Assembly: GCA_948099385.1 (NCBI GenBank)
Contig: CANUEZ040000161.1
Span: 3,596,001-3,660,000 of the forward strand
Reading direction: 5' to 3'
Length of the DNA: 64,000 bases
Source: Fasciola hepatica
Lineage: Eukaryota; Platyhelminthes; Trematoda; Plagiorchiida; Fasciolidae
A program made the position numbers and the translations under genes. This document shows positions 1-64,000 of this stretch, piece after piece. The notes under the pieces were generated by a model. It ran no database searches. It was not told where the DNA came from and saw nothing but the letters and a program-made list of their open reading frames with translations. How positions within the stretch are numbered: the stretch's first letter is position 1; the number at the start of each line of letters is the position of its first letter.

Positions 1-940
1 TGAACAACCGTGCTGCCTGTAAAAAGCCGGTGACCGATCAGGCGGTTCATACACCTTTTGAATAGCTGTCTGCCAGTCGAGGACACCCAAAACGTTTTAG
101 TGGACCTTACCCCGCTCAGGATAGCTGAGTAACACGCAAGCAATGGCCTTATCTGATGACGGTCCATATTCGCATACGTCACACTACAGACCACGGGCTG
201 CTGTAGCTTTTATGTAGGAAGATCGCTGCCAGTCGAAAACTCTGTCACGCTCTCTAACACCGGTGATCGTCCGCGACCGCTTACTGTGAGCTGTCACTCA
301 TTTGCGGATAACCACTGGCTTGATCCATCCACGGCCTGGAGACACGCATGGTAGCATTAGGCTATGCCTTCTCAACTCACCAAGGGACAGAGGAGTCCCA
401 GCAAGCATAAAACAAAACATCTGAAATAGGATTCGTGACAATCTTACTCATGGATGAACGCTGCTTTAATTTCAATATTTCCATCAGTTCCAAATCTCAC
501 TGATAGCCTTCTTCGTGATTCGCTCCCTATCTCACACTTAAAAAAACTCCATGGGTGACTTAACAACGCGTGCCATCATGCAATGTGGGCCGGCAGACCT
601 CAGCAGTCTAACGCTAATGCTGGCTTGCTATTCTTCCATCTTGCTAGATCCATCACCGGACATTCGCTTCGCCAACCCTCTATTGCCATTGTTTCGCTCA
701 TTTCTGAGGAACTGTGTCGTGAACTAGATTAATTTGTGCCCATTATTCTTCTTTATCACATGCTTGTGCATGAGTGTAATCGGAGGGACACATCCCATAG
801 CAACAAAGGTCTACTGCACTATTAGGGACAGCCGGAAACCGGATCCAGGGACTTGGAGTGGAAAATCACATAAGGTTCCAATAGGTCAGGTGTGGCAACG
901 AATCGGACGACAGTGGATTACTCTCTACCACTAAAGTAAC
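1..940. other. Unassigned intergenic DNA
   Basis: I see no gene, RNA or repeat that I can support here. Only short open frames occur (the longest, 734-934, about 66 codons, with a TTG start), and none shows a recognisable motif or a domain-like composition. The stretch is probably old intergenic or decayed repeat sequence. Confidence 0.5.
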
Positions 941-1014
941 CGGCGGTGGTGGAATTCGAACCTCTGACCCCCCAGATGGTGAGTAAACGCTTTAAACCAC
1001 TCGATCACCACCGT
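941..1014 (-). pseudogene. tRNA-like sequence (Ser/Leu-like pseudo-tRNA or SINE head)
   Basis: Read on the minus strand, this stretch has an A-box-like block (TGATCGAGTGG) followed about 40 bases later by a B-box-like block (GGTTCGAATTCC). Its ends, CGGTGGT and ACCACCG, can pair over seven bases like an acceptor stem. The distance between the boxes leaves room for a long variable arm, as in Ser or Leu tRNAs. The T arm looks about two bases short and does not pair properly, so I do not regard it as a working tRNA gene. A tRNA-derived SINE head or a pseudo-tRNA is more likely. The anticodon cannot be assigned with confidence. Confidence 0.6.
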
Positions 1015-1639
1015 GTTTATACAATAATGGTTTCTGCTTTCCAACTTTTACATATACCCGTGTTGTTAAAGGTTGAAGTCTAAATTGGAATGTCTTCTAT
1101 GTTGTGGTACATTAAGCCTTACCTCGTCAGTTGTGCATTTAATACGCCCTTTCTGTCCCATAAATTCACCACATGCTCTCTATGAATTTCAGCTCTCGTG
1201 CCGTATGTGTTCGGCGAATGAAGTCTATTGTCCAGGCCTCCTATCTTCTCACTTTCTCTCGGACGCTCTGGCTCAATCGCGTACTATAACATACGTCTAT
1301 AGCTCAATCATTCGAGTTTATTAAGATTTTTTATTCTAACAATCCATAAAACAATTATTTCGTCCGGAGCGTTTTAGAGCTGATTTACTTTTTCAGTTGA
1401 CAGCTGAACAGTGGATTCATTGGCACAAAACATTCAAAAACTTCCTTTCTATCGATAATATTCTTGATCTTTAATAGAACTTATGGACCTCATTCCCACC
1501 TATTTGTCACCGCGCGATTGACCGCTTGAACTTCCAGGAGGCCATACACTCTTGGACAGACTTACGTTAAGGCGAAGAGTGTTCTGTCAATACTTGCTGA
1601 CCACAACAAAACAAGAACCCAGTCAGACTGCTGGCCAGT

Positions 1640-1703
<64 letters not shown>

Positions 1704-2265
1704 TCGCACTTGCTTGAGAACAAGCCTGATACCAACGCAACAAAAAATTTATAAAGTCAAGAGGTGATTTAAGGGTCAACATAAGGATTTCAACAAGTAG
1801 AAGCAATTTTTTGTGGTATTTTCGCCGCACACGTTTAGCAAATTCTTTTTCTTCAATTGTTTATGGGAACCGGGAAGTCAACAGATAGGCCATACAGCAT
1901 TTGCGCCATTGTATTTGGTTCTGATCTATATCTCTCAGCGTCCCTAACCAACGGCAATCCTCATCTCTTGGGCCCCAACCAGGAGTGCGGAAAACACCAA
2001 CCGAAGTCAGAAACAAAGCTAACTCCTTCATGCCCCTACGTCCAGTCATGACCACTCCTTTAGCCTTTTTCAGTGCGAGAGGGTAAGTGATGGACAGTCA
2101 CATGCAAAACATGCCCGAGCCACCGGAGGCGGTGTAGAGCAATTATCGCGGGCAGAGGACAACTATCAGCTCTAAACGCACGATGACGAAACTCGTCATT
2201 GCTCACCCGAAATTCCCACCAGACACGAACAATGCTTCATTCCCGCAGAAATCATGTCTTGTTAA
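1015..2265. other. Unassigned DNA around an AT microsatellite
   Basis: Apart from the (AT)n tract at 1645-1700 I see nothing to annotate. The open frames that run through the microsatellite encode alternating Ile-Tyr and are artefacts of the dinucleotide repeat. Frames at about 1857-2055 on both strands have no recognisable motif. Confidence 0.5.
1645..1700. repeat. (AT)28 dinucleotide microsatellite
   Basis: There are 56 bases of uninterrupted alternating A and T, bordered by GC on both sides, so the tract with its borders is a perfect palindrome. It lies in non-coding DNA and is probably length-polymorphic. Confidence 0.97.
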
Positions 2266-2412
2266 ATACTGCAATTTCAAGACCGTTTTCCCCATGAACA
2301 CCGCGAGGTCATCCGTGACGCATTAATCACAGGACTGCTTTACAGTGCCACTCGTCAACGGCTACTGGAGACGCAAAGGTTAAACTTCCAACTGGATGCT
2401 GCAAAGGCGTGA
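2266..2412 (+). pseudogene. Ty3/Gypsy-type gag fragment
   Basis: From 2293 to the stop at 2410-2412 the plus strand reads about 39 codons containing blocks such as IRDALITGLL, QRLLE and FQLDAAKA. This is the pattern of the end of the retrotransposon gag (capsid-like) domain, where an 'RD..i.GL.d...r.rLL....ltl..A' signature is common. The preceding codons (YCNFKT, from 2266) lie in a neighbouring frame, so at least one frameshift separates them. No zinc knuckle, protease or RT follows within the next 2 kb. It is a short isolated remnant with no function. The family call rests on motif resemblance only. Confidence 0.55.
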
Positions 2413-5049
2413 TATAACATTAAGAGAGAAGAGCGTGGCTGTCGCAGCAAATGTTTGACTGATCGGCTTTGAAATTTCTCAAGACTTGACCAAACCCGAC
2501 CCTGAACGTTTTGATGCCCATCCGCGGGACGTCAGATCCTAGGAGAGCAGTAAAAATACTAGAATACTATGACAATTGGATTCCATACTCATGTGAGCAA
2601 CAGGAGCAATAAGTTGCTCACTAGAAAGGTCCTACCTATGATAAACGATATGAATCAAGACCACGAATCCAAAGTCGTTTTGACTGCATACACTACGTTG
2701 GGTGCTTCAGTGCAGCTGATTGTTTGTCAGGTACTTCGCAACTTATCAGCGTTGCATGAGCACGAAAAATAGTAGAACCACGATGAATATCAACGGCAGT
2801 TCAAAACAAAAGATGGAAGAGACACTCCACGGCAGCAGCTGACTAGCCCCGATTTCTTTCAGAAAAATTACCTCGTGACGAATGCATGAATTTTAATAGA
2901 AAACCTCGTCAAGAAAGAAAATGGAAATACTGGCTTTGACGAACAACAGTATTACTTCATTCAATCTCGGTATCGACAGCATAGAAATGGAACTGATGCA
3001 ACTACTGCAACGCAAATCGATAAATTGAGCTAGCATAGGTTACGAGTATAATCGTGATTAGGCGTCTTTTTGCATTGAATACCAATCTTGTGTTTTTGAA
3101 AATATATTGAGACCGCGTGTGTTTCAGGATTCATCGCCGACTGTGCCTTTTTGGGGACACTCAGTCGTACAACTAGAGAATGAGGGGCTCTAACTACGAA
3201 TTTACGTTTCTCCGGCGCTTAGATACAACGACAGTCTTACACACCTTCTGCAGATAAATTCAACGTCAATTAAGAGAGATTAAATTGATTGTTTCCTTTG
3301 GGGACGGTCGAACGCCCCCTGTGTTGCGTGCGCTTGCTTGTGCACTTATTATCAACGGAGATTAGGAACCTTGAAAAAGTTCAAAAAATTATTTAAAAGA
3401 CAGCCATTACTATCTGTGTTTTATTGAAGCTCAGAAAGCAGGAGAAATGAATATTTACTCTCAGTAAATAACACAAACAACATGGGATGCTATCAAAATA
3501 AAATGAACTGAACCCCTAAGGACAGAACTTCGAACAGCCGAATAAATTATCAACAGAAATGAGGTATTATCATTAGTTTAACGAATATCACTCACCAAAA
3601 ACGCCTGGGACGGTCGGAATACCACCAAGTGCGGAAAAATCCACTTGGCCGCACTTAAGGACGGGCATTATTTCTGGACAAACTTTAGGAAACAACACGA
3701 TAAAACAAATGTGCAAACCCGACGCAGCGTCCCTTTACAGACCAGGTCAGGTCACAGGACTTGAAAACCTAGATCAATACAAAGATACGAGGCTGATGTC
3801 CAAAATATTCCCATATTTTATTCAATATCTTGGTGTCTGAATAAAACCGGTGAGCTGGGAGATAGTTCACTGGATAAAGGAGAAGTGGGAAAGTGGAAGA
3901 GGATCCAGAATACACATCTTGGCAGTATCTCGCTTCTTGTACTGCCGGTGAACTGTAGGACAGCCCTCTGGACTACGAGGAAGGGTACAGGATGCTAGTC
4001 TTGGCTGACCTGCAGCTTCATCCTGGGAGTTAACTATGGTTTCTTGCCCCAATGAGCTTCGAACTTCGACAGTTTGCAGTCCGTTCTTTGTAGTAGCTTG
4101 GTAGAGCCTCACTTGTGGAGGATCAGGGTGCCGAGCAGGTTTTCCATCGGGGGAGGGGGCCGTAGGCCACCCCATCCCTCCCCCTGTGGTGTCGGCAAAG
4201 AAGAAACCATTGGCCTCTCCAGCGAAACTCTTATTGAGAAACAATTAGCAACGGTATCCGTCAACGGAATGGTGGAAGGTAAATAATGGTATCTTTACTT
4301 GGGCTACTTGCTGTCCTGGTTTCCACGCTGAATATCTTGTGACTCCGAAGTAGCACAGAAGCCAGAAGGGTGTCAGTAACCGAACAAGTTGGTTACTCTG
4401 CAGCGGTCAGTTTTGGTTTCTCAAAACACCCTTTCCCGCGTGGTTTCAGGCTTATCTGAAAAAGTTAGCCTAGTGGAAGTGTAAGCCTGGGTAAAAAGTG
4501 TACCTAAAAATAGGGGGGAATTTTTAACACGGAACAAGCAGAAGGGGGATCAGCTGAAATTGTATTTGATTGGAATAGTCTAGTAGAAATCTTCATTTGC
4601 GCTGCAGGAGAGAGAAAAGAAGTTACCTCAGGAAGGAGAGGTAAATATACGAGGACACTGTGTTTGGACTGAGTTTATTCGGGGAACAGGGAAGCTCGAT
4701 TTTGTCTAGTCAGGTCTTGAAGCGCACCACGGCAGCTGCTTCTACTTCAGTCTCTGATGGATAATTCCAGTCGCTCACTATTCTACATCTAAATAAGTTT
4801 GCCCCCACACCCAGGCAGCCTCACTATCTCGCAGTTGATGTGCGATGAGGTTTTCCGTTTCCCTCTCATTTTTAGCGGGGATTCGACGAAATACACTCGG
4901 CAGTGGTGGGTGCATAACTGGTGTGCATACCATCGAAGGAATTCTGGACGCTCGATTGGCCGTGGCCATTACCTGTCCTGTGCAGAATGAACTGAACTGA
5001 ACTAGGAGCACCTCATTTTGGTTCGGTATGGTATCCTCTGACTCGATGC
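2413..5049. other. Unassigned DNA
   Basis: I recognise no gene in this stretch. Two opposed open frames around 3867-4286 (125 codons minus, 70 codons plus) overlap each other and show no motif, so I leave them out. A small (TGAAC) run lies at about 4989-5003. The right end (about 4780-5050) may be the non-coding 3' tail of the minus-strand LINE that follows, but I cannot place its boundary. Confidence 0.5.
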
Positions 5050-6096
5050 TGACTGTCTCTTCACTTGGTCGGGAGCTTCGGTGAGTTAAACCTTTTCTTA
5101 TCCTCTCCAACAAGAATAGGATTTGGCGGTAAAATCTGTCCTTGTGGGACACTCAACTGATCCCCTTTATGGATCTGGCGAACCTTCGCTGAAGTAGCTT
5201 CCAGGACGGCCTCGTCGCGAACGAGCGTCGGTGCCCAGGATTCGACAAAGTGCTCCATGTAAACGATATGTTCAAGGTCCTTCTTCAAGCATGGCTCTCT
5301 CACTTTCACATAACATGATTTTATTCATCGCGAGACTGGGATTGTTGCGACGCACTTTTACTTGTTCATGTGGCACAACCCCACTTATTTGAATGTGGCT
5401 TTGACTGACCTCACACCACTAGCCTGCGCTTGTCGCACTGGACCTTAGTTATAAACAGGCACCGTTGGAAATTACCGTTGAGGTTCGTAAATGATAGGCA
5501 TTAACTACTTCCATAGTCGAGCATTTTCGAGTTTTCGGGCCAGCCTTGTGCTGAATTCGAGATTCGTCTGATCAAACCACTGTCTGCTGGAGCTAAGATT
5601 CTTACGGCCTACGCTTTATGTGCGGCCCCAAGACAGATTTGCATATGGCCCCAGTACCTCCGCTTCCCCCAATTTGACGTCGCTTCATTCTACGCCGGGA
5701 GTGCACTAGCTGCGGCCACGAGGAACCAATCGGATGGTTTTTTAGAGTACGCATTAAGTATCCTGGGATCGTTCACCTTGTCTGTGGTCCTCACCAAGTC
5801 AGAGTCCTTGGGATCTGCCGTCGACGGGAGAACCGGATTAGCTCTAGCCGTCAGTTTCTGGGCTTCCGTTGTTTAATGGCAGCCGCCGTCTTGCAGCCCC
5901 TCTGACAGGTGCGATAGGGAGGTATTTACCTCCGGTTATAAGTCGATGCTCAAGATGAAGCTGGGGTGTCGCGTACGATCGGCTATATCATCTGCGTAAA
6001 TCGTCAACCGCAGCGGCCTCTGGATAGAACCTTGTGGAACCGCACTGCTCATTAAAGCTAAACCAAATTTCGTGTCTTTAACTCGGACATAGCAGG
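5050..6096 (-). pseudogene. CR1-like LINE, 3' half of RT and C-terminal region (split by BEL insertion)
   Basis: Read from 6096 downwards on the minus strand, the translation begins directly with an RT block (CYVRVKD, then AVPQGS), followed by the polymerase box YADD with a short deletion just before it. These correspond to the 'SGVPQGS' and 'YADD' motifs of non-LTR retrotransposon reverse transcriptases. Nearer the 3' end, at about 5200, the block WAPTLVRD followed by VLEA matches the C-terminal tail that CR1-like LINEs carry after the RT. The same WAPTLVRD block recurs in the plus-strand LINE at 53.7 kb, so the two belong to one family. Stops and frameshifts are frequent. The 5' half of the same copy lies at 12781-14400, on the other side of the BEL element. 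Confidence 0.8.
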
Positions 6097-6475
6097 TTTA
6101 ACAGCCGGTCGAGGAAAATCCCCCTATTTCCCTCGCGATTCAGTGTTTTTCCCAACATCACTCATTTGCCTACACTGTTGACTTGTCCTTACGAACTGGT
6201 TGTTTTTCTGGACCAATTGTTGTTTGTTCGCTCCCAGAGCGCTACTTTGGCACATCCTTGTTCAGGACCTGCGTGACGCACGTGCTGTCTGCTCACACGC
6301 TGCTATTCGGTTTCTCGTTGTTGAGTCCTTGTGATCGTATTATTGAGGTTTGTGTATTTTTTATGTCATTGTTCATGTAATAATCTAGTATCGTAGAATA
6401 TCACGGATAATCGTCTTCTGATTTCGGGATCCGTTGCGAATTTGGCTACGCATTGCTCAAACGTTCGTTACAATA
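6097..6475 (+). repeat. 5' LTR of BEL/Pao element
   Basis: This is the left copy of the 379-bp repeat; every base has its partner 6305 bases to the right. Differences from the 3' copy fall at 6098, 6112, 6157, 6188, 6289, 6354, 6418 and 6474. Two of these changed the terminal dinucleotides (TT...TA here, TG...CA in the 3' copy). The LTR should supply the promoter, but I could not assign a TATA box or poly(A) signal firmly. A TGG-starting primer-binding site is not obvious directly after the LTR; the first candidate (TGGAACGAGG) is at 6491. Confidence 0.95.
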
Positions 6476-6513
6476 CTCAATAGATCAATTTGGAACGAGG
6501 AAAAACACGCAAA

Positions 6514-8058
6514 ATGCCAAGAAAAGAATCAAAAGCAGTGGAATCCGGACAGGAAGTAATACGGCAAGTCTCTGGGGAGGTTTTGGGTACATATGATTCT
6601 CTAGTTAATGCTAGATCGCCTAGTCCTGTCATTGCTAGTTCATGTGTTATTGAGAACAATATTGATCGTAAGGATGTCGATTTATATAAGCTGAGAATAC
6701 TAGAACTAGAGCAACAGTTACTATCGGCTAGACTACAGGCGCAGGAAGCAGAGAAGTGTACACAGAAACAGCGAGAGCATGAAACCAGTGACTTCGACAC
6801 TTCCGATAGGTTAGGGTGCAATAAGGTAGGGAACCCCACGCCGGTCACCGACTAAAAACCACCATCGATCGATCTGCCTAGAGTGGAGCTAACGGTTTTC
6901 GACGGGCGAGCTGAGCAATACTGCAAGTTTGTCAAGCAGTTCGAGACGTTCGTTGAAAATAAGGTAACCGACCCTGGGCAAAGGCTTCCCTACCTTACTC
7001 ACTACTGCTGGGGCCGAGCGCGAGAAGCTATCGACGGGTGCACCATGCTCGACCCAGAACAAGGCTACACAAGGGCAAGAAAGATTCTGAGGGACTTGTT
7101 TGGCCAACCTTTCAGAGTAGCCCGTAACCTAATAGAGGGCGTGATGGTAGAGGCAAAGAAAACCAAGAGAGACGTCTACACCATGGCCGACCTGGTGATT
7201 AAGATGCAGAACTGCTCAATAGCCCTCGACCATTTAGGTTACAGGGCTGACCTAGACGCCATGCACACTTTGGAAGGCATAGTCCGTCACCTCTCTCCCG
7301 AACTACAGGGTCGGTGGGCGGAAGAAGCAGAACGGCTAAGCCGAAGCGACAGAGAAGCCAACTTCGAAGACCTGACCGAATACTTGGACAGGCAAACGAA
7401 GATAGCTGACAGCAGATTCGGCCGACTCATCCGGGACAGCAACCAAGCAAACAAGCCCAGTACTAGCCAAACCCAAACCCCTGTACGGGAACATCCAAAG
7501 TACCAGCCTTGGACCAATACACACGTCATTTCACGAGATGCTACGGCGAAACCAAATTGCAGATACTGTGGTGCTGGCCATGGCCTACCAGAATGCCCCA
7601 AGTTCGGCAACGCCACAATAGACGAACGGTGGGGAATGGCGAGGATGGCAGGAGCATGTTTCATCTGTCTCAACACCACGCACCGGGCAGCAGCCTGTAG
7701 AACAAGGAATCGATGTGGTCATGAGGGCTGCACGGGCAGACACCATCGGCTGCTGCATCAGGCGAGAGTAACCATATCCGAGGCGAGTGCCAAGCCCAGC
7801 GTGATTTGTTCAACGTCACGATCTGCCAGTAAACCGGTACGTTTAGGCGTAGTGGCCGTGGGAGTAGTGACTCCGACTGGGATAGTCAAGGCGTTGGCTT
7901 TCGTTGATAGTGGATCCGACACCACTTTAGTGAAAGAGCGGTTTGCCGACAAACACCAACTGGCTAAAGGTGCGACGTCGTTGGCAGTGAGCACGGTGGG
8001 CGGAATACAGGTAATGACTGCCGGTAGATTAAGGCTGCAACTCATCTCTAGACACTAA
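6514..8058 (+). pseudogene. gag: BEL/Pao gag and N-terminal protease, interrupted by a stop
   Basis: The first ATG in good context is at 6514; an upstream TTG in the same frame is less likely. The first 113 codons are charged and probably coiled-coil, and end at a TAA (6853-6855). The same frame reopens at once and runs to 8056. Counting from 6883, residues 1-200 are a DUF1759-like gag domain. Two zinc knuckles follow: CRYC...H...C at 226-238, and CFIC...H...C starting at Cys259, then a Cys/His-rich tail ending in HHRLLH. The retroviral-type aspartic protease site DSGSDTTL has its catalytic Asp at 342. The frame ends after LQLIS because of a frameshift; the protease continues in the next frame. 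In an active element this would be one polyprotein for the particle shell and its processing. Confidence 0.92.
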
Positions 8059-8616
8059 CGAGGAAATTGAACCAACGGAGGCATTCACGTTAGCGGATCT
8101 CCCCATGCGAGCACCAAGGTCGGTGAACTCAATCTTGACTCGATGGCCCCACCTGCAGGATGTAACCGTTGTAGACTGGGAAGATGATGAAGTGGATCTC
8201 CTCATCGGCTGCGACGTGCCAGAGGCGCATTGGGTGGTTGACCAGAGAGTGGGCGACCGCCAGGCACCTTATGCCGTACGCACGGCCCTGGGATGGATGT
8301 TATACGGTCCAGTAGGGGTACGCGGTTCCGTGAATTACTTATCCGCCGAAACGGACCGCATAGAGTATCATCTGCAACGGCTGTATGAAAAGGAGTTTTA
8401 TGACATTGGAGACGAAAGACCGACGTTGTCTCGAGAGGATCACTTCGCTCTACAAACGGTGCGGCAAGGCACTAGAGGCCTCAAAAGCAGTTCGAGGTTC
8501 CCCTCCCATGGCGCACATCGGTCGACCCGTGGACTGACAACAGAAATTATGTTCTCCAACGATTACTACGACTAAAAGAACGCTTCATTCGAGACCAGAA
8601 TCTGTGGGAACGATAA
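8050..8616 (+). pseudogene. BEL/Pao protease C-terminus and linker to RT, frameshifted
   Basis: The polyprotein continues here in frame 2 from about 8050 (blocks FTLADLP, LTRWPHLQDV, DLLIGCD, GWMLYGP), which is the DUF1758-like region following the protease site in Pao elements. After ALQTV near 8462 the family-like reading moves through another frame and then returns to frame 1 at about 8527 (RLLRLKERFIRDQNLWER). It is cut again by a TAA at 8614-8616, immediately before the long pol frame. The second BEL copy on the minus strand (60-64 kb) has the same blocks in the same order, which confirms that this is the linker and not unrelated sequence. Confidence 0.85.
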
Positions 8617-8622
8617 GCGGAT

Positions 8623-11600
8623 TTGATGAAGCGAAACAAGGACCTCGGTTACGTTGAAAAGGTGCCTGTTAACACCGACAGCAAAGGGGGTATCTGGTAT
8701 CTACCTCAACACCCGGTTATCAACCCCAAGAAACCCAATAAACTGCGCGTGGTTTTCGACTGTGCGGCCAAGTTCCAGGGCAAGTCGTTCAACGATCGCC
8801 TACTACAGGGGCCTGACTGGACCACACCACTGATCGATGTTTTGTGCCGTTTCAGAGTGGGTAAAGTGGCTTTGTCTGCCGACATTAGGGAAATGTTCCA
8901 TCAGGTGAAGATTCCGGTAGGAGAACGAGATGCTTTGCGTTTCCTGTGGTGGGAAGGGAGCGACCGGGACAACGCAGTGGTGAATTATAGGATGACCGTC
9001 CACCCCTTTGGAGCCATATCGTCACCATTTTGTGCAAACTACGCCCTCCGAGAATCAACGAACAAACATGGCGATCTTGTACATCGGACGGTGGTAGAAA
9101 GCGTCAGCAGGAACTTCTACGTCGACGGCTACCTTGGGTCATTCGATGATGTGGAATCAGCTCTAGAGCAGTTCAGGGGTCTGACGAGATTGCTGGAAGA
9201 GGGCGGCTTCCATCTAACTAAATGGATGTCGAACGCTTCAGAAGTGCTGAAGGCCATCCCGTATCACGAAAAGGCCGAAAGGGTAAGATATTTGGACGGC
9301 TCTTCACTTCCTATCGAGCGCACCTTAGGGATACAATGGGACGCGGAAACGGACGATTTTGTTTTCGAACTAAACGTTCCCGAGCTGCCAATAACGCGTC
9401 GTGGCATACTATCTTCCGTCTCAAGTTTGTTTGACCCGCTCGGTTTCGTCTCACCATGGCTGCTACCCGGAAAGATCTTGCTGCAGCGGCTGTGCCGTAA
9501 GAAAGTTGATTGGGACCAGTCACTGGACCGAGGGGACCGGTTGGACTGGGAAGAATTTTTGAACACCTTGAAGAAATTGGGGGACATAAGAATCCCACGA
9601 TGTTTGACTCCTGGCCATGCGACACGGACTGGAGAACTACATGCCTTTTCCGATGCATCCGAAGTCGGTTATGGAGCTGTGGTGTATGGACGATGGTGCG
9701 CAGGAGATGGACAATATACCACGAGGATTCTGTTCGCCAAAGCCCGCGTTGCTCCACTGAAGTCGGTCTCAATCCCACGCCTTGAACTCAGCGCAGCCGT
9801 GTTGGCAGTCAGGGTGGTGCAAGCTGTGAAGAGATGTTTCGATCTCTACATTTGGTCGGTGAGCTTCTGGACGGATTCAACGATAGTACTTTACTATATC
9901 AACAACGTCCGGAGCCGGTTTAGTACTTTCGTTGATAACCGGCTCACGATTATCCACGATGAATCAGCCACGAACCAGTGGAATCATGTCAGGTCTGGCG
10001 ATAATCCAGCCGACCTGTGCTCCCGAGGTGCGAACAACTTCAGACAACTGGACACGTGGACGAGAGGGCCAAACTTCCTGCACTTGCCCAAACAAGACTG
10101 GCCCGTGTTCGAATTAAAACCCCCTACGGACATGGAACTGGAGATCAAAGGCGTCGTGATAGTGGCCAACGTCGTCGAAGCGACATCCATTCTATCGCGA
10201 CTGGTCAGGTTTTCTTCCTGGATGAAGACGCTTCGTTCGCTAGTTTGGTTAACCAGGTTCAAGAGAAATTTACTAGTCATGAAAGTGCTACGGCCCTCAG
10301 GCCGAATACGGGTCGGCCCGATAGGTTCCGATGAGCTACAAGCGGCAGAGTACGATATTTTCAGAATGATACAACGCGAGGCTTTCGCCCGAGAACTCAA
10401 GAAAGCGGAAGAAGTGGGGCCGACCAATAAAGACATGCCATCTCCAAGAGGTGAGCTGAAGCGTTTAAACCCCAAACTCATCAACGGACTGCTGCGGGTG
10501 GATGGTGGGTTGGCCAACGTCCACCTGAACTTCGACACAAAGTATCCTATACTGCTGCCTGCGAGACAACCTGTAGTAGAGCTAATGATTCAATACGTCC
10601 ACGCCGTGGAGGGACATGCCGGGGAAAGTCACGTGACGAACGTCATCCGAAAGCGTCTTTGGTTGTTGAGAGGACGAGAGACTGTAAAACGCGTAATCCG
10701 ACGGTGTGTGCAATGCAGGAGACGCAATGCCACAGCAGGCAAACAACTCATGGCCCCACTACCAGAATGCAGGGTGACTACGGGCTGGTGGCCGTTCAGT
10801 GACACCGGGTTGGACTATTTCGGGCCCTTGTGGATCAAGTGCGGGAAAAGATTAGAAAAGCGATACGGATGTATCATGACGTGCATGAAATCACGTGCGG
10901 TACACCTAAAAGTCGCACATTCGATGACGACCGATTCGTTTCTACGGGCCTTGCAAAGATTTATCAACCGAAGAGGCGTACCGGCCGATATATACTCAGA
11001 TAATGGATCGAACTTTGTGGGCGCTCACCGGGAATTGCAGCGTTGGTACAAGAACATAAACAGGGACGAACTGCAGGATCGAACCGTGGCCTACGGCATA
11101 CGATGGCATTTCAACCCCCCACAGGCCAGCCACCGAGGCGGCATATGGGAACGCATGATCCGGTCCGCCAGACGGATATTGCTGTCAATCATGGAGCAGC
11201 ATCCGCCTGACGACGAGACGCTGAACACCGTCATGACTGAGGTGGAGCGAATCCTGAACAACCGCCCCCTGGTTCCAGTATTGAACGGCGACCCCACCCA
11301 CCTGGCGCTCACCCCAAACGACTTATTGACGCTAAGTACGAACGAGGGTTTCCAAGGGCCGGTAAACCTTCGTGGGAGCTATCTCCACGGGTGGAAGCAA
11401 GCAAACTATCTGGCCAAGGTCTTCTGGAGGCGATGGCTACGGGAGTACCTACCGGCTTTGCAGACTCGACAGAAGTGGCTGGCCAAAACAAGACCATTCA
11501 AAGTTGGGGACGTGGTTATGATCGCCGACGAACGCGCACATTTCAGCACTTGGTCTTTGGGAGTAGTTACGGAAACCATCAAAAGCACTGACGAAATGAT

Positions 11601-11706
11601 AAGAACGGTGAAGGTGAAGACAGCTAACGGAGTGCTCATTCGTGACGTACGCAGTATTAACCTACTCGAGAGCGAAAACGGAGGAGCTGATAACCCTGAG
11701 GCCTAG
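8623..11706 (+). CDS. pol: BEL/Pao pol: reverse transcriptase, RNase H, integrase
   Basis: This open stretch of 1027 codons is the 3' part of the polyprotein, so the nominal start (TTG 8623, ATG 8626) only marks the first codons after the upstream stop. RT: motif A ADIREMFHQV with Asp87. The catalytic box reads YVDG at 166-169, where active enzymes have a second Asp; the related copy at 62.6 kb keeps FDD. RNase H begins around FSDAS (Asp344). The integrase zinc-binding set is His665, His670, Cys695, Cys698. The integrase core triad is Asp731 (GLDYFGP), Asp793 (YSDNGSNF) and Glu843 (GGIWERMIR). The C-terminal DUF5641-like domain (FKVGDVVMI) ends at 11706. RT copies element RNA into DNA and integrase inserts it. 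With the YVDG change and upstream breaks this copy is probably not autonomous. Confidence 0.96.
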   Translation: MMKRNKDLGYVEKVPVNTDSKGGIWYLPQHPVINPKKPNKLRVVFDCAAKFQGKSFNDRLLQGPDWTTPLIDVLCRFRVGKVALSADIREMFHQVKIPVGERDALRFLWWEGSDRDNAVVNYRMTVHPFGAISSPFCANYALRESTNKHGDLVHRTVVESVSRNFYVDGYLGSFDDVESALEQFRGLTRLLEEGGFHLTKWMSNASEVLKAIPYHEKAERVRYLDGSSLPIERTLGIQWDAETDDFVFELNVPELPITRRGILSSVSSLFDPLGFVSPWLLPGKILLQRLCRKKVDWDQSLDRGDRLDWEEFLNTLKKLGDIRIPRCLTPGHATRTGELHAFSDASEVGYGAVVYGRWCAGDGQYTTRILFAKARVAPLKSVSIPRLELSAAVLAVRVVQAVKRCFDLYIWSVSFWTDSTIVLYYINNVRSRFSTFVDNRLTIIHDESATNQWNHVRSGDNPADLCSRGANNFRQLDTWTRGPNFLHLPKQDWPVFELKPPTDMELEIKGVVIVANVVEATSILSRLVRFSSWMKTLRSLVWLTRFKRNLLVMKVLRPSGRIRVGPIGSDELQAAEYDIFRMIQREAFARELKKAEEVGPTNKDMPSPRGELKRLNPKLINGLLRVDGGLANVHLNFDTKYPILLPARQPVVELMIQYVHAVEGHAGESHVTNVIRKRLWLLRGRETVKRVIRRCVQCRRRNATAGKQLMAPLPECRVTTGWWPFSDTGLDYFGPLWIKCGKRLEKRYGCIMTCMKSRAVHLKVAHSMTTDSFLRALQRFINRRGVPADIYSDNGSNFVGAHRELQRWYKNINRDELQDRTVAYGIRWHFNPPQASHRGGIWERMIRSARRILLSIMEQHPPDDETLNTVMTEVERILNNRPLVPVLNGDPTHLALTPNDLLTLSTNEGFQGPVNLRGSYLHGWKQANYLAKVFWRRWLREYLPALQTRQKWLAKTRPFKVGDVVMIADERAHFSTWSLGVVTETIKSTDEMIRTVKVKTANGVLIRDVRSINLLESENGGADNPEA

Positions 11707-12401
11707 TAAACCTTTTTCACACCAGTCATTGAGGTGGATAAAGAAACACCATATATACCACACGGTCTCCGTCAAACACGTTAAGGTGCTCGCGGAATGT
11801 CGTTGACATTACAGAAGGTGCTTTCCGATATGTGGTGATGAATGCGATCCCATTGTACATCCCGTTACATACACGCATGCACGACGCACTCTACATCCCG
11901 TAAACCCATGAAACATGTGACAACGTTTGTTGTTTTGCTTTTTGTTGTCGTTGCCGAATGCCCCTTGCAAATGTGGAAGTAGCGGAGCTCAGGTCACACA
12001 CACATGCTACATTTTACTCGTTTTCTTGCCACGCGGTCTTTTGTTGACATTGCAGAAAGTCCTCTTTTGATGTGTGGTCATACCTGTGATTTCATTGTAC
12101 ACCTCGGAACACACACACATCCACACACACTGAAACACATACACCCAGGACCGGACGTCCCTTTGAGAGGACAACATCTATGTGATCCTTCACGCCCGCC
12201 ATCGGTCATTTGGTCTCGTGGAAGATGTAGACTAGCCTCGCGTCTATGTATCCAATGGGTTAGGTGCGACCAGTAGTAGAACGTTGACGACGAGCATTAG
12301 ACGCGCGCACTGACAGCAGGGCCTAGGTAGGTAGAAAGAATCAGTACCTTTATACCGAACCTTTGACTCTGCTAAGGATCCAGGAGGATTTTGGTGGGCG
12401 G
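11707..12401 (+). other. 3' untranslated region of BEL/Pao element with internal direct repeat
   Basis: About 695 bases separate the pol stop from the 3' LTR. They hold no open frame of note. A diverged block recurs within them: a segment starting GTTGACATTACAGAA at 11802 resembles one starting GTTGACATTGCAGAA at 12043. Each is followed by a 'TGTGGT' run, a 'CATTGTACA' run and a CA-rich stretch. The segment ends in the purine-rich GGTGGGCGG just before the LTR. Confidence 0.75.
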
Positions 12402-12780
12402 TGTAACAGCCGGTCGTGGAAAATCCCCCTATTTCCCTCGCGATTCAGTGTTTTTCCCAACGTCACTCATTTGCCTACACTGTTGACTTGTCTTTACGAA
12501 CTGGTTGTTTTTCTGGACCAATTGTTGTTTGTTCGCTCCCAGAGCGCTACTTTGGCACATCCTTGTTCAGGACCTGCGTGACGCACGTGCTGTTTGCTCA
12601 CACGCTGCTATTCGGTTTCTCGTTGTTGAGTCCTTGTGATCGTATTATTGAGGTTTGTATATTTTTTATGTCATTGTTCATGTAATAATCTAGTATCGTA
12701 GAATATCACGGATAATCGTCTTTTGATTTCGGGATCCGTTGCGAATTTGGCTACGCATTGCTCAAACGTTCGTTACAACA
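12402..12780 (+). repeat. 3' LTR of BEL/Pao element
   Basis: This is the right copy of the 379-bp LTR, beginning TGTAACAG and ending TTACAACA, so it keeps the canonical TG...CA ends that the 5' copy has lost. It aligns to 6097-6475 without gaps at about 98% identity. The following base (12781) returns to minus-strand LINE sequence. Confidence 0.95.
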
Positions 12781-14400
12781 GTGCCGATATTTTTGGACGT
12801 TCCGTATCCACGAAATTTGTCTAAATTCGACGCTTAGCTCCTCTAGCTTCGACAGAGATAGGCGATGTTCCTCATAGCCAAAGGCTTCTTGGAACTCCGA
12901 ATAACACTTCCCGACACTATCTATCTATCTAGTCCGGAGGTCATTTTACTCAGGAAGGATTGTGGGTAATGGACCCTGTTTCTATGGCCATGTCGAACGG
13001 TTCTCTTAACGACTCTACTGTGATACTGCCCAGTGATCCTGAGATGACGGCAGATGCCATCTGGTTCAGCAGCCTTGCGTACATTCACCCCCTCCAAAGC
13101 ACCTGTAGCTTTGTGGGTGGGATTTTAATGTCCTGCTCTGCTTTATCAGCCGCTTGTAAGACTGCCTAAGTGTCCTCTGCGGAACTTACCGTACTCTGGC
13201 GAAGTGTTTTCTCAACACTGTCCTCGTCTACTGGTGGTAAAGCCTGCCTCCCTTACCCTTCGGCCACTACCCCAACTGCAGCTCTCATCACAGGCTTTGT
13301 TCGTGCGTAGCTGCAGAATCTTTCGGGACACTTTATAGCATCCCTGGCTAGAGTCCGTTCACGTTCTGCTCGGCAGTGGAGCTTCGGCCGGCTAACAAAC
13401 TCCCTAGCCTGTCTAAACTTCAGGAGACGGGGGAGACTCTCCGTTTATTTAGGTCGCTCCGTGCGTTCTTCTTACGCATTTGGTAGTTGTTTACTTGCCT
13501 CCACCAAGTTGATCCGCCCCCTGGTCGAACTTAATGTGGTAATCCATAACTTTCGTTTGGCGCCAAAAAGTGACCTTGGAGTAGCCCTCACCCTCCTTCC
13601 GCGGAGGAGACTTTGCTCTCAATCTGAGAGAATTGCCAATCTGTCAAGATGCTCATGGTTCACGTTACTGAATGTTCTACGCTGATGAGACTGTGCTTTG
13701 TTCAGGGCTATCTTGAAGGTAAAACGTAGTACACCGCGATCACTCCTGCCCAGAGGAGGGGTGCGGTGCAGGTTTCCGATGTAGTTCCGGTAATTGTGTG
13801 ATCTGCAGGTCCTAACGGCTTGGCGGCTTGCCTGCTATTCACATTGTACGCTCACGTACATGTCGTGCTAGAGCTTGATTGAGGACAAAGTCAGTGTTGA
13901 TTGTAGAAAACTCCTCGTCTTTTGCTCAGTCTTCCCAATTCATGTAAGGCCACTTGAAGTTTCCGGTGACGAACACTCTTTAAGGCGCAGATGTGACCGC
14001 CTGCCGGCAGCGAATTAGTCGGGCGTCCTTCCCAGCTGCACAGCATGGACCCCGTTAAACACCAATTAGAGTCAGTTTATGAAGACCGAAATAAAGTGTG
14101 CACCCCGCTCCTTGAATCCTGGTACGTATTAGGTTTCCCTGCTACCGTGCATGAGGGTTACTAACAGTGTATCTCCAGCCAATCTGCTTTCCGGTCCATC
14201 CACTTTGTGTATGTTGTATAATGAGGGGACAAACATAACCAACTCACGGTGCGGTTTTAACCGGGTTGCTGAAATGGCCAAACAATCCACGTTGCTTACC
14301 CCAGCCTCGCATCGGTGCTTATCACTGTGAGCACTTCTGCCTGTCCCGCCCCATGAAACCTGCAAATAGAGCTCAGCACCTAGTGCTCACTCTGCCTTAT
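12781..14400 (-). pseudogene. CR1-like LINE, endonuclease and 5' half of RT (split by BEL insertion)
   Basis: On the minus strand, reading from 14400 down, an AP-type endonuclease is recognisable by VDCLAISATRL (the 'SETRL'-type motif, about 14270) and VTGNFKWPYMNW (the 'GDFN...W' motif, about 13960), then a DFVLNQAL block. RT follows: HKATGALEGVN (about 13105; the 'KApGpDgi' motif) and EAFGYEEHRLSLSKLEEL ending WIRNVQ at 12790. That point is where RTs of this type continue into the 'VRV...SGVPQGS' segment, which here appears only at 6096, beyond the BEL element. Stops and frameshifts are scattered throughout. The two halves are one copy interrupted by the BEL insertion. Confidence 0.78.
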
Positions 14401-16399
14401 GGTGTTCGTGACCGAACCGCTTTACAGTGAATGACTCGCACAACACGAACCCGAAACCCAGATCGAATGAAGCGAGTTGACGATCTACGTGTACTTCATG
14501 GAACTATCATTACAATTACAAGCAACAAACCTCAAGTTGTGGGGAAGTGCAATAACAGGGGTCCGGAAATAGACTTCAAATCTTCCGAAGGGCTTGTAGG
14601 AAGACCTATGCCGAGCAATACGGGAACGAGTCATCGGAAAAAGGGGAATCCATCTTTTAGAGCAAGGACGATCGACCAATCGGGGAAAGAGTGGGAATCG
14701 CACACGAGACAGGGGGACAGATAAGACCATGAAATCAGATCAGACGAGGACCAAGAGAATTGCATGCACTCCTGGCCCAGACCCTCAGGAAGGTGTGTGG
14801 TGACCATCAGCCTGGGAGGAAAGTTCAAAGGTTACTAGCGTGGAGTGGGCGAGAAAGCGGACGAAAAGCGGAGGCAAACTAACCGGGTTCAACAAGTGAA
14901 AAGAAGAAAATGCATGTGGGCCGAACTGGTTAGGAAGGGCTGGACAAAGAGTTGATTAGAGTGCGCAGCAAGAAAGGGAATCTTCATAGGAATTTCACAC
15001 GACTTACCGAACTACCGTTACAGGGTTTGTTTTAGGTAAGCTGGAGTTAGTGTCAGGACTCGGCAGCTAAAAGTCAGGCCTTCGGGATCCAAGCGCTAGG
15101 AGGCAGGTCTTACCTTATTGCAGTTCAACCCAGTCAGCTGCGTTTGCTACCATTTGTCACGACTTGTCTTACTTGTCACGCTGGGCCGAATAGCTGCCCT
15201 GCCCTCCGTTGAGGAAGTAAGATTCCACCCTGATCTCACCTGACATCCTACGACCAAGTCTACTTGCCGCAGCCGGGAACGTCTTGTACCCTGAGGTTTG
15301 TGAACTCTAGCTAGATCGGTCTCGATGGTCGCAGTTAATCAGCCGGTTCACTCCATACGCCGATCCTCTGCCCCCCATTTAGGACGTTTTTCAGCTCTGC
15401 GTAGCAAAATAACTCGAATCCCAATGTAGAAACAACATTGTCGGTATTTCGCGAATGATTAAAGATTCCTCATCCGTTACCTCTACGTACTCTCTTTACG
15501 GATTTTGAACTACTTTTTCGTGTCTTAATCATACCGATACTGTTTTGCGGTCGTCATCCTTTCTGCAAATCAGGCACTTTTTCTTTTCTGGTAGTGCTTT
15601 CTTTGAGGTATTTTTCTTTTGGGGCATTCAGTATGGTAATGAGCAGCAGTGATTCTAGGCAGCTTGTTTTATTGTTGTTCTGTTCCACTTTCTTGCTCAC
15701 ACCAAAGGACAGTAAGCCTTTAGCTCGTTTACGTTGGTTTTATGGGCTCCAAGCCCAGGGGGTTGTTTGTTGGGCCTGATTAAGCGTGGAGAATCTATTC
15801 TACTTGTTTGGATTACAGGACAGGTATTCTCCGTTTATCCCGTTTGCTCAAACCTTCTCTGTGTACAGAATTTTGTCATGATTTTGACTATCTTTTTGGT
15901 GGATGGTGACTAAGGTTCGCTGCCAAGGGTATGATTGTTATGCCCTTGTGTTTCGACTTAGAAATGGTACCTTGGAATCTGATGGGCATTCTCGTTTTTA
16001 TTTAGGTTCCGCGAGGATCTGGGCTACTCATTGTTCTTTGGTTCCGAGGGGCTATCCAGAAAGCGTGAAGTTAATCTTTCGGTGGATCTAGCAGTTAACC
16101 ACTGGACAGACCTCGCCCCGACAAAGACTCTTACATTTTGGTCTGCAAAAATGGTTCTTTTACTACATGGTTTTGGATAATGAAGTGAACAGTATTACAA
16201 ATATGACGTAACGAGAGCTCAAAATGAGAGTCAAGGGTACGGTGTGGTACGACAAGAGAGTGCGCCACGAGGGTTCCAGCCGAGTCACATTCGATAGGTT
16301 AATAACTCGTTCTCTACTTCAACGGTGAATATCACTTGCAGCTGTTCACCGTTTGGTTTTAGAGTTTTCCATTGACTCGACGGGTGCAGCACTCACCAT
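14401..16399. other. Unassigned DNA
   Basis: I recognise no gene. The region directly right of the LINE endonuclease may hold the LINE's ORF1 or 5' UTR, but no zinc-finger or other ORF1 motif is visible. Short frames at 14431-14730 and 15594-16091 show nothing I can name. Confidence 0.5.
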
Positions 16400-16800
16400 G
16401 GGCCTAACTGTTATGTGGCCCTCCCGCACAATACACCCAAGTCCGCCGTTTGCAATTCATGAGTGACAGACGCCGTACCCAGTGAGATCTTCAAATGAAG
16501 CTTCACTTCATTGCGGCTGATTTTTCCGCCTCCTGGTCTTAACGGCTCTGCAGTCCGGCGGGGAAGCAGCAAACAATCAATCCCAGCGTCTGTAGTGCAT
16601 TCAGATCCGAACAGTTATTCAGGTGGTTTGGGACGATGCCGTAGTTTTGTATCTTTATCGCTGGATTAGCCAGCGAATAAGTATCGCCCATGGAGCACCC
16701 GGCCTCAAGATGCAAGCTGCAATTCGCATATAGAAAACGGTTGGCCTGCTTTGCCAAGCACGCGCCAAATCCAAATTGGGCTGGTGGACCACACCTCCAG
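16400..16800 (-). pseudogene. BEL/Pao gag fragment
   Basis: On the minus strand the blocks MAKQANRF, DTYSLANPAIKIQNYGI, CSDLNALQTL and FEDLTGY align in order with the gag of the BEL element at 6.9-7.4 kb, where the matching blocks are QPFRVARN, DVYTMADLVIKMQNCSI, RADLDAMHTL and FEDLTEY. The match covers roughly the middle of gag, between the domain start and the zinc knuckles, and needs at least one frame change. No LTR or pol is attached, so this is an isolated truncated remnant of a related family. Confidence 0.8.
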
Positions 16801-18360
16801 TGTTCACTTCACGAAGTGTTTTTCAGGTTGGGTGTCCAGCGCACGGCCAGTCCTACCCACTAGTACCGGTTGCGGAACTCACTCTCTAGCTATCCTCGGA
16901 CTACCGCATCCAATACTGTCGATTCAAAATTGCATGCTCCCCATCCTTTTTTCTCCTTGGTACGCTCACCCGTAGTCCCTATCATCTGTTACCACCTTCC
17001 AGTTTTGTCGCTCTATCGCTGCATGCACACCTACCATTCTGTCCTTGCTCCTAACTCCTCTCACCACATCACCTCTTATTGCATGAAGTCACTATCGTCC
17101 TGACCACTCTTCTCTGTTGCCTCTCGCCAGTTTTTACTTTTTCCACCTGCCGTCATTGCCGGCCTCTATTCTCTATTCACTTGGTATTACCCTATACTCA
17201 TAATGCCCACTGATAGCATTCTTATACCTAACCGTCTTTCGTTTTGTTAGATCCTCCGCTGTTCTCCCTCCTCATACCCAGTTCAGTTACGCACCGGTCA
17301 CACCCACATCCGTAAACAGTCCTCTTATGAGAACTAGCCGCCCCAAACCTTTGCACCTTTACAGCCGTATTTGTTATCTAATCACCACCACCATATTTTT
17401 CTTTCTCCGCTCTGCGATTCTTCTGTGTTTATTTTCATTATGTAGTGTCCCGATTAGCATCCTCCTGCTTATTCCTCCTTTCGGTTGACCGCTGACAGGC
17501 AGCTCTCCAGTTCCACTGCCCCGACTCCGTCGCGTATTCTATTACTGGTTTTCCTATCCTGGTGCTTTCTGCTTCTTTCTTCTCTGCCTCCTTCGTGTTC
17601 CATCTGCAGTAAAATGGTCTGATTGTCCATGTCTTATCTATGTCTCTTCGGTCGTTGCCCTCATCTCCCAAGTTTGTCCAGCTATCCACACCGCCCTCAC
17701 CAAATGCGAAACCGATTTGCAATTCCCGCTTCAGCCATTACCACTTTAGTTCGCTCAAACACTACATGACTTTACTGGTGTATTTCGGTTGCTGTGTGAT
17801 TCATAAATTTAGAAATTGTGAATACCCCATGTTGACACGTACCGCTGTATTTTCTGATCTTGCCTTGTGCATGTTTGTTGACCACGGCCAAGAGATATAC
17901 AATTCAATTCCCGTCCCGTACATTGCCCGCCACAGGCACTTGCGGTGTGACTTTTAGTTTGGTTTGCTTTTCAATGTTCCACCGATTGTAAAGACAACGT
18001 TGCTCCATGATGTTCACCTACAGTCCCATATCTTTTGATATGCCACCACCCGATTCCTCTGGTTCGTCACCACACGTCGCACCTGCATTGATCAAATAAT
18101 TAGGCCCATTCTTACCTGACCTTTTCGATCCTATCATTCATCTTCCTTCGTTTATGATCTGCCGCTCACATTCGTCATCAGTTCTGTGCCTCCGCATTTT
18201 GTTTTTTTCTGTCTCTGTTGAGCCGCCATGTCCACCGTCATAAAGATGATTCACCACGATATTCCAAAGTTAATTCCACAACCATTTGATCTAACAATAC
18301 CTGCCCTCCTAATGACTGAAAATTTCTTTCTAGGACCCCATTGTTATTGCTCCCGCTCCT

Positions 18361-18362
<2 letters not shown>

Positions 18363-18400
<38 letters not shown>
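18363..18400. repeat. (TA)19 dinucleotide microsatellite
   Basis: There are 38 bases of uninterrupted alternating T and A within the pyrimidine-rich block. Open frames across it on both strands encode Ile-Tyr runs and are artefacts. Confidence 0.95.
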
Positions 18401-18403
<3 letters not shown>

Positions 18404-19051
18404 GCACACATATGTACATGTGCTCTCGCTCTGCATCTTGCAGTTCCTCGCCGGCCGTTTCTCATGCAATCACCCCGCTGACAGTCATGATATGCGTCCA
18501 TTCATTCTACATCTCTGCCGCACATCCACCGTATCCAAATTTCCTGAATCATTTTTGTCCTCTGTTCCACCCTTTAAGTCTTGTGTTGCTTGCCCCCTGT
18601 TTTACGATGAGTTTTGTGCCCTGTCCGCCGACCATCCATTGCGGAGCACCAATGCTTCATTGACATCTAATCCATTGCAGAGAACCTCTTTTCTCCATCG
18701 TCTCCCACTACTGCAGTTTATTACACCGATTTCTAGCTCTTCTCATGTGTATCAGTCGGCCTCAAGATGTCTCCACCCGGACCAGTCATACTCTCCGTTT
18801 GACCGTGACTTTCAAACTCGCCGGGCGTCTATCTGAATCCACCATCGGGTTCACTTAAACTCCTTATATTTTCTTCAGTGTGCATACACTTATCATACTT
18901 TCATCCCACTTTATTCCCCCTTCTGATCCTTTTTATCCCACTTTTCATGCAAATTTCCAAGTTTTCATGACTTATGTCCGCCCATTCCATCACTTGTTAG
19001 AACGTGACCGTGCATCTGGCATGCTTCGAGCGTCCCCGAAATAAGCCAATG

Positions 19052-19077
19052 TTATTATTATTATTATTATTATTATT
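19052..19077 (+). repeat. (TTA)n trinucleotide microsatellite
   Basis: This is 26 bases of TTA repeat directly after GAAATAAGCCAATG. Its position at the end of the pyrimidine-rich block suggests a retroposon tail. Confidence 0.95.
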
Positions 19078-19090
19078 GGTAGTAGTATCT

Positions 19091-20429
19091 TTCCCCCGTC
19101 GAACGTTGCGTATCTAACAACACACATACACCAGTGGACACATATGAATGTTTTTGGTTATATCTTGACTTAACGCCGTGACACGTTTTGGACTTAGCCT
19201 ATAACTCCGTCTGAATGGCTTCTTTCTGAGCCGCTCGCTGCGCACAAATGCACTCACGTACGCGCAGCATGACTGACAGTTCACAACACTTGATTGCGCA
19301 GCTTACTTGTGTGCACCCCACTTCCTTCATTTGGTTGGTTCCCGTTTGAGGGGCATGTAGCTATGATACCCCTCTCATTTGAGCTTGTATCGTGCTAGCC
19401 TTGATCACATTGTGTTCGATTGCCGGTGACTAGATTCGGTAAAATCTTTGGACACAGACGGGAGATGTTCTGTGCTCTCCTTGAAACTACCACGGCCCTC
19501 TTTGTTTGGCGCACCGTAGTTGACTGTGCCTTCTGCCATTACGGACAAACTCTTTGCATACAACTGTGTTGTCTGATTTCCCTCTGTTATATAGTAAAAC
19601 TTCATTCATTAGTCCTCCATCGAAATACAAACCTTATCTCGGAAGGTGCACTGGAAGGCTGCCATATTCGACATATCTCACTAACTGAGGTTTGTTTTAT
19701 TCACCGACTATGATGATCGATTATTGATTAGTAAAACAGTATATCCAGACAGCCTCGGTGTTCATTACGTTTGATCCGGGGCTTTATGTGTACCTGAGCT
19801 GCTCATCTGCTCATAGGAGGGTCACTCTAATTCCTTGGGCGGAATCAGCCGTATGTTTATACTTCACTGGCCTAGTACCAAAATGTTCGGACCGATCTTG
19901 TTTCCTTTTTGAGTCTATTTGTTTTGCTGAGCTTTACTGGAATTCGAGCAAACGGCTTACTTGTGAACGATGTTTTCAAATTTCCGACTTCAAAATTTTC
20001 TCCATCGGCGTGAGTCCGTTCCGTCATCCCATTTTTATCCTTTTATCAACTATTCTATATAGCTAACTCAGATTTCTTCTGAATACCAGGAGTAAATTCT
20101 TTAAAAGCCGCTTCAGTCATAGCTTACTTAGTTGCTAAAAATGACCTTCATTGGGAGGTATCACTACGAGACGGTAAGGATACAAGAGGCCGGGGACAAC
20201 TCGACATATTCCCAAAACACAAAGACTCCCAGTCTCCTGCCACAGGATCCCGTTCCTCGGCCGCTTTACGCCCAGTTGCGAATGGCCCCCAGGGCCAGTC
20301 AATCTATCGAGTTCACGCATCTGGTTGAGAATCTGCCATCTGTTCCGACCCCATCGGTTAATGGTGTTCCACACATCACAATTGTGGAGGACCTGCGTGA
20401 TAGCTGTGGAACGCTATATATTGGACAGC
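19091..20429. other. Unassigned DNA
   Basis: No gene recognised. The part from about 20130 to 20430 may be the upstream portion of the Gypsy gag that follows (a 108-codon frame at 20132-20458), but I see no diagnostic motif in it. Confidence 0.45.
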
Positions 20430-21300
20430 CTTGTTATATCAGTAGAGCACCGGCTTAGGCAGCTGATATCCGCCATCAGTCTGAACCACCAGGACAGGCA
20501 GCGCCGACGCAGCTTCTCCGTTCTATGCGGGGAGGGGGCTGCACCCTCAAAGTGGATGACACAACGGGTGCTTGTTTCGGTTGCAGGCACCTTCGAATGA
20601 AATTCAGGCTGTATCATCCGTTTTTGAAAATAAATCAGAGTAAGACGAGTCATAGGAAGCGGCTGATCGGATGCAAGCAGGGTCTGACCCCTCTCTATCA
20701 AGTCACTGAGGTTCTCGGCTTATCTCGTGTTAGCCGTGTGGAGTATTTAAATAAGCGGACAGAAATACCTTCCTTTCAGATTAGCGTGCTGCAAGCATGG
20801 CGATCACTTTGCGGATGTCACAGAGCAATCAGGCCCCACTTTCCACGGCTGCTCAGCCCTCAAAAGCTCCGTGTGTGCTGGCAGGACCCCAATCAAGGCG
20901 ACGAAGCAAAAGCATTCGATAAGCATCGCTCTTATCGATCTTGGTACCAAGGAAGCGCGCACGTCAGCAAGAATCGCGAAAAACCTCCCAGCTCAGGCTA
21001 GTCTGCAATTTATGACCAGTAGAACGTCGGGAACTCCATTTTTAGTGGACGGCGAGGTACAGCTGTACGCATTTTAACCTTAATCAGCGGGCCGTCCGTC
21101 AGTCAAACAGCAGGAAGGCCGTGGCCAATAAGAAACCTGTCATTATTAACGGTAAGCGTTCACATGCACTAAACATCGGTTCAGCCGTAACCGACAGCGG
21201 ATATTTATTGTGGACTACCTTCCTCACTCGGTTGTGGGAGTTGGCTTTGTCTGACATTTCTGCCCCGTGGTTGAACCTAGCTGCCAGCACATTCTAGGTA
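20430..21300 (+). pseudogene. Decayed Ty3/Gypsy gag C-terminus and protease
   Basis: On the plus strand, RLRQLISAI followed by an Arg/Gln/Ser-rich run and a remnant of the Cys/His segment resembles the end of Gypsy gag. At about 20940-21070 the blocks ARIAKNLPAQ and FMTSRTSGTPFLVDGEVQ correspond to the start of a retropepsin, where FLVD-(T/S)-G is the active site; here the Gly-Ala following the Asp is disturbed. FIVDYLPHSVVGVGF and HFCPVVEPSCQHILG (about 21207-21300) match the later protease motif 'f.vAdvp..ilGaDFL..f.LlVD'. Several frameshifts and stops interrupt it. The tandem array begins about 15 bases further on, and RT of the same superfamily and orientation appears only beyond the array. 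Confidence 0.7.
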
Positions 21301-21344
21301 AAATAACATAGAAGAGTAGATGTTCAACAAACCGTTGAGAGCCA

Positions 21345-21416
21345 GCCCGGATAGCCTTGTGGTTAAGGTGTTCGATTCACAATCGTTCACCCCGGGTTCG
21401 AGTCCCCGTGGGGGCT
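21345..21416 (+). ncRNA. tRNA-like head of array unit (Val-CAC-like), first of 54 copies
   Basis: A cloverleaf can be drawn: acceptor 21345-21351 with 21409-21415 (5 of 7 pairs, two G-G mismatches), D stem GCCT/AGGT (4 of 4 including G-T) with a GG-containing 8-base loop, anticodon stem 21371-21375/21383-21387 (only 3 of 5), 7-base loop TTCACAA with anticodon CAC, variable loop of 4, and T stem 4 of 5 with loop TTCGAGT. The B box (GGTTCGAGTCC, 21395-21405) is a perfect consensus; the A box (TAGCCTTGTGG, 21352-21362) departs at one position. Stem defects argue against a functional tRNA; a tRNA-derived SINE head with intact Pol III promoter fits better. The same element recurs at +400 steps up to 42545-42616. 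Two copies (28575, 32575) carry A to T at the last base of the 5' anticodon stem. Confidence 0.7.
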
Positions 21417-21479
21417 CGATGGATGTGCACTGCTGATGATTCCCAACAAGGATGAAACAGCTGTACAGTGCTTCCATGG

Positions 21480-21483
21480 TTTT
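21480..21483 (+). terminator. Possible Pol III terminator (TTTT) in array unit
   Basis: This is the first run of four T residues after the B box of the tRNA-like head, about 75 bases downstream of it. If the internal promoter is active, a transcript of roughly 140 bases would start near 21340 and end here. The site is repeated in every unit. It is inferred from sequence only. Confidence 0.35.
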
Positions 21484-24400
21484 CAATGGTGAGTTGAGCG
21501 TTCAAGCTGCATGATCAATCATATTATATACAAATCTAATCTCCTACTACTCAATTGCAAATAGTAACCAAGCTCTGTAGGTTGTTCATAACGGAATGCC
21601 TTCGTTGTACTTAGGCCCCTACAGAGAAGTCATCCATCATAGGAGTCGATCGCTGTGTGGGAGGCGGGTTGTTACCGTTCGAAGCCAGTGACGGAAGGGT
21701 GCTATATCATCTAGTGTAGATGTTCAACAAACCGTTGAGAGCCAGCCCGGATAGCCTTGTGGTTAAGGTGTTCGATTCACAATCGTTCACCCCGGGTTCG
21801 AGTCCCCGTGGGGGCTCGATGGATGTGCACTGCTGATGATTCCCAACAAGGATGAAACAGCTGTACAGTGCTTCCATGGTTTTCAATGGTGAGTTGAGCG
21901 TTCAAGCTGCATGATCAATCATATTATATACAAATCTAATCTCCTACTACTCAATTGCAAATAGTAACCAAGCTCTGTAGGTTGTTCATAACGGAATGCC
22001 TTCGTTGTACTTAGGCCCCTACAGAGAAGTCATCCATCATAGGAGTCGATCGCTGTGTGGGAGGCGGGTTGTTACCGTTCGAAGCCAGTGACGGAAGGGT
22101 GCTATATCATCTAGTGTAGATGTTCAACAAACCGTTGAGAGCCAGCCCGGATAGCCTTGTGGTTAAGGTGTTCGATTCACAATCGTTCACCCCGGGTTCG
22201 AGTCCCCGTGGGGGCTCGATGGATGTGCACTGCTGATGATTCCCAACAAGGATGAAACAGCTGTACAGTGCTTCCATGGTTTTCAATGGTGAGTTGAGCG
22301 TTCAAGCTGCATGATCAATCATATTATATACAAATCTAATCTCCTACTACTCAATTGCAAATAGTAACCAAGCTCTGTAGGTTGTTCATAACGGAATGCC
22401 TTCGTTGTACTTAGGCCCCTACAGAGAAGTCATCCATCATAGGAGTCGATCGCTGTGTGGGAGGCGGGTTGTTACCGTTCGAAGCCAGTGACGGAAGGGT
22501 GCTATATCATCTAGTGTAGATGTTCAACAAACCGTTGAGAGCCAGCCCGGATAGCCTTGTGGTTAAGGTGTTCGATTCACAATCGTTCACCCCGGGTTCG
22601 AGTCCCCGTGGGGGCTCGATGGATGTGCACTGCTGATGATTCCCAACAAGGATGAAACAGCTGTACAGTGCTTCCATGGTTTTCAATGGTGAGTTGAGCG
22701 TTCAAGCTGCATGATCAATCATATTATATACAAATCTAATCTCCTACTACTCAATTGCAAATAGTAACCAAGCTCTGTAGGTTGTTCATAACGGAATGCC
22801 TTCGTTGTACTTAGGCCCCTACAGAGAAGTCATCCATCATAGGAGTCGATCGCTGTGTGGGAGGCGGGTTGTTACCGTTCGAAGCCAGTGACGGAAGGGT
22901 GCTATATCATCTAGTGTAGATGTTCAACAAACCGTTGAGAGCCAGCCCGGATAGCCTTGTGGTTAAGGTGTTCGATTCACAATCGTTCACCCCGGGTTCG
23001 AGTCCCCGTGGGGGCTCGATGGATGTGCACTGCTGATGATTCCCAACAAGGATGAAACAGCTGTACAGTGCTTCCATGGTTTTCAATGGTGAGTTGAGCG
23101 TTCAAGCTGCATGATCAATCATATTATATACAAATCTAATCTCCTACTACTCAATTGCAAATAGTAACCAAGCTCTGTAGGTTGTTCATAACGGAATGCC
23201 TTCGTTGTACTTAGGCCCCTACAGAGAAGTCATCCATCATAGGAGTCGATCGCTGTGTGGGAGGCGGGTTGTTACCGTTCGAAGCCAGTGACGGAAGGGT
23301 GCTATATCATCTAGTGTAGATGTTCAACAAACCGTTGAGAGCCAGCCCGGATAGCCTTGTGGTTAAGGTGTTCGATTCACAATCGTTCACCCCGGGTTCG
23401 AGTCCCCGTGGGGGCTCGATGGATGTGCACTGCTGATGATTCCCAACAAGGATGAAACAGCTGTACAGTGCTTCCATGGTTTTCAATGGTGAGTTGAGCG
23501 TTCAAGCTGCATGATCAATCATATTATATACAAATCTAATCTCCTACTACTCAATTGCAAATAGTAACCAAGCTCTGTAGGTTGTTCATAACGGAATGCC
23601 TTCGTTGTACTTAGGCCCCTACAGAGAAGTCATCCATCATAGGAGTCGATCGCTGTGTGGGAGGCGGGTTGTTACCGTTCGAAGCCAGTGACGGAAGGGT
23701 GCTATATCATCTAGTGTAGATGTTCAACAAACCGTTGAGAGCCAGCCCGGATAGCCTTGTGGTTAAGGTGTTCGATTCACAATCGTTCACCCCGGGTTCG
23801 AGTCCCCGTGGGGGCTCGATGGATGTGCACTGCTGATGATTCCCAACAAGGATGAAACAGCTGTACAGTGCTTCCATGGTTTTCAATGGTGAGTTGAGCG
23901 TTCAAGCTGCATGATCAATCATATTATATACAAATCTAATCTCCTACTACTCAATTGCAAATAGTAACCAAGCTCTGTAGGTTGTTCATAACGGAATGCC
24001 TTCGTTGTACTTAGGCCCCTACAGAGAAGTCATCCATCATAGGAGTCGATCGCTGTGTGGGAGGCGGGTTGTTACCGTTCGAAGCCAGTGACGGAAGGGT
24101 GCTATATCATCTAGTGTAGATGTTCAACAAACCGTTGAGAGCCAGCCCGGATAGCCTTGTGGTTAAGGTGTTCGATTCACAATCGTTCACCCCGGGTTCG
24201 AGTCCCCGTGGGGGCTCGATGGATGTGCACTGCTGATGATTCCCAACAAGGATGAAACAGCTGTACAGTGCTTCCATGGTTTTCAATGGTGAGTTGAGCG
24301 TTCAAGCTGCATGATCAATCATATTATATACAAATCTAATCTCCTACTACTCAATTGCAAATAGTAACCAAGCTCTGTAGGTTGTTCATAACGGAATGCC

Positions 24401-27400
24401 TTCGTTGTACTTAGGCCCCTACAGAGAAGTCATCCATCATAGGAGTCGATCGCTGTGTGGGAGGCGGGTTGTTACCGTTCGAAGCCAGTGACGGAAGGGT
24501 GCTATATCATCTAGTGTAGATGTTCAACAAACCGTTGAGAGCCAGCCCGGATAGCCTTGTGGTTAAGGTGTTCGATTCACAATCGTTCACCCCGGGTTCG
24601 AGTCCCCGTGGGGGCTCGATGGATGTGCACTGCTGATGATTCCCAACAAGGATGAAACAGCTGTACAGTGCTTCCATGGTTTTCAATGGTGAGTTGAGCG
24701 TTCAAGCTGCATGATCAATCATATTATATACAAATCTAATCTCCTACTACTCAATTGCAAATAGTAACCAAGCTCTGTAGGTTGTTCATAACGGAATGCC
24801 TTCGTTGTACTTAGGCCCCTACAGAGAAGTCATCCATCATAGGAGTCGATCGCTGTGTGGGAGGCGGGTTGTTACCGTTCGAAGCCAGTGACGGAAGGGT
24901 GCTATATCATCTAGTGTAGATGTTCAACAAACCGTTGAGAGCCAGCCCGGATAGCCTTGTGGTTAAGGTGTTCGATTCACAATCGTTCACCCCGGGTTCG
25001 AGTCCCCGTGGGGGCTCGATGGATGTGCACTGCTGATGATTCCCAACAAGGATGAAACAGCTGTACAGTGCTTCCATGGTTTTCAATGGTGAGTTGAGCG
25101 TTCAAGCTGCATGATCAATCATATTATATACAAATCTAATCTCCTACTACTCAATTGCAAATAGTAACCAAGCTCTATAGGTTGTTCATAACGGAATGCC
25201 TTCGTTGTACTTAGGCCCCTACAGAGAAGTCATCCATCATAGGAGTCGATCGCTGTGTGGGAGGCGGGTTGTTACCGTTCGAAGCCAGTGACGGAAGGGT
25301 GCTATATCATCTAGTGTAGATGTTCAACAAACCGTTGAGAGCCAGCCCGGATAGCCTTGTGGTTAAGGTGTTCGATTCACAATCGTTCACCCCGGGTTCG
25401 AGTCCCCGTGAGGGCTCGATGGAGGTGCACTGCTGATGATTCCCAACAAGGATGAAACAGCTGTACAGTGCTTCCATGGTTTTCAATGGTGAGTTGAGCG
25501 TTCAAGCTGCATGATCAATCATATTATATACAAATCTAATCTCCTACTACTCAATTGCAAATAGTAACCAAGCTCTGTAGGTTGTTCATAACGGAATGCC
25601 TTCGTTGTACTTAGGCCCCTACAGAGAAGTCATCCATCATAGGAGTCGATCGCTGTGTGGGAGGCGGGTTGTTACCGTTCGAAGCCAGTGACGGAAGGGT
25701 GCTATATCATCTAGTGTAGATGTTCAACAAACCGTTGAGAGCCAGCCCGGATAGCCTTGTGGTTAAGGTGTTCGATTCACAATCGTTCACCCCGGGTTCG
25801 AGTCCCCGTGGGGGCTCGATGGATGTGCACTGCTGATGATTCCCAACAAGGATGAAACAGCTGTACAGTGCTTCCATGGTTTTCAATGGTGAGTTGAGCG
25901 TTCAAGCTGCATGATCAATCATATTATATACAAATCTAATCTCCTACTACTCAATTGCAAATAGTAACCAAGCTCTGTAGGTTGTTCATAACTGAATGCC
26001 TTCGTTGTACTTAGGCCCCTACAGAGAAGTCATCCATCATAGGAGTCGATCGCTGTGTGGGAGGCGGGTTGTTACCGTTCGAAGCCAGTGACGGAAGGGT
26101 GCTATATCATCTAGTGTAGATGTTCAACAAACCGTTGAGAGCCAGCCCGGATAGCCTTGTGGTTAAGGTGTTCGATTCACAATCGTTCACCCCGGGTTCG
26201 AGTCCCCGTGGGGGCTCGATGGATGTGCACTGCTGATGATTCCCAACAAGGATGAAACAGCTGTACAGTGCTTCCATGGTTTTCAATGGTGAGTTGAGCG
26301 TTCAAGCTGCATGATCAATCATATTATATACAAATCTAATCTCCTACTACTCAATTGCAAATAGTAACCAAGCTCTGTAGGTTGTTCATAACGGAATGCC
26401 TTCGTTGTACTTAGGCCCCTACAGAGAAGTCATCCATCATAGGAGTCGATCGCTGTGTGGGAGGCGGGTTGTTACCGTTCGAAGCCAGTGACGGAAGGGT
26501 GCTATATCATCTAGTGTAGATGTTCAACAAACCGTTGAGAGCCAGCCCGGATAGCCTTGTGGTTAAGGTGTTCGATTCACAATCGTTCACCCCGGGTTCG
26601 AGTCCCCGTGGGGGCTCGATGGATGTGCACTGCTGATGATTCCCAACAAGGATGAAACAGCTGTACAGTGCTTCCATGGTTTTCAATGGTGAGTTGAGCG
26701 TTCAAGCTGCATGATCAATCATATTATATACAAATCTAATCTCCTACTACTCAATTGCAAATAGTAACCAAGCTCTGTAGGTTGTTCATAACGGAATGCC
26801 TTCGTTGTACTTAGGCCCCTACAGAGAAGTCATCCATCATAGGAGTCGATCGCTGTGTGGGAGGCGGGTTGTTACCGTTCGAAGCCAGTGACGGAAGGGT
26901 GCTATATCATCTAGTGTAGATGTTCAACAAACCGTTGAGAGCCAGCCCGGATAGCCTTGTGGTTAAGGTGTTCGATTCACAATCGTTCACCCCGGGTTCG
27001 AGTCCCCGTGGGGGCTCGATGGATGTGCACTGCTGATGATTCCCAACAAGGATGAAACAGCTGTACAGTGCTTCCATGGTTTTCAATGGTGAGTTGAGCG
27101 TTCAAGCTGCATGATCAATCATATTATATACAAATCTAATCTCCTACTACTCAATTGCAAATAGTAACCAAGCTCTGTAGGTTGTTCATAACGGAATGCC
27201 TTCGTTGTACTTAGGCCCCTACAGAGAAGTCATCCATCATAGGAGTCGATCGCTGTGTGGGAGGCGGGTTGTTACCGTTCGAAGCCAGTGACGGAAGGGT
27301 GCTATATCATCTAGTGTAGATGTTCAACAAACCGTTGAGAGCCAGCCCGGATAGCCTTGTGGTTAAGGTGTTCGATTCACAATCGTTCACCCCGGGTTCG

Positions 27401-30400
27401 AGTCCCCGTGGGGGCTCGATGGATGTGCACTGCTGATGATTCCCAACAAGGATGAAACAGCTGTACAGTGCTTCCATGGTTTTCAATGGTGAGTTGAGCG
27501 TTCAAGCTGCATGATCAATCATATTATATACAAATCTAATCTCCTACTACTCAATTGCAAATAGTAACCAAGCTCTATAGGTTGTTCATAACGGAATGCC
27601 TTCGTTGTACTTAGGCCCCTACAGAGAAGTCATCCATCATAGGAGTCGATCGCTGTGTGGGAGGCGGGTTGTTACCGTTCGAAGCCAGTGACGGAAGGGT
27701 GCTATATCATCTAGTGTAGATGTTCAACAAACCGTTGAGAGCCAGCCCGGATAGCCTTGTGGTTAAGGTGTTCGATTCACAATCGTTCACCCCGGGTTCG
27801 AGTCCCCGTGGGGGCTCGATGGATGTGCACTGCTGATGATTCCCAACAAGGATGAAACAGCTGTACAGTGCTTCCATGGTTTTCAATGGTGAGTTGAGCG
27901 TTCAAGCTGCATGATCAATCATATTATATACAAATCTAATCTCCTACTACTCAATTGCAAATAGTAACCAAGCTCTGTAGGTTGTTCATAACGGAATGCC
28001 TTCGTTGTACTTAGGCCCCTACAGAGAAGTCATCCATCATAGGAGTCGATCGCTGTGTGGGAGGCGGGTTGTTACCGTTCGAAGCCAGTGACGGAAGGGT
28101 GCTATATCATCTAGTGTAGATGTTCAACAAACCGTTGAGAGCCAGCCCGGATAGCCTTGTGGTTAAGGTGTTCGATTCACAATCGTTCACCCCGGGTTCG
28201 AGTCCCCGTGGGGGCTCGATGGATGTGCACTGCTGATGATTCCCAACAAGGATGAAACAGCTGTACAGTGCTTCCATGGTTTTCAATGGTGAGTTGAGCG
28301 TTCAAGCTGCATGATCAATCATATTATATACAAATCTAATCTCCTACTACTCAATTGCAAATAGTAACCAAGCTCTGTAGGTTGTTCATAACGGAATGCC
28401 TTCGTTGTACTTAGGCCCCTACAGAGAAGTCATCCATCATAGGAGTCGATCGCTGTGTGGGAGGCGGGTTGTTACCGTTCGAAGCCAGTGACGGAAGGGT
28501 GCTATATCATCTAGTGTAGATGTTCAACAAACCGTTGAGAGCCAGCCCGGATAGCCTTGTGGTTAAGGTGTTCGTTTCACAATCGTTCACCCCGGGTTCG
28601 AGTCCCCGTGGGGGCTCGATGGATGTGCACTGCTGATGATTCCCAACAAGGATGAAACAGCTGTACAGTGCTTCCATGGTTTTCAATGGTGAGTTGAGCG
28701 TTCAAGCTGCATGATCAATCATATTATATACAAATCTAATCTCCTACTACTCAATTGCAAATAGTAACCAAGCTCTATAGGTTGTTCATAACGGAATGCC
28801 TTCGTTGTACTTAGGCCCCTACAGAGAAGTCATCCATCATAGGAGTCGATCGCTGTGTGGGAGGCGGGTTGTTACCGTTCGAAGCCAGTGACGGAAGGGT
28901 GCTATATCATCTAGTGTAGATGTTCAACAAACCGTTGAGAGCCAGCCCGGATAGCCTTGTGGTTAAGGTGTTCGATTCACAATCGTTCACCCCGGGTTCG
29001 AGTCCCCGTGGGGGCTCGATGGATGTGCACTGCTGATGATTCCCAACAAGGATGAAACAGCTGTACAGTGCTTCCATGGTTTTCAATGGTGAGTTGAGCG
29101 TTCAAGCTGCATGATCAATCATATTATATACAAATCTAATCTCCTACTACTCAATTGCAAATAGTAACCAAGCTCTGTAGGTTGTTCATAACGGAATGCC
29201 TTCGTTGTACTTAGGCCCCTACAGAGAAGTCATCCATCATAGGAGTCGATCGCTGTGTGGGAGGCGGGTTGTTACCGTTCGAAGCCAGTGACGGAAGGGT
29301 GCTATATCATCTAGTGTAGATGTTCAACAAACCGTTGAGAGCCAGCCCGGATAGCCTTGTGGTTAAGGTGTTCGATTCACAATCGTTCACCCCGGGTTCG
29401 AGTCCCCGTGGGGGCTCGATGGATGTGCACTGCTGATGATTCCCAACAAGGATGAAACAGCTGTACAGTGCTTCCATGGTTTTCAATGGTGAGTTGAGCG
29501 TTCAAGCTGCATGATCAATCATATTATATACAAATCTAATCTCCTACTACTCAATTGCAAATAGTAACCAAGCTCTGTAGGTTGTTCATAACGGAATGCC
29601 TTCGTTGTACTTAGGCCCCTACAGAGAAGTCATCCATCATAGGAGTCGATCGCTGTGTGGGAGGCGGGTTGTTACCGTTCGAAGCCAGTGACGGAAGGGT
29701 GCTATATCATCTAGTGTAGATGTTCAACAAACCGTTGAGAGCCAGCCCGGATAGCCTTGTGGTTAAGGTGTTCGATTCACAATCGTTCACCCCGGGTTCG
29801 AGTCCCCGTGGGGGCTCGATGGATGTGCACTGCTGATGATTCCCAACAAGGATGAAACAGCTGTACAGTGCTTCCATGGTTTTCAATGGTGAGTTGAGCG
29901 TTCAAGCTGCATGATCAATCATATTATATACAAATCTAATCTCCTACTACTCAATTGCAAATAGTAACCAAGCTCTGTAGGTTGTTCATAACGGAATGCC
30001 TTCGTTGTACTTAGGCCACTACAGAGAAGTCATCCATCATAGGAGTCGATCGCTGTGTGGGAGGCGGGTTGTTACCGTTCGAAGCCAGTGACGGAAGGGT
30101 GCTATATCATCTAGTGTAGATGTTCAACAAACCGTTGAGAGCCAGCCCGGATAGCCTTGTGGTTAAGGTGTTCGATTCACAATCGTTCACCCCGGGTTCG
30201 AGTCCCCGTGGGGGCTCGATGGATGTGCACTGCTGATGATTCCCAACAAGGATGAAACAGCTGTACAGTGCTTCCATGGTTTTCAATGGTGAGTTGAGCG
30301 TTCAAGCTGCATGATCAATCATATTATATACAAATCTAATCTCCTACTACTCAATTGCAAATAGTAACCAAGCTCTATAGGTTGTTCATAACGGAATGCC

Positions 30401-33400
30401 TTCGTTGTACTTAGGCCCCTACAGAGAAGTCATCCATCATAGGAGTCGATCGCTGTGTGGGAGGCGGGTTGTTACCGTTCGAAGCCAGTGACGGAAGGGT
30501 GCTATATCATCTAGTGTAGATGTTCAACAAACCGTTGAGAGCCAGCCCGGATAGCCTTGTGGTTAAGGTGTTCGATTCACAATCGTTCACCCCGGGTTCG
30601 AGTCCCCGTGGGGGCTCGATGGATGTGCACTGCTGATGATTCCCAACAAGGATGAAACAGCTGTACAGTGCTTCCATGGTTTTCAATGGTGAGTTGAGCG
30701 TTCAAGCTGCATGATCAATCATATTATATACAAATCTAATCTCCTACTACTCAATTGCAAATAGTAACCAAGCTCTGTAGGTTGTTCATAACGGAATGCC
30801 TTCGTTGTACTTAGGCCCCTACAGAGAAGTCATCCATCATAGGAGTCGATCGCTGTGTGGGAGGCGGGTTGTTACCGTTCGAAGCCAGTGACGGAAGGGT
30901 GCTATATCATCTAGTGTAGATGTTCAACAAACCGTTGAGAGCCAGCCCGGATAGCCTTGTGGTTAAGGTGTTCGATTCACAATCGTTCACCCCGGGTTCG
31001 AGTCCCCGTGGGGGCTCGATGGATGTGCACTGCTGATGATTCCCAACAAGGATGAAACAGCTGTACAGTGCTTCCATGGTTTTCAATGGTGAGTTGAGCG
31101 TTCAAGCTGCATGATCAATCATATTATATACAAATCTAATCTCCTACTACTCAATTGCAAATAGTAACCAAGCTCTGTAGGTTGTTCATAACGGAATGCC
31201 TTCGTTGTACTTAGGCCCCTACAGAGAAGTCATCCATCATAGGAGTCGATCGCTGTGTGGGAGGCGGGTTGTTACCGTTCGAAGCCAGTGACGGAAGGGT
31301 GCTATATCATCTAGTGTAGATGTTCAACAAACCGTTGAGAGCCAGCCCGGATAGCCTTGTGGTTAAGGTGTTCGATTCACAATCGTTCACCCCGGGTTCG
31401 AGTCCCCGTGGGGGCTCGATGGATGTGCACTGCTGATGATTCCCAACAAGGATGAAACAGCTGTACAGTGCTTCCATGGTTTTCAATGGTGAGTTGAGCG
31501 TTCAAGCTGCATGATCAATCATATTATATACAAATCTAATCTCCTACTACTCAATTGCAAATAGTAACCAAGCTCTGTAGGTTGTTCATAACGGAATGCC
31601 TTCGTTGTACTTAGGCCCCTACAGAGAAGTCATCCATCATAGGAGTCGATCGCTGTGTGGGAGGCGGGTTGTTACCGTTCGAAGCCAGTGACGGAAGGGT
31701 GCTATATCATCTAGTGTAGATGTTCAACAAACCGTTGAGAGCCAGCCCGGATAGCCTTGTGGTTAAGGTGTTCGATTCACAATCGTTCACCCCGGGTTCG
31801 AGTCCCCGTGGGGGCTCGATGGATGTGCACTGCTGATGATTCCCAACAAGGATGAAACAGCTGTACAGTGCTTCCATGGTTTTCAATGGTGAGTTGAGCG
31901 TTCAAGCTGCATGATCAATCATATTATATACAAATCTAATCTCCTACTACTCAATTGCAAATAGTAACCAAGCTCTGTAGGTTGTTCATAACGGAATGCC
32001 TTCGTTGTACTTAGGCCCCTACAGAGAAGTCATCCATCATAGGAGTCGATCGCTGTGTGGGAGGCGGGTTGTTACCGTTCGAAGCCAGTGACGGAAGGGT
32101 GCTATATCATCTAGTGTAGATGTTCAACAAACCGTTGAGAGCCAGCCCGGATAGCCTTGTGGTTAAGGTGTTCGATTCACAATCGTTCACCCCGGGTTCG
32201 AGTCCCCGTGGGGGCTCGATGGATGTGCACTGCTGATGATTCCCAACAAGGATGAAACAGCTGTACAGTGCTTCCATGGTTTTCAATGGTGAGTTGAGCG
32301 TTCAAGCTGCATGATCAATCATATTATATACAAATCTAATCTCCTACTACTCAATTGCAAATAGTAACCAAGCTCTGTAGGTTGTTCATAACGGAATGCC
32401 TTCGTTGTACTTAGGCCCCTACAGAGAAGTCATCCATCATAGGAGTCGATCGCTGTGTGGGAGGCGGGTTGTTACCGTTCGAAGCCAGTGACGGAAGGGT
32501 GCTATATCATCTAGTGTAGATGTTCAACAAACCGTTGAGAGCCAGCCCGGATAGCCTTGTGGTTAAGGTGTTCGTTTCACAATCGTTCACCCCGGGTTCG
32601 AGTCCCCGTGGGGGCTCGATGGATGTGCACTGCTGATGATTCCCAACAAGGATGAAACAGCTGTACAGTGCTTCCATGGTTTTCAATGGTGAGTTGAGCG
32701 TTCAAGCTGCATGATCAATCATATTATATACAAATCTAATCTCCTACTACTCAATTGCAAATAGTAACCAAGCTCTATAGGTTGTTCATAACGGAATGCC
32801 TTCGTTGTACTTAGGCCCCTACAGAGAAGTCATCCATCATAGGAGTCGATCGCTGTGTGGGAGGCGGGTTGTTACCGTTCGAAGCCAGTGACGGAAGGGT
32901 GCTATATCATCTAGTGTAGATGTTCAACAAACCGTTGAGAGCCAGCCCGGATAGCCTTGTGGTTAAGGTGTTCGATTCACAATCGTTCACCCCGGGTTCG
33001 AGTCCCCGTGGGGGCTCGATGGATGTGCACTGCTGATGATTCCCAACAAGGATGAAACAGCTGTACAGTGCTTCCATGGTTTTCAATGGTGAGTTGAGCG
33101 TTCAAGCTGCATGATCAATCATATTATATACAAATCTAATCTCCTACTACTCAATTGCAAATAGTAACCAAGCTCTGTAGGTTGTTCATAACGGAATGCC
33201 TTCGTTGTACTTAGGCCCCTACAGAGAAGTCATCCATCATAGGAGTCGATCGCTGTGTGGGAGGCGGGTTGTTACCGTTCGAAGCCAGTGACGGAAGGGT
33301 GCTATATCATCTAGTGTAGATGTTCAACAAACCGTTGAGAGCCAGCCCGGATAGCCTTGTGGTTAAGGTGTTCGATTCACAATCGTTCACCCCGGGTTCG

Positions 33401-36400
33401 AGTCCCCGTGGGGGCTCGATGGATGTGCACTGCTGATGATTCCCAACAAGGATGAAACAGCTGTACAGTGCTTCCATGGTTTTCAATGGTGAGTTGAGCG
33501 TTCAAGCTGCATGATCAATCATATTATATACAAATCTAATCTCCTACTACTCAATTGCAAATAGTAACCAAGCTCTGTAGGTTGTTCATAACGGAATGCC
33601 TTCGTTGTACTTAGGCCCCTACAGAGAAGTCATCCATCATAGGAGTCGATCGCTGTGTGGGAGGCGGGTTGTTACCGTTCGAAGCCAGTGACGGAAGGGT
33701 GCTATATCATCTAGTGTAGATGTTCAACAAACCGTTGAGAGCCAGCCCGGATAGCCTTGTGGTTAAGGTGTTCGATTCACAATCGTTCACCCCGGGTTCG
33801 AGTCCCCGTGGGGGCTCGATGGATGTGCACTGCTGATGATTCCCAACAAGGATGAAACAGCTGTACAGTGCTTCCATGGTTTTCAATGGTGAGTTGAGCG
33901 TTCAAGCTGCATGATCAATCATATTATATACAAATCTAATCTCCTACTACTCAATTGCAAATAGTAACCAAGCTCTGTAGGTTGTTCATAACGGAATGCC
34001 TTCGTTGTACTTAGGCCCCTACAGAGAAGTCATCCATCATAGGAGTCGATCGCTGTGTGGGAGGCGGGTTGTTACCGTTCGAAGCCAGTGACGGAAGGGT
34101 GCTATATCATCTAGTGTAGATGTTCAACAAACCGTTGAGAGCCAGCCCGGATAGCCTTGTGGTTAAGGTGTTCGATTCACAATCGTTCACCCCGGGTTCG
34201 AGTCCCCGTGGGGGCTCGATGGATGTGCACTGCTGATGATTCCCAACAAGGATGAAACAGCTGTACAGTGCTTCCATGGTTTTCAATGGTGAGTTGAGCG
34301 TTCAAGCTGCATGATCAATCATATTATATACAAATCTAATCTCCTACTACTCAATTGCAAATAGTAACCAAGCTCTGTAGGTTGTTCATAACGGAATGCC
34401 TTCGTTGTACTTAGGCCCCTACAGAGAAGTCATCCATCATAGGAGTCGATCGCTGTGTGGGAGGCGGGTTGTTACCGTTCGAAGCCAGTGACGGAAGGGT
34501 GCTATATCATCTAGTGTAGATGTTCAACAAACCGTTGAGAGCCAGCCCGGATAGCCTTGTGGTTAAGGTGTTCGATTCACAATCGTTCACCCCGGGTTCG
34601 AGTCCCCGTGGGGGCTCGATGGATGTGCACTGCTGATGATTCCCAACAAGGATGAAACAGCTGTACAGTGCTTCCATGGTTTTCAATGGTGAGTTGAGCG
34701 TTCAAGCTGCATGATCAATCATATTATATACAAATCTAATCTCCTACTACTCAATTGCAAATAGTAACCAAGCTCTGTAGGTTGTTCATAACGGAATGCC
34801 TTCGTTGTACTTAGGCCCCTACAGAGAAGTCATCCATCATAGGAGTCGATCGCTGTGTGGGAGGCGGGTTGTTACCGTTCGAAGCCAGTGACGGAAGGGT
34901 GCTATATCATCTAGTGTAGATGTTCAACAAACCGTTGAGAGCCAGCCCGGATAGCCTTGTGGTTAAGGTGTTCGATTCACAATCGTTCACCCCGGGTTCG
35001 AGTCCCCGTGGGGGCTCGATGGATGTGCACTGCTGATGATTCCCAACAAGGATGAAACAGCTGTACAGTGCTTCCATGGTTTTCAATGGTGAGTTGAGCG
35101 TTCAAGCTGCATGATCAATCATATTATATACAAATCTAATCTCCTACTACTCAATTGCAAATAGTAACCAAGCTCTGTAGGTTGTTCATAACGGAATGCC
35201 TTCGTTGTACTTAGGCCCCTACAGAGAAGTCATCCATCATAGGAGTCGATCGCTGTGTGGGAGGCGGGTTGTTACCGTTCGAAGCCAGTGACGGAAGGGT
35301 GCTATATCATCTAGTGTAGATGTTCAACAAACCGTTGAGAGCCAGCCCGGATAGCCTTGTGGTTAAGGTGTTCGATTCACAATCGTTCACCCCGGGTTCG
35401 AGTCCCCGTGGGGGCTCGATGGATGTGCACTGCTGATGATTCCCAACAAGGATGAAACAGCTGTACAGTGCTTCCATGGTTTTCAATGGTGAGTTGAGCG
35501 TTCAAGCTGCATGATCAATCATATTATATACAAATCTAATCTCCTACTACTCAATTGCAAATAGTAACCAAGCTCTGTAGGTTGTTCATAACGGAATGCC
35601 TTCGTTGTACTTAGGCCCCTACAGAGAAGTCATCCATCATAGGAGTCGATCGCTGTGTGGGAGGCGGGTTGTTACCGTTCGAAGCCAGTGACGGAAGGGT
35701 GCTATATCATCTAGTGTAGATGTTCAACAAACCGTTGAGAGCCAGCCCGGATAGCCTTGTGGTTAAGGTGTTCGATTCACAATCGTTCACCCCGGGTTCG
35801 AGTCCCCGTGGGGGCTCGATGGATGTGCACTGCTGATGATTCCCAACAAGGATGAAACAGCTGTACAGTGCTTCCATGGTTTTCAATGGTGAGTTGAGCG
35901 TTCAAGCTGCATGATCAATCATATTATATACAAATCTAATCTCCTACTACTCAATTGCAAATAGTAACCAAGCTCTGTAGGTTGTTCATAACGGAATGCC
36001 TTCGTTGTACTTAGGCCCCTACAGAGAAGTCATCCATCATAGGAGTCGATCGCTGTGTGGGAGGCGGGTTGTTACCGTTCGAAGCCAGTGACGGAAGGGT
36101 GCTATATCATCTAGTGTAGATGTTCAACAAACCGTTGAGAGCCAGCCCGGATAGCCTTGTGGTTAAGGTGTTCGATTCACAATCGTTCACCCCGGGTTCG
36201 AGTCCCCGTGGGGGCTCGATGGATGTGCACTGCTGATGATTCCCAACAAGGATGAAACAGCTGTACAGTGCTTCCATGGTTTTCAATGGTGAGTTGAGCG
36301 TTCAAGCTGCATGATCAATCATATTATATACAAATCTAATCTCCTACTACTCAATTGCAAATAGTAACCAAGCTCTGTAGGTTGTTCATAACGGAATGCC

Positions 36401-39400
36401 TTCGTTGTACTTAGGCCCCTACAGAGAAGTCATCCATCATAGGAGTCGATCGCTGTGTGGGAGGCGGGTTGTTACCGTTCGAAGCCAGTGACGGAAGGGT
36501 GCTATATCATCTAGTGTAGATGTTCAACAAACCGTTGAGAGCCAGCCCGGATAGCCTTGTGGTTAAGGTGTTCGATTCACAATCGTTCACCCCGGGTTCG
36601 AGTCCCCGTGGGGGCTCGATGGATGTGCACTGCTGATGATTCCCAACAAGGATGAAACAGCTGTACAGTGCTTCCATGGTTTTCAATGGTGAGTTGAGCG
36701 TTCAAGCTGCATGATCAATCATATTATATACAAATCTAATCTCCTACTACTCAATTGCAAATAGTAACCAAGCTCTGTAGGTTGTTCATAACGGAATGCC
36801 TTCGTTGTACTTAGGCCCCTACAGAGAAGTCATCCATCATAGGAGTCGATCGCTGTGTGGGAGGCGGGTTGTTACCGTTCGAAGCCAGTGACGGAAGGGT
36901 GCTATATCATCTAGTGTAGATGTTCAACAAACCGTTGAGAGCCAGCCCGGATAGCCTTGTGGTTAAGGTGTTCGATTCACAATCGTTCACCCCGGGTTCG
37001 AGTCCCCGTGGGGGCTCGATGGATGTGCACTGCTGATGATTCCCAACAAGGATGAAACAGCTGTACAGTGCTTCCATGGTTTTCAATGGTGAGTTGAGCG
37101 TTCAAGCTGCATGATCAATCATATTATATACAAATCTAATCTCCTACTACTCAATTGCAAATAGTAACCAAGCTCTGTAGGTTGTTCATAACGGAATGCC
37201 TTCGTTGTACTTAGGCCCCTACAGAGAAGTCATCCATCATAGGAGTCGATCGCTGTGTGGGAGGCGGGTTGTTACCGTTCGAAGCCAGTGACGGAAGGGT
37301 GCTATATCATCTAGTGTAGATGTTCAACAAACCGTTGAGAGCCAGCCCGGATAGCCTTGTGGTTAAGGTGTTCGATTCACAATCGTTCACCCCGGGTTCG
37401 AGTCCCCGTGGGGGCTCGATGGATGTGCACTGCTGATGATTCCCAACAAGGATGAAACAGCTGTACAGTGCTTCCATGGTTTTCAATGGTGAGTTGAGCG
37501 TTCAAGCTGCATGATCAATCATATTATATACAAATCTAATCTCCTACTACTCAATTGCAAATAGTAACCAAGCTCTGTAGGTTGTTCATAACGGAATGCC
37601 TTCGTTGTACTTAGGCCCCTACAGAGAAGTCATCCATCATAGGAGTCGATCGCTGTGTGGGAGGCGGGTTGTTACCGTTCGAAGCCAGTGACGGAAGGGT
37701 GCTATATCATCTAGTGTAGATGTTCAACAAACCGTTGAGAGCCAGCCCGGATAGCCTTGTGGTTAAGGTGTTCGATTCACAATCGTTCACCCCGGGTTCG
37801 AGTCCCCGTGGGGGCTCGATGGATGTGCACTGCTGATGATTCCCAACAAGGATGAAACAGCTGTACAGTGCTTCCATGGTTTTCAATGGTGAGTTGAGCG
37901 TTCAAGCTGCATGATCAATCATATTATATACAAATCTAATCTCCTACTACTCAATTGCAAATAGTAACCAAGCTCTGTAGGTTGTTCATAACGGAATGCC
38001 TTCGTTGTACTTAGGCCCCTACAGAGAAGTCATCCATCATAGGAGTCGATCGCTGTGTGGGAGGCGGGTTGTTACCGTTCGAAGCCAGTGACGGAAGGGT
38101 GCTATATCATCTAGTGTAGATGTTCAACAAACCGTTGAGAGCCAGCCCGGATAGCCTTGTGGTTAAGGTGTTCGATTCACAATCGTTCACCCCGGGTTCG
38201 AGTCCCCGTGGGGGCTCGATGGATGTGCACTGCTGATGATTCCCAACAAGGATGAAACAGCTGTACAGTGCTTCCATGGTTTTCAATGGTGAGTTGAGCG
38301 TTCAAGCTGCATGATCAATCATATTATATACAAATCTAATCTCCTACTACTCAATTGCAAATAGTAACCAAGCTCTGTAGGTTGTTCATAACGGAATGCC
38401 TTCGTTGTACTTAGGCCCCTACAGAGAAGTCATCCATCATAGGAGTCGATCGCTGTGTGGGAGGCGGGTTGTTACCGTTCGAAGCCAGTGACGGAAGGGT
38501 GCTATATCATCTAGTGTAGATGTTCAACAAACCGTTGAGAGCCAGCCCGGATAGCCTTGTGGTTAAGGTGTTCGATTCACAATCGTTCACCCCGGGTTCG
38601 AGTCCCCGTGGGGGCTCGATGGATGTGCACTGCTGATGATTCCCAACAAGGATGAAACAGCTGTACAGTGCTTCCATGGTTTTCAATGGTGAGTTGAGCG
38701 TTCAAGCTGCATGATCAATCATATTATATACAAATCTAATCTCCTACTACTCAATTGCAAATAGTAACCAAGCTCTGTAGGTTGTTCATAACGGAATGCC
38801 TTCGTTGTACTTAGGCCCCTACAGAGAAGTCATCCATCATAGGAGTCGATCGCTGTGTGGGAGGCGGGTTGTTACCGTTCGAAGCCAGTGACGGAAGGGT
38901 GCTATATCATCTAGTGTAGATGTTCAACAAACCGTTGAGAGCCAGCCCGGATAGCCTTGTGGTTAAGGTGTTCGATTCACAATCGTTCACCCCGGGTTCG
39001 AGTCCCCGTGGGGGCTCGATGGATGTGCACTGCTGATGATTCCCAACAAGGATGAAACAGCTGTACAGTGCTTCCATGGTTTTCAATGGTGAGTTGAGCG
39101 TTCAAGCTGCATGATCAATCATATTATATACAAATCTAATCTCCTACTACTCAATTGCAAATAGTAACCAAGCTCTGTAGGTTGTTCATAACGGAATGCC
39201 TTCGTTGTACTTAGGCCCCTACAGAGAAGTCATCCATCATAGGAGTCGATCGCTGTGTGGGAGGCGGGTTGTTACCGTTCGAAGCCAGTGACGGAAGGGT
39301 GCTATATCATCTAGTGTAGATGTTCAACAAACCGTTGAGAGCCAGCCCGGATAGCCTTGTGGTTAAGGTGTTCGATTCACAATCGTTCACCCCGGGTTCG

Positions 39401-42400
39401 AGTCCCCGTGGGGGCTCGATGGATGTGCACTGCTGATGATTCCCAACAAGGATGAAACAGCTGTACAGTGCTTCCATGGTTTTCAATGGTGAGTTGAGCG
39501 TTCAAGCTGCATGATCAATCATATTATATACAAATCTAATCTCCTACTACTCAATTGCAAATAGTAACCAAGCTCTGTAGGTTGTTCATAACGGAATGCC
39601 TTCGTTGTACTTAGGCCCCTACAGAGAAGTCATCCATCATAGGAGTCGATCGCTGTGTGGGAGGCGGGTTGTTACCGTTCGAAGCCAGTGACGGAAGGGT
39701 GCTATATCATCTAGTGTAGATGTTCAACAAACCGTTGAGAGCCAGCCCGGATAGCCTTGTGGTTAAGGTGTTCGATTCACAATCGTTCACCCCGGGTTCG
39801 AGTCCCCGTGGGGGCTCGATGGATGTGCACTGCTGATGATTCCCAACAAGGATGAAACAGCTGTACAGTGCTTCCATGGTTTTCAATGGTGAGTTGAGCG
39901 TTCAAGCTGCATGATCAATCATATTATATACAAATCTAATCTCCTACTACTCAATTGCAAATAGTAACCAAGCTCTGTAGGTTGTTCATAACGGAATGCC
40001 TTCGTTGTACTTAGGCCACTACAGAGAAGTCATCCATCATAGGAGTCGATCGCTGTGTGGGAGGCGGGTTGTTACCGTTCGAAGCCAGTGACGGAAGGGT
40101 GCTATATCATCTAGTGTAGATGTTCAACAAACCGTTGAGAGCCAGCCCGGATAGCCTTGTGGTTAAGGTGTTCGATTCACAATCGTTCACCCCGGGTTCG
40201 AGTCCCCGTGGGGGCTCGATGGATGTGCACTGCTGATGATTCCCAACAAGGATGAAACAGCTGTACAGTGCTTCCATGGTTTTCAATGGTGAGTTGAGCG
40301 TTCAAGCTGCATGATCAATCATATTATATACAAATCTAATCTCCTACTACTCAATTGCAAATAGTAACCAAGCTCTGTAGGTTGTTCATAACGGAATGCC
40401 TTCGTTGTACTTAGGCCCCTACAGAGAAGTCATCCATCATAGGAGTCGATCGCTGTGTGGGAGGCGGGTTGTTACCGTTCGAAGCCAGTGACGGAAGGGT
40501 GCTATATCATCTAGTGTAGATGTTCAACAAACCGTTGAGAGCCAGCCCGGATAGCCTTGTGGTTAAGGTGTTCGATTCACAATCGTTCACCCCGGGTTCG
40601 AGTCCCCGTGGGGGCTCGATGGATGTGCACTGCTGATGATTCCCAACAAGGATGAAACAGCTGTACAGTGCTTCCATGGTTTTCAATGGTGAGTTGAGCG
40701 TTCAAGCTGCATGATCAATCATATTATATACAAATCTAATCTCCTACTACTCAATTGCAAATAGTAACCAAGCTCTGTAGGTTGTTCATAACGGAATGCC
40801 TTCGTTGTACTTAGGCCCCTACAGAGAAGTCATCCATCATAGGAGTCGATCGCTGTGTGGGAGGCGGGTTGTTACCGTTCGAAGCCAGTGACGGAAGGGT
40901 GCTATATCATCTAGTGTAGATGTTCAACAAACCGTTGAGAGCCAGCCCGGATAGCCTTGTGGTTAAGGTGTTCGATTCACAATCGTTCACCCCGGGTTCG
41001 AGTCCCCGTGGGGGCTCGATGGATGTGCACTGCTGATGATTCCCAACAAGGATGAAACAGCTGTACAGTGCTTCCATGGTTTTCAATGGTGAGTTGAGCG
41101 TTCAAGCTGCATGATCAATCATATTATATACAAATCTAATCTCCTACTACTCAATTGCAAATAGTAACCAAGCTCTGTAGGTTGTTCATAACGGAATGCC
41201 TTCGTTGTACTTAGGCCCCTACAGAGAAGTCATCCATCATAGGAGTCGATCGCTGTGTGGGAGGCGGGTTGTTACCGTTCGAAGCCAGTGACGGAAGGGT
41301 GCTATATCATCTAGTGTAGATGTTCAACAAACCGTTGAGAGCCAGCCCGGATAGCCTTGTGGTTAAGGTGTTCGATTCACAATCGTTCACCCCGGGTTCG
41401 AGTCCCCGTGGGGGCTCGATGGATGTGCACTGCTGATGATTCCCAACAAGGATGAAACAGCTGTACAGTGCTTCCATGGTTTTCAATGGTGAGTTGAGCG
41501 TTCAAGCTGCATGATCAATCATATTATATACAAATCTAATCTCCTACTACTCAATTGCAAATAGTAACCAAGCTCTGTAGGTTGTTCATAACGGAATGCC
41601 TTCGTTGTACTTAGGCCCCTACAGAGAAGTCATCCATCATAGGAGTCGATCGCTGTGTGGGAGGCGGGTTGTTACCGTTCGAAGCCAGTGACGGAAGGGT
41701 GCTATATCATCTAGTGTAGATGTTCAACAAACCGTTGAGAGCCAGCCCGGATAGCCTTGTGGTTAAGGTGTTCGATTCACAATCGTTCACCCCGGGTTCG
41801 AGTCCCCGTGGGGGCTCGATGGATGTGCACTGCTGATGATTCCCAACAAGGATGAAACAGCTGTACAGTGCTTCCATGGTTTTCAATGGTGAGTTGAGCG
41901 TTCAAGCTGCATGATCAATCATATTATATACAAATCTAATCTCCTACTACTCAATTGCAAATAGTAACCAAGCTCTGTAGGTTGTTCATAACGGAATGCC
42001 TTCGTTGTACTTAGGCCCCTACAGAGAAGTCATCCATCATAGGAGTCGATCGCTGTGTGGGAGGCGGGTTGTTACCGTTCGAAGCCAGTGACGGAAGGGT
42101 GCTATATCATCTAGTGTAGATGTTCAACAAACCGTTGAGAGCCAGCCCGGATAGCCTTGTGGTTAAGGTGTTCGATTCACAATCGTTCACCCCGGGTTCG
42201 AGTCCCCGTGGGGGCTCGATGGATGTGCACTGCTGATGATTCCCAACAAGGATGAAACAGCTGTACAGTGCTTCCATGGTTTTCAATGGTGAGTTGAGCG
42301 TTCAAGCTGCATGATCAATCATATTATATACAAATCTAATCTCCTACTACTCAATTGCAAATAGTAACCAAGCTCTGTAGGTTGTTCATAACGGAATGCC

Positions 42401-42763
42401 TTCGTTGTACTTAGGCCCCTACAGAGAAGTCATCCATCATAGGAGTCGATCGCTGTGTGGGAGGCGGGTTGTTACCGTTCGAAGCCAGTGACGGAAGGGT
42501 GCTATATCATCTAGTGTAGATGTTCAACAAACCGTTGAGAGCCAGCCCGGATAGCCTTGTGGTTAAGGTGTTCGATTCACAATCGTTCACCCCGGGTTCG
42601 AGTCCCCGTGGGGGCTCGATGGATGTGCACTGCTGATGATTCCCAACAAGGATGAAACAGCTGTACAGTGCTTCCATGGTTTTCAATGGTGAGTTGAGCG
42701 TTCAAGCTGCATGATCAATCATATTATATACAAATCTAATCTCCTACTACTCAATTGCAAATA

Positions 42764-43769
42764 TATCAAATGTCTCGGGTTGCGGCACGTCGTCAATAAA
42801 GCCCTCGATCTCCCCGGTCCTTGTTACTCTTGTCGCCACGGACCACTCCCAGGAGACCCTTCATGCTTTCCCTGGTGTATACCTCGTACGAACTAAACGT
42901 TCTTCTTACTTGCTAGTGGTCACTACCTACATGTAGATCTATTTCAAGTTGTTCTTCTGTGTTGTTGGGCCAGAGTTGGTCATTTTAGTGAACTCAGTCG
43001 CGATTCGGGATTGGTCCCTAATCCGCTCTGACGGTATTGTGAGGATTTGGTTTTATATATATTCCACATTGATTTGATCGTAACCTTTCATGTGATTTGA
43101 ACTGTCTTATCTGGTCCCCGCTTCCTGACATTGACGCAGCCGCCTGGTTGAACAGTAAATCTGGCTATACACGACCTGTCTCGCTCGGTCTGAAGTTCGG
43201 CTGTATGTTTTGGTTGTTCATTGTTCATTACCTTTGTGCGGATTATAAAACCGTGTTTCGGACTATTACTCCTATCAGTCAAAGTCTTTTGAAATTTATT
43301 TGAGACGCGAAGTAAGCCACACCGAGAAGGAGCATTCTAGAAAGGCTGAAAGCAGCTACGTCGTACAAATCTGAGGGAAATTCAATCGAAACGGTCAAAG
43401 TTGACAGTCGAAAAGATTTCGCATGCACCTGGGATATTCCAACGTTGTAGAGTGGTACCACAGACGTCGAATGACACTGTTAGTTTGGTAAGACCTAACA
43501 TGCTGTTTCCTTATTACGTACGTTCGCTAGTCCTTCCCAACACGCTTGGACCACCCGTTCGTTATAGTGGTACTCTGCAATATACCATCACGATCACCAC
43601 GACATTGTTTCCCACCACTCATGAGAAGGAGAACACTATAGGTAGGAAGAGAGTGGTTAATGTATATTGGAGAAGCGTGCGTGTAGCGTGCACGGGCAAC
43701 GTTCAAGTGGCCACCGCGCTTCGTGGCGCGAGTTCACATAAACACTGATTTGTGGTAAACAAATAATCA
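42764..43769. other. Unassigned DNA right of the array
   Basis: The array breaks off after CAATTGCAAATA and unique sequence follows. No motif is recognisable, although the position (between protease on the left of the array and RT on the right) would suit the linker of a Gypsy polyprotein. A 115-codon frame at 43401-43748 has no recognisable content. Confidence 0.4.
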
Positions 43770-44235
43770 GGGTTGAGTGCCACTACAACACTCTACGCTA
43801 CGTGGTCACCGTCAATCCGCCCGTTCGTGAATGCTGCAGGCACCTTGAACCTAAGAAAAAGAGAATGGTCAAGGCCGAGTTCCAGCACATCATTGATACC
43901 GGTATCATCGAACCATCTCCAGGTCCGTGGACATCCCCATAATTTGCCAGAAAGTCAGTCGATTGCCGTCATCCTTGTGGCGAATGCCGCTTACTTAACA
44001 GTGGCACCACGCTCAAGGGCCACTCATTTCCATACGCCCAGGACCTCGTCAACAGCTTAAACGAGCACATCATTTCCAGTTACACCGAATTAGTTCTAGC
44101 ATATATATCAACTTGGGCTCATCCTACCGCCATCCCTAGGATAGCAGCTATCACATCCTTTGGCTGATTTAAGTTTCCCCGCATGCCGCTTGGTCTCCTT
44201 AACGCTGCTCAACCGGTAGCCAGCCAGTGATTATC
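43770..44235 (+). pseudogene. Decayed Ty3/Gypsy reverse transcriptase, N-terminal half
   Basis: The plus strand reads PPVRECCRHLEPKKKRMVKA, EFQHIIDTGIIEPSPGPWTSP and, after a stop and frameshifts, CRHPCGECRLLN, FPYAQDLVNSLNE, then TSFG and FPRMPLGLLNAAQP. These are, in order, the entry segment of Gypsy RT ('GPPv.ar.RrL.peK...ak.EF..ml..GIIrpS.SpWaSPl'), the 'wR.CgDYR.LN' motif, and the 'T.FGlfef.rMPFGL.NA.qtFq' motif. The catalytic YxDD box is not reached before similarity is lost. Many stops make it non-functional. It lies in the same orientation as the gag/protease remnant left of the satellite. Confidence 0.85.
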
Positions 44236-45234
44236 GTGTTGGACATTGGATAATAACAACCTGGGTTCAGTGCCCGCTGCCGCCGGTCACTTTCCCGTTC
44301 GGCAGCCCTCATGTGCTGCGACCTCCTCCCTGGATTGTTGCTAGTCGTTCCACAGTGAATGAAAAACGAAGTAAAAAGAGTACCGTATAAGAAATACTCC
44401 AGCTTTTCAAAGACCAGGTGCCCTGAGGCTTAGAGGAAGGTTTCGCTTACTCAGACGATGCCTTTGTTAATGGTAATGGTAATGGTTTATTCTTCGCCAG
44501 TGGACGAGGTGCACGCAAGAAGCACGATCTGAGTTTATAGGGCTTGTAAGTTTGTAAAATAGGACCAATTTATGCCAACAGTGTGCAAAACAGAGTAAAG
44601 CGGAGGTTGGAATTAGTTTGGTCAACTGCTGACGCAAGTTCAGAACGATTTACTTGGTGAAATTAAGAGCCAAGGTCTCTGTTGGAAAGTACAAGGGGTG
44701 GAGGTCGGCTGACCGGATTGTCGAATAGTGCCAAAAATTGGAGTAGAAAACTTTGGAAACGACCGGATAATTAGATGGGGCAAAACATCATGGTCGTAAA
44801 AAGGTTTCAGGATAACTGCAGTCAAAAGAACGTCGAATCCACGACTAGTAAGATAAATATTGTTCAATAAGACTATTTTGCTGTTTTTTACTCGCAGCAA
44901 TACTTATTCTTGTTCCGCGGAAAGTGCGATGGAATGACCATTCCGAGAGGTCACACGGGTTTGTGGCAGGATTCAACAAAAATCCCGCTGGATTCTGTGA
45001 GGCTGAACTGCTGATCAAGAGCTGCAATGCGTGTATACGATGGACACTCTAAAAGGTGCCAGTGAACAACGGCCTTTTAAGCATTTTAAAAATGAGTGGC
45101 ACGACTTATCAGCAGAACGTCAATCAAAAGCAAATTTCACTTGCCTGCCTCGTTCACGGTACTTTCTTCATCCAATTGCATGGAGGGCTGAATGCCAGTA
45201 GGCAGAAGTTGAGCGGAGTTTTACCTCCGAGCAC
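44236..45234. other. Unassigned DNA between two Gypsy RT pieces
   Basis: The Gypsy similarity is interrupted here for about 1 kb, which is more than the missing RT part would need, so an insertion is likely. A short repeat of TAATGG lies near 44469-44486. Minus-strand frames at 44640-45027 have no recognisable motif. Confidence 0.4.
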
Positions 45235-45990
45235 CACAGCTCGCTTTTTTGAACAGTTTTCGAACTTTGGTCTGAAAATGGATCAACTATCAACAGAGCG
45301 AAGTGCCCATTTGGTCAAGAAAGGAATGCTCATATCAGTAAAGTGATATAGGCCACGGAATTTTGTTCATGAAGGAAATGGTGAAGGTGATCCTTAAATA
45401 TGCCTGACCTTCATTTCCTAGAACATTTCGGTAATTCCATGAATTACTTGACTTTTACTGACTTCTCACCCGTAAATACGCTGAGTTGGTTCAATCCGTT
45501 ACAGGTTTACCCTGGGGAAAGACAAAAAGTTCGAACTCCACGAGAATGTTCTTTCCGCTTTTGGTGAACTGAAAATGATTAACCGAAAACACCACCGCTA
45601 CACATCACTTACCACACACGTCGTTGGTACTGTCAACCGACGCTTCAGACTCAACCGTTGGTGCCATTCTACGGCTAGAACGAAGCATCTAGCGAACCAT
45701 TCACTTCAGGTCTACATCCAACTGGATCCTGGTGTGGTACACTCAAGGGTAAAAATATAGCGGTTAATTCGGTCTTTTGTCACTCCGCACACTTGACGAA
45801 AGGCAGACCATTCAGTCTTCACAAATCACAAAGTTATTCATCTTCGCTGCGCGGTTGAGCACAAAACAGTACTCAACCGGGTGATCTTGTCATCTACTTT
45901 ATATCACTGGGTTCACTGAGGATATGCGACACACCCCAGGTGAGCTTAAACCTGTGGCAGATGTGTCTTCTTGCTCATATTAAGAGGCTT
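45235..45990 (+). pseudogene. Decayed Ty3/Gypsy RT C-terminus and RNase H
   Basis: FEQFSNFGLKMD (about 45250) matches the 'F..L...gLk.n..KC' segment after the RT active site. Further on, LHENVLSAFGELK and LVLSTDASDSTVGAIL fit the connection and the RNase H start ('F..lK..l', 'L.TDAS..avGavL'). Near the end, TKLFIFAARLSTKQYSTG, LLYITGFTEDMRHTPGELKPVAD resembles the '...D..R..sRqldfI.efttDirhv.G..N.vADaLSR' end of RNase H. The blocks sit in alternating frames with many stops. An integrase is not recognisable downstream. Confidence 0.75.
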
Positions 45991-46779
45991 TTTCGAGCAA
46001 CACAACCAGTTCACACGAATCATAGAACGGAAAGTGGATTGATTCGCAGTTTCTACGATAGTGATTTATGAAGTGAACAACATCGCAAAATATGTATAAA
46101 CCTCAATTATTCGATCACTAGGGCTCCAAAGGTGAACCAGGTTCACGGCATGAGAAAACGGGCACGCGCGTCACTCAGGTCCAGACGAGTCAAGAAAAAG
46201 TCGTGCTTTGGTAGAGAAAAAAGATTAGTGCACAAGTATTTGGTTGCTACGAAACACGTAGTATATGTATAACGGGGAATGTTTACGGGTCTAAAATAAT
46301 GTGGTACTCTCGGTTGATTTTCCACATCCGGCAGGTACAGTGGCTGCAGAATCGGTGGTTTAGCTTAGGTCCCGTCTTGACCGTGGCTGGCCGGACGTAG
46401 CTCCTGGGGGCAACTGGTCTAATGTATATGGGGCAGAACCAAATGCGGTGTCCTTCCCTTCCTCTCTTTTACTTCAGTCCCCACACCAGTCACTCTCTAC
46501 TTCCGTCTCTCCACTCCATTCCTTCTTCCAAAGCTCTCTGTGTTCCCCCTAAGCCTGACATTCCCCCACTGGCCCTTATGCCAAAGACCGCTTTATGAAT
46601 GTCCCTCTTTGTTTGGGATGGGTACGAGCAAAGACCCGGTACGTAACCATGTTCAGCCTCTCTCCGATATCTTCCCATGGTCCGTCATCCGGATGTACGA
46701 GGCCTCGCTAGGGTAGAGTGAAGTGCCAGATGACTTGTGCGGGGTCACTGCTGCAGCAATATGAAGCAGGATTCAGGCT
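45991..46779. other. Unassigned DNA
   Basis: No gene or repeat recognised. A 62-codon minus-strand frame (46490-46678) has no motif. Confidence 0.45.
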
Positions 46780-48003
46780 GAAAACGGAAGTTTATAGACC
46801 AACCAGCCTGGCGTCATTGTTGTGAAAGTGTCCGAACCTTTTTTCGGAAGGCACTTTTGCTTACTTCTGGTTAATAATGAGCTGCCAACGCCTACACAAT
46901 ATGGGTTTGTTAAGAAAGATGACGTTTCACGGGCTTACTGATGTCCTCGGAGCAGACCAAATGACCAAAGGCATGGCGGAGGAATTTTTATTTGGATTTC
47001 AGTGTGGCTTCCGACTCCGCTGGTCATCACCTGCTGGACTATAAATTGCAATTTTTCAGGATGTTCGGGATGGCAGGTGACTAGATAACACTTTTTCTCG
47101 GGAATCTTTGTTTCTTTATCAAAGTGCTTATTTGCCCGTCTAGTTTCTAGTAGTTAACAAAAGATGTGCCTCAGTACTGGGACCTTCGCTCTTCCCCTAT
47201 ATGATTAAGCAAATGAAAGATCCGATCAACCAATTTTCCATCTTTGTGGATGAAGCCAACACAACGAGGAGCAAGTCAGTGCAGCACACAAAAGCTGTTC
47301 TCAGACGGACGGACCGAAGAGATTTACCCCTGAATCTCGAGAGATTTTAAGTCCCAAATACCGACGTAGATGAAACGAGCAGTACTCCTTTTCACAGAGT
47401 GTTGGATGTGAAGGACCTAGGTATGATAGCCAAGCACGACTCAAGGCAGTCGAGATATTTGCAGAAAGCTGCTGAAATAGTCACAGGGGCAATAAATAGC
47501 GAGTACAGTAATGCAGCATGCAAAAAGCCGTGAGTCTTCGCTCCGTTTCACAAAGTTTCGCTGCAGCCTCTTTAGCAGCATCGTGTGCGGGCATGGGCTC
47601 CCCGTTATCGTTGAGACAGGGGGAGCCAGAAAGGGATGGAGTCAACTGCAGCTAGAAGGTCACCGGTCGGTGAACGATTACTATGCCCAGCCAATTGAAG
47701 ATATTAATCTCTTTTCTTTAGCTCAAGGTGAAGGCCGGGGTGATTTGGTAGAGACATTCAGGATTATAGTGCTTCTGTCGGGCATAGAGGAGGGTGATTT
47801 GTTCGCTTCCAATCCTCAGCTCGACACGGGGGCATGATCCTAGGCTAAAGGTGTCAAACTTGAGGCTAGACACACGGGCTTATTCTTTCACTAGCAGGAC
47901 TGCACTCTCATGGTGTAAACTGTTACAGTATATTGCTAGGTTCCTCAATAAACCAATTTCAAAGAGCTCCCTGGATTCATGCTGGAATATAGTCTTCGTA
48001 TAA
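46780..48003 (+). pseudogene. CR1-like LINE copy B: RT to C-terminus
   Basis: The copy opens with VYRPTSLASL (the 'YRPISL' motif) at about 46785, then an Asp-to-Asn-rich degenerate stretch, ASVLGPSLFPYMI (the 'GSVLGPlLF..yi' motif, about 47173) and FSIFVDEANTT in place of the F/YADD box. VLDVKDLGMIAKHD (about 47400), LEDLNLFSLAQ-like and GDLVETFRIIVLLSGIEEGDLF are the post-RT segments typical of CR1-like elements. RLKVSNLRLDTRAYSFTSR and ending LDSCW complete the C-terminus, with a stop at about 48001. The element is 5'-truncated (no endonuclease), as is common for LINEs, and carries many stops and frameshifts. It lies in the same orientation as the next two copies. Confidence 0.85.
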
Positions 48004-48289
48004 CTGGTCAAACGAACGACAGGGTCAAGATAATGACTCTCCGGTACTTTTGTCACTAAGCATATATCTATGAAGGAGATACTGTCCCACTAATCCTGCT
48101 CTTCAAACCAAAAGTTCAACGTGCAGCATCGGGAGCCAGTAAAACTCGCCGGCCACACAATGATCTGGATGCACGGTTGGTCCCGACCACTTTTGTCCTG
48201 TTCAAACTGGAATAAACTGAGCGGAAATGTGACCTGACGTGATGCTTTTCCTCCTGAAGGTATACAGGGCAGACGCTGGCGCTTCGGGT
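48004..48289. other. Short unassigned spacer between LINE copies B and C
   Basis: No motif is visible. It may hold the 3' UTR of copy B and the left end of copy C. Confidence 0.4.
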
Positions 48290-49570
48290 CGGTCCTTCAA
48301 GAATCAGACTAAAGTACCAGCCTTGATGGAGTCTTGGCTGGAGGTATAGGAGATGTTAGGAATGTGTGCAAATTGGTAGCTTCAAAGACGACGAGACCAG
48401 ATTGCCTCCATCCGGCGATCCTGAGAACACTAGTGAAATCACTTGAGAGGCCCTTGACTGTTCTGATAATGGCAACCATGACAGAGGGTGTCACAACGGA
48501 GACTAGCAGAGGTCCAGCGTGCTTCCAATCCATGAGGACTGAAAAAGGAAAAACCGCTCTGCTGTCTTCCGGCTAGCTTGGCCTTGGCAGTTCTGGAGGT
48601 TGTGGAGAGACTTTTGAAGGATAGGGTAGGTACTAGTTCGATGACAAATAACCTGATGATGACGGGTCTGCACGGTTTTGTTGAAAAGCCCTCGTGATTG
48701 ACGAAAATATCGGGTAACGGTGACGAGGTCGCCCGGGGGCTAAACAGGAGGGTCAGGGTTGAGGCATGCTACCTACGATTCCGTTAGGTTTTCGACCCTT
48801 TGGAAAACAGCTTCTAACGAGGCACGAGGCATTTGAGCTGCCATCAAATGCTGCCGGGCGGGTCAGAAGCCCCACAAAGAGTAGAATTTTTAGGCTAGGG
48901 TATAGGGCAACTTATCGCGGAGGGTTTCCTGTCAATCAGTTTGCCTCAAGGATCGTTGTTGAGCCCTGTTCTTTTCTTCATATTTATAAACAACCGTGTA
49001 GTGAGGTCAAAAACTGCATCCCCACCTTTGCAGACGATGCGAAGCTGGTTGTTTTCTCCTGAGACGACTATCCCAGCAGGACCTGGGTAAGGTCGATGGT
49101 GGGACTAAGGGTTGGGACCTGCGGCTGAAAGTGGAAAAGTTTCTGCACTTAGTGAAGTAGATGGAGCCGATGAAAGCGGGGTAGCTAGGGCCACCAGTGC
49201 AAGAGATTGCGATTCCTCAAATGGATAGGGTTTGGGACTTGGTGTCGTGGTGGAGGACAACGTCATATCGAGATAACAGGGTCGTACTGCCACTCAGAAA
49301 ATCTATACAGATCTGTGGCAGACCAAAGGGGCACTATCGGCTAGGAAGCCCGAGAAGGTGCTACTCTATAAGCAGCCCATCGGTCCTCACTTAGAGTATA
49401 TCTCTCAGGCACGGCGGCTGTATGTGTTGAAGGACTTTCATGCCTTGAAGCAAGGACCGCTTAGCTTCACCGAGTGGTCTGCGAGCCTATGGGGACTGGG
49501 CTGCAATGGACACCTGGAGCTGCTGAAGCTGTTCTCCTTGGAGGCTAGGAGACAATGTTGAATCGGTGGA
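48290..49570 (+). pseudogene. CR1-like LINE copy C: RT and C-terminal region
   Basis: KTTRPDCLHPAILRTLVKSL with ERPLTVLI (about 48396-48470) is the 'KApGPDgihPriLkeLa..la.PLt.lf' motif. GDEVARGLN and VEACYLRFR in the next frame fit the segment with the first catalytic Asp. SISLPQGSLLSPVLFFIFIN followed, after a frame change, by FADDAKLVVF (48945-49058) are the 'GVPQGS' and YADD-type boxes; both Asp residues are still present. LLYKQPIGPHLEY (49360-49396) is the C-terminal 'vRPhLEY' block. Frameshifts and stops separate these parts. The endonuclease is missing. The family is the same as in copies B and D. Confidence 0.83.
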
Positions 49571-51279
49571 GACCTTCAACGGACTTAAAGAGACCTTGAA
49601 GGCAGGTAGTGGTCCCAACTCAATGCCGCTGCCAAATGGCAACTCCGTTGTTTGGAAGCACAAACTGTGTTTGGTAAAACAGAGAGTAAGACCCGATCAA
49701 AAGGAAGTGCTTTCCTATTCTTGGTGGTTATAATAATTAACCTGATCACATGGGCCGTTCTCCGGCGAAAACTATTCTCAATGGCATCAGGCACGATATG
49801 GGCTGTACGCGAAGGGAGCAGCAAATCATCGGCTAGGGTGTTGGACCTGTATCGGAAGTACCAGGAGGTGGAGCGGGTCTCACTCGGCGTGTGTCGGTTA
49901 CCGAAAGCAAAGACTTTCCAAAATCACCCTGAAAAAGTCAGTTGGCCTGATAAGCGCCCAGACACAGTTCACTGAATCCCATAAAAAGCGATCAAGATGA
50001 GAAAGTTTGGATGTTGGATGTTGGACTAGTTGCCGTAAGAGAGGGAATGGGGCACAAAACAGACAGGTGCCCAGAAGGAGCAGCCATCGAACGGGGAAAA
50101 ACGCGGCCTTCGCCTCCCCAGGTATCCCGGAAGGAATCAACTTCGGACATTAGGACCTTTTCTCTCTCTGCTGCTCGCCAGCAGGATGGTGTCAAAAGGC
50201 TTCGGGATGTGAGGCAGACCCTTTGTAAAGTCCGGCCACAGGGATGTCCGAGCGACGCGTAGCAACCACTTTCGACACAACTCGGAACAAGGTCAATTCC
50301 AAATAGCTACAGTACTATATACAACAAATTAATTAATTTTACAATAATCAAACCTTGATAGTATTCCTTCTGGGCTCTCACTCTTCAAACTGAACAGCAA
50401 ATCAACAACTGCAGCTGAAATATAGCAAAAGGTTTTATACAGAAGATGAGGTTACCGAATGCAGTCACAATGAAGCTCAAGTTGAGCGACTCAAGCTCGA
50501 GGCGACGGTGGGGGTCCGGGTTGAGACGAAGATTTAGAGCAATAAGACAAACAATCGGAATTTCGGCCAAGAAAGTTGATACGAATAAAAAAGGTCTTTT
50601 GTAACATAGATGCTAATGCACAACACAGGATATCGTGAACTCCTTTAGACCCTTGCCGACCCTGTCTCACGGCTTGAGTCACATGCCCGAGACAGCAATG
50701 GGTATGCAGAGGAAAGTGGTACTTAGGGGCGTCAACAAAACTTTCTGTAGGGCATTTAACCAAAGATAGCGGGGACTTTGTTAACGTGGTCGATCTTCCT
50801 AACCACATAAGTGTCCAGATGAAAGGTTTACTGAAGTGAGTCATGCGGCGAGGCAGGCGGAGGCCTGACTCGCAGGAAAGCCGAACTAGTACATTTCCCG
50901 TTCCGGTAGACTTTGGAAACGTTCTCTGTAGGGATCTTTTTCTGGCACTATCCGAGAAAAGCCACCTACTTTGCGACAGGCCCTCCGAACTGAACCGGAT
51001 ATCAATAAACAGCCTAAATTTCGCTCCGTAGACCCGGAGCAAAAGGCAAAATGCCCAGATCGGACATCCCGGAACGGGTGCCCACCCACGCGTCGAAAGT
51101 CCTCTATAATTCATCTGTTAGGTATGATCAGAATTCGGGCCTTCAGCGGAGTACCACACTGAAGACCAGTATGCCGCCGATTCAAATATTTCTAGGGGGA
51201 AAACCTGTGGAAAGCCTTGTGCAGAGTCGCAGTCCCTTCATCGTCCTACTATTAGCTTCGGTGCCAAAAGGTGAGGTCA
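49571..51279. other. Unassigned DNA before LINE copy D
   Basis: No gene assigned. Frames of 80-207 codons exist on both strands (largest 50491-51114 minus, 207 codons), but none contains a motif I recognise and they overlap plus-strand frames of similar quality. The segment may include the ORF1 or 5' region of the LINE that follows. Confidence 0.4.
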
Positions 51280-53975
51280 TCTTCCGGGCTTGTTGCTCCA
51301 GTGCAAAGGCTCTAGCAAAAATTGCTGCCCGGAAGCACGGGGGAATCTATCAATACTCCAAAGATATGTTTGTAGCGTAGGTAACAAGTGGAAGAAGCTT
51401 AAATTAGAGGTCACTAAGGCAGACTTTATTGTTCTCTGGGAAGCACGGTTTAACGATAAAACTAACACTGGACCTCTTTTACCACCGGAGTACTCCAACT
51501 GTGGGCTAAGCCAAGGGGACGGCAGAGTAGGCGAAGGTGTTCTATTGATAGTCGCTCGATATCCAGAGCAAGTCCAAGGTATTTTTTCTGTGAGACTCAG
51601 ATTCCGGGCGGTTTCTGCCACAGCCTCCCCTGGGGATAGAGAAGATCTCCGCATTTGCGACTGCCGCAGACCTTCAGCAAACGCAGGAGAAAGCACTAGC
51701 TTCGTGAACTATTTACGACAAGCCACTGTGACGAGCGACCAAGTCCTATTAGCCAAGAACCTGAATGCCCCGGGAGCGGAATGGGTAACCTAGTGGACGC
51801 CACCGCCTTCTTTGGGCCATGACGCCATTGAGGTAGTTCACGAAAAGATCTTTTTCCTGCATGTTTGCCAGCCAACTTGCCGGAGGGACGGCCAAACCCT
51901 TGCCCTATTGGATTTCGTAATAACCGGGTGCCCCGTCGATGCGAGGGACCTAAGGATCACCGCACCACTCGGTAAAGAGGACCGTGGTATGATACGGTTC
52001 TTTTATGCAGTGGGTCACGAAAACCCTCTTGACAAGTAGAGGAGATAACTCAGGCAGCTAGATTGCAACAAGCTAGTGTTGAAGGCTGAGTCGCTAAACT
52101 GGAATGGTCTATCCGGCAGTGTGGATAACGTGTGGAACCACGTAAAAGGTAATCCAATCTCTTCAGCTGATGAATTTCCCCCACCCAGGAGGGTGAGTCG
52201 AAGGGGTCGTCCTCCGTAGTGGGACTGTGCGGTGACTAGGGCTCAGCAGAAGCTTCAGCCTTGGAAACGCCTCCAAGAAAGTTAAGGCCACACTAGATAT
52301 CCGCTGTAGCTAAAGCTACGAAACTCGCAGGTTAAAACACAAAAAGGGTAGAAATCAGGTTTGGGCTGGCTCTCTTAAAAAGGCAAAACATAGCCCAAGG
52401 CATTTTTTTCTGTATTGAGACCAAGGGAGCAATAACGGCGGTCGCTGGAAACTTGCAAGCTGTAAAATGGGACCACTCCTCCACTCTGAGGCAGGAGGCC
52501 GAAACCCCCCTGGAGTAATGCTGATCGGCCTACGTCGAAGACCCAGGTCAATAGTCAGAAAACTCCCATTATCAGAAGTATCGACTATGTCAGATATGGC
52601 GGCCATGCTGGGGGAGATGTAAGCAGTGCTCCACAGCATGAATGATCCTGAAGCTGTAGGTCCCGATGGCACCCATCCGCCCGTCCTACAGCCCTTGGCT
52701 GAGGCAATTGCGCCTTATCTAGCAGCGTCATTCAACCCTTCCGTCGAATACTGAGAGATTCCATGGGACTGGGGAGTGGCACAGGTTGTTCCGATTCACA
52801 AGAGTGGACGAAGAGATCTGACCTCAAACCACCGCCCCATTAGCCTTCTGTCTGTTGTGTCAAATGCCATGGGGCTATGTATTAGGGATGAAGTTGCTCG
52901 TCACAGACACTCACGAACAGCTGGGAGCGGAGCAGCACGGGTTCTTCAAGGGTAAGTCATGTCTGACGAACCTTCTGTCCTTCCTGAATGAAGTGACGGA
53001 AGGCTGAACAGGGGCAACCGGGATGAGATGTGTTACCTGGAAGCACAGAAGGCGTTTGAGTCGGCGACCCACTGCATGCTCATCATTAAGCTGGCAGGTG
53101 TGCTAGTAGCACCCCCTGTGGTAGCGCGGTAGAAGGATTCCCCGAGAAACTGATTTTACCCCAGGGTAGAAGAGCCACCTCATAGTACAGTGTAGTATAG
53201 TATAGTATTTTTCTTGACCGTGGTCAATACACATGCACAAGGCAAGATCATACTTTTCGAAAGCCTGTGGTCGGGTTCCACGTGGATCTCTCTTAGAACT
53301 ACTGCCATCCTTCGTTTTCTCAAATAATCTGGTGAGGGAGCTAGAGTTTCCATGATAATTGTTTGCAAATCATACTGAGATCGTCGGGAAGGCAGCTCTT
53401 AAGGACGTGCAAACAGACCTGATCATTCTGCACGCGTGGCCAATATCCTGAGGCCTACGGTCTAGCATTTGCAAGTGTAAGCAAATGCTATCCACTGGAG
53501 CTCTAGCCCCGCCATGCCGGGATTTTGATAGGCCCTTCAAGGCCGTACTACCATGAAGGACTTGGAGTTGCCTATCCTTGAGACCCTTGAGCCGTCAGAC
53601 CAATATGCCTCCCCAGCCTGCAGTGCTAATTGGACCCCTTTTAAACTCGGAAAGACAGTTGATGCCAGAAGTCCCCGGATTGTACTCTAAGTGTACGCAG
53701 CCATTGTTCGGCCTCACTTAGAATACTCCGTTTGGGCATGGGCTCCCACGTTAGTGAGGGATCGGAAGTCTTGGGGGGCTGCGCAACATAGGCTTACAAA
53801 GACCATCCCAGGTCTCCGGTATCTACGGTATGCTGGAATATTTGCAATCTCGAGACCTCCCTCCCTCAAGAAGAGCTGGATGAGTGGGGAACTATTTGAA
53901 GCATTCAAACAGCTAAAAGAGGCGCCAGCGGATAGGTACCTTTCTTCGAAATCTAGGAGAACTCGGCCCTGAGTG
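51280..53975 (+). pseudogene. CR1-like LINE copy D: endonuclease, RT and C-terminus
   Basis: This is the most complete LINE of the window. Endonuclease: KLEVTKADFIVLWEARFN, GEGVLLIVARY, VLLAKNLNAPGAEWV (the 'llGDFNaP.idW' block with changed Asp) and LALLDFVIT. RT: VVPIHKSGRRDL with HRPISLLSVVSN (52786-52866), EQHGFFKGKSCLTNLLSFL, YLEAQKAFESATH (first catalytic Asp replaced). The GVPQGS and YADD part is missing or replaced between about 53120 and 53390. KDVQTDLIILHAW and then VRPHLEYSVWAWAPTLVRD with EAFKQLKEAP end the protein near 53972. Stops and frame changes are common. It shares WAPTLVRD with the minus-strand LINE at 5.2 kb. Confidence 0.87.
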
Positions 53976-56900
53976 AGCATAGTTTGATACAGTAGAGGTA
54001 CACGGCATTGTGAAGTATTCGGGTTAATGTTTCCTCCTCAAGAGTGGCTAACACATGAAACAAACCTCCGGGAGTGATATGGTCCTGAGTAGCCGTCGAG
54101 CAGTCTAAGAGTGGCTTGGAAGGGGCAGTACCATCAGTGTCCCCCAGCCTTCTTTGGAGCCCAAACTGCCTACATCTTTCATTACCAACCCCTATTGAAA
54201 TTACTCCCACAAAATCGCTTTGAACTGTCCAACAGCCTATAGCCGTTGCTGCGCCGTGCATTCGTTGATTACTTCTGCTTCTCATCAAGCTTTTGGTATT
54301 CTTCACTCCGTCCAGTTTCATCGTCTGGGACAAGCTACTCTAGCCCAACCCAGAGTGTGTTAGTTCTGTGCTCTAACTCCTAGTCTGTTCAAATCGGGAG
54401 TCCCGATTTTACGCTCTGACTTTAAATCCGTCAACCCGCAGTACAGAGGAAATGCCCTTGCAGTTGAAGCACAGTGGGATACCGAGGCTTAAGCGTGCAA
54501 GAACCTGGACCCTTGTTTGCCACGCCACAAGTTCTGCAAACCAACCTGAACCGACCTGCGGTTTGTTTATGCCACAGATGTGCTTCATGGTCTAACGGTG
54601 TAGCAGAGTGGCAGAAGGCTGCGGCTGGGAGTTTAAATCAGAGGTGGGCGGTTTATAAGCATGGATGAAACGTTAGGGAACTTTTTTAGCGGAGGAAACG
54701 TATAGTCGCAGAACACCAGGGTCAATATTGCAAACGTGGAATAACCTCTCAGTATAAATCATAAACCCAAGGGCGAACTGTGTCATTGCACTAGAAACGG
54801 AGAATTTAAGTCATGAGTTTTAGATATCTGTGATACTTGTACACTCTACTCATGAGTGGATCAAGTAAGAGAATCATCGGAATACAGATGACGAAACGTG
54901 ATTTACTGTAGTTATTGATTGGGGTAGGTTGTCCGGCCGTATCGTAGACGACCTGTCAGCAAGAGCTTTCGAAAGGGAGCTGGGTGGAAGATGGGGGAAC
55001 TTGCGTGGGGAAATGGCGTAGTACACTTTCACCTTATATCCCGTGCCAATTTGACTGCTTGCTTTCTCCGCAGCTTTCTCCCATTTGCTAAATCTCAACT
55101 CTTTTTCTATCCTAAGCTTTCTCTCAGTCCACTCATCCCAGGTATTCTCTCAACCGCTGGGCTGACTTCGTAACCATTGTAACTGATGGCCTTATTGGCG
55201 ATTCGCCAATAGCTAACAGCAGCCATAAGAAAGCAATTCGTTCACTCTTTGGACTTGGGCACCGTGACAGGGAGTTCTTTTCGTTCCTTTTTACCGCCTT
55301 TTGATTGAAGAAGGTTTGCCACCTTCATTGTTACAGAACCGGAAGTTCCAAAGGGCCCGGAGTGCTGGAATCTGGGCAGTTTCTGGAGCCTTGCCGTGCA
55401 CTTCCTGTACAACATACTGCACCCGCGCTAGACGAGAGACGTGACGCTGAACTGGGAACTATCTTCGACCCCCATTCTCGAAGGTTCAGGGTAATAGGGC
55501 AGTACGCCATATGAGCCTCGTCACCTGGAACCTGGAGGCATCAATTCAGGTTCAACTGTCTTTCCACCACCCTTTCGGAGAGAAATTCTGGGGTCGCTTG
55601 AAAGTGTGGTCACTTTTCCCTTCCACAATGCCGCCAGCAAAGCATTCCATAGACTCGTCATTCTCCTTGAGAGGCGGTATACCACTGGCAGACCCACTGT
55701 TTACTGTTCCGTGGGATTCAGCGAACGACCCCGATTATGATTGTTCGTCCCCAAAGGAAAGTATTTCATCAACTCTGGCCCGAGGTGCCCAAGAAGGATG
55801 CGTCTGGTGTGGACGAGATCACCGTGGATTCTACGATACCCGTCTGGGGACAGTCCGTGACTTGGGGAAAGCATTCAGAACTGACCTCAAATATTCCAAC
55901 GATGAGGCTGATAGCGGCCCACCGTACTCGTCCTGGCTTTTAAACTTTTGCAGCCTTATAGGGAAGCTTGACAATTGCACGGTATTTCAGCCACAAGAGT
56001 GCACGTGAAGCATACAGTACTGTGAAGGGCGGCATAAATAGTTGTTCAAAAAACGACGTATCGTTCCGTAAATACTCCAGCCTGAAGTATATGCCTCGTC
56101 TACGCTGGCCTTCGTCTTCGGAATTGATGCCAATGCTACCCCCAAGGTGTTCATCACGATCCGACGTGCAGATTAGCTCCCTGTATGAGTTATGGAACGT
56201 GTCGCTCTCCACTCTCCCCCAACTCATATAATGAGAATCCTCTGTATTGATAGGAAGATGCCAAGTTGGACCAGTGCTCTAGTGCGTCTAGGTCATCCTG
56301 CCTAACCTAGTTATCGACAGCTGACCGGATAGTTCTTCAGATTTCACGGCTATCCTCACAAATGCGGCAGGATCGCCGAAAAATGGTTGGCAGGCTGGTA
56401 ATATGCACCATTGAGAGTAGTGGCCCTCAAAAATGACCCATTTTGGACTCCACTACAGGCACTGACAAAGGATTTTGTAGCCTGCCCTGAGAGAAGAGTT
56501 AGTCCTTACGGACATGAGGGTGAAAACAGTCCTTTGGATCAAGGGCTTGGTCTGGGTAATTCCCGAAGCCCTTCAAGCGGCTGTGACGAATGACCTAGTT
56601 AGGGTGATTTGAGCAAGCTGTGAACTACTGGTCCGTTAGCATCTAGTGGGCACATATATGCATAAAATACGGTTATTTTAACCTCACCTTGCTCTACAGC
56701 TGAATAGTTTCACACTTTTAGGCCTATAGGATAAAAAAGTTATGTCATTTCATCAAACCTCACCTTCAAATACATGGCTATCTTAAACGGCAACGCTGTC
56801 TCTCAGTGACCAGAGGAGGCCTGAAAGCCAGCGAATGATTGCTGGTCCCTCAAAAGAATCAGTCAGGGATTGCCCTTTGGAATGGCTCATGCTCGATCAG

Positions 56901-59900
56901 CGTGGTCAACGACAGCATCCAATCTGGCCTTCGTGAAACTTGGTTCCGCTTTCGTCGTGGGGATCTGTCAGAAGTGCTTTATTGTCTGGACAGCAGACAA
57001 AATGTTTTGATTTGGATTTGCCTAATCTGAGTGGAGTTTCTCCGAGCAGGACCCCAAAGCGAGGCCCTTAGTAGGTGTAGTAGGTGAATTACCTCACGCG
57101 CTCTGGCAAAACATGTTGAACTATGGTAGTACAGCTAGCGAGGAAAACTGCCGAGTTGGTAATGTAAACAACTCGCTAAATAGCTCCTTTGAGCCTGATT
57201 TTCGGATGCTCACTAGGCGTGCAGCCAATGAGAAGGAACAGCCTATACGTTTCCACTCGATCCTTGAATAGCAAGAACCAGCCGAAAGAGACTGGCCTTA
57301 GGAGGGCTCTCACTAGAGGCAGCTTAAGCAAGCCTGCCACCGAGGCGAAATTTAAACTCCCTTGCTAAGCCTGGGTAAGCTAGGAGGAGCTGCAAGCTTG
57401 AGGTATAAACTCTAGAAACGACAACATCAATAGGCATCGCAAGCCTAACTGGTGATATTCTGTTCTTGGCTAGGTAAGCAGGTCCTCGGGAAACGAGAAC
57501 TGCCGGTTTTCCGCTACCCCAGGCTACCTGCAAGAACAACCTAAGGCATCCCTTGTGAAACATGGGAACATGACAGTAAAGAGAATGTCAAAGCCCATGA
57601 AGAAAGAGGGTAGGTTAAGGAAGCGAGCGATGGGGTTCCGCTTAGTGGTTCTCCTACGGATGGTCGGTACGTTGGGCCAAGTTGCCAATAAACAGGTCCT
57701 AGAGATAGGCATATGGACCGAGATGGTTAATACGGAAACGATATTGTCCAGGCCAGTGGCGGTAAGGTTTGGTATTTACAAGCTTGGCGATCCTCTGGCG
57801 GCAGCTGACCGTTCCAGGAAGACCACAAATAGAATCAGCTCTTCCAGCACCAAGGCTGATGGTTTGAACTTTCGAAGGTCACCACCTTTGAACGTGGTCA
57901 GATCGGAGTCAATGGCGGTGAGAGTACCTCGTCTGAACTTTTCGCCTTAAATCACTAGGGCGATGATAGACAAAAATACCGAAGCAGAGAGTCTCCACAA
58001 GAGCAGAAAAACACTATAGCTTGGGTGTTCAGGAATACAAGCTCTGCAGTAGGGGCGCCTAATGAACTGTCTTAAGTATGCGAGACCAGGAAAGCCGAGA
58101 AAAGTGACCTTCGCACAACCCCAAGGGAAATCAAAATTCGGGCAGTTGCCCGAAGCTGAGTTCTAAGCTAAGTTTAGAGCAGGCCTGATCCCCTGGTAAA
58201 CTGAGGATTCCTCGGTGGTCTTTGAAACTACTTATTCTATGCACCTAGGCAGTCAGTGTAGGAAACAAGTGTTTGGAACTGAGGGCCCGAGCAAGTAAAT
58301 TCGGTAGAACTGCGATCAAAGAGACATCGTTGGAACCCCACCAATGTGTCCGGAGCTTCAGCTCACCAAGCCACTTTCTGAACAGGACAAACAAACAGGA
58401 AACGACGGAGGAGGCTTGCTGCTGCCCATGGTAGAGCGATACGCTCAGCTTAAGAGGACCTAACCCGGCCTACTTGAAATTCAACCCATAACTACCTAAG
58501 TTAGTCTGAACCGCGTAAACCGAATGATAGCTGGTAAATACTGCAGACCCTGCGCCAGCGACAGGGAGGATGGAGAGCTGTATTACTATAAGGATAACCC
58601 GACGAAATCTTTCATCAAGTTTCTGGCGTCTGTAGATTTTAACGCGCCTGAAGTGGACGGGGTAATGGAACGGCACTGTAGAGGGCATTCGGATAATTAT
58701 GGACGGACTTACCGCACAAGAAGGGTTGACGCAACAGGCTAGGGAAAAAAGATAGAGACATGTATAGAAGGTTGCCACCTTAGATCTGGTAATCTTTAGA
58801 TAACCAGAGAACAATAAAAGTTTTCCTATGAGGGATCCACTAGCGAAAAGAAACCATGGAGTGCTGAGGCTAGCGGTCGAAGCAATTAGCTTTTGAACAA
58901 CAGTTAGCCAAATACAAAGAAATCATAAAACGAAAACACGGTGGATCAGTAAATTTTACGACACCAGATTAATAAATGAGCAATAAGAAAACCTATAGAA
59001 ACCACAATTATGCGATCATGCAGACTCAGAAAAAGGGACTCAAGTTTACGGCGTGCAAGAGGCAAGCACGTGAAGCATGCAGTTCCAAGATGGGATAGGA
59101 CAAAGTGGCGCGTTGGATGCGAAGGGAAACGGTTGGTTCATAGAGATATAAAGTGTTTAGAAACACGCGAATGGTGTACGTGAGGGAGTAATATCACAAA
59201 AACATAAAATTATAGTTTTTGAAAGTTTTTCTAATCCGATTTTTACAACTCCCTCCAAAATCCTGCCGAATCCCTGCAGAGTCAAAGGTTTGGAATATGG
59301 GTACTGAGTCTCCCTTCATACCTTAACCCAGCTGTCGATGCGAGTAAAAATTTAGTGCCATCGTCTGCATCCTACCCACATACTCACGCCCGCGCTTGAT
59401 CTCGTAACCAGGCCGACGAGATACTCTTCTGAATTGTGTGCGAAAGCTGCTGCTTGATATCGGGGGTGAAGAGGGAAAAAAAGATTCCGAATCCATGTGA
59501 CGTTTTCGAGAGACCAATTGTGCATGAACGGACAAGCTTGTGCTTGCAAGCGTGTGGGTGGGCGTATGTGTGCGAGGAAACCATAGTAGCGGTCACATAC
59601 ACAATCGTCCTCATCCAAGTCTATAACGAAGCGGGAAATGGTGCAACAATATCAGGTTTTGATGAGGGTATGGAGCTGAGCCGTGTTTCATGTGCGTGCG
59701 TGTGATTGTGAGTGCGAGTGCATTTGGGTGTGCAGGTGAGCTATAACTACTATCACATACAGGAAACGTCTTCAGCAATATCAGTGACAAAGAAGAAACT
59801 CTGGACACTGTGGCATGTCTCATCGGAGGTGTGGAGTGTATACGTCGAAAACACTAACCACGGCTCGTGGAACTGTTTCGTGGGTGACACACAGTGGTCG

Positions 59901-60078
59901 TGCTTTCGAGAGATTAAATTATCTACTGGGATTCTGTTCTAAGCGTTCCACTCACTCTTTCTGCGTTCGCTAACCAGTCTGGATGTAAGAGCATATGCGC
60001 AGAATTTCTTTGTTACACGAATAAGTACTATATCACAGTTGAGCGAGCCTGCTATTTAGATCGAAACTTGCAGCCGAA
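53976..60078. other. Unassigned DNA, 6.1 kb; right end probably 3' UTR of second BEL element
   Basis: I could not assign any gene here. The longest frame is 55511-56008 on the plus strand (165 codons), without motifs and of ordinary composition. Frames at 57555-57950 and 58524-58742 are equally anonymous. At 59400-59950 the minus strand is rich in CA-type runs and holds two diverged blocks (near 59795 and 59655) beginning CTGATATTG. Because the pol gene of the minus-strand BEL element ends at 60079, this part is probably its 3' UTR. I did not find an LTR matching the first BEL element. Confidence 0.4.
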
Positions 60079-61250
60079 TGTTATTGAGCGACCAACTCGT
60101 TGACACCGTCTGGTCCTTCTTCTCCCCCCAGGAGATTGGCGCTGCACACTTCGCGAGGCAGCACTCCCTTGGCGATATTCACCCTCACTGTCCCTATTAT
60201 TTCATCAGAGCTGATAATAACTTCCACGTGCCGACATGGTTATGGCCGCCGGTGATCATCACTACATCACTAACTTTGAATGATCTTGCTTTAGTTAGTC
60301 ACTTCTTTCAAGTTTGCGGAACCGATGTTTTTTCGCAAACATCGCTCTCAAAAAGCCCTCGCCACACAATCTGCCCATTTCCGTTCTTGTAGATAAATGC
60401 CAAACGGGGTTGTTGGCCCCTGAAAACCAAAGTTTGACGTTGCCATCAGCAGATCATTCGGGGTTAGTGCCAGGTTGGCGGGGTGGATGCCAGACACCGG
60501 AACTAGAGGGCGATGGTTCAAGATCCTTTCGACCTCGGTCATCACTTCGCTCACCTTCTCATCATCGGGCGGTTGTCTTCCTGTTATTAAACGCTTTATT
60601 CTCCCGATGGGCTTGACCAGGCTTTCCCACACGTCAACGTGACGACTTTCCCCGTGGGCCGTTGAAGTGGCGTCAGAAACCACAAATCGCGGTTTGGTTC
60701 TGCAGCTCCTCTTGGTCTATGTTTCGGTGCCAAAGCTGCCGTTTTCGTTGAGTCCCCACAAAACGTGATCCGTTGTCGGAGCAAGTATCTTCTGGTGTGC
60801 CGCTTCTGTTGTTAGGGCCCCGGAAGGCTCGGAGGAGGGAGTCGGTGGTCTTCGGACGCGTAACTTCCAGGTGTACTGCCCGAGACTCTATAGGCTCCAA
60901 GAGGCACCCGTTTAGTTTTTCGAACTTTTTCAGCACTTGACCCAAAAAGGTCCGCGGTGGTCTAGTCCGGCATCAGTGGACGGCCACTACCCATGGGCCA
61001 CCCATTATTCCGGCAGAGGAGCCATTTTTTGTTTGCCGGCAAAAGCAGAACGTCTGCTACAGTGTAAACAACGTCGGAATACGTGCTTCACAGTAGCCCT
61101 CCTTCTCAGCATCCAAATTAGTTTTCGAATGACGCTCATCACGTGGCTTCCCCAGTGTCTATCTACGGCATGCATGTTGAATCATCAATTCCATCACACG
61201 CTGCCGAGCCGGTTTTAATATGTAGTGCTTTGCATCAAAACTCAGATAGG
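60079..61250 (-). pseudogene. BEL/Pao integrase and C-terminal domain (copy 2)
   Basis: On the minus strand SRAVHLEVTRPKTTDSLLRAF (about 60890-60830) and CSDNGSRFVGTQ (about 60770) are the integrase core, with the central Asp present. VKPIGRIKRLI is in the place of the 'GG.WER.IR' block, so the Glu region is altered. VMTEVERILNHRPLVPVSG, LALTPNDLLM, KARSFKVSDVVMI and finally VNIAKGVLPREVCSANLL match the first copy's VMTEVERILNNRPLVPV, LALTPNDLLT, KTRPFKVGDVVMI and KTANGVLIRDVRSINLL. The reading frame ends in a stop at about 60079-60081. At least three frame changes occur. The zinc-binding part (about 61000-61250) is poorly preserved. Confidence 0.9.
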
Positions 61251-61849
61251 CGTTGGTCAAGCTACCACCTACCGTAGTAATCCATTACCGAGTTTTGAAT
61301 TCAGAGGCCGTAAGTGGTTTTTGAGGAATGAAGTTTTTTTCGCTTGGTCCCACTCATCCGGCCTTTTGGAGTTCTCGAGAGAAGGTCTGAAGTTGCATCA
61401 TCTTGAATAGATCATACTCTGCGGATCATAATTCTTCAGGATTTATTGGATCCACCCGAACGTGGCCGAATGGATGGACTCATTTTATGGCCAACAAGTG
61501 CCTCCTAAACCTAGCCAACCATACTAGGGATAGAAGCTTGTTCATCCAGGAAGTAGGTCTGACTCACCATAGCAAACTGGAAGTCGATTCCGAGGCTGCT
61601 ATTGCCATCACCTTGCCTCTGATCTTCACTTCTGTTTCAAGCAATGGCTTTGGTTCTTAAAAGGAGCCATTCCTGTTGAAGCAGGTGCAGGAACGTCTGT
61701 CTTTTCGTCCAAGTGCCTAGTTATCGGAAGTTGTTCTCACCTCGGGAACTTAGATCAGCTGGGTTGTCGGCGGCCTTGGCGTGCTCCCACTGGCTCGTAG
61801 CAGTCTTGCTGTGTATGATGGTGAGTCGATTAGCAACAAAAGCACTAAA

Positions 61850-63060
61850 AGGACTCCTGATGTTGCTAATGTAGTACAGCTTCATTGTCGAGTCCGTCGA
61901 AAACCTAGATGAACCATTATAGAAGTCGAAGCATCACCTGCCTGTTTTTCACGCCGATGCCGCTAACACCGCTGCACTGGGCTCGAGGAGCGGGGTGGAA
62001 GCTGATTTCAGTGGGGCAGGTCGAGCTTCGGCGGACCTGATCCTAGTAGCGTACTGTACGTCTCCCATGCGCCATCGTCCATGTATCACCTCCCCTGACT
62101 CCACTTCAAACCCATCCGAGTAGGTACGTAACTCTCCTGCCTGTGTTGTACGATCAGAAGGCAGGCTCATGGGATCCGTGTCTCCTAGTCCCTTAAAAAT
62201 GATCAAGAATTCTTCCCGCTTCACCCGGTTTTCTCGATCAAGTGCTTGGTCCCAATCGACTTTCTCAGGGCAGGGCTGCTACAGCATCCTCTTTCCGGGT
62301 AGCAACCGGGAAGTGACAAAGTCGAGTGGGTAGAACAGGCTAAGGGCGGCTGACAATATGCCACAACGAAAAATTGGTTGGCCGGGGACTTTCAGCTAAA
62401 AAATGTCGTCCTTTTCCGCTTCCAGTCGTATTCTCAGAGCACGCTCTGGGGAGAATGGACAGCCTTTTGAATCTCGAGCCCCTTCGGCCCTCTGGTGGTG
62501 CGGAATGGCTTCAAGCTCTTCCGAAGCGTTCGAAATTTATTTCGCTAGGTGGCAACCTTCCTCCTTTAGCAGTACTGGTAGACACCTAAATTGTGTTTGG
62601 GCCTAATCAACATCATCGAAATACCCAAAGTGGTCGTCGAATAATAAATTTCTTCTGACGCTGTCTGCTACGGACGGATGAAACGGAGTTCCATATTTGT
62701 TCGTGGTTACTCGTAGAGCGTAGTTCGCAAACAAATGATGATGATATCGCTCCGCATGGATAGGCTGCCATTTTATGATTTGTCACCGATTTGTCCAGGT
62801 CGTCCACGTTTCAGCGTAAGAATCGCAAAGCACCTCACTTCTTTACCAGATTTTTCACCTCGAGAAAAATTTCTCTGATGTCGGCTGACAAGGCCACTCA
62901 ACCTATTCCAAAACGACAAAACGCGCCAGTCAGCGGCGTTGTCTATCCGGGCCTTTGTGACTGACGATCACTTAACGACCTGCCTTGGAACTTGGACGCA
63001 AAATCGAAGACAATCCCGCAGCTTTTCGGGTTTTCTTGGAGTAAAAACTGGGTGGTGAGG
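61850..63060 (-). pseudogene. BEL/Pao reverse transcriptase and RNase H (copy 2)
   Basis: RT on the minus strand: FDFASKFQGRSLSDR (about 63020), VALSADIREIF (about 62880, first catalytic Asp present), AAYPCGAISSSFVCELRS (about 62750) and LFDDHFGYFDD (about 62620), which keeps two Asp residues where the first copy has only one. RNase H: LRTYSDGFEVESGEVIHGRW (about 62120-62060) and RIRSAEARPAPLKSAS correspond to the first copy's LHAFSDASEVGYGAVVYGRW and RILFAKARVAPLKSVS. Stops interrupt RT after GRPG and before VALSAD. It is not functional. Confidence 0.88.
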
Positions 63061-63099
63061 CAGTAACCATATCCTTTATTGGCCGTCTGTGGCTGCAGG

Positions 63100-64000
63100 C
63101 ACCTTATCAGAGTAGCCAACACCTTCTTTTTGAGTCATTACTTCAGCCTACCATTGCCGGGGACCCCGATACCGGCCGAAGCTTTCTTCCAAGCTTCGAG
63201 GTCTTTGAAGAACTTAAATTGTGTTGCCAACCGAAAGGTGGGCTTGTGCATGTCACGGGAGGAAGACCTCAAAGCGGGTTTTAAAGCCTTTGGTTCACTG
63301 TCGTACCGTCTGCAATGCTAAGGGGTCCTCTCGAGGTAGCGATAATCATTTGTCTCTAAGGCCATGAAACTTCTCTCCGTACAAGAGCTGCAACTGGCAC
63401 TCTATATGGTCCGTTTCCTCTGGCACAATTTACGGAACCAAGTCCCCAGGCTGGGCAATATGGTGTTCATCCTAGTGTCGTGCTTACGGTGTACGATGTC
63501 TGGCGGTCGCCCACTCTCTGGTCCAGCAGCCAATGTGCTTCTGGCACGTAGCAGCTGATTTGATCATCTACTTCGTCATACCCCGGTTCAAGACGGTTAC
63601 ATCTTGCAAGTGGGGCCACGTAGTTGAAATTGCACTCATCAACCTTGGTGCTTGCGCAGGGAGAACGGCCAATGTAAAAGTCTCCGTTGATTCGATTTTC
63701 TCGTTGACAACTAGGAAGACGAGCTGCAATGTCAGCCGATCTGCAATTAATACTTGCGTTCCGTCCACCGTGCTCACGGCGAACGATGTCGTGCTTTTAG
63801 CGAGCCGGTGTTTATCTACAAACCGCCCCTTCACCAGGGTAGTGTCCGATCTGCTATAGACGAAGGCAAGGCGTTGACCGCCCCATTGAGATCATCACTC
63901 CTACAGCAACCACCTCTGGCCGTATTGGATTATTGGCGGACCCTGACGTCAGGCAGGCCACACTGGGATTTGCATTTGCCTCTGGTGCGGTTTCTTTTAC
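63100..64000 (-). pseudogene. BEL/Pao protease region and linker (copy 2)
   Basis: Reading from 64000 on the minus strand: a gag-end segment (ANANPSVACLTS) aligns with the first copy's SAKPSVICSTS. The protease follows, but its active site reads FVYSRSDTTLV (about 63865-63835) where the first copy has FVDSGSDTTLV, so the catalytic Asp and the Gly are both replaced. FVDKHRLAKSTTSFAVSTV, LQLVFLVVNEKIESTETFTL and STTWPHLQDVTV follow in good register. The linker (ALQTVRQ, near 63270) and GYSDKVPAATD-type block lead into RT. Frame changes are present between about 63860 and 63835 and after 63570. Confidence 0.88.

What the first reader, a model, noticed from the sequence alone, without database searches (positions are those of the whole stretch)
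21316..42763. 21-kb satellite of 54 nearly identical 400-bp units, each with a tRNA-like Pol III head
Seen directly: exact 400-bp periodicity over 21.4 kb, no length changes noticed, about a dozen substitutions in total, and a perfect B box in every unit. Known: tRNA-derived SINEs rarely form long homogeneous satellites, and tRNA gene arrays normally contain folding tRNAs. Here the head folds badly (two acceptor mismatches, two anticodon-stem mismatches), so the unit looks like a SINE-headed sequence turned into a satellite. This is inferred to be a recent or continuously homogenised expansion, possibly with dozens of Pol III start sites side by side.
Basis: partly seen in the sequence, partly recalled or inferred. 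Interest (0 to 1): 0.75.

Follow-up and report, generated by a model that had tools for sequence, protein, structure and literature searches.

The report
Self-cutting-RNA satellite with tRNA-like heads
A 21-kb block of 54 almost identical 400-bp repeats, in what looks like a flatworm genome, carries in every repeat a degenerate tRNA-like start signal followed directly by a predicted self-cutting RNA (hammerhead ribozyme), so it belongs with the known self-cutting satellite repeats of blood flukes and other animals rather than being just an odd tRNA-headed repeat.

Summary
The array is real: window 21316-42763, period 400 bp, 53.6 copies, 12 substitutions in 53 full units (44 identical), no indels. 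Each unit has a tRNA-Val(CAC)-like head with intact B box and poor cloverleaf. tRNA-like Pol III boxes plus hammerhead in a tandem repeat is the make-up of schistosome SM-alpha, a relative of metazoan retrozymes; S. mansoni has hammerhead satellites of 399-403 bp. I read this as a new member of that kind, probably in a non-schistosome flatworm. Likely mechanism: multi-unit RNA self-cleaves at GUA^C into 400-nt pieces that may circularise. A U-U mismatch at the base of helix II and a 2-bp helix III match an axolotl hammerhead that cuts far better as a dimer, and a two-unit RNA is predicted to fold as a double hammerhead (helix III P about 0.9 at 37 C); invertebrate hammerheads with similar helix III cut well alone, however. 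Activity, expression, circles, copy number and host species are untested.

The parts
21316..42763 (+). tandem array, 53.6 copies of a 400-bp unit
21345..21416 (+). tRNA-Val(CAC)-like head of unit 1 (unit 30-101), repeated every 400 bp in all 54 units; 5 non-standard stem pairs
21352..21362 (+). A-box-like TAGCCTTGTGG (unit 37-47), loose match
21395..21405 (+). B box GGTTCGAGTCC (unit 80-90), unchanged in every unit
21427..21471 (+). type I hammerhead ribozyme of unit 1 (unit 112-156); 54 of 54 units
   Evidence: RF00163 28.8 bits (curated cut-off 34); descriptor
21433..21439 (+). hammerhead core CTGATGA (unit 118-124)
21454..21457 (+). hammerhead core GAAA (unit 139-142)
21457..21464 (+). palindromic helix III ACAGCTGT (unit 142-149), able to pair with the next copy
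21465..21466 (+). predicted cleavage GUA^C between unit 150 and 151
   Evidence: position computed; cleavage itself inferred
21480..21483 (+). only TTTT of the unit's + strand (165-168), possible weak Pol III terminator just after helix I
21478..21502 (+). 5' side of a long predicted stem (13 bp + 10 bp, unit 163-187) that pairs with unit 4-28 of the next unit (21719-21743) and folds the body away from head and ribozyme
28575..28575 (+). A60T of unit 19 (same in unit 29 at 32575), in the anticodon stem; tRNA score falls to 28.7

Best explanation
The array is a tandem, non-coding ribozyme repeat of the SM-alpha / metazoan non-LTR retrozyme kind. Each unit is a tRNA-like Pol III promoter head, a type I hammerhead ribozyme directly after it, and a structured body of about 260 nt. 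Shown from sequence: the array, the head, the predicted hammerhead in every unit, near-identity of units. Inferred: RNA polymerase (from the internal Pol III boxes or by outside read-through) makes multi-unit RNA; [quoted passage not shown] a host ligase may close them into circles; reverse transcription of such RNA by another element's enzyme, or DNA-level exchange, makes and homogenises new tandem copies. The unit is a selfish element; no host function is claimed.
For: Hammerhead: RF00163 at unit 112-156 full length, E 1.1e-4 on 1.2 kb and 0.0057 per unit on the window, 54 of 54 units, no other match up to E 1 in the window. Descriptor: 54 of 54 units, 0 in flanks, 0 on the minus strand, 0 in 5 Mb simulated; with one guard added, 19 hits in 200 Mb of simulated single-strand DNA, 1 of them with helix I of 6 bp or more as here. 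Helices I and III and the cores CUGAUGA, GAAA and GUA^C are canonical. Head: RF00005 33.1 bits, B box intact. Kind: tandem 150-450-bp repeats with type I hammerheads (PMC7229834); S. mansoni hammerhead families of 332-335, 399-402, 403 and 415-428 bp with up to 450 tandem copies (PMC8490949); SM-alpha-like elements read as tRNA-Gln by tRNA finders (PMC2770079), S. mansoni hammerhead elements bearing A and B boxes (PMC2576457), and 7 of 16 hammerhead-like small-RNA clusters of S. haematobium lying in SINE/tRNA repeats (PMC5993326). Dimer action: U-U at the base of helix II and a 2-bp helix III with tetraloop are the features of axolotl HHR_Amex2, which cuts 22% in an hour as a monomer and much better as a dimer (PMC7229834 section 15); a U-U there is the best tolerated mismatch (PMC3088659); a two-unit RNA has the double hammerhead as minimum-energy and centroid structure, helix III pairs P 0.86-0.93 at 37 C and 0.67-0.72 at 25 C. 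None of the 12 ORFs of 150 aa or more in the window lies in the array.
Against: 28.8 bits is under Rfam's curated 34. Units are so alike that conservation across them is not independent evidence: 12 substitutions over 400 positions would put only about 1.4 in the 45-nt ribozyme, so finding 0 says nothing; no diverged relatives with compensatory changes were found. Helix II starts with a mismatch. PMC7229834 says that most invertebrate retrozyme hammerheads, which have a similar helix III, cut well as single motifs, so a 2-bp helix III alone does not argue for dimers. The single-unit fold blocks the core (GCUG with CAGC, P 0.86-0.99), but the Rfam consensus hammerhead is mis-folded by the same program by the same 5 kcal/mol, so this is weak. 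In a three-unit RNA only copies 1 and 3 pair as a dimer and copy 2 stays blocked. The dimer is favoured by only 2.2 (37 C) or 1.2 kcal/mol (25 C). The ribozyme stretch folds no better than shuffles (z -0.4). The paired fraction of the circle (0.645) is like that of 60 shuffles (0.630), although its energy is lower (z -4.1). No target-site duplication or poly(A) at the edges, and neither edge lies at the cleavage site. TTTT right after the ribozyme could stop Pol III before a second unit.
Confidence: 0.78

Rival explanations
1. A tRNA-headed SINE that was amplified at the DNA level into a satellite; the hammerhead is a passive remnant and the array spreads only by unequal exchange or rolling-circle DNA. 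(Overlaps with the best explanation: DNA exchange for homogenisation and ribozyme for RNA processing can both hold.)
For: No target-site duplication, arbitrary edges; variants shared by scattered units (262A in 5 units, 60T+262A in units 19 and 29, 303A in units 22 and 47), which suggests exchange or conversion between units; adjacent units are no more alike than all pairs (mean 0.46 vs 0.44 differences per 400 bp).
Against: All 54 predicted ribozymes are intact; tandem hammerhead repeats of this size are known to be processed RNAs in other animals (PMC7229834).
Confidence: 0.35
2. Each unit is a short Pol III gene: start near the head, run through the hammerhead, stop at TTTT (unit 165-168), about 140 nt; the ribozyme trims the 3' end of a tRNA-like RNA. 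No multi-unit RNA is needed.
For: The hammerhead ends just before the only TTTT of the unit; helix I is complete before it.
Against: A TTTT in 400 bp is expected by chance and is a weak stop signal (recalled). The single-unit hammerhead shares features with one that cuts poorly alone and its predicted fold is blocked (with the caveat). SM-alpha is described as long multimeric transcripts (recalled from Ferbeyre 1998, not held).
Confidence: 0.2
3. A cluster of real tRNA-Val genes.
For: ARAGORN calls tRNA-Val(CAC) in 52 of 54 units.
Against: Five non-standard stem pairs, 33 bits, minimum-energy fold not a cloverleaf.
Confidence: 0.02
4. Assembly inflation: a short array or a dispersed element stretched by the assembler.
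For: 44 of 53 units identical; own genome and reads could not be examined.
Against: Distinct variants at scattered units and unrelated flanks on both sides; the unit itself and its ribozyme do not depend on copy number.
Confidence: 0.12

Closest known systems
SM-alpha / W36.2 (and W25.2, W26.2, W27.2) hammerhead satellites of Schistosoma mansoni
   Same: tandem arrays of 332-428-bp units with a type I hammerhead (PMC8490949); tRNA-like sequence (PMC2770079) and A and B boxes (PMC2576457) reported for SM-alpha-type elements
   Different: tRNA-Val-like rather than tRNA-Gln-like head; U-U at helix II base; no sequence of those repeats could be aligned here beyond the Rfam consensus; host probably not a schistosome (BEL protein 46% to Schistosoma species; window GC 43-52%, against about 35% recalled for Schistosoma)
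metazoan non-LTR retrozymes (coral, mussel, axolotl)
   Same: type I hammerhead in tandem repeats of 150-450 bp, GC under 50%, no LTR (PMC7229834); axolotl HHR_Amex2 shares the U-U mismatch and 2-bp helix III
   Different: those have RNA evidence; a tRNA-like head is not mentioned in the sections and passages I saw
tRNA-derived SINEs
   Same: Pol III-type head
   Different: long homogeneous tandem array, ribozyme, no tail, no dispersed copy in the window
newt satellite 2
   Same: tandem hammerhead satellite whose two neighbouring copies cut as a dimer with an elongated helix III (PMC6155905, passage)
   Different: about 330 bp; its promoter was not looked up

Membership tests
metazoan non-LTR retrozyme | type I hammerhead motif in the repeat | tested here: met
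   54 of 54 units by RF00163 (28.8 bits, under the curated 34) and by descriptor
metazoan non-LTR retrozyme | tandem repeats of 150-450 bp, dimers to large multimers | tested here: met
   53.6 x 400 bp
metazoan non-LTR retrozyme | low GC (under 50% in the text, under 45% in a figure legend of PMC7229834) | tested here: inconclusive
   47.4-47.5% inside the array: meets the first, not the second
metazoan non-LTR retrozyme | no protein coding | tested here: met
   none of 12 ORFs of 150 aa or more lies in the array
metazoan non-LTR retrozyme | target-site duplications longer than 4 bp when present | tested here: inconclusive
   none recognised at the array edges, best shared word 5 bp; not obligatory
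metazoan non-LTR retrozyme | expressed as linear and circular unit-length RNA; self-cleavage | not testable with these tools
   no RNA data
SM-alpha family | tRNA-like sequence with A and B boxes together with a type I hammerhead (order in SM-alpha not seen in the passages) | tested here: met
SM-alpha family | common descent in sequence with SM-alpha | tested here: inconclusive
   only the 45-nt Rfam consensus was at hand; matches at core and loop II
SM-alpha family | many dispersed copies in the genome | not tested
functional tRNA gene | cloverleaf with paired stems | tested here: not met
   5 non-standard stem pairs; MFE fold is not a cloverleaf
tRNA-derived SINE | 3' tail (poly-A or simple repeat) and target-site duplication | tested here: not met
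   right edge ends inside a unit with no tail; no duplication recognised. Applies to the array as a whole, not to a lost ancestor

The most novel reading that the evidence does not exclude
A tandem-gated ribozyme element: the hammerhead works only when two neighbouring units in one transcript pair through the palindromic helix III into a double hammerhead, whereas the released 400-nt RNA or circle folds back (GCUG with CAGC) and cannot cut itself open again. The tandem satellite state would then be a required part of the element's life cycle, and the tRNA-like head its own promoter: one repeat that is promoter, processing machine and satellite at once, and, if the host is a fluke other than a schistosome, independent of any W chromosome.
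Probability: 0.22. Interest if true: 0.62.

Novelty: new member of a known kind. Interest (0 to 1): 0.42.

Why it matters
It puts a tRNA-headed hammerhead satellite, best known from schistosomes, into what looks like another flatworm lineage, with 54 near-identical copies and a clean prediction (400-nt RNAs ending at GUA^C, better cutting by two units than by one) that a simple in vitro transcription test can settle. It also shows that a low-scoring hammerhead, under the Rfam cut-off, can be overlooked in a satellite.

Tried and rejected
Functional tRNA-Val cluster: rejected, 5 non-standard stem pairs and non-cloverleaf fold. Plain SINE: no tail, no target-site duplication recognised, no copy in the flanks (longest blastn piece 28 bp at 82%, E 0.68). 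Micro-RNA family matches at 1623-1729 and 18353-18425 lie on the AT microsatellites, far under their cut-offs. The unit's ribozyme core in viral contigs: 0 exact matches. Own genome: the genome search not answered in 8 tries. Paper searches bearing on a prior report: hammerhead ribozyme + satellite + schistosom + tRNA, 16 papers; hammerhead + trematod + SINE, 10; retrozyme, 34; hammerhead ribozyme with Fasciola, 4, with Clonorchis, 1; tRNA-derived SINE + satellite DNA + tandem array, 0; hammerhead + tandem repeat + RNA polymerase III + platyhelminth, 0. I saw listings, and passages or sections of 8 papers, so absence from print is not claimed; PMC7229834 itself says in a passage that hammerhead repeats occur in platyhelminths. 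A hammerhead core as a search term found no paper.

Against my reading: see the Against line; above all, the monomer-block prediction is not specific because the Rfam consensus control behaves alike, and invertebrate hammerheads with similar helix III are reported to cut well alone.

What I saw of papers: PMC7229834 abstract, passages, sections 13, 15 and 17; PMC8490949 abstract, passages and section 11; PMC2770079, PMC3088659, PMC7761336, PMC6155905, PMC2576457, PMC5993326 passages; PMC10879173 listing and start of abstract; Ferbeyre 1998 not held, recalled or as cited by others.

Full report
What is there. The window holds one long tandem array at 21316-42763 with a period of exactly 400 bp and 53.6 copies. 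Within it the identity at lag 400 is 99.9% against 22.5-27.7% at neighbouring lags. The 53 full units carry 12 substitutions in 9 units and no indels; unit 54 stops after its position 248. 44 of 53 are identical, there are 6 types, and the mean pairwise difference is 0.109%. Some variants recur in scattered units (G262A in units 10, 16, 19, 23 and 29; A60T with G262A in units 19 and 29; C303A in units 22 and 47), which is not expected of independent mutations and points to exchange or conversion between units. The flanks hold no relative of the unit (longest blastn piece 28 bp at 82%, E 0.68), no target-site duplication was recognised (best shared word 5 bp) and neither edge is at a functional boundary of the unit.

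The head. Unit 30-101 matches the tRNA model at 33.1 bits, cut-off 29, with 2 non-standard pairs in the acceptor stem, 2 in the anticodon stem and 1 in the T stem. All 54 units match, 52 above the cut-off; units 19 and 29, which carry A60T, score 28.7. ARAGORN reads tRNA-Val(CAC) in 52 units. The B box GGTTCGAGTCC is unchanged in all units, an A-box-like stretch lies at unit 37-47, and the minimum-energy fold of the head is not a cloverleaf. It is a Pol III-type head, not a tRNA gene.

The ribozyme. Searching three units with all Rfam families at a relaxed threshold gave a full-length match to the type I hammerhead (RF00163) at unit 112-156, 10 nt after the head: 28.8 bits, E 1.1e-4 for 1.2 kb, below the curated cut-off of 34. 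On the whole window all 54 units match it and no other place does up to E 1. An independent descriptor (CTGANGA, GAAA, at least 3 of 4 helix II pairs, helix III, NUH site, helix I of at least 4 bp) finds 54 of 54 units and nothing in the flanks, on the other strand or in 5 Mb of simulated DNA; with one guard added it finds 19 places in 200 Mb of simulated DNA of the flanks' dinucleotide make-up, 1 of them with helix I of 6 bp or more, which the unit has. The core is CUGAUGA at unit 118 and GAAA at 139; cleavage would be GUA^C after unit 150. Helix II begins with a U-U mismatch; natural hammerheads with that mismatch exist and it is the best tolerated one (PMC3088659, passage). None of the 12 substitutions falls in the 45 nt, but only about 1.4 would be expected there, so this is no evidence of selection.

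How it probably works. Helix III is the palindrome ACAGCUGU: 2 bp and an AGCU loop within one unit, or 8 bp between two units. The Rfam consensus hammerhead is palindromic there too. In the axolotl, the hammerhead family with a 2-bp helix III and a U-U mismatch at the base of helix II cuts 22% in an hour as a monomer and much better as a dimer (PMC7229834, section 15). Against a need for dimers, the same paper says most invertebrate retrozyme hammerheads, with a similar helix III, cut well singly. Folding 479 nt of the array from one ribozyme to the next, without constraints, gives a double hammerhead as both minimum-energy and centroid structure, with both cores open and the body folded away on a 13-bp plus 10-bp stem. 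The dimer helix III has P 0.86-0.93 at 37 C and 0.67-0.72 at 25 C; penalising the dimer pairs costs 2.2 and 1.2 kcal/mol. A single ribozyme is predicted to be blocked by GCUG-CAGC pairing with P 0.86-0.99. Three cautions: the Rfam consensus hammerhead is also predicted to mis-fold, by the same 5 kcal/mol; in a three-unit RNA only copies 1 and 3 pair as a dimer while copy 2 stays blocked; and the ribozyme stretch alone folds no better than shuffles (z -0.4), although a whole unit does (z -5.0). From this I infer: multi-unit transcript, double-hammerhead cutting into 400-nt RNA with 5'-OH and cyclic-phosphate ends, possible closure to circles by a host ligase, and spread by reverse transcription of such RNA or by DNA exchange. 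Cutting, circles and spread are not shown here. The only TTTT of the unit lies at 165-168, just after the ribozyme; if it stops Pol III, the transcript would be a head-plus-ribozyme RNA of about 140 nt instead.

Compared with the known. Tandem repeats of 150-450 bp with type I hammerheads are described as widely but patchily spread over most metazoan phyla, from dimers to 62-mers in a coral, as non-LTR retrozymes making linear and circular RNAs (PMC7229834, sections 13, 15 and 17 read). In S. mansoni the hammerhead-bearing satellite families are W36.2 (SM-alpha, 332-335 bp), W26.2 (399-402 bp, about 147-153 copies), W27.2 (403 bp, 101 copies) and W25.2 (415-428 bp); 3 of 5 tested W25/W36 sequences cut in vitro, the other 2 having a changed core or cleavage site (PMC8490949, section 11 and passages). 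SM-alpha-like elements are read as tRNA-Gln-TTG by tRNA finders (PMC2770079, passage) and S. mansoni hammerhead elements carry Pol III A and B boxes (PMC2576457, passage). The present unit therefore has a known make-up. Whether it descends from SM-alpha could not be tested because no full SM-alpha sequence was at hand.

Host. For the BEL/Pao protein at 8617-11706 the best hits are unnamed (57% and 55% identity); the first named animals are Calicophoron daubneyi (49%), Dicrocoelium dendriticum (48%) and Schistosoma guineensis (46%), 120 of 3469 hits being listed. GC is 43-52% along the window, against about 35% recalled for Schistosoma. A flatworm, probably a fluke other than a schistosome, is likely but not proven. 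The own-genome search did not complete (8 calls).

Verdict.

Noticed in passing
L002, L003, L004, L007, L011, L014, L019, L024, L026 (IMG/VR contigs): A pattern of T-loop, 10-40 nt, hammerhead core gave 41 viral contigs; 13 of 41 also pass a looser hammerhead descriptor (no chance control run for it), and in 9 of these 13 ARAGORN finds a tRNA holding the T-loop (the other 28 loci were not scanned for tRNAs; L002 and L014 carry the same ribozyme and are not independent). tRNA genes directly followed by hammerheads look like a recurring arrangement in phage-like contigs, compare theta ribozymes beside phage tRNAs (PMC10879173, listing only).
   Followed up: partly
6856-11706: BEL/Pao retrotransposon in open stretches at 6856-8058, 8033-8575 and 8617-11706 (DUF1759 in the first; Peptidase_A17, integrase and DUF5641 in the third; the second not scanned).
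   Followed up: partly
1645-1700 and 18363-18400: Pure (AT)n and (TA)n microsatellites; source of spurious micro-RNA family matches.
   Followed up: yes
21573-21581 with 21618-21626 (unit 258-266 with 303-311): Extra hairpin CTCTGTAGG...CCTACAGAG in the body of each unit, z -2.4 on its own. Both recurrent body variants (G262A in 5 units, C303A in 2 units) fall in this stem and each would break a pair, none compensated. Role unknown.
   Followed up: no
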